From: Crossaster papposus
Taxonomy: Eukaryota > Echinodermata > Asteroidea > Velatida > Solasteridae
NCBI GenBank assembly: GCA_037893245.1
Contig: JBAIAA010000446.1
Span: forward strand, 186,001-250,000
DNA length: 64,000 nt
Direction of reading: 5' to 3'
Below the pieces are notes generated by a model. It had not been told where the DNA came from and searched no databases. It saw only the letters and a program-made list of their open reading frames with translations. Below are positions 1 to 64,000 of the stretch, in pieces; within the stretch, counting starts at the first letter, position 1; each line of letters begins with the position of its first letter. A program made the position numbers and the translations under genes.

Positions 1-568
1 GTGTGTTGCTAGCTACAGGTCAGAGGTCAGACGATGCCTATTGGAGAGTTCATAAGGTCGGTGAGAGTGGTTCAGTCAGGATGTTTGAGAGTCTAGCGCA
101 ACCTGAGAGTTTCCTGAGGATCAAACACGGACATTGTGATGTGCAGGTGAGGAGTTGACGTAATAAGCAATTATACCCCACTTTATATCCTTGTATTTGA
201 GATCATCAAATCTGTCCAAGACCTCTGTTTGTAAAGTTAGTCGGTTTGTGTTTATAGATAGTCCCTATAACTCATGTTTACAAACTACTGCCAAGTTATA
301 TGCTTAATCAGGCAACGCCTTAAAATGCACAAGTGTTTGCCGTTTAATAAATTTACCAAACCTGAAAACTCCATCAATTTTATCTTACAGGGTTCTGGAG
401 ACAAGTATTGCCACTTGAGAGTTCTGCGAGTGAAAGATAAGGGGTACGTGAGTCTGCAGTCAGTGGCTAGTGGAGACGTTTGCGTTGGCTTTCTGCCTGA
501 TGGGAACGTCAAACCAATGGTAGATACTGGGGAAGATAATGTGAGACTCTATCCACATGTCGTACAAT
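1..568 (+). CDS. Beta-trefoil-like segment (exons 1-146 partial, 391-568)
   Basis: Two exons joined at phase 0. The first is open from the window start to the donor at 147 and reads ...YWRVHKVG then RMFES and FLRIKHGHCDV. The second (acceptor TTACAG before 391, donor GTGAGT at 569) reads YCHLRVLRV, GYVSLQSVASG, VGFLPDGNVKP. Short strands ending in FLRI, GYVSL or VGFLPDG patterns resemble beta-trefoil folds of the FGF/fascin kind. The fold assignment is inference; the coding status is strong because of the phase match and the conserved-looking splice sites. Confidence 0.7.
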
Positions 569-3500
569 GTGAGTATGATAGTCACTAACGTCACTAATCC
601 TGATTTAGCCAAGTTAGCTAAGAATTGATAGTCACCAATGTTGCTAATCCAATTTAGCCGAGTTAGCTAAGGATTGATAGTCACCAACGTTGCCAATCCG
701 ATTTATTCGAGTTAGCTAAGGATTGATTGTAACCATCGTCGCCAATCCGATTTATTCGAGTTAGCTGAGGATTGATTGTAACCATCGTCGCTAATCCGAT
801 TTAGCCGAGTTAGCTGAGGATTGATAGTCACCAACGTTGCTAATTCGATTTAGCCGAGTTAGCTAAGGATTGATAGTCACCAACAACGCTAATCCTATTT
901 AGCCGAGGTAGCTAATAAGGATTGATATTCACCAACGTCGCCAATTCGATTTAGCCGAGTTAGCTAAGGATTGATAGTCACCAACGTTGCTAATTCGATT
1001 TAGCCGAGTTAGCTAAGGATTGATAGTCACCAATGTTGCTAATCCGATTTAGCCGAGTTAGCTAAGGATTGATAGTCACCAACAACGCTAATCTGCTTTT
1101 CGTTAATTGTTTTTTTTTAGTTGGGACCAAGAAGCATGTGACTACACCTACGCCACCGACATCGGCAAAACCTGTCGTTAATAGGAAGAAACGTGAGTCT
1201 CAGTGACCCGCCTTTTCATTGTTTAGTTTTTGTCCTGCGTAAACTATTAAGAGTCATAAAGGCAGTCACAAGTAACTGGATGAACAATGACACAGTAATG
1301 CTTTTGTCACAGCTCGATTGAATAGCTTGTGATTTGAATTGGGACTGAAGGGACTTCTGATGGACTCGACTCTATCTCTGCTTAAAAGTTCCGTGAAATG
1401 TTTAGGCTAAAAAAAGAGTAATGTTTGACTGTTATTTTCAGTGACATTGTTTTTGTTAATTGTAGGTGTACTGAACAAACAGCCAAGTAATTACAACCCT
1501 AAGAAGGTAGCAGCACTGTCCCTCACACCGACCCCTACCCCATCACCACCGCTCCGAGAAAGATCCATCCATGATGGTGAGTTGTAACAATTAATGGTTA
1601 GTATGCAACAATTACCAATGATGATAACATCCTTTAAATCTAAAATCTTTGAAAATTCACATCGTTATGTATCACAATTCTCTTAATGAACAAACAGCGC
1701 AATTAATTTGTTATTAAAGAAAATCACGTATCTGTTTTACTTGTTCAAAATAAAACAACATTCAATAACAACAAATTCATTCATCATTTCACTTTCCTTT
1801 TCTTTTCTATTAATTTTGTTATATATTTTTCCTTTTTTCCTCGTATACCACTCTCTCCAAAAATGTTTGGGTTAAAACATTTTTAAACTCACTTACCACA
1901 AAAAAGACACTAAGGTCCATGAGTACCCAAATACCCCGACCCCGACACCTTCCCCAACACCTTGCTGGGATGATGATGGGCGATATAAGGAGTTAGAGTA
2001 CCCCTGTACCCCTATCCTTACCCCCGCCCTGACCCCTATCCTTACCCCGTCCCCCGATGAAGGGCTCTGGGATGAGTTTGATACAGGTAAGTCTTAAACA
2101 CAGGACGGTGAATAAAGAAAAACAACTTAAAATGAATCCTTGTTTGAACAAGAACGAATCCAACACAATTACTGGGGAAGGGGGGGGGGGGGGGGGGGGA
2201 GAGAACAGACAATTTGCTTAATTCCATGTTCTGGATGATCTTGCGGTAGCGTTTGTTTGATTTGATAACCAACAGTTTATGTAGATGTTGAATTGGTTTT
2301 GTATGTTCGTTTATTCAGTCAAGACAGTACAGCCCCATTACTGTGGAATATTATTATATTATCAGAAGAACATTCACACTTGTGCATAGGATCTTGATCT
2401 GCAGTTGCAAGAAATACTCAGTTTTGAATGGAAAATATTTTCCTTAAAATCTCAAACATTATTTTTTGGGGTAGCAAGTTTTTCTGCACACATCTGCCAA
2501 AACAGGGTTGCTTCAAAGTTTACGTAACAGTTTGAAACTTTGTAAGCCTTCAAACATGTCATGTGAGAAGAGTAATTAATAACCACATTTCAGACAAGCC
2601 ACACAAGAAATTATTATGCATGGGCATTAGGTTTGCACCAATGATAAAATGCGTGTGTAGTTTTTTTTGTTTAAGTCTAGAGTAATGGGTGTGCTGTGCT
2701 GGGCAAGATCGTTACGTTGAAACAATGATTCATTTAAAGGTTGCTTTTTGTGTTTATTCACCTTCTACAATGTCTCAGTTAATACACAGCGTTGCTTAGT
2801 TAGATTTCTTTGCACAAAATCTGCATGTGCAATAAGGACAAGAACAAATAAATCACTGTTTAGCTGCGTTGCAGACAGCAGCTCTCTAAGCGCTTAGCGT
2901 TCTTCTTCTTCTTCTTCTTCGTCGTTGTCGTCATCGTCGTTGTTGTCGTTGTCGGTGTCGTCGTTGTTGTCGTCGTTGTTGTCGTCGTTGTTGTCGTCGT
3001 TGTTGACGTCGTTGTTGACGTCGTTGTTGTCGTTGGCGTTGACGTCGTTGTTGACGTTGTTGTCGTTGTTGTTGTTGTCGTTGTTGTTGTTGTTGTCGTT
3101 GTCGTCGTGGTTGTCGTCGTGGTTGTCGTTGCCATCGTCGTCGTTGTCACCGTCGTCATTGTTGTTGTCATCGTCCTTGTTGTTGTCGTCATCGTCATTG
3201 CCGTTGTTGTCATCGTCGTTGTCGTCGTTGCCTTTTTGGTTGTCGTCGTCGACGTCGTCGGTTTGTCGTTTTTGTCTTTTTTGTCATTTTTGTCGTTGTC
3301 GTTTTTGTCGTTGTCGTTGTCGATATCGTTGTTGTTGTTGTCGTCGTCGTTGCGACGTCGTTGTCATTGTCGTTTTAGTTGCATTCAAACAGTACCTTCC
3401 GAATGCTATAAAATATGAGAATTTTCTGCGGGATTGTTGAGCATTTAAACTATACCAATACACATCGACGCGGCTTTCTGCACAAATTCTTGCTTGTTAC

Positions 3501-6500
3501 CTAGTAGATTACCAGTTAGGTAAATTAGATTGAGATTATGCACAACATATTGGATGGTTCTCATCAGGTAGTGATGACAATCGATCGGGGCTTTGGTTGC
3601 ATGACTTTATGCATGCATTTGCTTTTAATTTATCCAATTAGTACTTCTTTATTCTAATTCTTGTTGTGTTTGTCATGTTTCATGTTTTCGAGGCGTCTCC
3701 TGCTCAAATTCGTGCTTGTTGAATTTATTTGACAACATTTCAACAGGCCTCGAAATAGTACTAGCCCGGCGTACAAAGTCTAGCGAAAACTGCTCCGGGC
3801 TACCCAGACCCACTTCCTTGGTTGCCCGGTGGGCTAGTGAAAAATTCAGTAACCTACCTGTAAATGTTTAGATCAAAATACATGTTAAAATTGTATTGTT
3901 TTTTTGTGTATTAAATAAATATCGGATCAAAATAAACCGAGTATAAACTGTCTTTTGTTTGTGTTTTTCGGCATGATTATCGATAGCCTGGGAGCGCTCG
4001 ATCCACGCGTGCATGCAGTGCATTGCGATCTCACGAATAGAGTAGACTGGTGGGCTTCAGTGAGATTAGTATAGTATAAACTACGGCGCAGGGTACCGCA
4101 CATATGTGCACTATTCTCTTTCACATCGTTCAGCCTTTCTTACCATAACGGCCCACTGCGTAGCTGTATAGTACATGAACGTGCTGCCGTGTCACTAGTA
4201 GTAGCGCCTGATAAAGAGTCTGTTCAGAACAGCGCCCTCTGTGTACATTACTACGGATGTACATGTACATTATTGTATGTACCGTGCCGGTACGTGCACG
4301 TGCCCGCGCCGAACGAATAGTTTTGTGCATTGTACATACGGGCTAGCGAAAATGTAAACGGGCTAGTAAAATCTGCAGTTTGCTAGCCCGGTGGGCTATC
4401 CAGGAAAAAAAGTTAGCGCAAGGCCTGTTTCAATTTGTTTTTTTATTCAGATGGTGACTGGAAGGTGTGGGTTAAGACAGGCCGAGTAGCCACTAAGGCC
4501 ACCGTGGTCCTAGTAGTATATGGGGAGGATGGAGTCTCTCAGCCATTCACTCTAGGGAGAGGCGGCAAGGATCTCTTTAAGATGGGTGAAGAAAATGAAT
4601 TCAAGGTGATATGCTAGAACACACATTATTTTGGTACATAACGTTATGGGGACAACCCATAGGGTTTGTGTGTAAACTGAAATCTCTCTAATCTCAAACT
4701 CAGAACACTCAACAATTCAAAAATTTTCAGCATCCCCCTAATTTGTCCTTTTCTACATTTTCTTTCATTATACCCTAACCCGATTTTACCTTGTCCTACC
4801 TTTACTGAACCCAACGCACTATGGGGACTCAAATATGTCCCCACTACTCGGTATGTCTTTTCCAAACAAAAGAGCCTGTCCCCCTAACGCGGTGAGTGCC
4901 TACCCATCATGCCAGTAATCTTGCCAAAGAGAAAACCTGATTAGAAGCTTCATATTTAAGTCTTTACATGAGTTGGGAAATACAGAGGGATTGCTCAAAG
5001 TTAATATTATTGTTATGTGAGGTGTTTTTATAGTTGTGTTGACGTGTTTTAGTCATTTAGCTTGGTTTTGTGGTTTTATATTAAACATAACATTCATGGT
5101 TCAAGCTTTCTTTTATCGCAAGGTTTTAATTTCAGAGAAAGATTTTAGTATTAGATGAATTCCAACCAACAGAAATCCTTTTTAGAACTTATCTTTGATA
5201 TCTGAGAGATTTTGTGATGAATATCTTATACTTTAGGTGAATGTACTCAGTGTCGGCGACATCTATAAGATTCGTATTGGTCTAGACACGACTAGCAAGA
5301 AAGCTGCTTGGAGACTTGACCAGGTACACGTCAAAGCTCATCATGGTTTTAACTCCGGTTTCATTACCATGCATTACTGGGAATATTTCTATTCCCCCGG
5401 GATGCTAGTCCATCGCAGGTTACTGCTAATGCCAGCACCCATTTATTTATACTGCTAGGTGGAGAGAAGCAATTAGGGTGAAGTGGCTTGCCCATGGACA
5501 CAACATATGGCTAGCAGATGGATTCGAACCTCTCACCCTCTGATCATGAGTCACAAAATCAGGAGTCAACTTTACTCCTTTATTACTGAAGTTAATGTAC
5601 GCGAGATCTAAACACATTGTAATGTACAAATCTTACAAAGTTTTCAAAAAACTTACGAGGGGTTAAACTGCTAAAATCTCTCAAGACTAAACCCAACGTC
5701 TCTGCTAAAATGCATCGGACTAAACCGAATGTGTCTGCTAAAAGCGTTAAACTTGTTCTACTAACGTTATCATTCGTTCATTGTTTAATGACTGCTGCAT
5801 TGACTTGATGTCGCAGGTGAAAATGAAGGACATGATTACAGAGGAACAGCTGGTGTTTAAGTTCAAGAATCGCTGGCTGTCTCTTCATGAAGACGATGGT
5901 GATGTGTGGAGGGAGGCAGCAGCAATAAGACCAGGATGTAAACCACTGCCAGGTAGGTCAAAATCGTTGATGATAACGTTTCTGATGCCATATGTAAGGC
6001 GTTCTGACAAAATGAGACGGAACTGGGCACAGGGCATAGTGGAGAAAACAGCAATTTTTTTTAACAGAATGTCTAATGGAAGTGCAACAAACAGCATTGT
6101 AAGGAGAATGTTATCCTCTTTTCTAATACTCGAACACCCTCATTTCAACCTCTGCCCAGTTCCGTCTCATTTTGCCAGGACCCCATTTTGCATATGAACA
6201 TTGTACCTCTAAGATCTTTCCGAATATTCGGAGCCTTTTTACATCATTTGTGTAATTTTTGTTGGCAGTACATAAATACAGCATACAAGTGACGACAGGT
6301 TATGAAGTAAGCTCGTCAACTGATGCCAACGTTTACTTGTGTCTGTACGGTGAGAAAGGGGACACAGGGCGGAGACATCTCAATAAATCAAACCATCTAG
6401 AGAAATTCCAGGACTCACAGGTCAGTGGCATGGCTTCGTGTTTTAACTATTTCGGTTTCAAGGTCGTACATCGAACAATCTATTTCATGTACTCCAAAAG

Positions 6501-9500
6501 TGCCATTATCATACATGTAATTTTTATCTGCAGAACATACTCTCTGCTCTTTTTAACCAGTTCACGCCGGGATTATTTCAACATTGACCGGGCCGCATGG
6601 GGTAGGATTGGTTTTTACAAACCTTGGCTCAGGCCAGCATCTGTGGGTAGCACACCCTAATATTTCCGACCTTACTGTGAGCAAGATGCTGACAGCTATT
6701 AACGGCCTTGCTCGTAGCGTGTTTATCTGTCATCCCAACCACTAACATCGGTGCATATATTAACAGCTAATCATGCTGACTTTCTCTCACAGACCGACAT
6801 GTTCGAGTTAGAGGCGGTGACAGTCATGACCCCTACAAAGGTCATCATAGGGCATGATGGGAAGGGATCTGGTGCAGGTTGGTTTGTAGGCGAGGTCATT
6901 ATCAAGGAGAGTAAGACATCTAAGATGGAGTACGTGTTTCCCTGCAATAGGTGAGTCTGCGAGGGTCAATCAAGAGGAATACTACTGCTGGATAAACTGC
7001 TTCAGAATTTCCACGGATACTCATGAATATTCTCAAAATTGGTTATGATTATGATGCACCTGTATTTTTTAAATATTTTTTTGTAGATGGTTGGATGAGG
7101 GACAAGATGACAAACTAATTGAAAGAGAATTGGATCTTGGAGAAGTGCGTGAGATTCAGGGTAAGTTGAAGAAGTCTGGAAGCATTACCAGATTATAATA
7201 TAGTTGTCAACACTGCTTGTTAAACTGGGTCACGACTAGTTCTGGTTAGTGAGAGGGATGACGAGTACTTTCTCAATCTTGTACTAATTTTCTGATGAAT
7301 TTCAGTAAGCTGTCAAGAATAATGCTTTGATGATCTTTGTTTGTTTGTTTGTTTTGTATTTTGTAGCTCATGAATGGCAGGTGTTTGTGACCACCGGCAG
7401 TGACAGCTCAGCAGGGACCACGGCTATGGTGACACTAGTGGCCTATGGTGACAAGGACAAGACAGAAGTGACACTCATACCCAAGGGAGAGAAAGGCTTT
7501 CAGGCTGGAACCACGCAGGATTTCAGAGTAATCTTACTACTGTCTGTCGTTAAGATGTTATAAAAGTACATTTTGAATAGGTGATGATTTTTTATTCAAC
7601 GCTGTTCATTTTGGAAACGTAGCCTACACATTCAACCTGTCCCTATCTAGGTGTATCTCGGAGACATAGGCCAACTCTACAAGATCCGCATCGGTCATGA
7701 CAACGCGGCCCAAGATGCTAGCTGGTACCTGAAGACCGTTCGTCTGCTGGACCTCAATGACTTCACGGAGATGGAGTTTGCGTTTGACCGCTGGCTGTCT
7801 GAGAAACATGATGACTTAGACGTCTGGCGAGAACTTCCTGCTGTCATCGCTGGCAGGAAACCATTGCCGGGTTGGTATCTAGAATGTGGATCAGAGTTTG
7901 TATTAAAATTGGCTGTCAAAAAATGATTACAAAATATGTAGAATGGCTATTAAATCACTGTCAATGGGTTCTTTTGACTGACATTAAAAATATAAATTAA
8001 AAATGTTTGTAATGGGCAAACACCTAGACAACAGCAACAGATAAGAGATTGGAATGGGCCTTTATACAAATTTAAATAATTTTAATGATCACAAAACAAG
8101 TAACGTTAAATAGAAATGATTTATTTGTTTCACTATAGCCTGATTTATTGATAGTCCTTACTCAGATGTACAGAAGTTTAGAAGAATTGAACTGTTAATT
8201 AAAAAAAAAAAAATACATGAATATTTATAGGCAAAAACATGAATGTTTGTATCCGTAGTTACCAGATACTACATCCAGGTTTACATCGGAAGTAAAGAGA
8301 GCTACAACACAAAAGCCTCCCACACGAATGCCAGCGTCTACCTCCAACTCTGGGGGAAGAACGGTGACTCTGGCAAACGCCATCTTCTCTGCTCCAAGAA
8401 CAACAAAGACAAGATATTCCTGGCCGGTCAGATGGACGTCTTTGAGATCGAGGCTGTGTACCTGGGTCGGCTACAGAAGGTCACCGTGGGGCATGATGGG
8501 AAGGATCCGGGTCAAGGATGGTTCCTGGAGAAGGTCGTTGTCAAGGAGTCCAAGAACGCCAAGAACGAAACTCTCTTCATTTGTAAAAGGTAAATGTGGG
8601 GTTTAGATGATTTTTGGGTCGAGTCCTGCAAATATTCACAACAGGTTTTTTTATGTTGGCTAAGAGAGCTTAGAGACATTAAATGAGCTAGTAGGTGATA
8701 GGAGTCGTTAACACTATTGCCTTGTTCTGACTTCATTTCTCACAGATGGTTGGATTTTGGACGGGGCGATCAGAAGATAGAGAGAGACCTAACACTGTCT
8801 AAACCAACAACAGGTGAACATCAATCACTTCTTGTTTCGTTTTGTCATTCTCATTTTCTGATGTGCAGGTAACAAGCCAGCAATTTAGATAATCAAGTGC
8901 TGAAGACGTCTGATAGTCGGATGGCTTGATGTCTTGGGTTCGAGTCACACCCGAACATGAAAACACAGAGTAAACGTACTTTGACAAATCAATTGCTGAA
9001 TTCATTCCACGTTTTGTTCTTGCAGCGCCCAATCCCGTAACATCGGAGTCAGCAGCCAGTAGAACCAACAACATCATCGTCTCCTGGAAGCAGCCGACCT
9101 CGGGAAAGGTCACAGGTTACCGGGTGACCTGTGACCCGCCAGACGCACCGGCCTCGGAGGTTATCATAGCGGATGCAAAGATGACAAGAGCAGAGTTTGG
9201 CGGATTGACGGCGGGCAAGGCTTATCAGTTTGAGGTAGTGACCACAAACGGCGAAATGGAGAGTGACAAAGTCACACTGAAAACTAACGCCAGTAAGTAT
9301 GTCAACAATTACAATAGGGAACTCACTGATTACAAGTAGCTGGAACATAGAGATGTTGTGGATTTCCTTGGTGAGTTTGTTCTAATCCTTATGATTGTAA
9401 ACAATTTGTTGACGTCAAGTGAATGTATTTCTCTGTTCCCTGACAGAACCCAACCCTGTTCTAGATGCGATCATTGAAACCACCGCTGACACCCTCATCA

Positions 9501-12500
9501 TGTCTTGGACCCATCCTCGGGGAGACCTCTCCGGCTACAAGCTTCGACTGTCCCCTTCAGATGCTAAGAGGTCTTCGCTGAGGATCAAAGACCCCAGCAA
9601 GACCAGGGTTGAGTTTGTTGGCCTGACGCCGAACAAAAAATACAAGGTGGACATCACGACGACCAGTGGGGAAGTGGATAGCGAGAAAGTCACGGTGCAA
9701 GAAATGACAAGTAAGGAATGTTTGTGGCATCCATCTTCATCTAAGTATCAGAATAACAAAACACAGCCTTAACGTTATGACTTATTTGACAATTTTGTGT
9801 GTGTCAATTTCCTTTTGACTTGCGGTTGCAGAGATGCCTGAAATCCACGTGCTTAAAGTTCCTAGCGCCAAGACAACCAAATCCACCAGCGACTCGCTGA
9901 GTATCTCCTGGATGAAACCAGAAGGCGACGTCACCGGCTACCGACTCGCCATCCTACCACCAGACGGAGCCTCTCCAGAAATCCAGATCAACGGTGCGGA
10001 CAAGACGACAGCAGAGTTCAAAGGGTTGTCATCTGGTCAGGAATACACAGTGGACGTGTACACCATCTACAAGGATCAACAGGGCGAGAAAACGACACTC
10101 ACGGCCAGAACTGGTAGGTCTGATTTATTCTTCGGCACACTCTCACTTTCTGCATTCCTACTTGAAAATATCACTTCCGGTGTCTGGCAAAATTTGTAGT
10201 AAAATATTTTGATAAGGACAGTTATAGGTTCCAAGCATTGGCAGAGATGATGTTAGAGTTGGGACTTGGAGGGTGATCCCCGACCACATGTTACGCAGCT
10301 GACTGGCTCTCTTTCTGCAAGACGTCTTCACTTTTGTGTTTTGTACACTTTAGAGTATACGTATAATTTGTAAATATATTTATCTGAAAATGCATTGGAA
10401 AGCCAGCTTTAGTTTTCATTCAGTGTTTCAATAGATCTGCACATCACTTGATCGAGCCTCTTTAAGACTTAATTTTTTTTATCCGATTTAATCTCTCTCC
10501 TTAGACTCCAAAAGCAACCAACCCAAAGATGTTACAGCGACTAGCACCCTGACTACCATCAGTGTATCCTGGACCAAACCGGATGGTCAGGTGACAGGCT
10601 ACCGGGTTCTCTGCTTGGCCTCGGATGATGAAACCAATCTCGACGACGGTGATACAACCACGACTGAGTTTGCTGGTTTGACACCTGGCTTGAAGTATGA
10701 CCTTGAGATCTATGCCCACAATGGGAAGATAGAGAGTGACAAAGTGACCATCTCACAAACAACAAGTGAGTATTTGGGTTTCAAGGAAATAAATAGCATT
10801 TTGATAACTAATTGAAGTAAAAACTTTAATGAGCTTTAAACACACAAAAATAGCAGCAACTTGGAGACCAGTTAGTTGAGCTGCTTATCACAGAACATAA
10901 GTTCAGCAATATCTGCTAAGCAAAAATGACTTACCAGCCAAATAACTTTTACCTGGTACTGGATTCAGATCAATTATCTTAGCTGCTTTACAGGATCTTG
11001 AGATGGGTCTGCTGATATGACGAGGTCCTCTCGGGCTTCTTTATTATCTTAGTCATATGTTCTTTATTATTAATAATTTTGTATCAAACTTTTCTTTGAC
11101 ACAGTTTTTCAGTTAACTGATATTAGTATTAACTAAAAATCCTCAAAACATTCCTTAATAATTTGATCTTAATGGTTTGAGTCATATTTGATTACAGAAC
11201 CTAATGAAGTTGTGGATGTCCGCGTTGAGTCTCGCAGTACAGACACTGTCAACCTATCATGGACTAGGCCGGAGGGTAACCTAACTGGTTACCGCATCTA
11301 CTATCAACCTGTTAGTAGTCAGGAAGCTGGAAACCAACCTGATAACCAACCAATTGATAATCCTGATGAAGAACTGGATAAACTAGTTGATGAACATAAT
11401 AAACCGGTTGATGACCAGGTTAAACCAGTTGGCCAAGATAACTTGGTTAATGGTCGAGTTAAACCAGTTGATGAACAGTATAAAACGGTTAATGAAGATG
11501 GTAAACCGGTTGATGGCCAGGATAAACCAGCTAATGACCAAGATGCAGAGGTTAAGACTCAAACTATCGATAGTTGTGATATAACCAAAGTAGAGGTAAC
11601 TAGTTTAACACCAGGTCAGTCCTATCACTTCAACATCATTAGCGTCAGCAATCGAGAGGAAAGTCAGCCAGTTACTGTGAGCTGCACAACAAGTAAGTAC
11701 AATAAAACACGAACAAATAAGGAGGAAATTCTGATATTATTAACATTTCATTTGAAACGCTGTCATCTTTGATTCCCTTTCCCTCTAGCGCCAGGCAAGA
11801 TTCTTGATCCCCAAATTTTGACTTTGGACGAAACTTTCACTTGCATCTGGTCTCCGCCATTTGGCGTTGTGACAGGCTACAAAGTGTCGTGCACACCCCT
11901 ATCTGGGGAAATGGAAGAGGCAGGGTGCCCTAATGACATTGTTTACATGAAGACCTTGGATTTGAGCTGTAGGGAGATTTTTGTGGAGGGGCTGGATCCC
12001 GAGAGTGAATACCAGGTGACAATTTGGGCCGTGAGTGGTGAATCGGAAGGACACAGTGTTGTCTTGACAACCAAAACGCTGTCTTGGGAGAGTGAGTTAT
12101 GTCTTGCTGCAATAGATAATATGACGACACTCAGTAAAAAAGGGTCACAGCAGCAGGTTTTCCAAAATGGCCACCAAATGTGAACGCTCTTAAACTTGTT
12201 CTGCATATGAACCAGCTATAAACATGAGTTAAACAGGCTATAAGTGATGCCAAAGGGTGTTTGTGTCTTGGAATTAACAATTCTTCAGTCAAAATGAGAG
12301 ACAGACTTATCTTTCTGATCACTTCTCCTTTACGGTTTCACTCTAGCTCGCAATGCAGATTCAGGTTTTGAAATGATTTAGGGTTTTTAAGTAACGGCAA
12401 AATTATAAAACCGTTTAGGAAATGCTGCATATCCGGCCCCTTTTTATCGCGTTTTTGTCATCTCCAAGCACTTCACCAAGGCGTGCACTATTGTAGCAGT

Positions 12501-15500
12501 CTGTGTCTCACAGCTTTCACCCGCTGAGGATTTCAATCGATATGCTGAATGTCTTGATCCGCCTCCGTGATCTTAGCAGCACATTTCTGGTGTTGCACTG
12601 AACATGTGACAACGGTCGTCTGTCTAATAGCAGACATTTAATGATGTGTTATTTTTTGCAGAGGCCAAGTTGTTATGCTGATGAGCGAGACATCAGTTTA
12701 AAGCTGGTTTCCATTCGCTGATGATGTATTTTGCAAATAAACTTTCTGTGTCGTAGATTTGTTCACCTATATGTAGCTGTGAAGCTAATGTATATTAGAG
12801 ATGCACCTCAGTTATTTGATTGTTATAGAAAACAAATCTATCCGTACACACTTAAGTTCAGCTCTGTATCACTGCTGTCCCGTTGAGTTAGACTAGCCTT
12901 AACCAGTTCGCACCGGTATTATTTTGACATTGACCGGGCCCAGACACAGGATTCTTTTTCACGAACTGTGATCCGAGACGGGTTCGGCCGGCATCTGTGG
13001 GTAACACACCCTGATATTTCTGGCCTCGCTCCCTGCGAGCCGGTTGCTGACAGATATTTCCGGCCTTGCGCATGACGTGTTTATCCGTAATCCGTTTTGA
13101 ATCCCGTAAAAACCTTGTGTATTCACGGCCTCCGACGCGAACTGGTTATTAAGTCTACACAGATGCATACACTGATTCGCATTTTTGTATCACTGTGGAG
13201 ACATGGCTTTGTTCTCGTGTACAAAATGGTTAGAAAGTCGAGCACGTTTTTCAAAATGTTCCCATTTTAACCATATTTTTTTTCATGGGTTGAAATTTCG
13301 ACCCAATATACCCTATATTATACCCTAACCCAAACACTAACCCTAATCCACATCCTAATCCTAGTTTTTGAGTAATTTAAGTAAAATCCAAAAATCTAAT
13401 TCGTGAAATTCCCAGTGGAGACCTATTCATCTATAGAAATTTACCCTCCGGAGACGTTTTGTCTCCATTGTACACATTGTGTTCATGTCTCCAGAGGGTA
13501 CCGTATTTCGCACCACACGTTTACACAGCAAAATTGAACAGTTGCACTACAAAGTCAAAATCTTTTGCGTTCACATCACTTTTTATTTTGGCTCTATAGT
13601 TCAATTATTTGATTTGCATCCATTGTAACAACATTTATGCCAATGGAATTTACAGAGCCACTGCCTGTATTGGACCCCCAAACAAATGCCACGACAGACA
13701 GCGTGACGATACGGTGGTCACCTCCCGACTGCCAGCACAGTGGATACCGCGTGGTGTGTGGACTCAAATCCCCTGACTCCCAGATTGCAACGGAAACTGA
13801 CGAAACCAAGATAGATGCCCATGCGTCAAGTAACCCTGGCAACAAGTCCTCTCCTGGAGAAGAAACAGCTCCCTCTAGTGATGAGAAATCGGCCAATAAG
13901 AAACCAGGGGATACTGACCAATCCAAGTTGGACAAACAGATGCCCAGTAACCCTAGCAACGAGGCACCACCCGGCGATGAAACAGCTCCCTCTAGTAAAG
14001 ACAAAATACCAACTGATTCTAGTCCATCAACAGAGGGTGACAAAGGCATCGTTGAGGAGCAGACGGTCGAGGCAGATGTCACTGAAGTGGAATTCATCGG
14101 ATTAACGCAAATGACGGAGTACTCGTTTGATATCTACACTGTCTACAATGATGTAGAAAGTGAGGCAGTCACGGTAAATAAACAAACAGGTGAGTCATTT
14201 CAAAAATGTTTCAAAAAAGTTCATCATATCTGCCTATTTTAATTCCCAGCAACATTGCTATCCGCAAAGACAAACATGTACTATGATTCAGAAGTAATGA
14301 AACATAGGTTGGTTATGTGATAAAGAATTCCCAAACCAAAAACACCTACATGCATTTAATAAATACCTAGGAGAGTTGAAGGCTTCTGATTGGCCGAGAC
14401 TCGATCACGTGCCGGTCATTATATGTAGTAACATCATGGGTTTTCCAAGGGCCGTTTTCTAAACCCCGGCTTTGGGCTGCACTCTGGCCACATTACAGAC
14501 GTTTTCCTAGTTCCGGATCGCAAAAAATATTCAGGCTGTTTGCGGCAAGTCTAATCCTCGAAATTTAAATGAAATAGGTTTAGTAGTTTACCTTGAGTGA
14601 TGGAGAAACTACAGTTTTTGTTTCGATATTTATGCTCTTCTTTATTTGAAAATACATACTGTACGACGTCAAATATACCGACATCCCTTTTTCTAGTTGT
14701 GGATCAGTTTAACCAATTCCGGATCGAGTAAAAAAACTGCTTCGTACATGTACATGTACATACATGAACAATTATCGCGCTAGAACCAACCCGAATCAAG
14801 CCTATATTTCTGATAAAGTATTCATTAATTTATATAAATACAGTTTAAAATAAATGTCAAATACTTTAACTTCCAATAAAGTTTAAAAAAAAGGACTTGC
14901 AAAGAAATGCTTTGAAATGTTTTGTCCGTGTACGTGTGTTGCGCGCGGCAACGATCCGATAAACTTTGTCCCACCATGGAGACATTTCTCCATGGTCCAT
15001 TAGAACACGTCATATGAAATCGCTTGCGCGCGTGCTGTTGATGCATGTATTTTACGGGCGATCCGGAACTAGACAAAAAAAATGAACGTTCAGTCTTTGG
15101 CAGATTTGAGACTTTTACTTCGACTTATTTTTACTTATGTATCAAGAAGCTTGTATGTTTCTTTTCAAAATGCACTTCATCTAAACAAATAGTATTGAAG
15201 ACCAAGCCATAACAAGGTAGGTTTTTATTTGAAGCGATCTGGAAGTACTAGAAAAAATCCGGAACTAGGAAAACAACTGTCTGTACTGCTAAACTACATG
15301 AACAAAGCCAAAATACGAAAACGAAGCTGCGTTTGTAAAACGGCGTAAAAGAAGCCGCGAAGTCGCGAAATTCGGAGTATTTTCACCATTTTTCTCGTTA
15401 AAAAGGTATTTATAAAGGTAATAACAGTGCGAGAACCCGGTTGTTACTGCGTGGTAATGACCGGGTTGGGGGATGACCGCTGGTAATGGACCTCGCCTTC

Positions 15501-18500
15501 GGCTCGATCCATTACCACCGGTCATCCCCCAACCCGGTCATTACCACGCAGTAACAACCGGGTTCTCGCACTGTTATTACCTATGTAAGACTAGTTTGAG
15601 AACTAAATTACTGTGTACTAACTTCTTATATATTAATCACACCTTACACTTGTCTTTTTTATTGTCAGAGAAAGTCAAGCTGCCTACAAGTGAGTACATT
15701 TTTTAATTAAACTTATGCATTTTTTTTAACCAGTTCGCACCGGAGGACGTATATACACGCAAAGTTTTTCCCTATTCAAAACGGATGACGTATAAACACG
15801 CCACGAGCAAGGCTGGAAATGTCTGTCGGCAGCGAGCAAAGTGAGAAATTTCTGTCAGCAGCGAGCAAAGCCGGAAATGAATGGGTGTGTTTTCCAGTAC
15901 CATCAGCCTGAACCCGCCTCGGATCAAGTTACGTTAAAAATAATCCCGCGCCTCTGCTCGGTGATGTTAAAATAATCCCGGCGCAAACTGGTTAACTACA
16001 CCGTTGGTTAAGAGGAAGTAATTGTAGGATAGTGTAGTCTCGTTACTGTCTCAAATATCTCTGTTTTTTACTCCCTGTATGTACTGCCCTCAAAGCACCC
16101 AGCACTTTAAGACTTTAGAGACTCGGCAGTGAAGAGTTTCTTGAAAAAGAAATTCATACCAAATAGCATACATAAATTAGGGTTGTAGTCGAGTCCCTGC
16201 AAGTCGTTTCACAAGTCCCTTCGTGAAGCCAGTCACAAGTCCCTTCATAAAGGCAGTCACAAGTAACTGGATGAACAATGACAAAGGAATGCTTTTGTCA
16301 AAGCTGATTTGAATAGCTTGTGTCTTGAATTGGAACTGAAGGACTTGTGATAGACTTGCAGGGACTTGTGATGGACTCGACTACATCCCTGACATAAATC
16401 AGTAGTTCAGTTTTGTTGTGATTTGTTTAGAGGGTGATTGGAGACTATGGATTACCACTGCTGAGGATTCCAAGCCAGCGCTTAACGCTCGCGTTCACGT
16501 CGTGGTATATGGTAACAAGGACAAGACAACGCCTATAATGCTGACTAATGAAGAGGGACGGTCACACTTCCAGGCGGAAAACATTGATGAATTCAAGGTG
16601 AGTTTGTTGAGATAAGGTCATTGTCGTGGCAACAATCGGAGGTCATTACCAGGGTAACAAGGACAAGACAACGCCTATAATGTTGACTGAGGAAGAGAGA
16701 CGGTCGCACTTCCAGGCGGAAAACATTGATGAATTCAAGGTGAGTTTGTTGAGATAAGGTCATTGTCGTGGCAACACTCAGAGGTCATTGCCAGGGTAAC
16801 AGTGGCCGATTTTTAATTTGTTTATTTTGTGTACCCCTTCTTTTCTACTGCAGATCAATGTTGGTGATATAGGAGACATCTACAAGATTCGTATTGGTTA
16901 TAATGACGATAATGACTGGCAGGGTTGGCATCTCAAGCAGGTATATTCAGCCATGACTGCTGTTTTCTGTTCTGTCGTCATTAAAAAAAAATGAACAGCA
17001 CGAAGTTGAAATAAGATAAACTTTAACGAAACATGGAGAACGGTGAAAAGAAGAAATGCCGATGGTGTCCCCTTTGTCATTTGTCATTTTTTTACTGCAA
17101 CTTGATGGATTTTGTAAAAATAAAAAAAAAGAGTAAACAAATTTTGGTCTTTGCTGAGATTTGATGTGATTTGATTTTCTGGTCGCTTAACTTCTGTAGG
17201 TGAAGATGGTGGATGAGCATTCTGACGAGGAATTAGTGTTTGATTTTAATCGTTGGATGTCGCGTCAGGAGGATGACTTTGCTGTCGTACGTGAGCTGCC
17301 AGCCGTCAGAGAGAACCAGGAAATATTACCAGGTAACCGTGGTAACACATTGAAGCCATCATATGTAAAAATTGAGTATGATGCATGGTGACCACCGATA
17401 GATCTAAGATGTGCAATGCAGGTATATATACTGAGATGGCGGCTATCTGCAAATAGGGTCATTGCTAAAAGTGGTATTAAACATTTTTAAATGTTCATAC
17501 ATTTGGTTTCCGCTATAATGTTGTTGTTCTGTTTCTAGTTAACGTGTATCTCGTTCGTGTCTCGACCGGCGACCACTGGGCAACTTACACTGATGCCAAG
17601 ATCTGGGTTAATCTGATTGGTGAGAGGGGGGATACCGGGAAGAGAATACTCTATCACTCGCTGAATCATCCCGTCAAATTCATGAAAGGACAGGTAAGCT
17701 GTGTGCTCAAATGCTTAAAGGTAGGATAAACTATTGGTAATTGCTTGAATTGTTAGGGATGCGTGGATTTGGGGGGTTGTATTTCATAGTAAATATCGTT
17801 TGACTGACCTGTCCGAAGGTTTATATTCATGGATGCTGATAAAAAAGGCATTTGTTTTCAACCAGCGTCGGGCAGTTGTTCTATGTCTAGCGCAATCATT
17901 TCGATGGATGCTTACAATCATTATTTACTCTCAAATAAGTAAGATATTTCTTAATAAAATCGGACGTAAGATTTTTCGATATCTGCAAATGCTGTATTCT
18001 ACCTTTAAAGCGGTCTGCAGTTGGAGTAAAGTGACCTGAACAAAATTATCAGGTTTGGTTTTAAACCAAAAGTTGCTTATAATGTCATATCTGTGTCTGT
18101 TTTTAGATGGATGAATTTAAGGTGGAGGCAGTGTCACTTGGTGAAGTATCCACGGTGGAAATTGGACATGACGGTGTCGGATACGGTATGTCATCATCAT
18201 TCAGTTCTTACAATGAGACAATTTTAATGGTTTTCAGCTTTACAAATTATTAACAAGTTCGTACCGGATGACGTATATACACGCAAAGTTTTCTCCAGAT
18301 ATAAAGCGGATGATGCATAAACACGTCACAAGCAAGGCTGGAAATGTCTGTCAGCAGCGAGCAAGGCCTGAAATGCGTGGCTGTGCTTCCGGGTACCATC
18401 GTCCTGAACCCGCTTTGGATTGAGTTTCGTTAATAATAATCCCGCGCCTCGGCTCGTTGATGTTATAATAATTCCCGGCGTGAAGTGGTTAACAGTGTGT

Positions 18501-21500
18501 TGTGTTTCTGCATCAGGTTCTGGCGTCTTCATCAATTCTATCAGCGTTCTTGACAGCGAGACCGCTGATAAGGAGTACCTGTTTGCTTGTAACAGTTGGC
18601 TAGATGATCATATGGAAGACAGACAGACTAACAGACAACTCCAACTACTTGGTAAATAGAAGGCAACGTACTTTTATTGAACTTTTATTGAACGATTATT
18701 GTGCGTGCATCGTTCTGTTGTTCTACATCAGAGCCAGCTCTAACCGTGTATATAACTCAATTTCACTTGTTTGCGACATAATATCTGTTATTGTCAAGTG
18801 GATCACAAGTGGTCTATTGTACCTCAGAGTGTACTGATCCCTATACATGTACGTTATTCATTTTCTTTCATATATATTAGGCATACGACCAATTGTGGCT
18901 GATAACCAGGAAGAACATTCACAAGGTAAGATGGTCAATTCAGAAATGTGTGCAGTTCATTCAGCTGTCAAACTATATTTGTCAAACATTTGGGTTCGAA
19001 TCCTGCCTTGGCCAATATGTGGATTGGGTTTTCAGTCCCTGCCTGATTCTGTGGGTTTTCTCCAGAATATTCTTCTTGGGTTTTTCTTCTATCTCTAAAA
19101 CTGTACCTTATTCTCATTATCTCATTATCGCAGGTTTTCTTAAGGTTTGCTCGGCTAGCTACAGTGTCGAGGGCACTATTATTGAGGGATCTTGGTTTCA
19201 TTACCAGAAGGAATTAATAATAATAATATAATGGTATGTGTGACACCTTTGCTTTATTGTCTCAGACAATGTAGGTACTACCTGGAAGGTCCTCATACAA
19301 ACCAGTGACTTGCAGAATGCAGGGACCACTGCCAATGTTGACCTGACTGTGTTTGGAGAAACAGGCAGATCACAGAGTCATGTACTGCAAGGACAGACAC
19401 TGGAGGCTAACACTGAACAAGAATATCAGGTGAATATTTGTTCTTTCTTCAAAACGTACATGAAAACTTTCTGAGGACTTCGACCCATGTCCTTAGAGCT
19501 GACATGTCCAATAAGATTTCCATGACAACCTTCTTCAGAGGTCTTTAAAGCTGATGTGTTCCATAAGCTTTGTACATGAAAACTTTCTGAGGAATTTGAT
19601 TCAAATCCTCGGAGATGACATGCCTCATAAGGTTTGTACATGAAAATCTTGTGAGTATTTCGGCCCAGGTACGTCTTCGGAACTGACATGCAAAGTTTGT
19701 ACATGAAAACCTGAGAACTTTGGCCACGGTATTGGAACTAAAATGTAAGGTTTGTACATTAAAACATTTTGAGGTCCTCAAAATTCTTGTAAGTCCTCAG
19801 ACTTGAAGGATATCCGAGTATACCCCTACAGAGAGAAGCAGTGATATGTATTATTGTTGGTTGACATTCTTACCAGGTTGATATTGGAGACATCGGTGAG
19901 ATTACCAAGATACGTCTGAAGCATGATGATTCTGGCGACAGTCCGGCCTGGCACGTGCAACAGGTAACGCTACAAAACCTTTATTAAAATTCTGGTTTCA
20001 AATCTGCAAATAAGTCACTTGATTATGTCATCACGACATTGAAGTTGTATTATTGTAAGATCTATAATAAGGTTCGGACTAGACGACTTGGGTAAAACCA
20101 CAATTGTTTAGAATGCTGGTAAAAGCCCGAAGGTTGATGTAAATGCAGCCTGATTTGACTCTGTTCATACAGGTGCGGTTATCCCATCCAACCAAGCCAG
20201 AGTTGATGTTCCGTGTCAATGCCTGGCTGTCATCTGATCACGGTGATAATCCAAGCACTCTCAGGGAAGTAGCTGCTATCAGGGCTGGGGTAGACCCATT
20301 GCCAGGTATGACCAACAGGCTATCACCAATTCTGAAACTGACTCCAGTGTTAGTTTAGTCTCTCCGGAGTCATTCTGAAGCTTTGAAATCAAATAATAAT
20401 ACTTTGAACTAATACAAACCAAAATAACTTGTTTAATTTATCACAAGGAAACTAGTGCATGACTAAAGTGCAGTTAATATTTTTTTGAAAATTGAACAAA
20501 GAAATTGACTAGCGACCCTTGTGGTTCATTTAAAATCTATCGTGACTTTGGTGTTGATCCCTGGTCACATGGCATTGACAGGCTTATGGCTTCCAGCTGG
20601 TGCCCACTGAACCAAGATACTGACTAATCTAGCGAACCCCCAACACAAGGCAGGATATCTCAGTTGGTAGAACACCGGAACGGCAATTTGGAGGTCACTG
20701 GTTCAAATCCCACTCTAGTCAATTTCTTAGTTCAAATAACAAATTAAAAAATCTGATGACATGATGGCAACCCTAACTTTCTTGGTTCGAATAAAAAAAA
20801 TAAAAAAAAAAAAATATCTGATTACCTGAGGGCAACCCTAACTTATTTATTTTATGAATAAGGATAAAACTGCTGCAAATTGCTTACTGGCTGGAATGAC
20901 CTGAAATATACAAATCAAATAAGTTAAGAGGGCCTAATATTTCGATCTTAACTTATTTGATTTATTTATTTTATACTTTTTTGTTTGGCAGTGATGACTT
21001 ACATCGTGCAAGTCTATATTAAGGATGATCCTGATAGTGCTACTACAAACCCCAACCTGTACATAGCACTGATGGGTGAGGCTGGAGAAATGGCTAAACG
21101 AGAACTTATCAGGAGAGACAAGCTAGTCTCTGAAGATGGCAAAGTCAAGGTAAGACTGGGTCTGAATTACTTGGCTGTGGCTACCAATCACACAGGATCC
21201 AATGGAAGTGATAGCCTCTTTCTGTGTGTTACAGTTAGCCATAGGCTGGGTCTGAAGTACTTGGCTGTGGCTTCCAATCACACAGGATCCAATGGAAGTG
21301 ATAGCCTCTTTCTGTTTGTTACAGTTAGCCATAGGCTGGGTCTGAAGTACTTGGCTGTGGCTTCCAATCACACAGGATCCAATGGAAGTTGTAGCCTCTT
21401 TCTGTTTGTTACAGTTAGCCATATCAATGCAAAGCTTCACTTTGCTTTCTAAACCAATTGTCGAACTTTCACCAGCCATTTTTTGTTCATTAATATAAAC

Positions 21501-24500
21501 CCTACGTCGTTCTTTTTCTTCAGGTGGACACTTTTACTTTCGAGGCCATTTCTGTTGGCCGGTTAAATAAGGCCGTTCTAAGCATGAGCTCTGATGAAAA
21601 ACAAGACACGTGGTTTGTGGAGAAGGTCACGGTACAAGAAGGAAAGTATACCACAACGCGGTCCGTCTTCCCTTGTAAGATGTGGTTTGGTAACGCGATC
21701 ATCGATCAGGATGGAAACACCGTCTGGCAGACTGATCTAGGACTACAAGGTAATAATAATAATAATCATTTAAAAAAAACGCTTTCAATGTCACAAAGAC
21801 ATCCCAAAGGGCTGTACAAAGATATAACAAACATAAAAACACCAAGTAATCTAAAACTATCAATTAGGTGATAAAAAGTACTGCTTAAAAAGATTAGTTT
21901 TCAAATTAGCTTTAAAAATTTCAAAATTATCAGCAGATCGGATTGCTGCTGGAAGCCTATTCCACAGACGAGGGGCATATACTGTGAATGATCGATCTCC
22001 ATAGTATTTATGTAGGTAGGTTGGGTGGCCTCAATTGTTTGAAATTAATCAACCCTTTACCCACAAACAGGGGGTTCAATCTTAAAGTGTTGGTAAGCAC
22101 AGAAATGTGCAGAACAAAAATGAGGATTGTACTTTATAAAACAATCATAAAAAAAAGTTGAAATGTAACAAATGTATTAACAAAGTTATCTGGAAAAATA
22201 CTGCTCTATTATTGTGATGAAATGCTCATAAATCTAGTCCGGGTAGACATTTTAAATTTGACTTTGTGGTTTGTATGAGCATCAAAACATTAATATCAGC
22301 ATGCAATTGGTTCCAAATACTAATAACCGCTCCATTTCTTACTAACTATGAATGTAGTTATAACCCTACTGACCTGTGTCTTACTCTCTTGTGATGACAG
22401 ATATCTGGTGATACTAATCCTCTAATCCATGTTCTAATTTAATTTACCGGCGGGGCCCGGGCCCTTAAACTGCAAGGGAAACGGCCGGCCTTGCGGGACC
22501 CATTCAGACAGGGTGCCGTGTGTCTGGGGGATCTTTCGTGGCCCGCCTTCCACGGGATTCTCAAAACTGCCTAGAATCAGTCTATCATTACACTTCTATA
22601 CAATAGTTCTTTCATTCTTTTGAAACGTTCTCATTCTTTTCCTTTGTGATAATTGTTCCTTTCGACTCCAAGTTTTTATATTCTCCACAGTTCACTTGAT
22701 TGTTTTTTATTACTACCTATTGTCTTATATTTGTAAATATTCCCGCCGTGAATATGGCCACTGATGCTGGCACGGCGTTAAACCCTAAACTCACTCACTC
22801 AAATACTAACCGCTCCATTTCCTACTAACTATGAATGTAGTTATAACACTACTGTGTCTTACTCTCTTGTGATGACAGATATCTGGTGATACTAATCCTC
22901 TAATCCATGTTCTAATTTATTTATCTAGGCATCTTTGCCGATACTTTAACTACTCTCCTTTCACAATTATCCTAGAATCTGTAGTTCTAGGGATTCAGGG
23001 AGGATTGATGGTTAACGTTTGTTCATGAATTTATTCTAACTGGAATGCCACACTTTTTCTTCTTCTTCGATTCAGCGTGAGAAGGATAGTGATGCATGTT
23101 TATTTTTGTTTGAATTAAGTTTTTAATTACTGGACTTTTTATGTCAAGGCACACCTGTTTTGGATCACCTGCTAACGATTGAAGGCAAGTTAATGAATGT
23201 AGCACAACTTATCTTTAATGCACAGTTTTCACAATGTTTTTTTTCTCACAATTTACATTTTCTAATCTGCATTATTAATAAAAACACACCCAATATATAC
23301 TTTAATCTGTTGATGTCTGTCAAGTTACAGCACATATCTGTTTGCACATATTTTACAATTGTTGCCACCCTTGACACCTCTTAAGCACATTATTTCCTGC
23401 TTGAAGAATGTACGTGCTCTACGTACTTCAAAACTCTGCCATTGCTTTTGGTAAATTTGTGTGCCTTGCAAACACCTTTAAGAATAATTGTAACCATGTG
23501 ACAAACGAGTGTCAATCAGGTTTGGTCTGGATTTATTTGTATCTTGTTTAATACACTTACAACTGTGATACATTTTTGTCCTGAGAACATTAAGTTGATC
23601 GCCTTTTTTTAATTGATGAAGGTGAAGAGGCAGTCCCAAAAGATAATAAAGAAGCGGGCAATGAGGATGATGGGGAGTCTTTGTCTGAGGGGAACTGGAC
23701 CATCTGGATCACCCCCGGTAAAGAGAATGGAATGGGCTCCAATTCCTGCCTCTCTGTACAAGTGTATGGAGAGAAGGGGAGGAGTGAGGTCATTCCATTG
23801 CGGCCAGAGGGGGTTGATGAGGCAAACGAAGGTGAAGACGAGGAGGAAAAGGTGGATGGAGAGATGAAAGAAGGGGCGGAGCAACCAGTAAATGAGGGGG
23901 AGTTGGCGAGAAAGGATCCTGAGACAAAGGTGGATAAAGATAAGAAGCAAGAAACAGAGAAATCAGCTGAGGAGAGGAAGTCCAAGATAAAGGAACCTGA
24001 GACGGAGACTGGGCAGGCAGAAGATAAAGGAGATGGGGAACAAGACCTGGCATTCCCCCCGGGATCTACTAAAGAATTTGATGTGAGCATTACCCAATAG
24101 TCTGGCGACTGGTATACAAAGACAGGCAAATGGTTTTGAATGAACGTGAAAAAGAAATGGAAGAAAATGTTGGCGTTACCAGCTCAAAACTTTACTTCTG
24201 AATTTAGGCAAATTTAAAAATAATTTTTAAAACAGAATGAAAATAAATCCTATTTACTTTCCTTTAACACTGTCAATAGAAATCAAGTTGCTAAACTTTT
24301 TCTGTGCAGATGAATGTAGGAGAGATCGGTCCAATCTACAAGATCCGTCTCATATTAGATGCTGGTGATGACAAGGACAAGACGCCAAGCATTTTCTTGG
24401 ATAAGGTAAGAAAAAATATGCAATCACCAGATGATCTTATGTGGTTTAAATGATTTCTTAAGATGTCAACTTTATCTTTTAATTTGATTTTAACATTTTC

Positions 24501-27500
24501 TTCAAGTCATGTTCGAAAAGCAGTATAAACAATGACAAAGGAACGTGGCTTGAGACTTGACGAGTCTCAATGACTTGTGAGTGACTTGTTATAGTGACTT
24601 GTCTTATAATCTCAACCGAATGCATCACTTCCCATCATTGATGATTTTGTTGTCATGTTGTCGTTCAGGTGAAAATGAAAGACAAGAATACAAACCAGGA
24701 GTTTCATTTCTTTGTCGATCGCTGGCTCCGGTGTTTGGAAGATGTCAAACTCCCTCCAACTGAAGTCAGTCCTCCCGAAGCACCACAAGAACTGGAGGAA
24801 AAACAGGAAGAGAAGAACGACAAGAAGACGAAAGATAAGAAACCTGAAGACAAGATGATATCCTCCCAAGTCAGGGGGATAAAGAATAAGAGAGACGAGA
24901 AAGTAAAAGATAAGAAACCTGAAGACAAGATGGTATCCTCCCAAGTCAGGGGGATAAAGAATAAGAGAGACGAGAAAGCAAAGGCTAGAGGGAAGAAGAA
25001 AATGACTGAGGGGGTTGATAAGAAGACTAAAGAACCCAAAGAGAAAGCTGCTGTAGAAGAAACAGCTGAAGAGAAGACGCGAGAAGATAAGACGGATCAG
25101 ATTGATGAAGAGGTTACAGACTGCTACTTAGAACTACCTGCTATCAGACCAGATAGACTACCACTACCAGGTACAGTAGTTAACAATGGTGGACTGTTTT
25201 AAACACTGAGAAGGTGTCGTGTGGTCCAAGAGTTTCCAAAATGCCTCATTTCACAGCAGTGAACGTTGCAAAATTACTTTCCAAAAGGTCACAAAATAAG
25301 GTAGATTTCTATTATATTTACCATACTTGATCTTACCTGTCCTTCATTGGGTCCCAGCATTAGCTGGGGAGTAACCTGCGATGATCTGACGGAAATAGAA
25401 ATATTCTCAGTCGTTTTTAGACAAGGAAAACGTAGATACGATGTTACCACCGGCATGATAACTATTGTTTGTCTCTGTGATTTACTTGCAGTATATAAAT
25501 ACGAGTTGTCAGTGCGTACTTGTGACAAAGGAGCAGCGTCGTTAAGTGACGTCATCTACGCGACGGTTTACGGAGAGAGAGGCGATACTGGTTGTAGGAC
25601 ACTGCGCAAGTCTAACAACCGGGTCATGTTCAATCGAGGACAGGTTAGTCTGATACAATAGAGTATTAAAGAATGTGTGTATGAGTCAGGGAAGTTAGGT
25701 CACCTTCCTCCGCTGTGACCCGGGTTCGAATCCCACCTGGGCCACTATGTGAATTGGATTTTTGTTGATATTTGTTTTAACAGGTTGATGTGTTCAGCAT
25801 TGAAGCCAATGATATTTGTTTTAACAGGTTGATGTGTTCAGCATTGAAGCCGTTGACATCTTACGGCCAACCAGCATTACCACAGGTCATCACTCACAAG
25901 GACATGGAGCAGGCTGGTGCCTGGACACTGTCACACTCAAGCAGTCTGTGCAGGATACTACGCAATACGTCTTCCCTTGTAAACGGTATGTGCGTGAACA
26001 CTAGAGGGCGATATATCATGATGACAACCATGTATAGTGTGTGTATATAAATTGGTTAATGTCAGTGAATGGGCTCAAGGTTATCGTTGGTTATGTACCC
26101 AAACGGAGCACAATTAAAGCAGAAATTTATATCCTATTCATTTTTTTCACCCAAACATATTGTTAAATATTTGCAAAATGTCACCGTAAAATCATGGCTT
26201 ATTTGAAAACATTTACATTGCGGACATCCTTAACTCTTTAACAGACTTTTACCTTTGATACAAAACTAAAAGTGAAACGTCTGATATTTCCCAAGGATTT
26301 TTAAAAAATGGCTTGTGCGTGATTACATTTTGTCGTAACATGAGTCCCCTATTGTTTTGATTTGTCGTTCCAGTTGGATGGATACCGGTGTTGACGACCA
26401 GAAACTAGAACGCACCCTCCCCATTCTTGGGCAAGTAGAATGTCCCAAGCCAGTGACCTCTGACACAAAAGGTCACTGGCAGGTCAAGGTTAAGACAAGT
26501 GACAAGCCGGATGCAGTCACTACAGCGAAGGTTGACCTGGTGGTATATGGAGAGAAAGGGCAGTGTTCCATACATCCACTAGAGAGGCAGACAATTCAAC
26601 CTACAACGGAAGAGGAATTACAGGTATTTCTTGGAATTACCCAGTGATTTTAATCATTGTCTAAGGGGCGTGGCTACATTCCAGTAAGTTGTCTAAGGGG
26701 CGTGGCTACATGCCAGTAAGTTGTCTAAGGGGCGTGGCTACATTCCATTAGTGAGTGATAGGTCAATGCAGAGTATAGTAGAGTATAGTAAATAAGAATT
26801 GAAAACCTTTTTCTGCAGGTAATTAGTGTTGGTGATGTCGGAGTCATCAGTAAGATTCGTCTGCAGCATGATAATACTGGGGACAGCCCAGCTTGGCACG
26901 TCAATTCAGTAAGTATCTAAAGCCCTGTTTGCACTGGACTTATTATGATAAAACATACCTAGACGATGGGTACTTTTCCCATTTTAAGTCCAGTGCGGAC
27001 AGCCTAGGACGTTTTTCTCTCAGGTACTTCTCCCGAGTCCAGTGGGTACTTCTACCGGCCAACTGCTGCCCGGGAAAACTTCCCTGGTCACTTTTTCCTA
27101 GACGATAAGTCCAGTACGAACAGCGCGTGTCGGTAAAAGCGTCTCAGGAAAACGTTCGGCCGGCTATCCAGTGCAAGGTCATGCTACACAAGACACTGCG
27201 CATGCGCGCGCGCAAATGGGTACACCGGGGTCAATGCAGAAAGGTCACGCAATTAAGCGCCCTCACGAGTCATTATAATGACAGCTCGGCTACTTCTCCC
27301 ACGGTCTCGGTAAAATGTTCCCGTGTCGAAAGTCCAAGTGCGAACAGTGGTAACATTTGACCAATTTTTATTTTACCATCGTCTCAGTAAAACCTTCCCC
27401 CAAAAAAGTCCAGTGCGAACACGGCTTTAGTGTAAGAAATAACTTCTATACAGGAACCAAGAATTGAAGATCTCTGGCTGCAGTTGAACTGAATAAAAAC

Positions 27501-30500
27501 AGAGCTTCAAATAAAAGATGCAGAAAATATTTGTAAACTTGTACCACAGTCAGAATTACTGGGAACTGTGATTCAACTCTCGGAACATAAAGACTAAAAT
27601 GTTGGTATTCTGAGATTTACTGGTTCATAAAATAAAGCAGAAAGACTTTGATTTACAGAGAGATTTCTGCGTCAAATCTGGAATGCTTTTAAATTTTGTT
27701 TTGATAAGGTGACAATGAAGAACCTTGATACTAATGAGGAGTTAGACTTTAAGATGGATCGTTGGTTGGCAAGACATGAGGATAACGGTCAGATATGCCA
27801 TGAAGTACCAGCAGTTAGAGAAGGAATGGATTCATTACAAGGTATTGATTCCATGTATACATATTTAAAAAAAAAAAGAAAAAAAGTAGATTAAAAAAAA
27901 AGAAAAAATCCGTAAAAAATTGACTAAAATTGCATTGTTTGGAAAACTCTATAGAACGTACCCAGTATTACTGCTGTTCCTAAGCAATATTTGTTTGCTT
28001 CATTGTATTCTAATAAAATTGTACAAGTGCATAATTAAATAACGGTCTTAAAAACTGACCATGAGCAAGTAGTATTTATAGGATTTTAAAAGGTACCAAC
28101 ATTGCATTTAGTACATTTTAGAAAAACATTCAAATCTGGTCTCTTGCAGACAGCCAGATGACAAAACAAAAATTCCTTATTATAAAAAATTGTAAACCGG
28201 GAAAAACAATTTGTAGACCATGAAGGTATTCCATGTGAATATTGTCAAATAATTGTGGTTTTTTTTCTGTGGTTTTCAGTGCATAACTACCAGGTCAAAG
28301 TTCACACTGGGGACCGGGACAATGCCACCACTGAGGGCGCTATTCATGTAACTCTGCAAGGTTCGCTAGGAGACAGCGGTCAACGTTTGCTGATGACTTC
28401 CAACAACAATCGCAAGTTTGCTAGAGGACAGGTACAAGGCCAGTCTGTCATTGTTTCAATATTCAAGAAAGTAGTTACTCAAGTGCTCTGTTTCATCAAA
28501 TAAGATTTTTGTCTTTATCAGATTGACACCTTCACCATACAAGCGGTTGACCTGGGTAAAGTTCACACCGTCTTGGTCCACAATGAGTCCCCTGACCCCT
28601 CCCAGGCATGGTATCTGGAGAAGATAGTTGTTAAGACATCACCAACATCTGAGCGAGAGTTTGTCTTTCCAGCCTCGCGGTGGATCGGCCCGGCTAATAT
28701 GCAGATTGAGGAGCTAAAAACGGCTGAGAATGATGTCGAGTTGCTGATGCAAGGTATGTTTGCTGTGACGTTTTCCGTTACCTTAACGAATTCGCTTCAT
28801 ATATGCAGATGCCTGAAGTATGACTGAATGAGCTTATCAGGATTTTTTTAGGGAAGAACAAAAATATTTAAAAAAAAATTTAAAAAAATTGGAACAAAAG
28901 GTTTTTCCAGAAAGTCTAAAATAGCATTGGCATCTTTATGAGCATTAATTCTTCAGTTTAGAACAAATGTACATAATTATTATTACAATGGTTGGGAAAC
29001 AATGTATGTGTTGTTCAGGAATGTTAATGAGTGCCATTGTAAAAATTAAGATGTACAATTCATATTTTTAAATAAAGTTAAAACATTTATCTTTGAAATC
29101 CAGAAAAATGGAAGTGCACCGTGTATACTAGCGATCTACCCGAGTGCGGCACTGATGCTAATGTTTCGCTGGTTGCCTATGGCAACAGTGACATGTCAAA
29201 GGTCATGGCACTGACCAATGGGCAGGAGGGCAACTTTCTAACGGGGAAGACTGCTGAATTTGTGGTAAAGTGAATGCCGATGGTTTGGAAAAGAAACTCA
29301 TTTTCAACTACATTTAACTTGGCAAAAACACTGTGTTGTTACATAACAGAATACGCAATTTGGTTGTGTTTGTTTATGGTGTAAATGGAGGACACATTCC
29401 TGATGCCACGTCGGTGAATCGGGGTTAGGTTTGTCAACAAGGACGTGGTCGATGGAGATTCGTGTAAAAAACCAATGAGAGCCGTCGGAAAAAGTACAAA
29501 CGGGAAATCGTCGAGAGGGACAAAAGAAATCTTCAATTTACACCATAAACAACGAAAACGATAGAAGCCCTGCTTGGCATCTTTGAATAACAAATGTGCA
29601 TTTTCACATTTGAGGATGCAATTAGATGTTTGTATAGAGTTGTAGTCTTAATTAAACCTCTTTCGAGTGATTTTTACAAGTATAATCCCTGCATGTTTAC
29701 ATGTACTATAAGTAACATACCCATATATTTACATTGATTTGACTCCCAGCTTGAGCCTGGTTCTTACATCGGTGATATCTACAAGATACGAGTAGAGTTG
29801 GAGGATGGGAAGGAGAAATCCTGGCACTTGAAACAGGTGAGATAATTAACGGGATGATCAACTCGGTTTTAAGATAAGTAGTTTGCGGTAACACCACGGT
29901 ATTCCTCTTTTATAGTGAAATGTGTGGTTCTGAAAAGAACCGGTGAAACAAAAAAGAAATTGAGTTTCTACCGGTTCTTTTCAGAACCACACATCTCACT
30001 ACCTCAAAACCTCAAAATGGTAAAATCCACCCCAAATTACCTTGTGCGACTTTGTCTGGGTTTCTTTGGAACAGGTTACATTTCTATACATTGCAGTACT
30101 TGTGTGTTGTTTTATAACTTTGATTCAACCTAAATCAAAGTGCTGCATTTCTTGTTGCCGCCTCTCCAGGTTGATCTGCAAGATTGCTTCTCTGATGAGA
30201 GTCTGAGCTTTGAGTACAACGGATGGCTGTCACAAAGTCAGGATGAGGGAACTAGAAGCCTTGTCGCTGAGATGCCGGCACTAAGGCCTGACGAAGACCC
30301 ATTGCCTGGTGAGTACGGATCTACGTAGTAAGTAATTGACCGGTGAGTGACTTGTGATTGACTGGTGATTGATTCGTGATTGACTGGTGATTGACTGGTG
30401 ATTGACTGGTGATTGACTGGTGATTGACTGGTGATTGACTGGTGATTGACTGGTGATTGACTGGTGATTGACTGGTGATTGACTGGTGATTGACTTGCGA

Positions 30501-33500
30501 TTGACTTGCGATTGACTTGCGATTGACTCGTGATTGACTTGCGATTGACTCGTGATTGACTTGCGATTGACTTGCGATTGACTTGTGATTGACTCGTGAT
30601 TGACTGGTGATTGACTGGTGATTGACTTGTGATTGACTGGTGATTGACTGGTGATTGACTGGTGATTGACTGGTGATTGACTGGTGATTGACTTGCGATT
30701 GACTTGCGATTGACTTGCGATTGACTCGCGATTGACTTGCGATTGACTTGCGATTGACTTGCGATTGACTCGTGATTGACTGGTGATTGACTGGTGATTG
30801 ACTTGTGATTGACTCGTGATTGATTTTTGATTGACTCGTGATTAATTTTTGATTGATTTTTGATTGACTTGTGAATATTTGACACTGCCTCCATTGTCCT
30901 CTGTTTACATGTAAATCAAAATTATTTTTTCTTTAAGTTGTCAAATATAACCTGCAAGTCTTCACCGGCGAAGCTGAGGATGCAGGGACCAGCTCAGAAG
31001 TCTCAGTCACTCTGTTTGGTGAGAGAGGTGACAGTGGCAGGAGACATCTCAACAAACCCAGGGACGGAGTAAAAGCCTTTAATCAACCCAAGAAGGTATT
31101 TTGAGGTCAATTAACAAGAAATGAATTGTTGGCCCGGTGCCCAAGGTAACCAAATCATTGTTATATGTTTCATGTGACTATACGTCTGTTGTTTTTCAGA
31201 TGGATGTTTTTGACCTTGATGCCGTGTCGTTAGGAGACATTAGTAAAGTCTTAGTTCACAAGGCGGCCGGCATGCCGTGGTTTCTGGACCGACTCATTCT
31301 CAAAGCAGGGGAGTTTGCTAACACGGAGATAGAGTTTAAACATGAGGGGTGAGAAATGCGCCGATAATATAGCGTGGTTTATTTGTGTATTGTGATAATA
31401 TAGAGTCTTAGAAATTAAAACGTTTAGAATAATCAACTGAAAAACATGCAAAGAGAAGATTTGTCTAACAGTCTGACCAGAGCCCTCGAACAAAGATACT
31501 GACAATTTGGGAGACCACTAACATAGGGCAAGATAGCTCAGTTGGTAGAGCACCGGCCCGGTATTGCGGAGGTCGCAGGTTCGATTCCCTCCTTGCTAAT
31601 TTCTTTGTTCATTAACAGACTAACAGAACCATGAAATTCAGCAAAACTCCTCTTTCGTTGTGATGATCCTCTGTGTTTTGTGTTTGTTTAGTTGGCTAGG
31701 TAACAAGGACTATCCCGACCTGCCAGTAGACATTGAACTGGTGCCTACTGCTGAGAGGCCAAGTAACACTGTAGCTCCATTGCCTGAAGGCCAGGAACCA
31801 GTCCAATCCAGTGAGTTACATTACCACAAGACGAAATGCGTCATTATTGACTGTTGTGACGTGGAATATTTTTAATTTACCTAAGAATTCAACAACATTC
31901 CTCAACAAATTTCAGCAATCACCATTTTCAAAGTTTTTCTTTACTTCAAATATTTTACCTTTTTATTTATCCAGAAGGCAATTGGAAGGTGTTCGTCACT
32001 ACAGGCAACGCAGAAACTGCTGGTACAGAGGCTACCGTTACTATGACAGTATACGGGTCAGAGGGCACCAGCAAGCCTCTACCCTTACAACAAGACAGTC
32101 AACTGACTAAGATGGAACCTGGACAAACCCAGGAATTCCAGGTGAGAATTCTGAAATGTAGAATCGGACTTGAATCTAATATCATCGCCTTTGCTTTCTG
32201 AAAAGTGAAACATCATCGTAGGTGGTTGAATCTTCATTTGACTTTTTTTTGTTAACTTGTTCCCAGGTGAATGTGGGTGAAGTTGGTCATATCTACAAAG
32301 TACGTCTGGAGCACGACAGAACCGATGAAGAATCCGATTGGTTCTTGGAAAAGGTACTTTTAAAACCTCCAAGTTGTTGTTTAAAAAACTAACTCTATTG
32401 TTACTTGACACTGAATCAATTGTTACTTAGTGGCATTAGAGCAAAACAAAGTAGTCAAAATTTGAACTAGCATTAATTTCCTGGTCAATCACTATTTTAG
32501 TCATCAGCTTTTTGAGGAATGTTTTGGCTCAAAACTAGAATTGATTGATTTTGTTTCCTCTCTTCAGATTAAGATGAAGGACGTGGACACGAAAACTGAA
32601 TTCAGCTGGACAGCGTCTCGTTGGCTGTCTAGGAATCAAGACGGATGCGACAGAGTCCTGGAGATTCCTGCCATCTGGCCGGAAACACCGATACCACAGG
32701 GTCAGGGTCCTTAATTGATATAACCTCAGCTATATGAACTTATATGCCTGTCAGTTACTTTGAGAAACAAATTGAGACGTTGGAAAAGTAGATATTAATA
32801 CAATGTAGTCTCCTCATCTGACATAATTCTCTTATTACTTTGAGAAACAAATTGAGACGTTGAACAATTGAAAAAGTAGATATTAATACAATGTAGTCTC
32901 CTCATCTGACATAATTCTCTTTTTACCTCATTGGACAGTTGTAAAATACGAGGTTCACATTGTGACCGGTGACGAAGATGGGGCAGACACCCAGGCAAAT
33001 ATCTACCTGACCCTAAAGGGCGAACACGGTGATACAGGCCGGAGGGACATGGTGAGAGACCCAGGGGAGACAACCATGTTCAGCCGAGGTAGTGAAGATA
33101 GATTCACCATTGAAGCCGTGTCGTTGGGAAGGATTGACAAGTGCATTGTGGGATACGACGGTGACAAACCAGGTATCACAGATTCTTATTGTTAACTTTA
33201 ATTATTTGTTGCTCTTTCTGATATTACACCGTTCTACATTCATCACATTTGTGATTGTTTTCCTTCTAGATTTGGGATGGTTTTTGGACAAGATCGTTGT
33301 GATTGAATCCGGTGAAACGACAGGAGAAACTACCTTCCGGTGTAGAAGGTAAGTATTGTACAACTGAACATTTCAAGATTCCCAATCAATGCAATGACTG
33401 CAAACTACGATAGGTACTTGTCAATGATATCTGGTTGGGACCACAGTGCTTGTGTTCTTGGGCAAGACACTTTACTGCAATTACAGACCGTAATTTCAAG

Positions 33501-33666
33501 TTGTTGCTAACAAAACTTGGCTTGATACATTGAATGCTTGTCACGTCTCAGGTGGCTAGCCGTCGACAAGGGTGACAACAATACCGTGGTGGAGCTGAAT
33601 GCTCTGCCACCAAGTGAGGGAGCTGTTGGCAGCGGGGAAGACAAAGGAAAAGACAGGGAGGGATAA
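1..33666 (+). CDS. Giant multi-PLAT / fibronectin III protein, LOXHD1-like (3' part of gene)
   Basis: This is one gene rebuilt from 58 exons whose splice phases all join in frame: 10,113 nt, about 3,370 residues, ending with TAA at 33,664-33,666. The 5' end is outside the window, and no start Met or signal peptide is visible. Order: beta-trefoil-like segment, Pro/Thr linker, 4 PLAT, 7 FN3, a microexon, 12 PLAT. PLAT (LH2) domains are beta-sandwiches that bind membranes or proteins. Human LOXHD1 is a stereociliary protein made almost only of such domains. The PLAT string supports that family; the FN3 block and trefoil segment are not part of human LOXHD1 as I know it, so this may be a distinct invertebrate relative. 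A role in a cilium or at a membrane is inference. Introns carry many transposon fragments and minisatellites. Confidence 0.9.
575..1096 (+). repeat. Intronic 49-bp tandem repeat, about 10 copies
   Basis: The repeat is built on GATAGTCACCAACGTTGC plus TTAGCCGAGTTAGC. The spacing between successive GATAGTCACC starts (for example 627 and 676) is 49 bp. It begins only 6 bp downstream of the splice donor at 569 and fills almost the whole intron up to the acceptor at 1120. Confidence 0.9.
1121..2086 (+). CDS. Pro/Thr-rich linker exons (1121-1192, 1466-1576, 1907-2086)
   Basis: Three phase-1 exons encode a low-complexity spacer between the trefoil-like part and the first PLAT domain. The first is Thr/Pro-rich with a basic end (NRKK). 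The second contains SLTPTPTPSPPLRERS. The third has repeated TPTPTPSPTP and LTPxLTP blocks with a WDDDGRYKEL insertion. The acceptor of the third exon (AAAAAAG before 1907) is weak, but it is the only nearby choice that keeps the frame. No function can be inferred beyond a flexible linker. Confidence 0.65.
1250..1380 (+). mobile_element. Truncated copy of the hAT-like MITE family
   Basis: The stretch from CAGTCACAAGTAACTGGAT through TTTTGTCACAGCT to the end GACTCGACTCTATCTCTG matches the right two thirds of the elements at 16,178 and 35,910. The left terminal repeat is missing. Confidence 0.75.
2180..2199 (+). repeat. Poly-G run of 20
   Basis: An uninterrupted G tract in the intron between the linker and the first PLAT domain. 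Similar G or C homopolymers occur at 37,904-37,914, 41,107-41,122, 48,888-48,905 and 52,512-52,525. Confidence 0.95.
2905..3375 (+). repeat. Degenerate (GTY)n trinucleotide repeat, about 470 bp
   Basis: Nearly every triplet is GTT, GTC or GTG-like over the whole stretch. This yields long Val/Ser/Leu or Thr reading frames on both strands that are not genes. It lies in the 2.36-kb intron 2,087-4,450. Confidence 0.95.
3744..4427 (+). mobile_element. Candidate hAT-like nonautonomous element
   Basis: The left end CAGGCCTCGAAATAG and right end GCGCAAGGCCTG form short terminal inverted repeats (CAGGCCT / AGGCCTG). TTTCAA lies at both outer flanks, as expected for a target duplication. CGGGCTAGC / GCTAGCCCGG motifs are repeated near both ends. 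The interior has no coding sequence. Confidence 0.55.
4451..5952 (+). CDS. PLAT domain 1 (layout I: exons 4451-4605, 5237-5323, 5817-5952)
   Basis: First exon: GDWKVWVKTG, VVLVVYGEDG, ENEFK. Second: VGDIYKIRIGLD ending WRLDQ. Third: VKMKD, LVFKFKNRWLS, then AAIRPGCKPLPG. This is the classical PLAT/LH2 pattern (strand, T-G loop, YG.KG-like loop, GDIYKIRIG.D, V..D, F...RWL). Entry phase is 1, internal junctions phase 0, exit phase 1. The intron 4,606-5,236 holds nothing I recognise; intron 5,324-5,816 includes a SINE-like stretch around 5,455-5,545. Confidence 0.92.
5988..6196. repeat. Foldback / inverted repeat element
   Basis: CATATGTAAGGCGTTCTGAC plus AAAATGAGACGGAACTGGGC near 5,988-6,027 is mirrored by CCCAGTTCCGTCTCATTTTG...GCATATG at 6,155-6,196, with a few mismatches. 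It is a small intronic hairpin-forming element. Confidence 0.75.
6269..7160 (+). CDS. PLAT domain 2 (layout II: exons 6269-6420, 6793-6950, 7087-7160)
   Basis: YSIQVTTGYEV, VYLCLYGEKGDTGRRHL; then FELEAV, KVIIGHDGKG, GWFVGEVIIKES, EYVFPCNR; then WLDEGQDDKLIERELDLG. Layout II is the partner of layout I: entry phase 1, then 0, then 2, exit phase 1. The intron 6,421-6,792 contains a truncated TTAA MITE. Confidence 0.92.
6557..6740 (-). mobile_element. TTAA MITE copy 1 (truncated)
   Basis: TTAA at 6,553-6,556 is followed by CCAGTTCACGCCGGG and internal sequence matching the reverse of the intact copies (GACATTGACCGGGCC analog, CGTGTTTATC near the end). The distal terminal repeat is lost. Confidence 0.75.
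7367..7870 (+). CDS. PLAT domain 3 (layout I: exons 7367-7527, 7651-7870 fused)
   Basis: EWQVFVTTGSDS, VTLVAYGDKDKTEV, then VYLGDIGQLYKIRIGHD, WYLKTVRLLDL, FAFDRWLSEK, AVIAGRKPLPG. The second and third exons of the usual layout are here one exon of 220 nt, so the phase-0 intron seen in the other layout-I modules has been lost. The donor after CCGG is GTTGGT, which is weak. The intron 7,871-8,258 is AT-rich with nothing recognised. Confidence 0.92.
8259..8813 (+). CDS. PLAT domain 4 (layout II: exons 8259-8589 fused, 8746-8813)
   Basis: YYIQVYIGSKES, VYLQLWGKNGDSGKRHLL, MDVFEIEAVYLG, VTVGHDGKDPG, GWFLEKVVVKES, LFICKR, then WLDFGRGDQKIERDL. The first two exons of layout II are fused into 331 nt. 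It exits at phase 1 into the first fibronectin exon. Confidence 0.92.
9026..9292 (+). CDS. Fibronectin type III domain 1 (single exon)
   Basis: PNPVTSESAAS, IIVSWKQP, KVTGYRVTCDPP, AEFGGLTAGKAYQFEVVT, ESDKVTLKT. The Trp in the B strand, the Tyr in the C strand and the G-L-T-x-G-x-x-Y motif are those of FN3. Entry and exit phases are both 1, so the exon is symmetric and can be shuffled. Confidence 0.93.
9447..9710 (+). CDS. Fibronectin type III domain 2 (single exon)
   Basis: EPNPVLDAIIE, LIMSWTHPRGDLSGYKLRL, VEFVGLTPNKKYKVDITT, EKVTVQEMT. It is a phase 1-1 symmetric exon and aligns along its length with its neighbours. Confidence 0.93.
9832..10113 (+). CDS. Fibronectin type III domain 3 (single exon)
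   Basis: SLSISWMKPEGDVTGYRLAI, AEFKGLSSGQEYTVDVYT, EKTTLTART. It is a phase 1-1 symmetric exon. The following intron (10,114-10,504) holds nothing recognised. Confidence 0.93.
10505..10765 (+). CDS. Fibronectin type III domain 4 (single exon)
   Basis: ISVSWTKPDGQVTGYRVLC, TEFAGLTPGLKYDLEIYA, ESDKVTISQTT. It is a phase 1-1 symmetric exon. The intron 10,766-11,197 holds nothing recognised. Confidence 0.93.
11198..11692 (+). CDS. Fibronectin type III domain 5 with repeat-encoded insertion
   Basis: VNLSWTRPEGNLTGYRIYY starts a normal FN3, and VEVTSLTPGQSYHFNII completes it. Between them about 75 residues of charged low-complexity sequence are inserted, built on repeats of KPVDxQ (KPVDDQ, KPVGQD, KPVDEQ, KPVDGQ, KPANDQ). 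At DNA level this is a degenerate coding minisatellite (AAACCGGTTGATGACCAGG and variants). It falls in the C-C' loop region, where insertion should be tolerated. Confidence 0.92.
11789..12091 (+). CDS. Fibronectin type III domain 6 (single exon)
   Basis: FTCIWSPPFGVVTGYKVSC, IFVEGLDPESEYQVTIWAV, HSVVLTTKTL. It has more cysteines than its neighbours. It is a phase 1-1 symmetric exon. Confidence 0.9.
12092..13655 (+). other. Intron of 1.56 kb with MITE and telomere-like CCCTAA stretch
   Basis: It contains a reverse TTAA MITE (12,903-13,145), a short run resembling (CCCTAA) variants at about 13,310-13,365, and a GGAGACGTTTTGTCTCC palindrome near 13,451. No exon fits the frame here. Confidence 0.6.
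12903..13145 (-). mobile_element. TTAA MITE copy 2
   Basis: Flanked by TTAA (12,899-12,902) and TTAT (13,146-13,149). Termini are CCAGTTCGCACCGG and GACGCGAACTGG. The orientation is opposite to the copies at 15.7, 18.3, 58.4 and 63.5 kb. Confidence 0.85.
13656..14189 (+). CDS. Fibronectin type III domain 7 with duplicated acidic insertion
   Basis: SVTIRWSPPDCQHSGYRVVC and VEFIGLTQMTEYSFDIYT frame an FN3 domain. About 85 Ser/Pro/acidic residues are inserted, with an internal duplication (SSNPGNKSSPGEETAPSSDE against PSNPSNEAPPGDETAPSSKD). The insertion sits in the same loop as in FN3 5. It is a phase 1-1 symmetric exon. Confidence 0.92.
14452..15347. mobile_element. Inverted-repeat element (GCCGTTTTC family) with a nested inverted repeat
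   Basis: GGCCGTTTTCTAAACC near 14,451 and GTAAAACGGC near 15,336 resemble the short intact element at 41,362-41,477, which has the same termini. Inside, CAGACGTTTTCCTAGTTCCG (about 14,495) is mirrored by CGGAACTAGGAAAAC (about 15,262), suggesting a second element inserted within it. No coding sequence. Confidence 0.55.
15416..15582. repeat. Near-perfect 167-bp palindrome
   Basis: The left arm begins AGGTAATAACAGTGCGAGAA and the right arm ends TTCTCGCACTGTTATTACCT. The arms run about 75 bp each with hardly any mismatch and meet at a CGCCTTCGGCTCG turn around 15,499. It lies 87 bp upstream of the 21-nt microexon. Confidence 0.95.
15669..15689 (+). CDS. 21-nt microexon between FN3 7 and PLAT 5
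   Basis: TTATTGTCAG acceptor, then coding EKVKLPT with split codons at both ends, then donor GTGAGT. Entry and exit are both phase 1, so the exon can be included or skipped without changing frame. A spurious match is possible because it is so short, but both splice sites are good. Confidence 0.6.
15730..15991 (+). mobile_element. TTAA MITE copy 3
   Basis: TTAA flanks on both sides (15,726-15,729 and 15,992-15,995). Ends are CCAGTTCGCACCGG and CGGCGCAAACTGG. About 262 bp, in the intron after the microexon. Confidence 0.92.
16178..16391 (+). mobile_element. hAT-like MITE with 8-bp target duplication
   Basis: The direct repeat ACATAAAT at 16,170-16,177 and 16,392-16,399 flanks an element reading TAGGGTTGTAGTCGAGTCC ... 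GGACTCGACTACATCCCTG. An 8-bp duplication with (C/T)AGGG...CCCTG ends is the hAT signature. No transposase inside. Confidence 0.9.
16431..17332 (+). CDS. PLAT domain 5 (layout I: exons 16431-16597, 16854-16940, 17200-17332)
   Basis: GDWRLWITTAED, VHVVVYGNKDKTT, IDEFK; INVGDIGDIYKIRIGYN, GWHLKQ; VKMVDEHSD, LVFDFNRWMSRQ, AVRENQEILPG. Standard phases 1-0-0-1. The intron after the first exon contains a second copy of the exon's 3' half. Confidence 0.92.
16511..16794 (+). repeat. 142-bp tandem duplication spanning an exon 3' half and its splice donor
   Basis: GGTAACAAGGACAAGACAAC starts at 16,511 and again at 16,653. Each copy runs through ATTGATGAATTCAAG|GTGAGT and the same following intron. The second copy (exon-like part 16,653-16,739) has no upstream half or clear acceptor, so it is probably a non-used exon fragment. 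Confidence 0.93.
17539..18651 (+). CDS. PLAT domain 6 (layout II: exons 17539-17693, 18107-18185, 18517-18651)
   Basis: VYLVRVSTGDHW, IWVNLIGERGDTGKRIL; MDEFKVEAVSLGEVS, VEIGHDGVGYG; then VFINSISVLDSE, EYLFACNSWLDDHM. An intron (18,186-18,516) splits the middle exon after GHDGVGY at phase 1; this extra intron holds TTAA MITE copy 4. The usual last intron is missing. The same middle split occurs in PLAT 16. Intron 17,694-18,106 holds nothing recognised. Confidence 0.9.
18254..18488 (+). mobile_element. TTAA MITE copy 4
   Basis: TTAA at 18,250-18,253 and 18,489-18,492. Termini CAAGTTCGTACCGG and CGGCGTGAAGTGG. It occupies most of the 331-bp intron inside PLAT 6. Confidence 0.9.
18881..18925 (+). 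CDS. Short linker exon (45 nt)
   Basis: TATATATTAG acceptor, coding IRPIVADNQEEHSQ, donor GTAAGA. It is symmetric (phase 1-1) and therefore optional. It joins PLAT 6 to PLAT 7. Confidence 0.6.
18988..19080 (+). mobile_element. tRNA-derived SINE fragment
   Basis: GGGTTCGAATCCTGCCTTGG followed by CCAATATGTGGATTGGGTTT matches the stretch at about 25,724-25,765 (GGGTTCGAATCCCACCTGGG, CACTATGTGAATTGG). The GGTTCGAATCC is a tRNA B-box. No terminal structure was resolved. Confidence 0.6.
19266..20305 (+). CDS. PLAT domain 7 (layout I: exons 19266-19429, 19877-19963, 20173-20305)
   Basis: TTWKVLIQTSDLQ, VDLTVFGETGRSQS, EQEYQ; VDIGDIGEITKIRLKHDD, AWHVQQ; VRLSHPTKPEL, FRVNAWLSSD, AIRAGVDPLPG. Standard phases. 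The intron after the first exon contains a degenerate repeat (19,450-19,790) of about 60 bp built on TTTGTACATGAAAAC and TCCTCAGA-like blocks. Confidence 0.92.
19450..19790 (+). repeat. Degenerate tandem repeat, about five units of 50-65 bp
   Basis: Recurring GTACATGAAAACTTTCTGAG and GAGCTGACATG motifs with variable spacing, all within one intron. Confidence 0.7.
20645..20722 (+). mobile_element. tRNA-like SINE head
   Basis: ATATCTCAGTTGGTAG (A-box-like) and GGTTCAAATCCC (B box) are spaced about as in a tRNA. The upstream part (GTTGATCCCTGGTCACATGG, TTATGGCTTC) recurs at 37,955-38,060. It lacks acceptor-stem pairing, so it is read as a SINE and not a tRNA gene. Confidence 0.6.
20836..20970. 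repeat. Foldback element, copy A
   Basis: CTGGAATGACCTGAA, then AAATCAAATAAGTTAAGAG and its mirror CTTAACTTATTTGATTT. A reverse copy lies at 35,740-35,884. Confidence 0.75.
20992..21749 (+). CDS. PLAT domain 8 (layout II: exons 20992-21149, 21524-21749 fused)
   Basis: TYIVQVYIKDDPD, LYIALMGEAGEMAKREL; VDTFTFEAISVGRLNK, WFVEKVTVQEGKY, SVFPCKMWFGNAII. The last two exons of the layout are joined. It is more divergent than other layout-II copies: the GHDG motif has become SMSSDEK. Confidence 0.9.
21156..21425 (+). repeat. Three 90-bp tandem repeats in the PLAT 8 intron
   Basis: CTGGGTCTGAA(T/G)TACTTGG starts at 21,156, 21,246 and 21,336. It begins 6 bp after the splice donor at 21,150. The unit is a multiple of three and carries its own TTTGTTACAG acceptor-like site. 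The array is open in one frame, which I read as chance. Confidence 0.95.
21750..23148 (+). other. Intron of 1.4 kb with a LINE/SINE-like insertion between direct repeats
   Basis: About 120 bp (CCGCTCCATTTC ... CCATGTTCTAATTTA) occurs at about 22,324-22,443 and again at 22,810-22,920. Between them lies a GC-rich insert starting CGGCGGGGCCCGGGCCC and ending GGCACGGCGTTAAACCCTAA with an (ACTC)n tail. The tail resembles the 3' end of a retroposed element. Confidence 0.6.
23149..23184 (+). CDS. Possible 36-nt linker exon with a GC donor
   Basis: ATGTCAAG acceptor, coding TPVLDHLLTIE, then AAG|GCAAGT, which is the usual form of a GC-AG intron. Phase 1-1, so optional. Without transcripts this is only a candidate. 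Confidence 0.35.
23622..25170 (+). CDS. PLAT domain 9 (layout I: exons 23622-24082, 24310-24405, 24669-25170) with two charged insertions
   Basis: NWTIWITPGKENG, SVQVYGEKGRSEVIPL; MNVGEIGPIYKIRLILD; VKMKDKNTN, FHFFVDRWLRCLE, LPAIRPDRLPLPG. The first exon carries about 80 extra acidic/lysine residues after the YGEKG loop. The third carries about 115 extra lysine-rich residues after RWLRCLED, including a 25-residue unit (KKPEDKM(I/V)SSQVRGIKNKRDE) repeated twice. These are the longest exons of the gene. The start of the first exon rests on an AAG acceptor. Confidence 0.88.
25492..26445 (+). CDS. PLAT domain 10 (layout II: exons 25492-25643, 25828-25985, first part of 26374-26623)
   Basis: YKYELSVRTCDKG, IYATVYGERGDTGCRTL; VDVFSIEAVDILRP, GWCLDTVTLKQS, YVFPCKR; WMDTGVDDQKLERTL. 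The last part shares one exon with the start of PLAT 11. The acceptor region of the middle exon is duplicated. A SINE-like tract with GGGTTCGAATCCC lies at 25,684-25,765. Confidence 0.9.
25772..25851 (+). repeat. 44-bp tandem duplication of a splice acceptor
   Basis: GATATTTGTTTTAACAG plus GTTGATGTGTTCAGCATTGA occurs twice. Candidate exon starts are 25,784 and 25,828. Only the second keeps the reading frame; use of the first shifts it by 44 nt. Confidence 0.95.
26374..27841 (+). CDS. PLAT domain 11 (layout I: exons 26374-26623 fused, 26819-26908, 27709-27841)
   Basis: HWQVKVKTSDKPD, VDLVVYGEKGQCS; VISVGDVGVISKIRLQHDN, AWHVNS; VTMKNLDTNEEL, FKMDRWLARHE, AVREGMDSLQG. The first exon is a fusion of the last exon of PLAT 10 with the first of PLAT 11, so a phase-1 intron was lost at a domain border. 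Intron 27,842-28,279 is AT-rich with nothing recognised. Confidence 0.9.
26659..26748 (+). repeat. Three 32-bp tandem repeats
   Basis: GTCTAAGGGGCGTGGCTACA with (T/G)(T/C)CCAGTAAGTT repeated three times, just 35 bp after the donor of the preceding exon. Each unit carries a CAGTAAGT donor-like site. Confidence 0.9.
26919..27431. mobile_element. Inverted-repeat element of about 510 bp
   Basis: AAAGCCCTGTTTGCACTGGA near the left end and TCCAGTGCGAACACGGCTTT near the right end are imperfect inverted repeats. GTCCAGTGCGGAC-like motifs recur inside. No coding capacity. Confidence 0.7.
28280..28753 (+). CDS. PLAT domain 12 (layout II: exons 28280-28431, 28522-28753 fused)
   Basis: NYQVKVHTGDRDN, IHVTLQGSLGDSGQRLL; IDTFTIQAVDLGKVH, WYLEKIVVKTS, EFVFPASRWIGPANM. 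The last intron of the layout is lost, as in PLAT 8. Intron 28,754-29,103 holds nothing recognised. Confidence 0.92.
29104..30308 (+). CDS. PLAT domain 13 (layout I: exons 29104-29264, 29750-29836, 30170-30308)
   Basis: KWKCTVYTSDLPE, VSLVAYGNSDMSKV; LEPGSYIGDIYKIRVELED, WHLKQ; VDLQDCFSDESL, FEYNGWLSQSQ, ALRPDEDPLPG. Intron 29,265-29,749 holds nothing recognised. The next intron carries a palindrome (29,914-30,000), and the minisatellite at 30,340 follows the donor. Confidence 0.92.
29914..30000. repeat. Palindrome whose arms match the histone mRNA 3' stem-loop
   Basis: The 31-bp arms (29,914-29,944 and 29,970-30,000, one mismatch) each contain GGTTCTTTTCAGAACC followed by ACACA, in opposite orientation. 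That is the animal histone 3' stem-loop consensus (GGYYCTTTTCAGRGCC-like, then an A-rich tail). No histone coding sequence adjoins. Confidence 0.75.
30340..30870 (+). repeat. 11-bp minisatellite, about 48 units
   Basis: Units are TGATTGACTGG and variants (ACTTG, ACTCG). The array starts about 30 bp after the PLAT 13 donor; the unit ATTGACTGGTGA resembles the exon-donor junction itself (ATTGCCTG|GTGA). Confidence 0.95.
30938..31810 (+). CDS. PLAT domain 14 (layout II: exons 30938-31095, 31200-31348, 31692-31810)
   Basis: KYNLQVFTGEAED, VSVTLFGERGDSGRRHL; MDVFDLDAVSLGDIS, VLVHKAAGMPWFLDRLIL; WLGNKDYPDLPVDIELV then a Pro-rich tail of about 20 residues. All three layout-II exons are separate. 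A SINE-like fragment lies in the last intron. Confidence 0.92.
31527..31600 (+). mobile_element. tRNA-like SINE head
   Basis: AGATAGCTCAGTTGGTAGAG (A box) and GTCGCAGGTTCGATTCCCTC (B box). Upstream AAAGATACTGACAATTTGGG matches the 20.6-kb copy. The acceptor stem does not pair well (AGGGCAAG against CTTGCTAA), so a SINE is preferred over a tRNA gene. Confidence 0.6.
31975..32700 (+). CDS. PLAT domain 15 (layout I: exons 31975-32141, 32267-32353, 32568-32700)
   Basis: NWKVFVTTGNAET, VTMTVYGSEGTSKPL; VNVGEVGHIYKVRLEHDR, WFLEK; IKMKDVDTKTEF, WTASRWLSRNQ, EIPAIWPETPIPQ. Standard phases; the final donor is GTCAGG. Confidence 0.92.
32939..33666 (+). CDS. PLAT domain 16 and C-terminus (exons 32939-33172, 33270-33348, 33552-33666)
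   Basis: KYEVHIVTGDEDG, IYLTLKGEHGDTGRRDM, RFTIEAVSLGRIDK, VGYDGDKP; WFLDKIVVIESGE, FRCRR; WLAVDKGDNNTVVELNALPP then a short Ser/Gly/Lys tail and TAA. The first two parts are fused and the second is split after GYDGDKP, the same extra intron position as in PLAT 6. Confidence 0.93.
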
Positions 33667-35411
33667 GAGGACGTCAGCAAGGACGACAAGTGATTTGCAG
33701 GAAAAGAAAGACAACTCTTAGTTTCAGGGTTTGCAATGTGTTGTTTTTTCTGAGCCTTAATTTTGTTTAATGCCTTAACATTTGAGAATGATTATTCACC
33801 AGATTTTAAAATTATAATTTAGAAAAAAATGTTATTGTGAAAACTCCGAAATTTCAGGGTGATGTAGAATTTTTTTTTTATTTGAGCCAAGTACAGAAAC
33901 AAATGCTTATCTGTGAGATACTTGATTCAGCTTAGTCTAAAACTTCACTTTGACCGTTTTACCGAGTCCTGTTTTTGTTCCTTTATGAAGCAGGACTAAT
34001 ATATTGTGGTTATTGTCAATTGATTACGAGTCATTTGTGTCTATCGTGACTGACTGTACGTTTCTTTACCGTCCATGTGCGTAGATTTCTGTGCAATATA
34101 TCAATTGACTGCAGCTTTTACAAAATACTTAATTTTGTAGATAATTATTTAGTAGGATGAGTAGGTTGCTTAACATTGTCTCAGAGAACTTCTTGTTTGA
34201 AGTGATCATCTTTAAGAACTGGTTTTAGCCACCCTAAATTTGGACGGTCTTATTTTAGCATTTCAGGAAAAGCACAGTTACTGTAATGACATACTTGTTT
34301 CAAGTCCGGGTGATTGTTTAGTTTTTACACTTTGTTTATATTTTGAGATACACATATGTCATGTTTGAAAAACGTGCAAAGATGGTCACAGTATTGATCA
34401 AAAATGTTAACACCTTTTTATAAAGGGCGTACAAACCATCCTGCTGCCGGCCTTTATAATGCAGGATAATAGCTCATTTGAGTAATATCCTGTGAATATT
34501 CTAGGGGTGAACAAATTGATTAACGATTGTTTAGAATACTTTTTACCTTGCTTTGTGGTTTTCACCTTTCTAAGTATTTTTTTCTTTTTTCGGTGATTAA
34601 TGAAATAAGATATGTATATCTCCTCATCTTGCAATACGTTGCACTCCTTCACATAGCTATGCATATTGAATATAGTGTAAATAACCTTTAGTTTGAAAAG
34701 AAGATATGGTTTTTCCTTCTGTACAGACAATCGTGTATAATTTGTGATTAGAAGATATTATATTTTGCTCCATTGCTGGGAAATATCGTGGAGACTGATG
34801 TTAGCGTTGAATTTTATGTACAAGAATTTAAGGGAAAGCTTTAGGTAAGATTCGTTAACGTTTGGTGTCTACATTTTGCCAAATTTAAGAGAGTACTTAC
34901 AATCTTGACTCAATTGTAATCGAACACCAATACACAAACAAACACTGTTTAATTACTTAGTTGAATAGCCTTTATTAGACCTTTGTATTACGCAGACATA
35001 ATAATACCTTTCTTTTTAGGACATTTACCCTTTTTTTAACTTTACATAGTTTTAACTTCATCACCCAATTTTATTTCTTTTGTATAATTGTTACTACCAG
35101 TGAACTGTTCTCTCAAAGACCCAAATCTTACAACGTAAAGTTTATAGTGAATTGAGAAAAAAACAGACAAATTCTGCACGAACTTATAATAAACATACTC
35201 CTTAAATTCATTGCATTGATGCTGCAAGACTACAAATAAAATAACAGTATACAAGCCTTCATCATCTCATAACAATAGTTAAATTGACTCGGTTATGATA
35301 CATGCACATTACTAAAGTCAACCCGGTTGGGTTTTTAAATATTTGCAAAACAAATTCCTACTTTGACAAATTGCTGTGGTATTCCCTCTGCTGATGACAT
35401 CATACGTCAAG
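33667..35411. other. Convergent intergenic / 3' UTR region
   Basis: This lies between the stop of the PLAT gene (+) and the stop of HADHB (-). I found no AATAAA on the + strand until 35,235-35,240. On the - strand AATAAA occurs at 35,070-35,075 and 34,971-34,976, about 340 and 440 nt past the HADHB stop. The two 3' ends may overlap. No coding sequence is seen. Confidence 0.55.
34971..35075 (-). terminator. Candidate HADHB polyadenylation signals
   Basis: Two AATAAA hexamers on the minus strand (35,070-35,075 and 34,971-34,976) downstream of the stop at 35,412. Which one is used cannot be told from sequence alone. Confidence 0.45.
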
Positions 35412-38400
35412 TTATGACGGGTATTTCTCGATGATCATAGCATGACCCTGTAGATGGGAAAGAGAAAAAAAATAAGCCTCGTAACGGCGATATTCTGGCC
35501 CACATTTTATAGCACCTGGCATACGCTTTTTCATTGTCAAGTTCTAATAAAAAATCTTTAAAGCCCTCTAACAGAACGTGTATGGAAACTACACACAGTT
35601 GTCACTATACTTTAACAGTGCAGACTTTTATGTATGTTATTTGTAACCACACACATCACAAGTGTGGGATAGCTACTTTAACTTCTGTGATGCGTTCGCT
35701 GAAATCATTTTTCTATGACAACATTGACTCCATAATGTGAATCAAATAAGTTAAGAGAGGCTAATACTTCGATCTTCCTCAGAGACTCGGAAGAAGATCT
35801 TGTTAAGATCGAAGTATTAAGTCCTCATAACTTATTCGATTTGTACACTTCAGGTCATTCCAGCAGTTTTAATCTTATTCATAATGTGAAAGCACTATAT
35901 AGTATTATTCAGGGTTGTAGTCGAGTCCCTGAAAGTCCGTTCACAAGTCCTTTCGTGAAGCCAGTCACAAGTAACTAGATTAACAATGACAAAGGAATGC
36001 TTTTGTCAAAGCTGATTTGAATAGCTTGTGATTTGAATTGGACCTGAAAGACTTGTGATGGACTTGCAGGGACTTGTGATGGACACGACTACATCCCTGG
36101 TATTATTATCTACTCTAATACTCACTGTTTCCCCTTTGATACCGTTGATGATAAAGCACTATATAGTATTTATAGTATTATTATCTACCCTTTATACTCA
36201 CTGTTCCCCCCGCAGCACAGGCAGCAATCAGCGCATACTGACCACCCTCCTTGTGTAGTCTGTTAGCCGCTGTGGTCACCAAACGAACACCGGTGGCAGC
36301 AAAGGGATGTCCAATGGCCAGAGATCCTCCCCATGTATTCAGCTTGTCCATTGGCGGAGCACCAGGCTGTAGGAATAAGACGTGAGAAGCGAGTCAGTGT
36401 ATGGCACCCTGACTCATAAAGTAGGCTTAGTTTCATTACCAGAAAGTTTTAATAATAACGTTGACATCATTACCTTTCCCTTGCGACCCATATAGTTCTG
36501 GGCAAACCAGTCCGAATCCATCGCCTTCATGTTGGCTAAGATCTGCCCAGCGAATGCCTCGTGGTACTCAAATACATCAATGTCACTCAACGATAGACCT
36601 GCCTTATCAAGGACCTTGGGGGTCCCGTATGCTGGCCTGAACAAAAACACAATCAAAATCGTCAATCTATAAAAAGGGCCGGATATATATATACAACTAT
36701 TGAGTGCATAACATGACACTGCAGTAGTCCCCAAGGTTAGTACTTAGACTGTCTAAAATGTATATAGTAGTGATATTAGGTAAGGTTGGTAGTGGTGCCG
36801 TACTAAACTTCCCCAACTGATGGGATACACAGGTTGCATGGGAGTGCAAATTTACTCCGAAATGTTCTTGACTTTTGTTCAATCATCTCCCAACATTTTG
36901 TCAACTTTAAAAAAAATCATTTGGCAATAGAGGAAGTATGTCCAAGGTTTAATGAAATAAAAGCAACAGGTATTATTTCATGAAAAGGAGTGTGAAAATA
37001 CTGCAGTAATGTCACACTCCCTTTCAGTATACTGGTTGCTCGGTCTTGGCTGTTTTGGACTGCCTTCCTCTTTCGTGTCCGGAGGTAGTCCAATCAGCTA
37101 TTGCCTTTTGACTAGCAATATCACACTGCTCTCTCTCCAACCATGCTATGTTTGGACACTAACCCCAGCAGTAGTTGGTCTTTAGGATCCTGAGCTACAA
37201 AGACAAAGTCCCTCAGATAGGCCTTGGGTTTGAGACCCATAGCTTCAGCCTTGTCTTCGGTCATGACCAAGCAAGCAGATGCACCGTCAGTCTACATGAC
37301 ATAAAAGATTATCATGAAGATAATCAGTTAAATTAGGAAACATTGAACAAAATGATGCAAATCTTTGAATTTGATCTGTGCCTTGTTTTGTTTTATTAAC
37401 CCTAACCATTCCACATGCAACAAAGTGCAGCAGGTGGACCTGATGGATCTCTTGCACTGAGCAAGGTTGACATCTGATGCGTGTGGAAGGCAACTCACTA
37501 GAATACCCCTTGGGGGTTAGGGTTAAGGTATTCTGAAGTAACATGAATTGTAGCAATTCTTGGAAGACGTTCACTTTTGTAAGCCTTAGATATACTAAGC
37601 TGTTTAAAATGTTTAATCAAAATCCTTTAGAATCTGATAGGAATGAAGAGAGCTTACTAGGAAGGATGCATTAGCGGCAGTGACGGTGCCATGAGGTCTG
37701 ATGAATGCTGGTTGTAGCTTAGCCATCTGCTCCGGGGTAGACACACGGATCCCGTTGTCTCGATCTACAATCTTAGTGGTGCCTGGTACCTGGTAGGTGA
37801 GTCGGTCGTCTAGCCAACCTTCCTTAGTGGCCTTGTCTGCCATGGTGTGGGAGCGTCGACTAAAGTCATCCTGGAGAGAGAAAGAGAGAGAGAGAGAGAG
37901 AGGGGGGGGGGGGGGAGGGGGATTTAGATTGTTTTCATGGTGCTAGCATCGTGACTTATCCCTGGTTACGTGGTATGTGCAGGTTTATGGCTTCTGTTTA
38001 GCGTCCCTTGAGCAAAGACGTTGATAAATTGGGAACCTGCCAACATAGGGTTGGATAGCTCAGTTTCCGCATGCAACCTTGCCTCAGATCAGCTAATTTC
38101 CTAGTTTCTCACTTCACATTTATTGAAAAACACAACAAAATATTGCAAAGAGAAGAGTTTAAACCCTGCTACAATTTATTACATCTCTGCAATTATTGGT
38201 GGGGAAGAGTACGTTTCAGGTCGTGAGTTTGTTTTTTGGGGGAGGTACCTGTTCTTTCCTGGAGATATTGAAGGCAGCTGCCAGTCTGTCTCCAGAATGT
38301 CCCATGGATTCGCTGGTCGAGAACTCAGCTACTGCTGGGAGCTATTAAAAAATACAATCAAATGTAGCAATAAGAAATTAAACGAAACTTTAGACATATA

Positions 38401-40513
38401 CAATCTACTCACAGCTTAGAGACTATGAAATGTTTCAAAGATGGGAAACACTTATATTTTCAATGTTTTATGAATTAGTCCTGATATTTCTGGCATGTTC
38501 TATTTTGATACTAACCTCTGGTACAAAGGCTTTCATGCTGAGATGCTTAGCAGCGAGCGACAGCTTAGCTCCAGTTGTCTTAGCCTAGGTACAAACAAAA
38601 GTCCATCAATTAGGTTTTCTGAGATATAAATTTTTACGAATTTGGCCCAATACAGATGAAAAAATGTTTGGCAATTTTTTTTTGAAGTTCTACAATTTTT
38701 TAAAATTCAATTCACTTCCAATCAGTATTTCTAATATGACACAAAGTACGTACACCAAACAAATTCTGTAAAAAATTATAATTTTAACAGCGATTTTTGT
38801 TTGTTTCAAATAGCATGAAACTCGTAACCTTATTGTCCGACACGTACCTTGTTTTGGGCCAGCATAAACGCGCGCATTTGTCTGCTGTGACGAATGGGGA
38901 CGTCCGACATAAACTCCACCCCACCAGCTACGAAGGAATCACCCTGGTCTGAATTGATCATGCCAATTCCTAACACAAACAAACGAATCAAGGAATAAAT
39001 AAATTAAATATTCAATTACATAATAGCGACTACTGCCATAATTCCTTGTTGGGGATATGTAACTTTGAATACTGAGTTTTTCTAGACTTGCTACTAGTCC
39101 ACTGACCTGTAGTGATGGCCACATTGGATGAGATGCAGGCCATAGTGACTGCAATGAAACAAGCTTCAGAAACCTTGACATGATACCAGTCTACAGACAG
39201 GTGTTCATTCCCTAGACTTGCTACTAGTCCACTGACCTGTAGTGATGGCCACATTGGATGAGATGCAGGCCATAGTGACTGTGTGGCAGGGAATTCTATC
39301 TGAGAACCCAGCTCCAAGTGCCGCCTCTCTCGCGATGTTGCTGGTCTTAACCTCCTGAATGACAGTGCCATAGATGATGTTGTCGACAGCATCTAATGTT
39401 AAGAAAAAGGAGAAGAAAAAGGGATTACGACAATTACTAATATTTTATTATACAAACTTTCCTATTAACCCTTGCTCTATGAGAGTTGTTTATTGCAGGT
39501 CAGTGGTACATGCCAATGCACTCCAGCTGTGTGCATTGGAGTTTTATACACAGTCATTTTTGTGCGTTGGGTTGACCAACAAGGGTTGACCAACAAGGGT
39601 TGACCAACAAGGGTTGACCAACAAGGGTTGACCTTGTTGTGCAGAGTTAAAATTACAGCGAATAAACTTGATAGAGTAAGGTTTATAAAACACGTACCTC
39701 TTGAAATATTCGTCTTGTCGAGCAAGCCCCTGCAATAAAAAACAATTAAAATAATAATTATGAACCATTGTTTGAACAATTATAATCAATGTAAATATTC
39801 TGACAAATAGTTGTAATTGTAAAAGCATAAGTAAAACAGCACAAGTTGGCTCAAGGATGAGTTTATATCCGCAGGTGCAAGTTGGTATTGCTGTCATTCA
39901 AGGAGATATCCTTCTAAATTCACCAAACACAGATGTTTGTACTTACTGCAGTGATCCTCTCGCCAAATCATGAGGCCACAGCTCCTTGTAGCTGATTAGA
40001 TAAAAAAAAATGATAAATTAACGTCAATAACAAAATAACGAAATTGAAGGATATTATAACAGAAAGGTTTTGCCAGAGCGCCGATAACTTCTGCCAATGA
40101 GCTTTATAACATACTCTGTGCCAGACATGAGGAATGGTGTCCTGACTCCTTCAATGAGAACGATGTTCTTCCTGCCGTCCCTTGCCAGGGTTGCCTTGCT
40201 TTTGGCATCTCTGGTGGTCGAGGTGCTCAAGGCTCGAACTCCGCCTAAAAAAAGGTATTTAAGAAAACACAAACTTTGCTTTAGTGGACATAATCACTTG
40301 AATTGGATTTTAACTAGGCCTACTCTTGTGTATTTGCACTAGCCCAGGGCCTATTTCGTTTTAACGTTATCATTGTGTATATTTGTTTTTTTAATACCGC
40401 AACTGGTCAAGGTATATTGACAAGGCATTTTTCTACTCACGAATTCCACCTGAAGATCCAAGAATCTGGTACAAAGAAGACGTCCGACACCTCTGAAGTA
40501 GTTGCGTGGTCAT
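35412..40513 (-). CDS. HADHB: Trifunctional enzyme subunit beta, mitochondrial (3-ketoacyl-CoA thiolase)
   Basis: It catalyses thiolytic release of acetyl-CoA, the last step of long-chain beta-oxidation, in complex with the HADHA product at the inner mitochondrial membrane. Exons, 5' to 3': 40513-40441, 40244-40111, 39984-39947, 39729-39698, 39392-39237, 38969-38848, 38584-38516, 38341-38249, 37870-37658, 37291-37164, 36636-36474, 36366-36202, 35447-35412 (1,422 nt, 473 residues; human about 474). An N-terminal Arg/Ser-rich presequence ([16 protein letters not shown]) suits mitochondrial import. Motifs: [19 protein letters not shown] (nucleophile Cys), [24 protein letters not shown] and the C-terminal GHAMIIE. 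The exon 2/3 join is the only uncertain one: the AAG|GAG acceptor keeps the frame but omits a usually present Lys. Confidence 0.96.
35740..35884. repeat. Foldback element, copy B
   Basis: AATCAAATAAGTTAAGAG and CTAATACTTCGATCTT are mirrored by AAGATCGAAGTATTAAG and ATAACTTATTCGATT. The flanking CAGGTCATTCCAGCAG matches the 20.8-kb copy in reverse. It lies in the last HADHB intron. Confidence 0.8.
35910..36099 (+). mobile_element. hAT-like MITE with 8-bp target duplication
   Basis: GTATTATT at 35,902-35,909 and 36,100-36,107 flanks CAGGGTTGTAGTCGAGTCC ... GACTACATCCCTG. Same family as 16,178-16,391, in the last HADHB intron. Confidence 0.92.
37872..37921 (+). repeat. (GA)n followed by poly-G microsatellite
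   Basis: GAGAGA tract running into GGGGGGGGGG just upstream (in gene sense) of the 71-codon HADHB exon. On the minus strand it forms a C/CT-rich polypyrimidine tract for that exon's acceptor. Confidence 0.9.
39082..39281 (-). repeat. Tandem duplication of the HADHB catalytic-cysteine exon edge and donor
   Basis: About 70 bp at 39,212-39,281 (exon 5 3' end with its GTCAGT donor) is repeated at 39,082-39,151, an offset of 130 bp. The second copy reads TCACTATGGCCTGCATCTCA in the minus sense and is preceded by TTTCATTGCAG, a good acceptor. It could serve as a 42-nt phase-1-to-1 exon that would repeat the MACISSN segment. Confidence 0.9.
39569..39633 (+). repeat. 15-bp tandem repeat, 4-5 units
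   Basis: GGTTGACCAACAAGG units in the HADHB intron between exons 4 and 5. Confidence 0.95.
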
Positions 40514-40880
40514 CTTTAATGATTTTAAGGTGATATTTATTCTTGGAAACGGAGAAAGAATGCGAAATTGCCTTGAAACAACAAGGCTGTACTGTGACTA
40601 ACCTAACGAACGTCGTTTTGTCAACGAGAAATGGCGAGAAATTACACATTAATGAAACATTATAATTTAAACTGACAAATTGAAAGTAAACATTTTTTTT
40701 TAACAATATGTTATTAAAATTCCTGAAATTTAAGAGCTTAAAGCAGATGATTGAGTTAAATATTCAAGGAAACTCAAGCGAGAAAATGGGAGATTTAACT
40801 TGCATCATGCGCGTAATGCATGTTTTCTTTCGAAGGTCGGCCAGAGGTTAAAGGTCAAAGTACCGATTCGGCCAGCAAGG
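40514..40880. promoter_or_regulatory. Bidirectional HADHB-HADHA promoter
   Basis: Only 367 bp separate the divergent start codons of the two subunits, so one promoter must serve both. No TATA box is seen on the HADHA side near the start; the central part is AT-rich and the HADHA-proximal 80 bp is more GC-rich (GCATCATGCGCGTAATGCAT, GGTCGGCCAGAGG). Vertebrate HADHA and HADHB share the same head-to-head arrangement, which would give equal expression of the two subunits. Confidence 0.9.
40845..40857 (+). promoter_or_regulatory. DR1 nuclear-receptor site (HNF4 / PPAR-RXR type)
   Basis: AGGTTA-A-AGGTCA is two hexamer half-sites in direct repeat with one spacer base. It lies 23 bp before the HADHA ATG. 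DR1 sites bind HNF4, COUP-TF and RXR heterodimers, which control fatty-acid oxidation genes in animals. The match is seen; the function is inferred. Confidence 0.6.
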
Positions 40881-43800
40881 ATGGCGACCACACGAGTTTT
40901 CGGCGCTCTGCGAGCAATTTCTCAGACAAATTTCACGCATTCTGCAGGTTTGTAAAACATAGAAATTAATTTATTTGTATGTAGGTGTTATAACAGTTTA
41001 CATTTGATTTAATGTTCATGGAAAGCATTTTTCCTAGACCCAGAAAATACGATTTTGTTAAGGAAAAGTCAACCGTCGCTTTTCGCAATTACGTTAAGAA
41101 TGACCGGGGGGGGGGGGGGGGGGTGTTAGCGCCACCAACGTTGAGAGATATCTCATGTTCCTATTTTTGCCTGGGGTGTGCAAAATCCTAATTAGAGAAG
41201 AAATATCCTTTTAATGTTTTAGGCTTACTTAATACTTAGAATTAAACTCTCCAATCCAACACTTTCTTCGGGCAAGCGCATCAGTTTTTTTACTTCACAT
41301 AAAAGTATGTCCGCTTTTAAAACCCCAGACAGCACAACCGCCATGTTGGCTTTAAATTTAAAGGCCGTTTTCCGAACTCCACCTAATATAAGGCTCGGTC
41401 TCAGAGGCTCACCATTGGCAAACTGCATGAACAAAGCCAAACTTAAACAGAGATGAAGCTTGGTTCGGAAAACGGCATAGGAAGTAAATAAATAGCGCCC
41501 TCTGGAATAGAGCTATCTTTTCCAGAGGGCGCTATTAATGCTGTTTTCAAACCCACCATCGTCTCTGGTTTGGCGGGTATCTGCATAAAACAAATATTAA
41601 GTGGCTTTAAATTGTGAAATGGGAGGAATTATTATCGCAAGGGGAAATCTGGATTTTCTTTTCATTTCACTGGGCTTTGTGAAATGGACAATTTCAGATT
41701 TTACCTCGTGCTAATATTCATCCTATTCCACTACGAGCCACTCAATATTTGTAAGTTGTATAAATATTGTTCAATGTCGTCTATTGAATGCAGAAACAAA
41801 CTCACCCACCCAGCCTATGCTGGGATAAGTTTGAAAGAGACAAAAGTTTTCAAACTAAGCAAACAAAAATACACAACATTTCTTGTAAACGATGCCTTTA
41901 TTAATTCACAACAAATCAGCGTAAACAGATATTCCTACAATTCGTCTTAACAAAGTAACACAATTAGCTAGGTGATATAATCATGCAATAATTAGCAGAC
42001 TTACGAATACTGAAGATTATATACATTGTACAAAACGTCCAATTGGGCAAAGATTTAAAATGAATTTGGCATGTCCTGCGCAGTGTTCGAAACGAATACG
42101 TGGATGCACCAGATTTGTCCTCATTTTCTAGGACATTGTAAACTTAACTTTTCATTTAATCCTAACCTACGATTATTTAGTAAGAACCATACCCATCCTG
42201 GTAAATTCCAACAGTAAATTCTGATAGTACACGCATCTGTATGTCTAACCCAAGTAGTCACTTTAAAGATCTAGTATCCATTCTAACAAAACATGACAAA
42301 ACATGCAGCTGGGTTCCGGTGGGTTAAACAAAATAAGATGGATGTCCGAAATATTGAAAAACTTCTTGCCGGTATGACTTCGAAAGAAAAAAAACTATGC
42401 ATGTGTACAATAACTACAAATGACTGCTGTTATTTCAATGTTGTAAGATTACACTGTAAAAGATAAGTATACTAAACTACATTATCTTAGACAGTAAAGA
42501 GTTAAGAATAGCATGCAAGTAATTAAAAAAGCATCTAAATAGCGTAACAATAAAAAGATTCATAACATGATGAAATTATTTACATTAAATCCTGGCTTGG
42601 ACCTCGAACTGTTGGACAAGTACTACATTTATAGAAGGTAATCTCAACAATATGCTGCCACCAACCAACACAGTTTCTGTAAAATCCAGTAAACGACTTG
42701 AGGTTTGGGGGAAGAAGAGTACGCGTGCATGTACCTCCAAGTTGTAATTTGTTGACATAAGATGTTTTTCTTCAAAGTACATTTACAAAACTCTAATAAT
42801 TAATAACATGGGCTTGACCCTAACCCCCTTACGGATCTTGAAAAAAGCCTTATAGGAATTGGGGAAAATGGAGATCACATATACCTAAAATTACCTCCAA
42901 GCTATTTGTTTAAAACAAAATTGCTCTTGGAAGTACACCTGTACACAGTGTTATATTGTAGATAATTTTGATTGGAAGTCAACAATAACAGTTTGAAGGT
43001 AGGAACTCATACACAGGTCTTTTTGATAAAAACTCTTAAACAGTCTGCCATCTAAATGCTTAGCTTCAATTTGCAAAATACTTTTAAACCTCCTGCTATC
43101 TGAACAGTCAAAGACAGTCACAAGTTCAATCAATTTTCCCTGCCATGCGTTTGTACGCAGGCTAGTCACAAACAGTGGAATCATACTTCTTGTGGGTGAT
43201 GTAACTAGTCAAATTCCATCAACGGACAAAAGCAGGTAACTATATACAGCTAGGTTATCAATCGCCTTTACTTTCATAAACAGTCCCAGCCAGTCAATCC
43301 TGATTTATGTAGGCAGGAAGCACCGATTGATTGAATTAGACTGCCAGGATCATGGAATGGCTTTGTGGAATTTGCCATTCAGAGAGGGAGTACATTGTTG
43401 CGAAGAATGTTGCAAGCACATCAGACCATAGCGATGAATAAAATGCGGTCACAGTTTGTAATTCTTCAGAGACGCCCTTGGATGCAAGACTGGTCTATCG
43501 TCTTCTAGCGACAGTCAAACACTTGCGTCCTATGACGTAGCAGAATGGAATTCCAAGAAGCATTGGCCTCTGCACAAATGAACATTACAGCTGGTACATC
43601 CTGTGCGGGTTTGTATGTGCTTACCCCTCTTAGTCTTCCTTCCCGCCCTGCGACACTGCATGCACATCTTGGGATAGAGAACCTTCATTCTGGTGCACAA
43701 ATGGTTTGGCCCATTGATGGCTGGAACTGGAGCGGCATTGGTGGTCTGGTACGCTGTGGTGCCCTCGGCGAAACCTGCGATGAGAGCCGTGGCGATGCTG

Positions 43801-46800
43801 ACGGTGAACATACGATGGTTGAGCTGTTTGCCTTCTGTGTTAACTTTATAGCAGATCCAGGCGTTTACGCGAGCGATGTCGATGAGGAAGAAGAAAAGCC
43901 GCTTCCAGGCCTTGTACTTGCGGTTGCAGGAGTGGTAGGAGCGCAGGTGGTTAGAGTGCTCCACCCCGCTTTTGAACTTCATGTAGTTGATAGCCTGAGC
44001 AGGTGCTGGGATGTTGGCTTTGGTGACCGTCTTAGCTCCAGTTTCCCGGATATTTCTAGTGAAGAAGTCTGTCAGTTGGTTGCGGTATCCCTGGTGGCAT
44101 GTGGAGAGAAGCGACGTCACCTTGACATCTCGCCAAAGAACCAGTGTCATCTGCCCCTGCTGCCATGCGACACTGGTCCCCCTGGGAGACAGCAGCATTG
44201 TTTCCATCAGACGGGACTTGCCCTTGGCATTTCTCTGTCTGGAGTTGACATCATCTGGTAAACCCTTGGACGATATGGAGACGGCACCACACAAGTACGT
44301 CTGATTTATCAACAGGTCTTTGGCCAGCATGGTGGATGTGTATTGTGGCCCGCAGAACAACTGATGATACCGGCCAAGAAACGGCTGCATCATCTGGAGA
44401 GGAAGCTTGTGCCTTTTTCCAACAACCTGTGCGTGAAGCATCATGTGGAGGAGGTACCCCGAGCTTGCTTCGCATACGGCATAGACGTCACTGCCGACAT
44501 CAAACCGAAGTTGAGGAAAGAATGCCCTCCTGGTATTGGCTTTCAAAGAGACCTCATCAAGGCACAGCTCCTTTCTAGGGTTGTAGTTCATTTTGCAGGC
44601 TTCATTGACCGTGTACCAGACAAGCTTCAGAGGGGCTATTGGGTTAGCATCTCTCTTACCGTCGGATTTCTTGGCCATTTTGGTGGGATTAGAGCAGGTC
44701 AGGTGTTCAGCGATGAGGTTGAATCTGCCCCGGGTCATTGTGGAAGCCACCAGTTGGTTTCGGAGCCCAGGATGGGTTGACCAGTCATCTTCGTTGTTCA
44801 TGTTGGTGTGAACCCCCTGAATCATGCGAATCCCGATCCATGCTTTGATTTCTGCCGGTGTGGTAGCCTTGAAGTTAGCATGAGGCTCTCCAACCATGTT
44901 GGTGTATCGGGCAATCTTGGTGAACAGAAACATTGGAAAGAAGCTCAAAAAGTAGGCCAGAGGATGGTCATCATCTGGCCGTTCTATGGCCGGGCCATAT
45001 GGTTGTCTGCCTTGAAATTCTTGCACAGGTACATCCTTTAGAGACCTGGTCCATCCGTGGCGATCTGTGGAGTGCTTCTGAGGAATGTTAGAAGTACCCT
45101 GCATATTAGAAGTGCTATGTGACTGAGCCTGTACCCAATCAGCCAGCCAATCACCGCCTAACCCTTGCTCCATATTTGAAGGCTGCTTGCAGGGCCTCTT
45201 GGCTGGGGTAGGCTCTTCGACGTCAGAAGAATCGGAAGTGGATTCCTCGTCGGACGGTATGGGAGAGAAGTCGCTCTCGTCCAATGGAACATCACTATTC
45301 TCATCAGTTACGACTTCTTCCTCAAAGTAGACTTCTTCTTCCATTGTGTCAACCTCTTCTTCTTTGATGCCATCAAGTGAATAGTAGTCAAACTTGGGGA
45401 TAATGGGGAAGCTCGAGCCACTAGCGCAAGGGTCCAGGTCTTGGCTGGCGACAGAGCTGCTTGTTTTTGTGGTCACTCTGGTCGGAAGAACAACAACTTT
45501 GCCTTGGGGCTGGGTCGAGAGTGGGCCGCAGACTTGAACAGGAACTGGGTAAGCATGAGAGAGGCTTGAGGATAGGTCTGCCTCTGTCTTGGTGATTTCA
45601 ACCACTGGTGCATCAGTGTCTTGGTTCAAGGCTTGCCGCAGAATTTGGCCAGGGACCTCAACAGGCATCGGGTAAACGACAGTAAGGCTTGAAGCTGCAT
45701 CAAATGGCGGATCCGTTGGGGTGGACCTTCGGCTGTTGGACTGATCGGTGGTCTTGGCAGCCATGATGATTTGGCAGGCTGTTGTTTAGTCACTGGTATT
45801 TGACTTCACTGGTGACTGAAGCTGTACTGTAGACAAAGATGCTCTAGACCGGATTTCAAGTCTGTAATACAAAAGGTTGTGTTATAAGTTAAGGTGTCGT
45901 GTAAAATTATCAGATAATTCATGTACATTCTTCATAACTTAATTTATTGATTTATTAAAAAGGTTGTAGGAGAGTCGTGAGCAATCAGTTTATTTCTGTT
46001 AGTTGATTCTTTGGGGAGAAATTGTTTTTGTTCATTATCAATTCGAGCGATTCACAATACCTAGAAGCTGCCGTTGGAGGCGCAAATCCTGCTATCCCCG
46101 CAGTGCATCATGGGAAAAAGTCGGCATCGGTTTTAAAAACAGTATTCATTTTGCATGAACTCATCAGTTTTTACGTCTTTTTGGACGCGCACGATTAAAG
46201 TTTTATTTTTTGTCTGCAAATAACAATGTTTTAATTAACGACGCTGCCGGATACATTTATGTTTGTGTTGTACCTCGTGTGAACAATGAAGAATAGAAAT
46301 TTCACTACAGTATGATATACGGAAGAAGTCGACCGTAAAGTTTAAAAGTGGCACTTTTGAGTCAAACGCTTGGTGGCGCACTGCATTGTGAATCGCCCGA
46401 ATTATTTACACACGTGTAAAAACTTTATTATCACTCTTGACAAAGCAACTTTGAAATTCAAGCGATTTTTTTTTTTAATGCAAATTGAAGTAAATTGACA
46501 ATTGTAAATGATAAAATATCAATTTGTTGAGAAATAAAGCTAATGCAAATGGTAAACTTATACTTGAATGCCATTTATTTTCTTTCGCGATTGGGATTTG
46601 TTTTAATAATGTGTAATAATACATTATTTGTACAAAATAATGGGCTGGATGCTAAATTTGTAACAAAATTTGCCTTAATTATTATCGTTCTGTATTTAAA
46701 TTAGGGGTCTAGTTTTTTATGTCCCATCTGACCCTTTTTTGAATGCCTATTTTTACCTCCAAAGCCAATAAAAGTTAAGTCAATTTCAGTAACACTTGCA

Positions 46801-49800
46801 TATGAAATTACTAGGTCAGGTTTTCCAGGACAAAACAAAATGTCACACTTTGGGGCCCCTTATTTATGGGCTGACGACGTAAAAACCTGTACATTAATAT
46901 TGGAAAAGCTTGCAATTGTTTTTAAGAAATATTGCAAAAAGGTCATTTGCGCTTTCAGAAGTTAATTTGAATGTGTTGAATAATGTGGATTGTAGCATTT
47001 TGTCGTTTAAACTGCTTTACCCCAAAATGTTCACCCCCCAAAAAAAAACAAAAAAAAAAAACAAAAAAAAACACCAAACTGCCCTTTATCTATGACATAC
47101 ATAAAATATTAACAGTTTGTAATATTGCTAACCAAGTGGAACCCTTATGATAACTAGCCTAGGGTAGACATTACATATATCACCAGTAGTATACAATGTA
47201 CATGTCCATTGCACATGGTTACTGTGCACATTGTAGTACAGTTGGCTACAATGTACTACATTGATGCATGGAGGTAGGAAACCATGATTGATGCAGCCAT
47301 GGTACAGCTACACAACCAGAGCCCATGATGAACACCACTGTGTCAACACCCACACTAACCCACAAAACCAAACAGCTAAATTCACTCAAATCCTCATCTC
47401 ATCACAGTTAGGACTTTGTATAATATAGAAGCAGTACTTGCCTGGTAAATCAAGCTGATATGTACACTGTAAGTGTAAACGGAGAATATATGAACTGGAT
47501 TGACAAGACAGAGTTGGCGCTGGCCTTGGGATCTCCTGTACATGTGCTGTGCTGTGGTGCTCACTACCTGATATACTGTACATACAAGCATGCATTGCAT
47601 TCCATAAACCTCCACCCTACCTATATCTACAGTGTTTATTCAAGACCTCCACTTCACCTTTAACCTTTGCACAATACAAGGCTTGTGTGGTTTTGAGCCC
47701 CACTGCAGTTTGATCCATTGAGCCATGTGGATAGATTACAGTGTCTACACAGTAGGCATGGCACATGTGTTTTGTATAGGGCCTAACTTACGTGCCTGGC
47801 TGGCCGTGCACTATTCCTACACACTGTCTGCCTTTGATGCATAGAGTAATAGGGCTTGTATGGAGTACAGGCTACATTGTATTATGTGGAGTTTCATTGG
47901 TTGTGACAGCCTGACACACAAGTAGTAGATAAAGCATCAAGTATTTGGGTTTGTATGGATTACAGGCTACATTGTGTTATGTTGTTGAGTTCAATTGGTT
48001 GTGATAGCCTAGCACACAGCTGGGCTAAATAATGGGCATGTATGGAATACAGGCTATTGTTTGAGGAGGCTGGATCCCCACAGAATTTAGTATGAATTAC
48101 TTGTGTTGCATTTTGTGGGATTTGTTGGAGCCCCAGGGGAAATAGGGTCAGAATGTCATTTTCCAAAAGGCTGTAGTGGTTGTAATAAATGTTAATTTCC
48201 GTAGAGTATAAATATATAAAATTCCCCAAGGAAAAAAGGTTAATTTCTTGTGCAATGATTCAAATATAAAATTGCGGGTTATATTTAAACACAAAATCAG
48301 ATATAATTTGTTGTTTTGATAAGAGAAGTTAAATTGCAATTTTCAGATTATTTTCAGGTGGAATTAGCTAATAACAATATCTTTTTAAAAACTAAATTTG
48401 TATCTCAGAATTTTTGGACTACCATAGAAAGTAATAGCAAAGTGTTTTAATCAGGTGATTAACAACTATATCACTCAAATTTCAAATGATTTGTTTTAAT
48501 TTTATTTTAAAAAATAAAGAAATAATAATAATACCATGGCTGAAATATACTACTTGCATCACATATTCCATGTCCAACTAGTATGTATGTCAATTAATGT
48601 GCTTATTACAGAAGAAATTATTGACGAAAAATAAAAATGAAAAGTAATTCTTCATTCCTACAAAATTCTGCATAAACTTTTAATTATTTCGTTCTCTTTT
48701 ATGTTAATTCTTCTTGCAGGTTGTCGAAACATGGCCATGCCCAGGTATATTTCAGTGTCGGCTTTGCGGGTTGCAGGTAATTTTGAGAACTATTTTTCTG
48801 GGTGTGATCACTCAGGCATCCAATAGTTGACCCTTAACCCTTGCTCTTGTTTACACTTCAATGCACTTCAATATTTGCCCCAAAATCCCCCCCCCCCCCC
48901 CCCCCAGCTGTTGGACATTGCATCTGACTTATTAGGCATTCTTTTTCAATTTGGCAGCCAATAAGCATGTCAGCTATGATGTCAAGGATGATATTGCTGT
49001 TGTACGAATGAACTCTCCAGATTCTAAGGTAAGATTGGCCACTTCTGGACCTCATTGCAAATATAAAAGGTTTTCAGTTAGTTGTCAGAGTTGTATTTGA
49101 GTTGCTGTAAGTCCTTTCACAAACAGTCACGATTCCAGTCAAGAGTCCAGTCACGAGTCCAGTCACGATTCCAGTCACGAGTCCAGTCACGAGTCCAGTC
49201 ACAAGTCCAGTCACGAGTCCAGTCACGAGTCCAGTCACAAGTCCAGTCACAAGTCCTTTCATAAAGCCAGTCGCAAGTAACTGGTTGAACAATGTTAACA
49301 AATGTTAACAAATGTTAACAGTTTATCTGAATAGCTAGTGACTTGACTTGAGTCTGAAGGACTTGTGATGGACTTGTGATGGACTTGCAGGGACTTGCAG
49401 GGACTTGCAGGGACTTGCAGGGACTTGCAGGGACTTGCAGGGACTTGCAGGGACTTGCAGGGACTTGCAGGGACTTGCAGGGACTTGCAGGGACTTGCAG
49501 GGACTTGCAGGGACTTGCAGGGACTTGCAGGGACTTGCAGGGACTTGCAGGGACTTGCAGGGACTTGCAGGGACTTGCAGGGACTTGCAGGGACTTGCAG
49601 GGACTTGCAGGGACTTGCAGGGACTTGCAGGGACTTGCAGGGACTTGCAGGGACTTGCAGGGACTTGCAGGGACTTGCAGGGACTTGCACGGACTTGCAC
49701 GGACTTGCACGGACTTGCACGGACTTGCACAGACTCAAATGCAACTCTGTTAGTTGGGTTTAATTGTCAAAGAATAATTGGCAAATATTTCTTGGTATCT

Positions 49801-52800
49801 CTAGCTGTCAAAATAACAAACCAGGGTATAAGGATTCGGGTATTAAACTTGTTGTTTTGAATCTATTACTTAATATGGCTGACAAAACATTTTTAATGTT
49901 GCGTTTGAAAATTAAAATTTCAATTTGTTGAGATTGACTACTTTGTTGCGATGAATCGTTTTCATTTGGCCAGGTCAATACGTTGTCCAGGGAGTTCAAC
50001 AGCGAGGTAGAAAGCGTCATGGGTGAGATTTGGCAGAATGATGCCGTCAAGGGTGTGGTTCTCATCTCTTCCAAGCCAGATTGCTTCATAGCAGGAGCTG
50101 ACATCAAGTAAGACATTGAAGCTGTCTTGTTGACTTCTTAGAGAATTCTTAGAGTTATACAAATATTACATTTAAGCAAGAGTGAGATCACATCTTTGAG
50201 TCGACTTGGTTTATTTCTTGATTACCAATTTTCATTTCTGCAGGATGCTGGCTTCTTGCAAGTCGGCCGAAGAGGTAAGTCTTTTTGACACTTTTTTTAT
50301 GTCCCAAGGTTTTGAGCAAGATTGACTCGTACATTTTGATCATTCTGTAAATTTTGGGTGCAAAGTGTGACATTTCTCCAGCCCCCGTTGTAAATATCTT
50401 TTAGAATGACTTCAATTAAACAAACTGTTGAGTAGATAGCTTGTTGTCTATAGTCACTGCATTTAAACACCGTTGACCTTGCCGATTGTAGATTATTGTA
50501 GATGATTGTTTTGTGGGTTTTAATGAATTCTTTTTTTATTTTTAGAGAACAGTTTCGTTGTCATAACTATTAATATCATTTGTGTTTTGTTCTTCAGGTG
50601 GCAGAATTATCCACTAATGGTCAGAAGCTACTAGCCAGGGTAGAGTCTAGCTCTAAGCCAGTTGTAGCAGCTATCATGGGCTCTTGTCTTGGTGGAGGTC
50701 TGGAGGTAAGATATAGCTGTCATGTCGTCCATGGATTATTATCCATCAATGGTCAGAAGCTACTAGCCAGGGTAGAGTCTAGCTCTAAGCTGGTTGTATC
50801 AGCTATCATGGGCTCATGTCTTGGTGGTGGTCTGGAGGTAAGATATAGCTGTCATGTCGTCCATGGATTATTATCCATCAATGGTCAGAAGCTACTAGCC
50901 AGGGTAGAGTCTAGCTCTAAGCCAGTTGTAGCAGCTATCATGGGCTCTTGTCTTGGTGGTGGTCTGGAGGTAAGATATAGCTGTCATGTCGTCCATAGAT
51001 TATTATCCACAAATGGTCGGAAGCTACTAGCCAGGGTAGAGTCTAGCTCTAAGCCAGTTGTAGCAGCTATCATGGGCTCTTGTCTTGGTGGTGGTCTAGA
51101 GGTAAGATATAGCTGTCATGTTGTCCATGGATTATTATCCATCAATGGTCAGAAGCTACTAGCCAGGGTAGAGTCTAGCTCTAAGCCAGTTGTAGCAGCT
51201 ATCATGGGCTCTTGTCTTGGTGGTGGTCTAGAGGTAAGATATAGCTGTCATGTTGTCCATGGATTATTATCCATCAATGGTCAGAAGCTACTAGCCAGGG
51301 TAGAGTCTAGCTCTAGGCCAGTTGTAGCAGCTATCATGGGCTCTTGTCTTGGTGGTGGTCTAGAGGTAAGATATAGCTGTCATGTCGTCCATGGATTATT
51401 ATCCATCAATGGTCAGAAGCTACTAGCCAGGGTAGAGTCTAGCTCTAAGCCAGTTGTAGCAGCTATCATGGGCTCTTGTCTTGGTGGTGGTCTAGAGGTA
51501 AGATATAGCTGTCATGTCGTCCATGGATTATTATCCATCAATGGTCAGAAGCTACTAGCCAGGGTAGAGTCTAGCTCTAAGCCAGTTGTAGCAGCTATCA
51601 TGGGCTCTTGTCTTGGTGGTGGTCTAGAGGTAAGATATAGCTGTCATGTTGTCCATGGATTATTATCCATCAATGGTCAGAAGCTACTAGCCAGGGTAGA
51701 GTCTAGCTCTAAGCCAGTTGTAGCAGCTATCATGGGCTCTTGTCTTGGTGGTGGTCTAGAGGTAAGATATAGCTGTCATGTCGTCCATTGATTATTATCC
51801 ATCAATGGTCAGAAGCTACTAGCCAGGGTAGAGTCTAGCTCTAAGCCAGTTGTAGCAGCTATCATGGGCTCTTGTCTTGGTGGTGGTCTAGAGGTAAGAT
51901 ATAGCTGTCATGTCGTCCATGGATTATTATCCATCAATGGTCAGAAGCTACTAGCCAGGGTAGAGTCTAGCTCTAAGCCAGTTGTTGCAGCTATCATGGG
52001 CTCTTGTCTTGGTGGTGGTCTAGAGGTAAGATATAGCTGTCATGTCGTCCATGGATTATTATCCATCAATGGTCAGAAGCTACTAGCCAGGGTAGAGTCT
52101 AGCTCTAAGCCAGTTGTAGCAGCTATCATGGGCTCTCGTCTTGGTGGTGGTCTGGAGGTAAGATATAAGCCGTTACAGCGAGTCTCAGGATTTACGAGTT
52201 CCTTCATGTTTTTCTTGTCTTGTTTCTTACTGTCCAGGTTGCGCTAAGTTGTCAGTACAGAATTGCAGTGAATGACAAGAAGACTATGTTAGGGGCACCA
52301 GAAGTCTTGCTAGGAATACTCCCTGGTGCCGGAGGAACGCAAAGACTACCAAAACTGGTAAGAATTTGTGCTTATTCAAAACAATCCGCAAATTTGATCC
52401 TCGGAAATACCCAGAACGATGTGAGACCGAGGGACTCCCCTTTTAGTCCCCCGTACTTGCTGAGAAACCACAAGATTCCACCAGCACAATGACTACAACA
52501 AAGAAGGAGGGTGGGGGGGGGGGGGTTGTTACTTCCGTCTCATATCTTGCTTATATGGAAAATGTTCATATCTCCGCCATATGTTTAACTGCAAAGTTCA
52601 ACTAACATGTACTAAAATATTAGTTGTAATCTGTAAATATTTCCTGAGGCGTTTTACGAGGAACATATTATAAAATAATAGATGTTTTCTGAGCTGATCA
52701 TTTTAAAGATTTTGGGGTTATGTAACTTAGTGCCTTGAAGGTGAGCTGTTTTGACCGCGCAACATTGCTGCAGGATTAGTGTTTATGTTAGGATTGTTTT

Positions 52801-55800
52801 TTTTTCTTTTTTCCCAGGTTGGCGTACCGAATGCCTTTGACATGATGCTGACTGGCAAGAATATACCGGCCAGGAAGTCCAAGTCTATGGGACTAGTTGA
52901 TCGCCTGGTGGAACCACTTGGTAAGTCAGGTTATTCCTTGTCAGATAGTAGTCATCTTTGATAGGAATAATAATCAGATATTTGTAAAGTGCACATATCC
53001 ACCAGTATTGCAGTTTGTGGCACTACATCGTAAACGCTTGTTAATACTTCACGCGAAAGTGAATGCGATGCGAATATGACGTAACAAAATATTCGCACAT
53101 GCACACAAACCCAGGCTGTACTCAAACCCTGTTCAACTAAAATTGTGTCGTGCCTAAGAGCACACGCACACAATAACCCCAGGCTGTACTCAAACCCTGT
53201 TTAACTAACATTTTACCTTCTTTGTTTAATTTTATTAAAGTTGTTAACTTATATTTTCCTCAGGTCCTGGCGTGAAGTCTCCTCAGGATAGGACGTTAGA
53301 ATACCTAGAGGAAGTTGCCGTCCAAGCTGCCAAGTAAGTGAACAATAAGTCAGCAATCTTGCTCTATCTGCACCCATAGTGCCAGCCTGCCTTCCTCCAT
53401 GACTGACTGACTGACTGACTGACTGACTGACTGACTGACGGACTTGGGGCCAATTTCATAGAGCTGCTAAGCACAAAAATTTGCTGAGCATGACAATTTG
53501 TCCTTTGCAAAAACAAGGTTACAGACCAAAGTTTCACCTGATCTTTATTGTTCTGGATTTATAATCAGCATGATAATTTTGGCTGGTAACCTGTTTTTAA
53601 TGAGCCAGACTTTTTTTTTGCTAAGCAATTTTTTTTGCTTAGCAGCTCTGTGAAATTGGCCCCTGGTCACTGACTGAGTCACTGACTGGGTCAAGTAGTA
53701 GAACAAGATAATTCTTACATGTGGGCGTTTTCTTTCTTTGTAGAGACATTGTTTCCAACAAGCTGAAGACTGAAAAGGTCAAAGGACTCACACAAAGTAA
53801 GTTTTTATTTGATGGTCCCATTTTGCACTTTCATCAGGTAACAAGTGTGGGGCGGGGCTTTTTGTGACTATGACACTCTATATTTGAATTTCGTAAACAG
53901 AGTTGACAGATTACGTGATGGGCCTAGGAGTTGTCAAGAACCAGATCTACAAGAGAGTCCACGCAATGGTCATGAAGCAATCTAGAGGCTTGTACCCAGC
54001 ACCACTCAAGATTATCGACGTAAGTCCGCGGTCAATACTGAGCCAATTCAGACTAAGACCACTCGTTGACTAATGGTGGATTTGTGACGTGACTTAAGCC
54101 TTAAGATCATTGACGTAAGTCCGCTGTCAATACTGAGCCAATTCAGGCTAAGACCACTAGTTGACTAATGGTGGATTTGTGACGTGACTTAAGCCTTAAG
54201 ATTATCGACGCAAGTCCGCTGTCAATACTGAGCCAATTCAGGCTAAGACCACTAGTTGACTAATGGTGGATTTGTGACGTGACTTAAGCCTTAAGATCAT
54301 CGACGTAAGTCCGCTGTCAATACTGAGCCAATTCAGACTAAGACCACTCGTTGACTAATGGTGGATTTATGACGTGACTTAAGCCTCAAGATCATCGACG
54401 TAAGTCCGCTGTCAATACTGAGCCAATTCAGACTAAGACCACTAGTTGACTAATGGTGGATTTGTGACGTGACTTAAGCCTTAAGATTATCGACGTAAGT
54501 CCGCTGTCAATACTGAGCCAATTGAGACTAAGACCACTCGTTGACTAATGGTGGATTTGTGACGTGACTTAAGCCTTAAGATCATCGACGTAAGTCCGCT
54601 GTCAATACTGAGCCAATTCAGGCTAAGACCACTCGTTGACTAATGGTGGATTTGTGACGTGACTTAAGCCTTAAGATTATCGACGTAAGTCCGCTGTCAA
54701 TACTGAGCCAATTCAGGCTAAGACCACTCGTTGACTAATGGTGGATTTGTGACGTGACTTAAGCCTCAAGATTATCGACGTAAGTCCGCTGTCAATACTG
54801 AGCCAATTCGGACTAAGACCACTAGTTGACTAATGGTGGATTTGTGACGTGACTTAAGCCTCAAGATCATCGACGTAAGTCCGCTGTCAATACTGAGCCA
54901 ATTCAGACTAAGACCACTCGTTGACTAATGGTGGATTTGTGACGTGACTTAAGCCTCAAGATCATCGACGTAAGTCCGCTGTCAATACTGAGCCAATTGA
55001 GACTAAGACCACTAGTTGACTAATGGTGGATTTGTGACGTGACTTAAGCCTTAAGATCATCGACGTAAGTCCGCTGTCAATACTGAGCCAATTGAGACTA
55101 AGACCACTAGTTGACTAATGGTGGATTTGTGACGTGACTTAAGCCTTAAGATCATCGACGTAAGTCCGCTGTCAATACTGAGCCAATTCAGGCTAAGACC
55201 ACTAGTTGACTAATGGTGGATTTGTGACGTGACTTAAGCCTTAAGATCATTGACGTAAGTCCGCTGTCAATACTGAGCTAATTGAGACTAAGACCACTAG
55301 TTGACTAATGGTGGATTTGTGACGTGACTTAAGCCTCAAGATCATCGACGTAAGTCCGCTGTCAATACTGAGCCAATTCAGACTAAGACCACTCGTTGAC
55401 TAATGGTGGATTTGTGACGTGACTTAAGCCTCAAGATCATCGACATAAGTCCGCTGTCAATACTGAGCCAATTGGGACTAAGACCACTCGTTGACTAATG
55501 GTGGATTTGTGACGTGACTTAAGCCTTAAGATCATCGACATAAGTCCGCTGTCAATACTGAGCCAATTTAGGCTAAGACCATTAGGTGACTAATGGTGGA
55601 TTTGTGACGCGACTTAAGCCTCAAGATCATTGACGTAAGTCCGCTGTCAATACTGAGCCAGGGTGCAGGGTTGAAAATGTTCAAGTGTAAAACACGTCAT
55701 GTTTTCAATCACGGATATTTGTCAAGTGTGAATCAAAGTGTTGCAAGTTATCCGTATATCGTTGCATGTAATTTAAGAAGCTCTGTGATTTGATATGATT

Positions 55801-58800
55801 GCTATTGCAGGTAGTTCGGACTGGTCTTGATCAAGGGCCAGAGGCAGGCTACCTCGCAGAGGCTCAGAGTTTTGGTGAACTAGGCATGACCCCGCATTCC
55901 AAGGGCCTCATGGGCCTCTACACTGGGCAGGTAAGTCTGGGTTTATTGTTTCAGAGTTAGGATTTTTCAACTCGTTTATAAATGGTCTAGGATTCACATT
56001 TTATTCAAATTTAGAGTCATTCCGAAAAAAATTGATTGGGCAAAAGTAGATGTCCTTGGGTTTTGTGAAAGATGACAATAGTTGGTAAGAAAATTTCAAA
56101 AAGGCTGTTATAAGCAGAAAATCGTGCTCAACACATTTGTAGAGCTTAAATCATTGAAGACAATCATGACGATATGGCCAGTATTCTTCTGTTTTAGCTT
56201 TTGAAATATTTGTCTAAACTGCAATCCTCATTTTGAAGGCTATAAAGGTGTCGCTGCGAACAACTTTAAATTACAACTTCTCTCATTTAGTTTGTTTTCT
56301 TTCGTCAGGTTATCTGTAAAAAGAACCGTTTTGGAGTTCCCCAGCGCCCAGTGAAAACGCTGAGCATCCTGGGTGCCGGTTTGATGGGCGCTGGGGTTGG
56401 GTCAGTCAGCATCGACAAGGGAATGCACGTGATTCTGAAGGACATGTCATTAGAAGGCCTCGCTAGAGGGGAGAACCAAATCTACAAAGGGTAAGTCTTA
56501 AAGATGGTACATGCTACTAGGGTCACTCTGGCTAGAGGAGAGAACCAAATCTACAAAGGGTAGGTCTTAAAGATGGTACATACTACTTGGGTCACTCTGG
56601 CTAGATGAGAGAACCAAATCTACAAAGGGTAGGTCTTAGAGATGGTACATACTACTTGGGTCACTCTGGCTAGAGGAGAGAACCAAATCTACAAAGGGTA
56701 GGTCTTAAAGATGGTACATACTACTTGGGTCACTCTGGCTAGAGGAGAGAACCAAATCTACAAAGGGTAGGTCTTAAAGATGGTACATACTACTTGGGTC
56801 ACTCTAGCTAGAGGAGAGAACCAAATCTACAAAGGGTAGGTCTTAAAGATGGTACATGCTACTTGGGTCACTCTGGCTAGAGGGGAGAACCAAATCTACA
56901 AAGGGTAAGTCTTAAAGATGGTACATACTACTTGGGTCACTCTGGCTAGAGGAGAGAACCAAATCTACAAAGGGTAAGTCTTAAAGATGGTACATACTAC
57001 TTGGGTCACTCTGGCTAGAGGGGAGAACCAAATCTACAAAGGGTAAGTCTTAAAGATGGTACATACTACTTGGGTCACTCTGGCTAGAGGAGAGAACCAA
57101 ATCTACAAAGGGTAAGTCTTAAAGATGGTACATACTACTTGGGTCACTCTGGCTAGAGGGTAGAACCAAATCTACAAAGGGTAGGTCTTAAAGATGGTAC
57201 ATGCTACTTGGGTCACTCTGGCTAGAGGAGAGAACCAAATCTACAAAGGGTAGGTCTTAAAGATGGTACATACTACTTGGGTCACTCTGGCTAGAGGAAA
57301 GAACCACATCTACAAAGGGTAAGTCTTAAAGATGGTACATGCTACTTGGGTCACTCTGGCTAGAGGAGAGAACCAAATCTACAAAGGGTAAGTCTTAAAG
57401 ATGGTACATACTACTTGGGTCACTCTGCTAAGCTGTTAATTATTCCCCATCTCGTAGTTTTCACCAAATATAAATCGTTTGTGATCTGATTTGTCTTTCA
57501 GGTTGAACCAGAAGGCCAAGAGAAAGAGAATAACGACGTAAGTTTATAATCACTGATTAAAAGATATGGTGATTGTGTAATATCAACCTTCATTGTTCTA
57601 TTTTACGATGTCGAGTAGTGCATACACAGTTTATGGTGCATCAGGACCAGTTTGAGAGCACAGTGTGTGTGACAAACAAAGATTCCCAGGCTAACGTAGA
57701 GAAGAGTTGTATTCAAGTCCCTACTAGTCATTTCACAAGTCCAATTCAGTCACAAGTCCAGTCACAAGTCCAGTCACAAGTCCAGTCACAAGTCCAGTCA
57801 CAAGTCCAGTCACAAGTCCAGTCACAAGTCCAGTCACAAGTCCAGTCACAAGTCCAGTCACAAGTCCAGTCACAAGTAAGCTTAGTCACAAGTCCAGTCA
57901 CAAGTCCAGTCACAAGTCCTTTTATAAAGCTAGTCGCAAGTAACTGGTTGAACAATGACAAAGGAATGCTTTTGTTAACAGTTCATCTGAACAGCTAGTG
58001 GCTTGACTTGAGACTGAAGGACTTGTGATGGACTTGCAGGGACTTGCAAGGGACTCAAATACAGCTCTGACTCTGAGCGACTTGAACGTGTGATTTCCAG
58101 CATGCCAATTAGAAGTGTTTATGATTTGTGTTATTGTCCTATTTGTGTTCAGTTTTGAGAGGGATCATCTGTTATCCAACCTGAGCGGTCAGATTGACTA
58201 CAAGAACTTTGACCAGTGTGATATGGTGATTGAGGCCGTCTTTGAGGACATCAACATTAAACATCGAGTCATTAAGGAAGTGGAAGCTGTAAGTTAAAAT
58301 CAGGAACTTTTATTGCCTCGCTAAGAAATCAATGACACCATAGAGCACTCTGGCCATTTGGGATGCTACAAGGAGAATAGACTGGGCAGGTTTGGTCGAT
58401 GCATTGCTTAATCAGTTAGCGCCGGATGACGTATATACACGCAAAGTTTTTCCCCAGATTCAAAACGGATGACGCATAAACACGTCACGAGCAAGGCAGG
58501 AAATGTCTGTCAGCAGCGAGCAAGGCCGGAAATGGGAGGTGTGCTTCCCAGTACCATCGGCCTGAACCCGCCTCAGATCGAGTTCTGTTAAAATTAATTC
58601 CGCTCCTCGGCTCGGTGATGTTAAAATAATCCAGGCGTGAACTGCTTAAAGTGTTTGCAAACAGCAAGAATAGCGGCCGGCACGCGACGGTGTATGGCTC
58701 TCAATCATGAATATGTATGAAGTATAGAATAGCCAATCAAAAGAGAGACTCTTTCATTGATCATTTGAATCGTTTATTTTTATATATTTTTTGCAGGTTA

Positions 58801-61800
58801 TACCTGATCACTGTATTTTTGCTTCCAACACGTCCGCTCTTCCTATCACCAAGATAGCTGAAGCTAGCATCCGGCCAGAGAAGGTAAACAAACAACTTAC
58901 CAATTGTTCAACTAACGCTATGGGTACTTTTCATCAGATATTATGTTTTGTTAACTTTCGCTTCTCCTGTGTATGACACTATGTCCAAACCTTTTTACTA
59001 GAATCCTCACCTAACCGTACCAACTTTTGATGCGCTCTGCTTATAAACACATTGAATTAGAAAACAAAAACGCAAGAAGTTTGCAGATATACAATGTAGA
59101 CAAAAAAGAGAAGCAGAGGATTTGGTTGATACACTCTGATAATTGTCCCCAAAAAGAAATGTGTACTTACATTAAACTTCTCTTGCTCTTGTCAGATAAT
59201 ATCATTGCTTGTACAGGTTGTTACATCTCATGGTTTATTTACAAGATGTATTTCCTTTCTTCCGTCAATTCCTCGATGGATTCAGGTCATAGGCATGCAC
59301 TACTTCTCTGGTTCCTGTCAGATATTCTCATTGCTTGTACAGGTTGTTACATCTCATGGTTTATTTACAAGATGTATTACTTTTCTTCTGTCAATTCCTT
59401 GATGGATTCAGGTCATAGGCATGCACTACTTCTCTGGTTCCTGTCAGATAATATCATTGCTTGTACAGGTTGTTACATCTCATGGTTTATTTACAAGATG
59501 TATTTCCTTTCTTCCGTCAATTCCTCGATGGATTCAGGTCATAGGCATGCACTACTTCTCTGGTTCCTGTCAGATATTCTCATTGCTTGTACAGGTTGTT
59601 ACATCTCATGGTTTATTTACAAGATGTATTTCCTTTCTTCTGTCAATTCCTCGATGGATTCAGGTCATAGGCATGCACTACTTCTCTGGTTCCTGTCAGA
59701 TATTCTCATTGCTTGTACAGGTTGTTACATCTCATGGTTTATTTACAAGATGTATTTCCTTTCTTCCGTCAATTCCTCGATGGATTCAGGTCATAGGCAT
59801 GCACTACTTCTCTGGTTCCTGTCAGATATTCTCATTGCTTGTACAGGTTGTTACATCTCATGGTTTATTTACAAGATGTATTTCCTTTCTTCCGTCAATT
59901 CCTCGATGGATTCAGGTCATAGGCATGCACTACTTCTCTGGTTCCTGTCAGATATTCTCATTGCTTGTACAGGTTGTTACATCTCATGGTTTATTTACAA
60001 GATGTATTACTTTTCTTCTGTCAATTCCTTGATGGATTCAGGTCATAGGCATGCACTACTTCTCTGGTTCCTGTCAGATAATATCATTGCTTGTACAGGT
60101 TGTTACATCTCATGGTTTATTTACAAGATGTATTTCCTTTCTTCCGTCAATTCCTCGATGGATTCAGGTCATAGGCATGCACTACTTCTCTGGTTCCTGT
60201 CAGATATTCTCATTGCTTGTACAGGTTGTTACATCTCATGGTTTATTTACAAGATGTATTTCTTTTCTTCCGTCAATTCCTCGATGGATTCAGGTCATAG
60301 GCATGCACTACTTCTCTGGTTCCTGTCAGATATTCTCATTGCTTGTACAGGTTGTTACATCTCATGGTTTATTCACAAGATGTATTTCCTTTCTTCCGTC
60401 AATTCCTCGATGGATTCAGGTCATAGGCATGCACTACTTCTCTGGTTCCTGTCAGATATTCTTATTGCTTGTACAGGTTGTTACATCTCATGGTTTATTC
60501 ACAAGATGTATTTCCTTTCTTCCGTCAATTCCTCGATGGATTCAGGTCATAGGCATGCACTACTTCTCTGGTTCCTGTCAGATATTCTCATTGCTTGTAC
60601 AGGTTGTTACATCTCATGGTTTATTTACAAGATGTATTTCCTTTCTTCTGTCAATTCCTCGATGGATTCAGGTCATAGGCATGCACTACTTCTCTGGTTC
60701 CTGTCAGATATTCTCATTGCTTGTACAGGTTGTTACATCTCATGGTTTATTTACAAGATGTATTTCCTTTCTTCCGTCAATTCCTCGATGGATTCAGGTC
60801 ATAGGCATGCACTATTTCTCTCCTGTGGACAAGATGCAGCTTCTCGAGATCATCACGACAGACAAGACGTCTAAAGACACGGCCGCCTCAGCCGTCAACG
60901 TGGGACTAAGACAGGGCAAAGTGGTCATCGTAGTCAAAGATGGTCCTGGGTTCTACACCACCAGGATCCTAGGTCCAATGCTGTCTGAAGCAGTCAGAGT
61001 TCTGCAGGTAAAGCTGAAGTCAGATTTGAACCTATAACCACTGAAATGCCGTGCTTGTGCTCTACCAACTGAGCTATCTAGTGCTGACTTGTCAGTATTC
61101 CCTTTTCTTAATACCCATCTTCTTTTTATGATACAATTGTTGGCTGAAAACAATTTGACTGCAGTTGTATTCAGCAGTTTGTACATTTGTTGACTTTCAC
61201 TTTGCTGCTGGGAACAAAATAATTGTATATATTTCCTCGTGCTTCTAATCATTGGCCCCTGAAAATGGCTAAAATACCTTTTTTCTTGAATGTTGAGAAT
61301 TGCAAACTGTTTGTTTTGACTTACAGGAAGGAGTAAATCCTAAGGATCTAGACAAATACACCACGGCCTTTGGATGGCCTGTGGGTACAGCTACCTTAGC
61401 TGATGAGGTGGGCATTGATGTGGCTGCACATGTAGCAGAGTTTCTTGGAGGTTCCTTCGGTACACGGTTCGCTGGCGGTGATATCAACGTCTTGAAGGAC
61501 CTAGTCAAGGCTGGACACTTGGGTGAGTGGTGGTAGCGATTGACAATGCCTCCAATATTGGGTGTGACACTTGGTGAGTGGTGGTAGCGATTGACAATGC
61601 CTCCAATATTGGGTGTGACACTTGGTGAGTGGTGGTAGCGATTGACAATGCCTCCAATATTGGGTGTGACACTTGGTGAGTGGTGGTAGCGATTGACAAT
61701 GCCTCCAATATTGGGTGTGACACTTGGTGAGTGGTGGTAGCGATTGACAATGCCTCCAATATTGGGTGTGACACTTGGTGAGTGGTGGTAGCGATTGACA

Positions 61801-63384
61801 ATGCCTCCAATATTGGGTGTGACACTTGGTGAGTGGTGGTAGCGATTGACAATGCCTCCAATATTGGGTGTGACCCTTGGTGAGTGGTGGTAGCGATTGA
61901 CAATGCCTCCAATATTGGGTGTGACACTTGGTGAGTGGTGGTAGCGATTGACAATGCCTCCAATATTGGGTGTGACACTTGGTGAGTGGTGGTAGCGATT
62001 GACAATGCCTCCAATATTGGGTGTGACACTTGGTGAGTGGTGGTAGCGATTGACAATGCCTCCAATATTGGGTGTGACCCTTGGTGAGTGGTGGTAGCGA
62101 TTGACAATGCCTCCAATATTGGGTGTGACACTTGGTGAGTGGTGGTAGCGATTGACAATGCCTCCAATATTGGGTGTGACACTTGGTGAGTGGTGGTAGC
62201 GATTGACAATGCCTCCAATATTGGGTGTGACACTTGGTGAGTGGTGGTAGCGATTGACAATGCCTCCAATATTGGGTGTGACACTTGGTGAGTGGTGGTA
62301 GCGATTGACAATGCCTCCAATATTGGGTGTGACCCTTCACTGACCTATTTTATAAACTCGGTATACTCGGTGTTTTCCTGAGAGTTTTCCTGAGAAATCA
62401 CTCGGATACGACTCGTATCCACAACCTCCTGCCTTCTAGACGTCTTCCCACTAGACCACCGAGCTAGCCGGGGATCGGCTGGTTGGATGCAATCTGATTA
62501 GCAGCAGGTACCGCAACCAAATGTTTCATAAGATGACATTTGCGTCGGGTGATGTCAATTCAATATTAGAATGTTTGCTCTTCACCTGCGTGTATTTTAT
62601 AAACTCTGTTTACTCTGTATTGTCCCGAGGAATCATTAACTTTTCTCACGTTATTTATTTGTGGTATTTTTCTCAGGTCGTAAGTCAGGCAAGGGTTGCT
62701 TCATCTACGAGGGCCGCTCCAAGAACCGTGAGGTGAATCCTGCAGCCGAAGAGATCATGAAGAAATATCTGATCCCTAAGAAAGGGGCCGACTCCATGGA
62801 GGATGTACAGCTCCGTCTGGCATCACGGTTCGTTAATGAAGCTGTCATGTGCTTACAGGAAGGAATCTTGATCTCACCGGTAAGGGGCCAGACTATTGGT
62901 ATTTCAGGGATGCCTCGTGTTTAAAAACCCAAATAAACAAATCATTGGAGTCACCTTGAACAAACTCTTTAAGGAATAGACTGAGACCTAATGAAGTCAC
63001 GCTTTGTTTATATATGCACTTTCCTATCGGAGCTAAGGCGGGATGCCAGACGAAGTAGGGACAGACTCGCTCATAGGAAAGCACACATGTTAACAAAGCG
63101 TAACGTCATTAGGTTTTAGGCCTTAGGCCTATCGTTAATTGCTCAGCCAAAAGGCTTCCAAGAAGAATTTGTATGGGGACACTTCAAGAATCAGACACAG
63201 ACACACTGTTCTCTTAATTTTGTCCCAAGTGGGAATGGAACCCAGGTCTTAAAGTCATAGGGCCATGGGAGCAACCATATTTAGCAAGGCCCTAGCTGAT
63301 TATTCCTGGTATTTCTCTCTCTTTCTTAGGTTGAAGGTGATATCGGAGCTGTCTTTGGTCTTGGTTTCCCGCCCTTCCATGGAG
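40881..63384 (+). CDS. HADHA: Trifunctional enzyme subunit alpha, mitochondrial (3' end beyond window)
   Basis: It hydrates long-chain enoyl-CoA and oxidises 3-hydroxyacyl-CoA with NAD+. Exons: 40881-40947, 48720-48776, 48958-49028, 49974-50107, 50244-50274, 50598-50705, 52238-52357, 52818-52920, 53264-53333, 53744-53796, 53901-54019, 55811-55930, 56309-56490, 57502-57537, 58153-58288, 58797-58883, 60798-61007, 61327-61522, 62677-62879, 63330-63384; all phases join, giving 719 codons. Human HADHA has 763 residues, so roughly 45 codons are missing beyond the window. The N-terminus [15 protein letters not shown] is a typical mitochondrial presequence. Five introns carry tandem arrays that copy an exon edge with its splice site. 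Confidence 0.96.
41362..41477. mobile_element. Short MITE with GCCGTTTTCCGAAC ends
   Basis: GGCCGTTTTCCGAACTCC and GGTTCGGAAAACGGC are inverted ends 116 bp apart. The interior GCATGAACAAAGCCAAA also occurs in the 14.45-15.35 kb element. Confidence 0.8.
41491..41536. repeat. Perfect 16-bp stem hairpin
   Basis: AATAGCGCCCTCTGGA and its exact complement TCCAGAGGGCGCTATT with a 14-base loop. Probably a fragment of an inverted-repeat element. Confidence 0.85.
43530..45764 (-). CDS. PiggyBac-type transposase-derived protein, catalytic residues altered
   Basis: An intact 744-codon frame inside HADHA intron 1, opposite strand. Residues 1-190 are acidic/Ser-Thr-rich with a duplicated YP(M/V)PV(E/Q)V motif (31-37, 72-78) and a basic PAKRPCK stretch (187-193). 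About 240-650 is the DDE_Tnp_1_7 core: [56 protein letters not shown]. The C-terminus (690-740) is a Cys/His zinc-binding domain. Asp403 fits the first catalytic Asp. The Asp that normally precedes (N)(F/Y)YTS is Gly472, and that of the GVD motif is Glu602. Cut-and-paste activity is therefore doubtful, yet the frame has no stop or frameshift, which suggests a recent copy or a domesticated gene. Confidence 0.88.
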   Translation of the reverse strand: MAAKTTDQSNSRRSTPTDPPFDAASSLTVVYPMPVEVPGQILRQALNQDTDAPVVEITKTEADLSSSLSHAYPVPVQVCGPLSTQPQGKVVVLPTRVTTKTSSSVASQDLDPCASGSSFPIIPKFDYYSLDGIKEEEVDTMEEEVYFEEEVVTDENSDVPLDESDFSPIPSDEESTSDSSDVEEPTPAKRPCKQPSNMEQGLGGDWLADWVQAQSHSTSNMQGTSNIPQKHSTDRHGWTRSLKDVPVQEFQGRQPYGPAIERPDDDHPLAYFLSFFPMFLFTKIARYTNMVGEPHANFKATTPAEIKAWIGIRMIQGVHTNMNNEDDWSTHPGLRNQLVASTMTRGRFNLIAEHLTCSNPTKMAKKSDGKRDANPIAPLKLVWYTVNEACKMNYNPRKELCLDEVSLKANTRRAFFPQLRFDVGSDVYAVCEASSGYLLHMMLHAQVVGKRHKLPLQMMQPFLGRYHQLFCGPQYTSTMLAKDLLINQTYLCGAVSISSKGLPDDVNSRQRNAKGKSRLMETMLLSPRGTSVAWQQGQMTLVLWRDVKVTSLLSTCHQGYRNQLTDFFTRNIRETGAKTVTKANIPAPAQAINYMKFKSGVEHSNHLRSYHSCNRKYKAWKRLFFFLIDIARVNAWICYKVNTEGKQLNHRMFTVSIATALIAGFAEGTTAYQTTNAAPVPAINGPNHLCTRMKVLYPKMCMQCRRAGRKTKRGKHIQTRTGCTSCNVHLCRGQCFLEFHSATS
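46041..46402. repeat. 18-bp inverted repeats 362 bp apart
   Basis: ATTCGAGCGATTCACAAT (46,041-46,058) and ATTGTGAATCGCCCGAAT (46,385-46,402) are complementary with one mismatch. They could be ends of a small element or flank the transposase gene's promoter. Confidence 0.7.
46099..46117 (-). promoter_or_regulatory. ZNF143/Staf-like promoter motif upstream of the transposase gene
   Basis: The minus-strand reading TTTCCCATGATGCACTGCG is close to the SBS motif (CCCA..ATGCA..(A/G)CG). It lies 335 bp upstream of the transposase ATG. A donor (CTTCTAG|GTATTG at about 46,061) and an acceptor (TATTACAG before 45,861) between them would give a spliced 5' UTR. This is a prediction only. Confidence 0.35.
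48888..48905 (+). repeat. Poly-C run
   Basis: Uninterrupted C tract in the intron between HADHA exons 2 and 3. Confidence 0.95.
48958..53333 (+). CDS. HADHA: HADHA enoyl-CoA hydratase half (exons 3-9)
   Basis: Crotonase motifs in order: [30 protein letters not shown] (CoA-binding and first oxyanion-hole strand); [10 protein letters not shown] (second oxyanion-hole glycines and catalytic Glu); [29 protein letters not shown] (second catalytic Glu); [22 protein letters not shown]. All key residues seen in active relatives are present in the true exons. Confidence 0.96.
49086..49749 (+). mobile_element. hAT-like MITE enlarged by two internal minisatellites
   Basis: Target duplication TTAGTTGT / TTAGTTGG (49,078-49,085 and 49,750-49,757). 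Ends CAGAGTTGTATTTGAG and CTCAAATGCAACTCTG are inverted. The middle (GTAACTGGTTGAACAATG, AATAGCTAGTGACTTG) is the family core. A 12-bp array (CAC(G/A)A(G/T)TCCAGT) fills about 49,125-49,255 and a nearly pure 10-bp array (GGACTTGCAG, about 35 units) fills 49,386-49,735. Confidence 0.9.
50706..52157 (+). repeat. 132-bp array: 11 extra copies of HADHA exon 6 with its splice donor
   Basis: The donor sequence GTAAGATATA occurs at 50,706 and every 132 bp to 52,158. Each unit holds about 100 of the exon's 108 nt, including [10 protein letters not shown], plus 33 bp of intron. Because 132 is a multiple of three, nine units read through in the HADHA frame; a single G-to-T change (CCATTGATT near 51,788) puts a TGA in the next. 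The copies lack a clear acceptor, so the first exon with any of the donors is the expected splice choice. Confidence 0.97.
53400..53439 (+). repeat. (GACT)n microsatellite, 10 units
   Basis: Perfect tetranucleotide run in the HADHA intron after exon 9. Confidence 0.97.
53446..53663. mobile_element. 218-bp MITE with GGGGCCAATTTCA ends
   Basis: GGGGCCAATTTCATAGAGCT and AGCTCTGTGAAATTGGCCCC are terminal inverted repeats of about 25 bp, with GCTAAGCA continuing the pairing. No coding sequence. Confidence 0.9.
54020..55660 (+). repeat. 95-bp array: 17 units carrying the HADHA exon 11 donor
   Basis: GTAAGTCCGC(T/G)GTCAATACT starts at 54,020 and every 95 bp to 55,635. Each unit ends in CTCAAGAT(T/C)AT(C/T)GAC, the last 15 nt of the exon, directly before the next GTAAGT. 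Use of a later donor would shift the frame, since 95 is not a multiple of three. Confidence 0.97.
56309..63384 (+). CDS. HADHA: HADHA 3-hydroxyacyl-CoA dehydrogenase half (exons 13-20)
   Basis: [12 protein letters not shown] is the Rossmann NAD-binding loop. [32 protein letters not shown] (catalytic His), [22 protein letters not shown] and LGPMLSE follow, then the C-terminal domain with [37 protein letters not shown] and [17 protein letters not shown]. The terminal exon (FRFVDLYGA region in relatives) is not in the window. Confidence 0.95.
56491..57428 (+). repeat. 69-bp array: 13 units carrying the HADHA exon 13 donor
   Basis: GTAAGTCTTAAAGATGGTAC (some units GTAGGT) recurs every 69 bp from 56,491 to 57,388. 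Each unit includes about 32 nt of exon end (GCTAGAGGAGAGAACCAAAT, CTACAAAGG). In the gene frame the first donor base triplet reads TAA or TAG, so any later donor gives immediate termination. Confidence 0.97.
57704..58069 (+). mobile_element. hAT-like MITE copy with internal 12-bp minisatellite
   Basis: Ends AGAGTTGTATTCAAGTCC and GGACTCAAATACAGCTCTG. The core AAGTAACTGGTTGAACAATG and GAACAGCTAGTGGCTTG matches the 49-kb copy. The array CACAAGTCCAGT (about 13 units, 57,745-57,920) replaces the short left arm. The target duplication is not clear. Confidence 0.85.
58412..58645 (+). mobile_element. TTAA MITE copy 5
   Basis: TTAA at 58,408-58,411 and 58,646-58,649. Ends TCAGTTAGCGCCGGATG and CAGGCGTGAACTGC. 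In the HADHA intron after exon 15. Confidence 0.92.
59160..60797 (+). repeat. 126-bp array: 13 copies of the HADHA exon 17 acceptor and exon start
   Basis: GGATTCAG|GTCATAGGCATGCA recurs every 126 bp, with AG at 59,285, 59,411 and so on to 60,797. Each copy has the polypyrimidine tract, the AG and 24 nt coding VIGMHYFS, which includes the catalytic His segment. Only the last copy continues into the real exon. Long reading frames through the array (up to 615 codons) result from the 3n unit length. Confidence 0.97.
61021..61090 (-). mobile_element. tRNA-like SINE head, reverse orientation
   Basis: The minus strand reads AGATAGCTCAGTTGGTAGAG and later ATAGGTTCAAATCTG, the same A/B-box pair as at 20.6 and 31.5 kb. 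It starts only 13 bp after the exon 17 donor. Confidence 0.6.
61523..62338 (+). repeat. 51-bp array: 15 units carrying the HADHA exon 18 donor
   Basis: GTGAGTGGTGGTAGCGATTG recurs every 51 bp from 61,523 to 62,288. Each unit ends GTGACACTTG, matching the exon end GGACACTTGG. Units differ almost only by an ACACTT/ACCCTT change at three or four positions, so the array is very homogeneous. Confidence 0.97.
62339..62676 (+). other. Intron remainder before HADHA exon 19
   Basis: It contains an imperfect direct repeat (TATTTTATAAACTC(G/T)G with GTTTTCCTGAG / GTCCCGAGG) and a tRNA-like GACGTCTTCCCACTAGACCAC CGAGC stretch around 62,438-62,466. No exon fits. Confidence 0.5.
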
Positions 63385-63522
63385 GTAAGAATAACAAGAC
63401 GATGGTGTAACATTGAACTTGACCCACAATTTTTGCGCCAGAAATATTCCGATCTGGGTGGCGATTGCAGGCGAGAAAAACACTTCACAAATATTGGCTA
63501 AGGTTTTCTGAAATTGCTTTAA

Positions 63523-63766
63523 CCAGTTCGCGCCGGATGACGAATATAAACGAAACGTTTTACCCAGATTCAAAACGGATGACGCATAAACACGTCACGA
63601 GCAAGGCCGGAAATGTCTGTCAGCAGCGAGCAAGGCCAGAAATGCTTGGATGTGCTTCCCGTTACTGGCGGCCTGAACCTGCTTCGGAAATAAAATAAAC
63701 CTGCTTCGTTAAAAATAATCTCGCGCGTCGGCTCGGTGATGTTAAAATAATCCTGGCGCGAACTGG
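63523..63766 (+). mobile_element. TTAA MITE copy 6 (best-preserved ends)
   Basis: TTAA at 63,519-63,522 and 63,767-63,770. Termini CCAGTTCGCGCCGGATG and CCTGGCGCGAACTGG are near-perfect inverted repeats. The internal GCAAGGCCGGAAATG is duplicated. Confidence 0.95.
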
Positions 63767-63943
63767 TTAAAAATACCCATCAGGTTATAGGCAATGGATG
63801 TCAGAAGCAAGGACAGTAAATCACCCCCTTATATTTTGTTTAGGGTTCCTTTATTTTTTACTGAGGTCCCCGTTCGACGTTCGGATCTAATGGAAAATGT
63901 AGCAGAAGAAACTGATGCCAGAAAGAAACCAGCGTTTTCTTAA

Positions 63944-64000
63944 TCACTTCGTGTCGGAGGATGTGTATACACACAAAGCTCTGACGGATACACACGTCAC
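63944..64000 (+). mobile_element. TTAA MITE copy 7 (cut by window end)
   Basis: TTAA at 63,940-63,943, then TCACTTCGTGTCGGAGGATG and TATACACACAAAGCT, the family 5' end. Confidence 0.8.

Follow-up and report, generated by a model that had tools for sequence, protein, structure and literature searches.

The closest described counterparts of the arrays reported here are the 'mirages' of amphioxus, minisatellites lying across exon–intron boundaries, which have been described in the globin genes BflGb6 and BflGb9, with a mirage in Adh3 cited alongside them (both PMC3087553); PGBD5 and troponin C have been added to the list (PMC3902484). The precedent at an amphioxus Adh locus that was suggested in the initial annotation of this DNA is therefore real. 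Two further systems are related: in human genes within segmental duplications, variable internal tandem repeats at exon–intron boundaries alter gene structure (PMC2812944), and in the potato RdRp gene an intron was gained by tandem duplication (PMC4974935). Among the literature matches listed, some of them judged by title and the opening of the abstract, none described mirages from a sea star.

The window analysed is a stretch of 64,000 nucleotides from the sea star Crossaster papposus (contig C446, positions 186001–250000), and the assembly searched comprises 1.02 Gb in 1841 contigs. The window contains the HADHA gene, whose protein, typed from open frames, is 93% identical to that of Patiria miniata, 89% to that of Acanthaster planci and 87% to that of Asterias rubens. 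HADHB (minus strand) and HADHA (plus strand) are arranged head to head (window 36184–40949), a layout also known from vertebrates. The long first intron of HADHA contains a 751-residue open frame on the minus strand (43533–45785); it encodes a transposase domain, DDE_Tnp_1_7 (E 1e-49), and we take it to be piggyBac-like. Exon edges were placed by mapping Patiria HADHA (P0001) onto the window and reading the splice signs, by which exons end at 50705, 54019, 56490 and 61522, and one exon starts at 60798.

Tandem Repeats Finder (TRF) recovered all five minisatellites that had been noted in the gene, with units of 51–132 bp, 11.8–17.4 copies and 96–99% matches, all on the plus strand. A1 (50606–52167; 132 bp × 11.8) takes in 100 nt of the exon at 50598–50705 and copies the donor at 50706 twelve times; A2 (54008–55660; 95 bp × 17.4) includes 12 nt of exon and the donor at 54020; A3 (56462–57427; 69 bp × 14.0) includes 29 nt of exon and the donor at 56491; A5 (61514–62337; 51 bp × 16.1) includes 9 nt of exon and the donor at 61523. 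A4 (59176–60821; 126 bp × 13.1) lies at the opposite type of boundary, covering the acceptor AG at 60796–60797 and 24 nt of the exon starting at 60798. In each case the unit consists of an exon end, its splice site and intron, so the mapping and splice signs bear out the proposal that four arrays copy donors and one an acceptor. The arrays are not, however, seeded exactly at the junction, as had been suggested; they overlap it, reaching 9–100 nt into the exon. A sixth array (C446:250350–250815; 49 bp × 9.5), just past the window, lies over the HADHA stop codon, so that every copy carries the stop along with the last part of the reading frame. Short-period arrays (10–12 bp, CAGTCACAAGTC type) are also present, at window positions 49109–49729 and 57747–57941 and at C446:182952–183143; their flanks are similar at several places, as if one dispersed element carried them.

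Alignment of the individual copies reveals that the splice site is kept unevenly. A1 retains AGGTAAGA in 12/12 copies, A4 retains CAG in 13/13 and A5 retains its site in 16/16. In the other two, not every copy keeps a good site: A2 has a good donor in 14 of 17 copies, the GT having been lost from three, and A3 reads GTAAGT in only 7 of 14 copies, with GTAGGT in the other seven. In A5, the exonic G of the exon-side copy is missing from 15 of the 16 copies. The conserved protein is fitted only by the copy adjoining the exon body, and the remaining copies drift. Judged from their sequences, the copies of the HADHA arrays do not look as though they are maintained as working splice sites. The copies of A5 are nearly identical to one another, and those of A1–A4 carry distinct variants of their own; in A4 the variants come back every five units (unit 1 with 6, unit 2 with 7), which points to block exchange.

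The possibility that the repeats are translated was considered and rejected: the frame through A1 is almost open, with a single in-frame stop, the frame of A4 is broken by two stops, and frames through A2, A3 and A5 run into stops. A dispersed element as the source of the arrays was likewise discarded, as only A5 matched other units among the 18 compared, and by 10–11 bp. The units of different arrays are thus unrelated, which implies that each array arose in place.

The placement of the arrays within HADHA was compared with chance by removing the extra copies and placing the units at random on the gene, using exon edges some of which were 1–2 nt off. For the six long-unit arrays (A1–A5 and the stop-codon array), the probability that at least five lie on a splice edge is 0.0007, or 0.010 if the long first intron is left out; adding three short-period arrays (5/9 on edges), again without intron 1, gives P = 0.018. 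From HADHA alone the excess at splice edges (P 0.0007–0.018) is therefore suggestive, not strong.

A diagonal scan of C446:1–280000, used because a blastn self-search overlooked the case in HADHB, gave 61 duplication clusters, 32 of them outside satellite blocks. These 32 were classified by hand from sequence and homology, and not blind, with the genes concerned backed by Pfam or homologs; on this count 13 cross a splice junction, four more end 2–7 intronic nt from an exon, one is that over the HADHA stop codon (250350) and 14 are at neither a junction nor a stop codon. Besides A1–A5, the duplications spanning a junction are at donors of an RBR gene (IBR domain; C446:44550), actin (75342) and SPO11 (106268), at an acceptor of VPS28 (67786; spanned by 1 nt of exon), at three sites in a LOXHD1-like gene, and at a donor of HADHB (minus strand; window 39082–39281, C446:225082). 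The last is an identical duplication of 70 bp (period 130, 1.5 copies) that takes in roughly 45 nt of a thiolase exon together with the donor, the exon being confirmed by a Thiolase_N domain in Pfam. The LOXHD1-like sites are a donor at C446:181380, a plus-strand donor at window 16511–16801 (C446:202511; 142 bp × 2, with 87 nt of exon) and a plus-strand acceptor at window 25766–25851 (C446:211766; 44 bp × 2, with 24 nt of exon). Those ending just inside an intron are in an XK-related gene (C446:145661), a choline transporter gene (C446:159518) and twice, on the plus strand, in the LOXHD1-like gene: at window 576–1093 (C446:186576; 49 bp × 10.5), 7 intronic nt away from an exon whose donor GT is at 569, and at window 21156–21423 (C446:207156; 90 bp × 3), 6 intronic nt (GTAAGA) away from the end of another. 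The other 14, not all closely inspected, are at C446 positions 42515, 44081, 52893, 71198, 84152, 102211, 103296, 111762, 142316, 210831, 212657, 218784, 263007 and 276670.

The LOXHD1-like gene (window 1–33500 and neighbouring sequence) has PLAT, beta-trefoil-like and FN3 parts and relatives in lancelets and sea urchins; it contains several other duplications besides the three that span junctions. The gene-rich part of the contig is flanked on both sides (C446:80–101 kb and 252–274 kb) by a satellite of 318–335 bp with a 107 bp sub-repeat.

The automated counts exclude one duplication that lies in a retroelement block; of the remaining 31, 26 have a period of at least 30. With edges defined by a coding score (15 nt of slack; thresholds 5, 6 and 8), 15/26 lie near coding edges both at threshold 5 (6.7 expected, P 0.0005) and at threshold 6 (5.0 expected, P 0.00025); at threshold 8 the count is 10/26 (3.2 expected, P 0.00025). 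Outside HADHA, 10 of 20 do so at each of the two lower thresholds (5.1 expected, P 0.015; 3.9 expected, P 0.0012), but at the strictest the excess is not significant (5/20 versus 2.5, P 0.09). When the LOXHD1-like gene is set aside as well, the counts are 8/12 at thresholds 5 (3.1 expected, P 0.003) and 6 (2.3 expected, P 0.0005), and 3/12 at threshold 8 (1.4 expected, P 0.16). An earlier version of this analysis, run on TRF arrays, gave 11/23 versus 3.2 at threshold 6.

Edges snapped from protein matches (tblastn) gave 7/15 versus 3.8 (P 0.054) with known edges misplaced, and because known edges were missed in this way a gene finder was written. It is small and rough, the codon table and splice matrices on which it relies were partly trained on these same genes and donors, and it placed 14 of 16 checked HADHA exon starts (of 21 exons) within 2 nt. 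By this method 13/26 duplications are at edges versus 3.9 expected (P 0.00025, the lowest value that 4000 trials allow), a set that differs from the 13 counted by hand in missing actin and A2 and in counting 210831 and 276670. Outside HADHA the figure is 9/20 versus 3.0 (P 0.002); for 178–251 kb it is 9/15 versus 3.7 (P 0.0035), and the first 178 kb show a weak excess (3/10 versus 0.9, P 0.057). In this contig, then, duplications touch exon edges more often than they would if placed at random.

Elsewhere in the genome, 20 myosin-matching stretches of 651 bases on 19 other contigs had no array at an exon edge; one of the stretches has a short duplication (period 22) away from the match. A genome-wide pattern of two donor 9-mers 31–61 bases apart gave 392 matches versus 629 for the reversed control, and hence no excess in raw counts; among the matches listed, dispersed families and short-period arrays dominate both sets. 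On C446 itself two arrays are picked up by the donor 9-mer if any gap is allowed, and none within the searched gap range; with one scrambled control 9-mer there were six pairs, all from a single array. Among the matches listed for contigs 1–106, a count by eye gives three arrays confined to one locus and with a unit length of 30 bp or more for the donor pattern (C3, C6 and C41); for the reversed control it gives two or three (C79, with C22 and C90 of one family). Upstream flanks were taken for three arrays, all from the donor set; two of these arrays begin in exons, and the third flank, on C3, lay inside its array. The array on C41 is at a Prp31_C exon (PRPF31; aligned to human Prp31 386–425). 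That on C181 is at a HEAT exon, which scores below the Pfam cut-off and is similar as well to Mot1-type helicase chains, 7zb5_E among them; we presume it to belong to a Mot1/BTAF1-like gene. With C446, these two cases bring the contigs that carry exon-edge arrays to at least three. The bias of tandem duplication to splice junctions put forward in the initial annotation is accordingly supported for C446, the part outside HADHA included, and finds no backing in the genome-wide donor-pair pattern or the myosin exons. C446 may be unusually rich in such arrays.

We consider it probable that these are neutral minisatellites of the mirage kind, in which the exon-side copy stays intact and which may arise preferentially at the borders of conserved sequence. 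Each would start as a short local tandem duplication across an exon edge and would grow later by unequal exchange or slippage. Splice sites are commonly chosen by exon definition, a general principle applied here to these arrays: it would pick the exon-side site, and the other copies would then be removed as intron. The arrays are presumably tolerated because the exon-side copy remains intact, and the gene is probably left unharmed by them. As to the origin of the bias, exon edges might be places where sequence common to two diverged haplotypes gives way to sequence that they do not share, and break repair or template switching might stall at such a border and leave a short tandem duplication. 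This is the least certain part of the proposal, and we advance it tentatively, as a possibility falling somewhat short of probable. It is favoured because it would cover the HADHA stop-codon array too, and in view of the high heterozygosity of both sea stars and lancelets. Twelve few-copy duplications bear on the form of the joins: six are two-copy tandem pairs with an overlap or filler of −5 to +7 nt at the join, four are partial, with 29–60 nt between copies, and two, of about three copies, were left out. End joining of staggered breaks would leave joins with such small overlap or filler.

Several other explanations merit consideration. There may be no bias at birth, duplications occurring anywhere among dense exons, those at junctions surviving by virtue of one intact copy, and the five in HADHA reflecting luck together with the choice of a striking window. 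Such an account fits the P values of 0.010–0.018 from HADHA alone in its exon-rich part, the 20 myosin exons without an array and the donor-pair pattern without excess, but it is rather unlikely in view of the excess outside HADHA, seen with the gene finder (P 0.002) and at two of three coding thresholds. The hotspot might instead be specific to splice sites, R-loops, pausing or the splicing machinery breaking junctions in the course of transcription or splicing. The 17 of 32 duplications that span or nearly reach a splice site in the hand count point that way, and the tight joins are compatible with break repair; nonetheless, a mechanism specific to splicing is not required, as the sixth HADHA array spans a stop codon rather than a splice site, and we regard it as unlikely.

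Selection that keeps the arrays as a supply of spare splice sites, one of the two causes originally suggested, would accord with the site being present in every copy of A1, A4 and A5. The losses described above for A2 (3/17), A3 (GTAGGT in 7/14) and A5 (15/16 without the exonic base) tell against it: use of these decayed copies would shift the frame or fail, and selection for redundancy is very unlikely where copies lose splice sites or exon bases. Creation of introns by tandem duplication (the Rogers model) has in its favour that many units hold AG followed by GT, and that mirages were proposed as a source of new introns (PMC3087553). The defining feature of that process, both splice sites deriving from the duplicated segment, is absent from 5/5 HADHA arrays, the partner splice site of the intron being outside the array each time, so that these appear to be older introns that have grown at one end; here, too, we attach very little probability to the alternative. 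An artefact of assembly is the least probable of all, for while the copies within some arrays (A5) are nearly identical and the analysis draws on a single assembly, the copies of A1–A4 bear distinct variants and the A1 sequence occurs at a single place in the assembly.

If the preference for exon edges is taken further, a doubtful but possible generalisation is that exon edges, acting as haplotype borders, are preferred birthplaces of minisatellites in this sea star and perhaps in further deuterostomes of high heterozygosity, amphioxus among them, introns growing from their ends by the copying of splice sites, and stop codons being copied likewise. Were the bias true genome-wide, it would amount to a mutational hotspot at exon edges, offer a route by which introns lengthen from their ends, and provide natural test cases for the choice of the spliceosome among at least ten near-identical sites. 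It would also extend mirages from lancelets to echinoderms, and their cause could then be compared across species of different heterozygosity.

The potato RdRp case resembles the sea star arrays in that a duplication crosses an intron–exon boundary, but there a new intron arises, whereas here existing introns are lengthened with one splice site outside the array. The human repeats are likewise minisatellites at exon–intron boundaries; they lie in recent gene copies, often with changed transcripts, whereas the sea star genes are conserved and their protein is, as far as can be read from the DNA, unchanged. In those mirage features that sequence could test, the HADHA arrays agree with amphioxus: the repeat unit lies across the exon–intron boundary in all of A1–A5, both 5′ and 3′ exon boundaries are affected, AG/GT signals are present in many but not all copies (14/17 in A2; all in A1, A4 and A5), and the units are of similar size. 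Splicing and length variation were shown for amphioxus, while the arrays described here are known from the sequence of one assembly. They differ from those mirages in being in a sea star, and hence in another phylum, in reaching up to 27 copies, in numbering five within one gene, in having a related array over a stop codon, and in that an excess over random placement has been measured in one contig.
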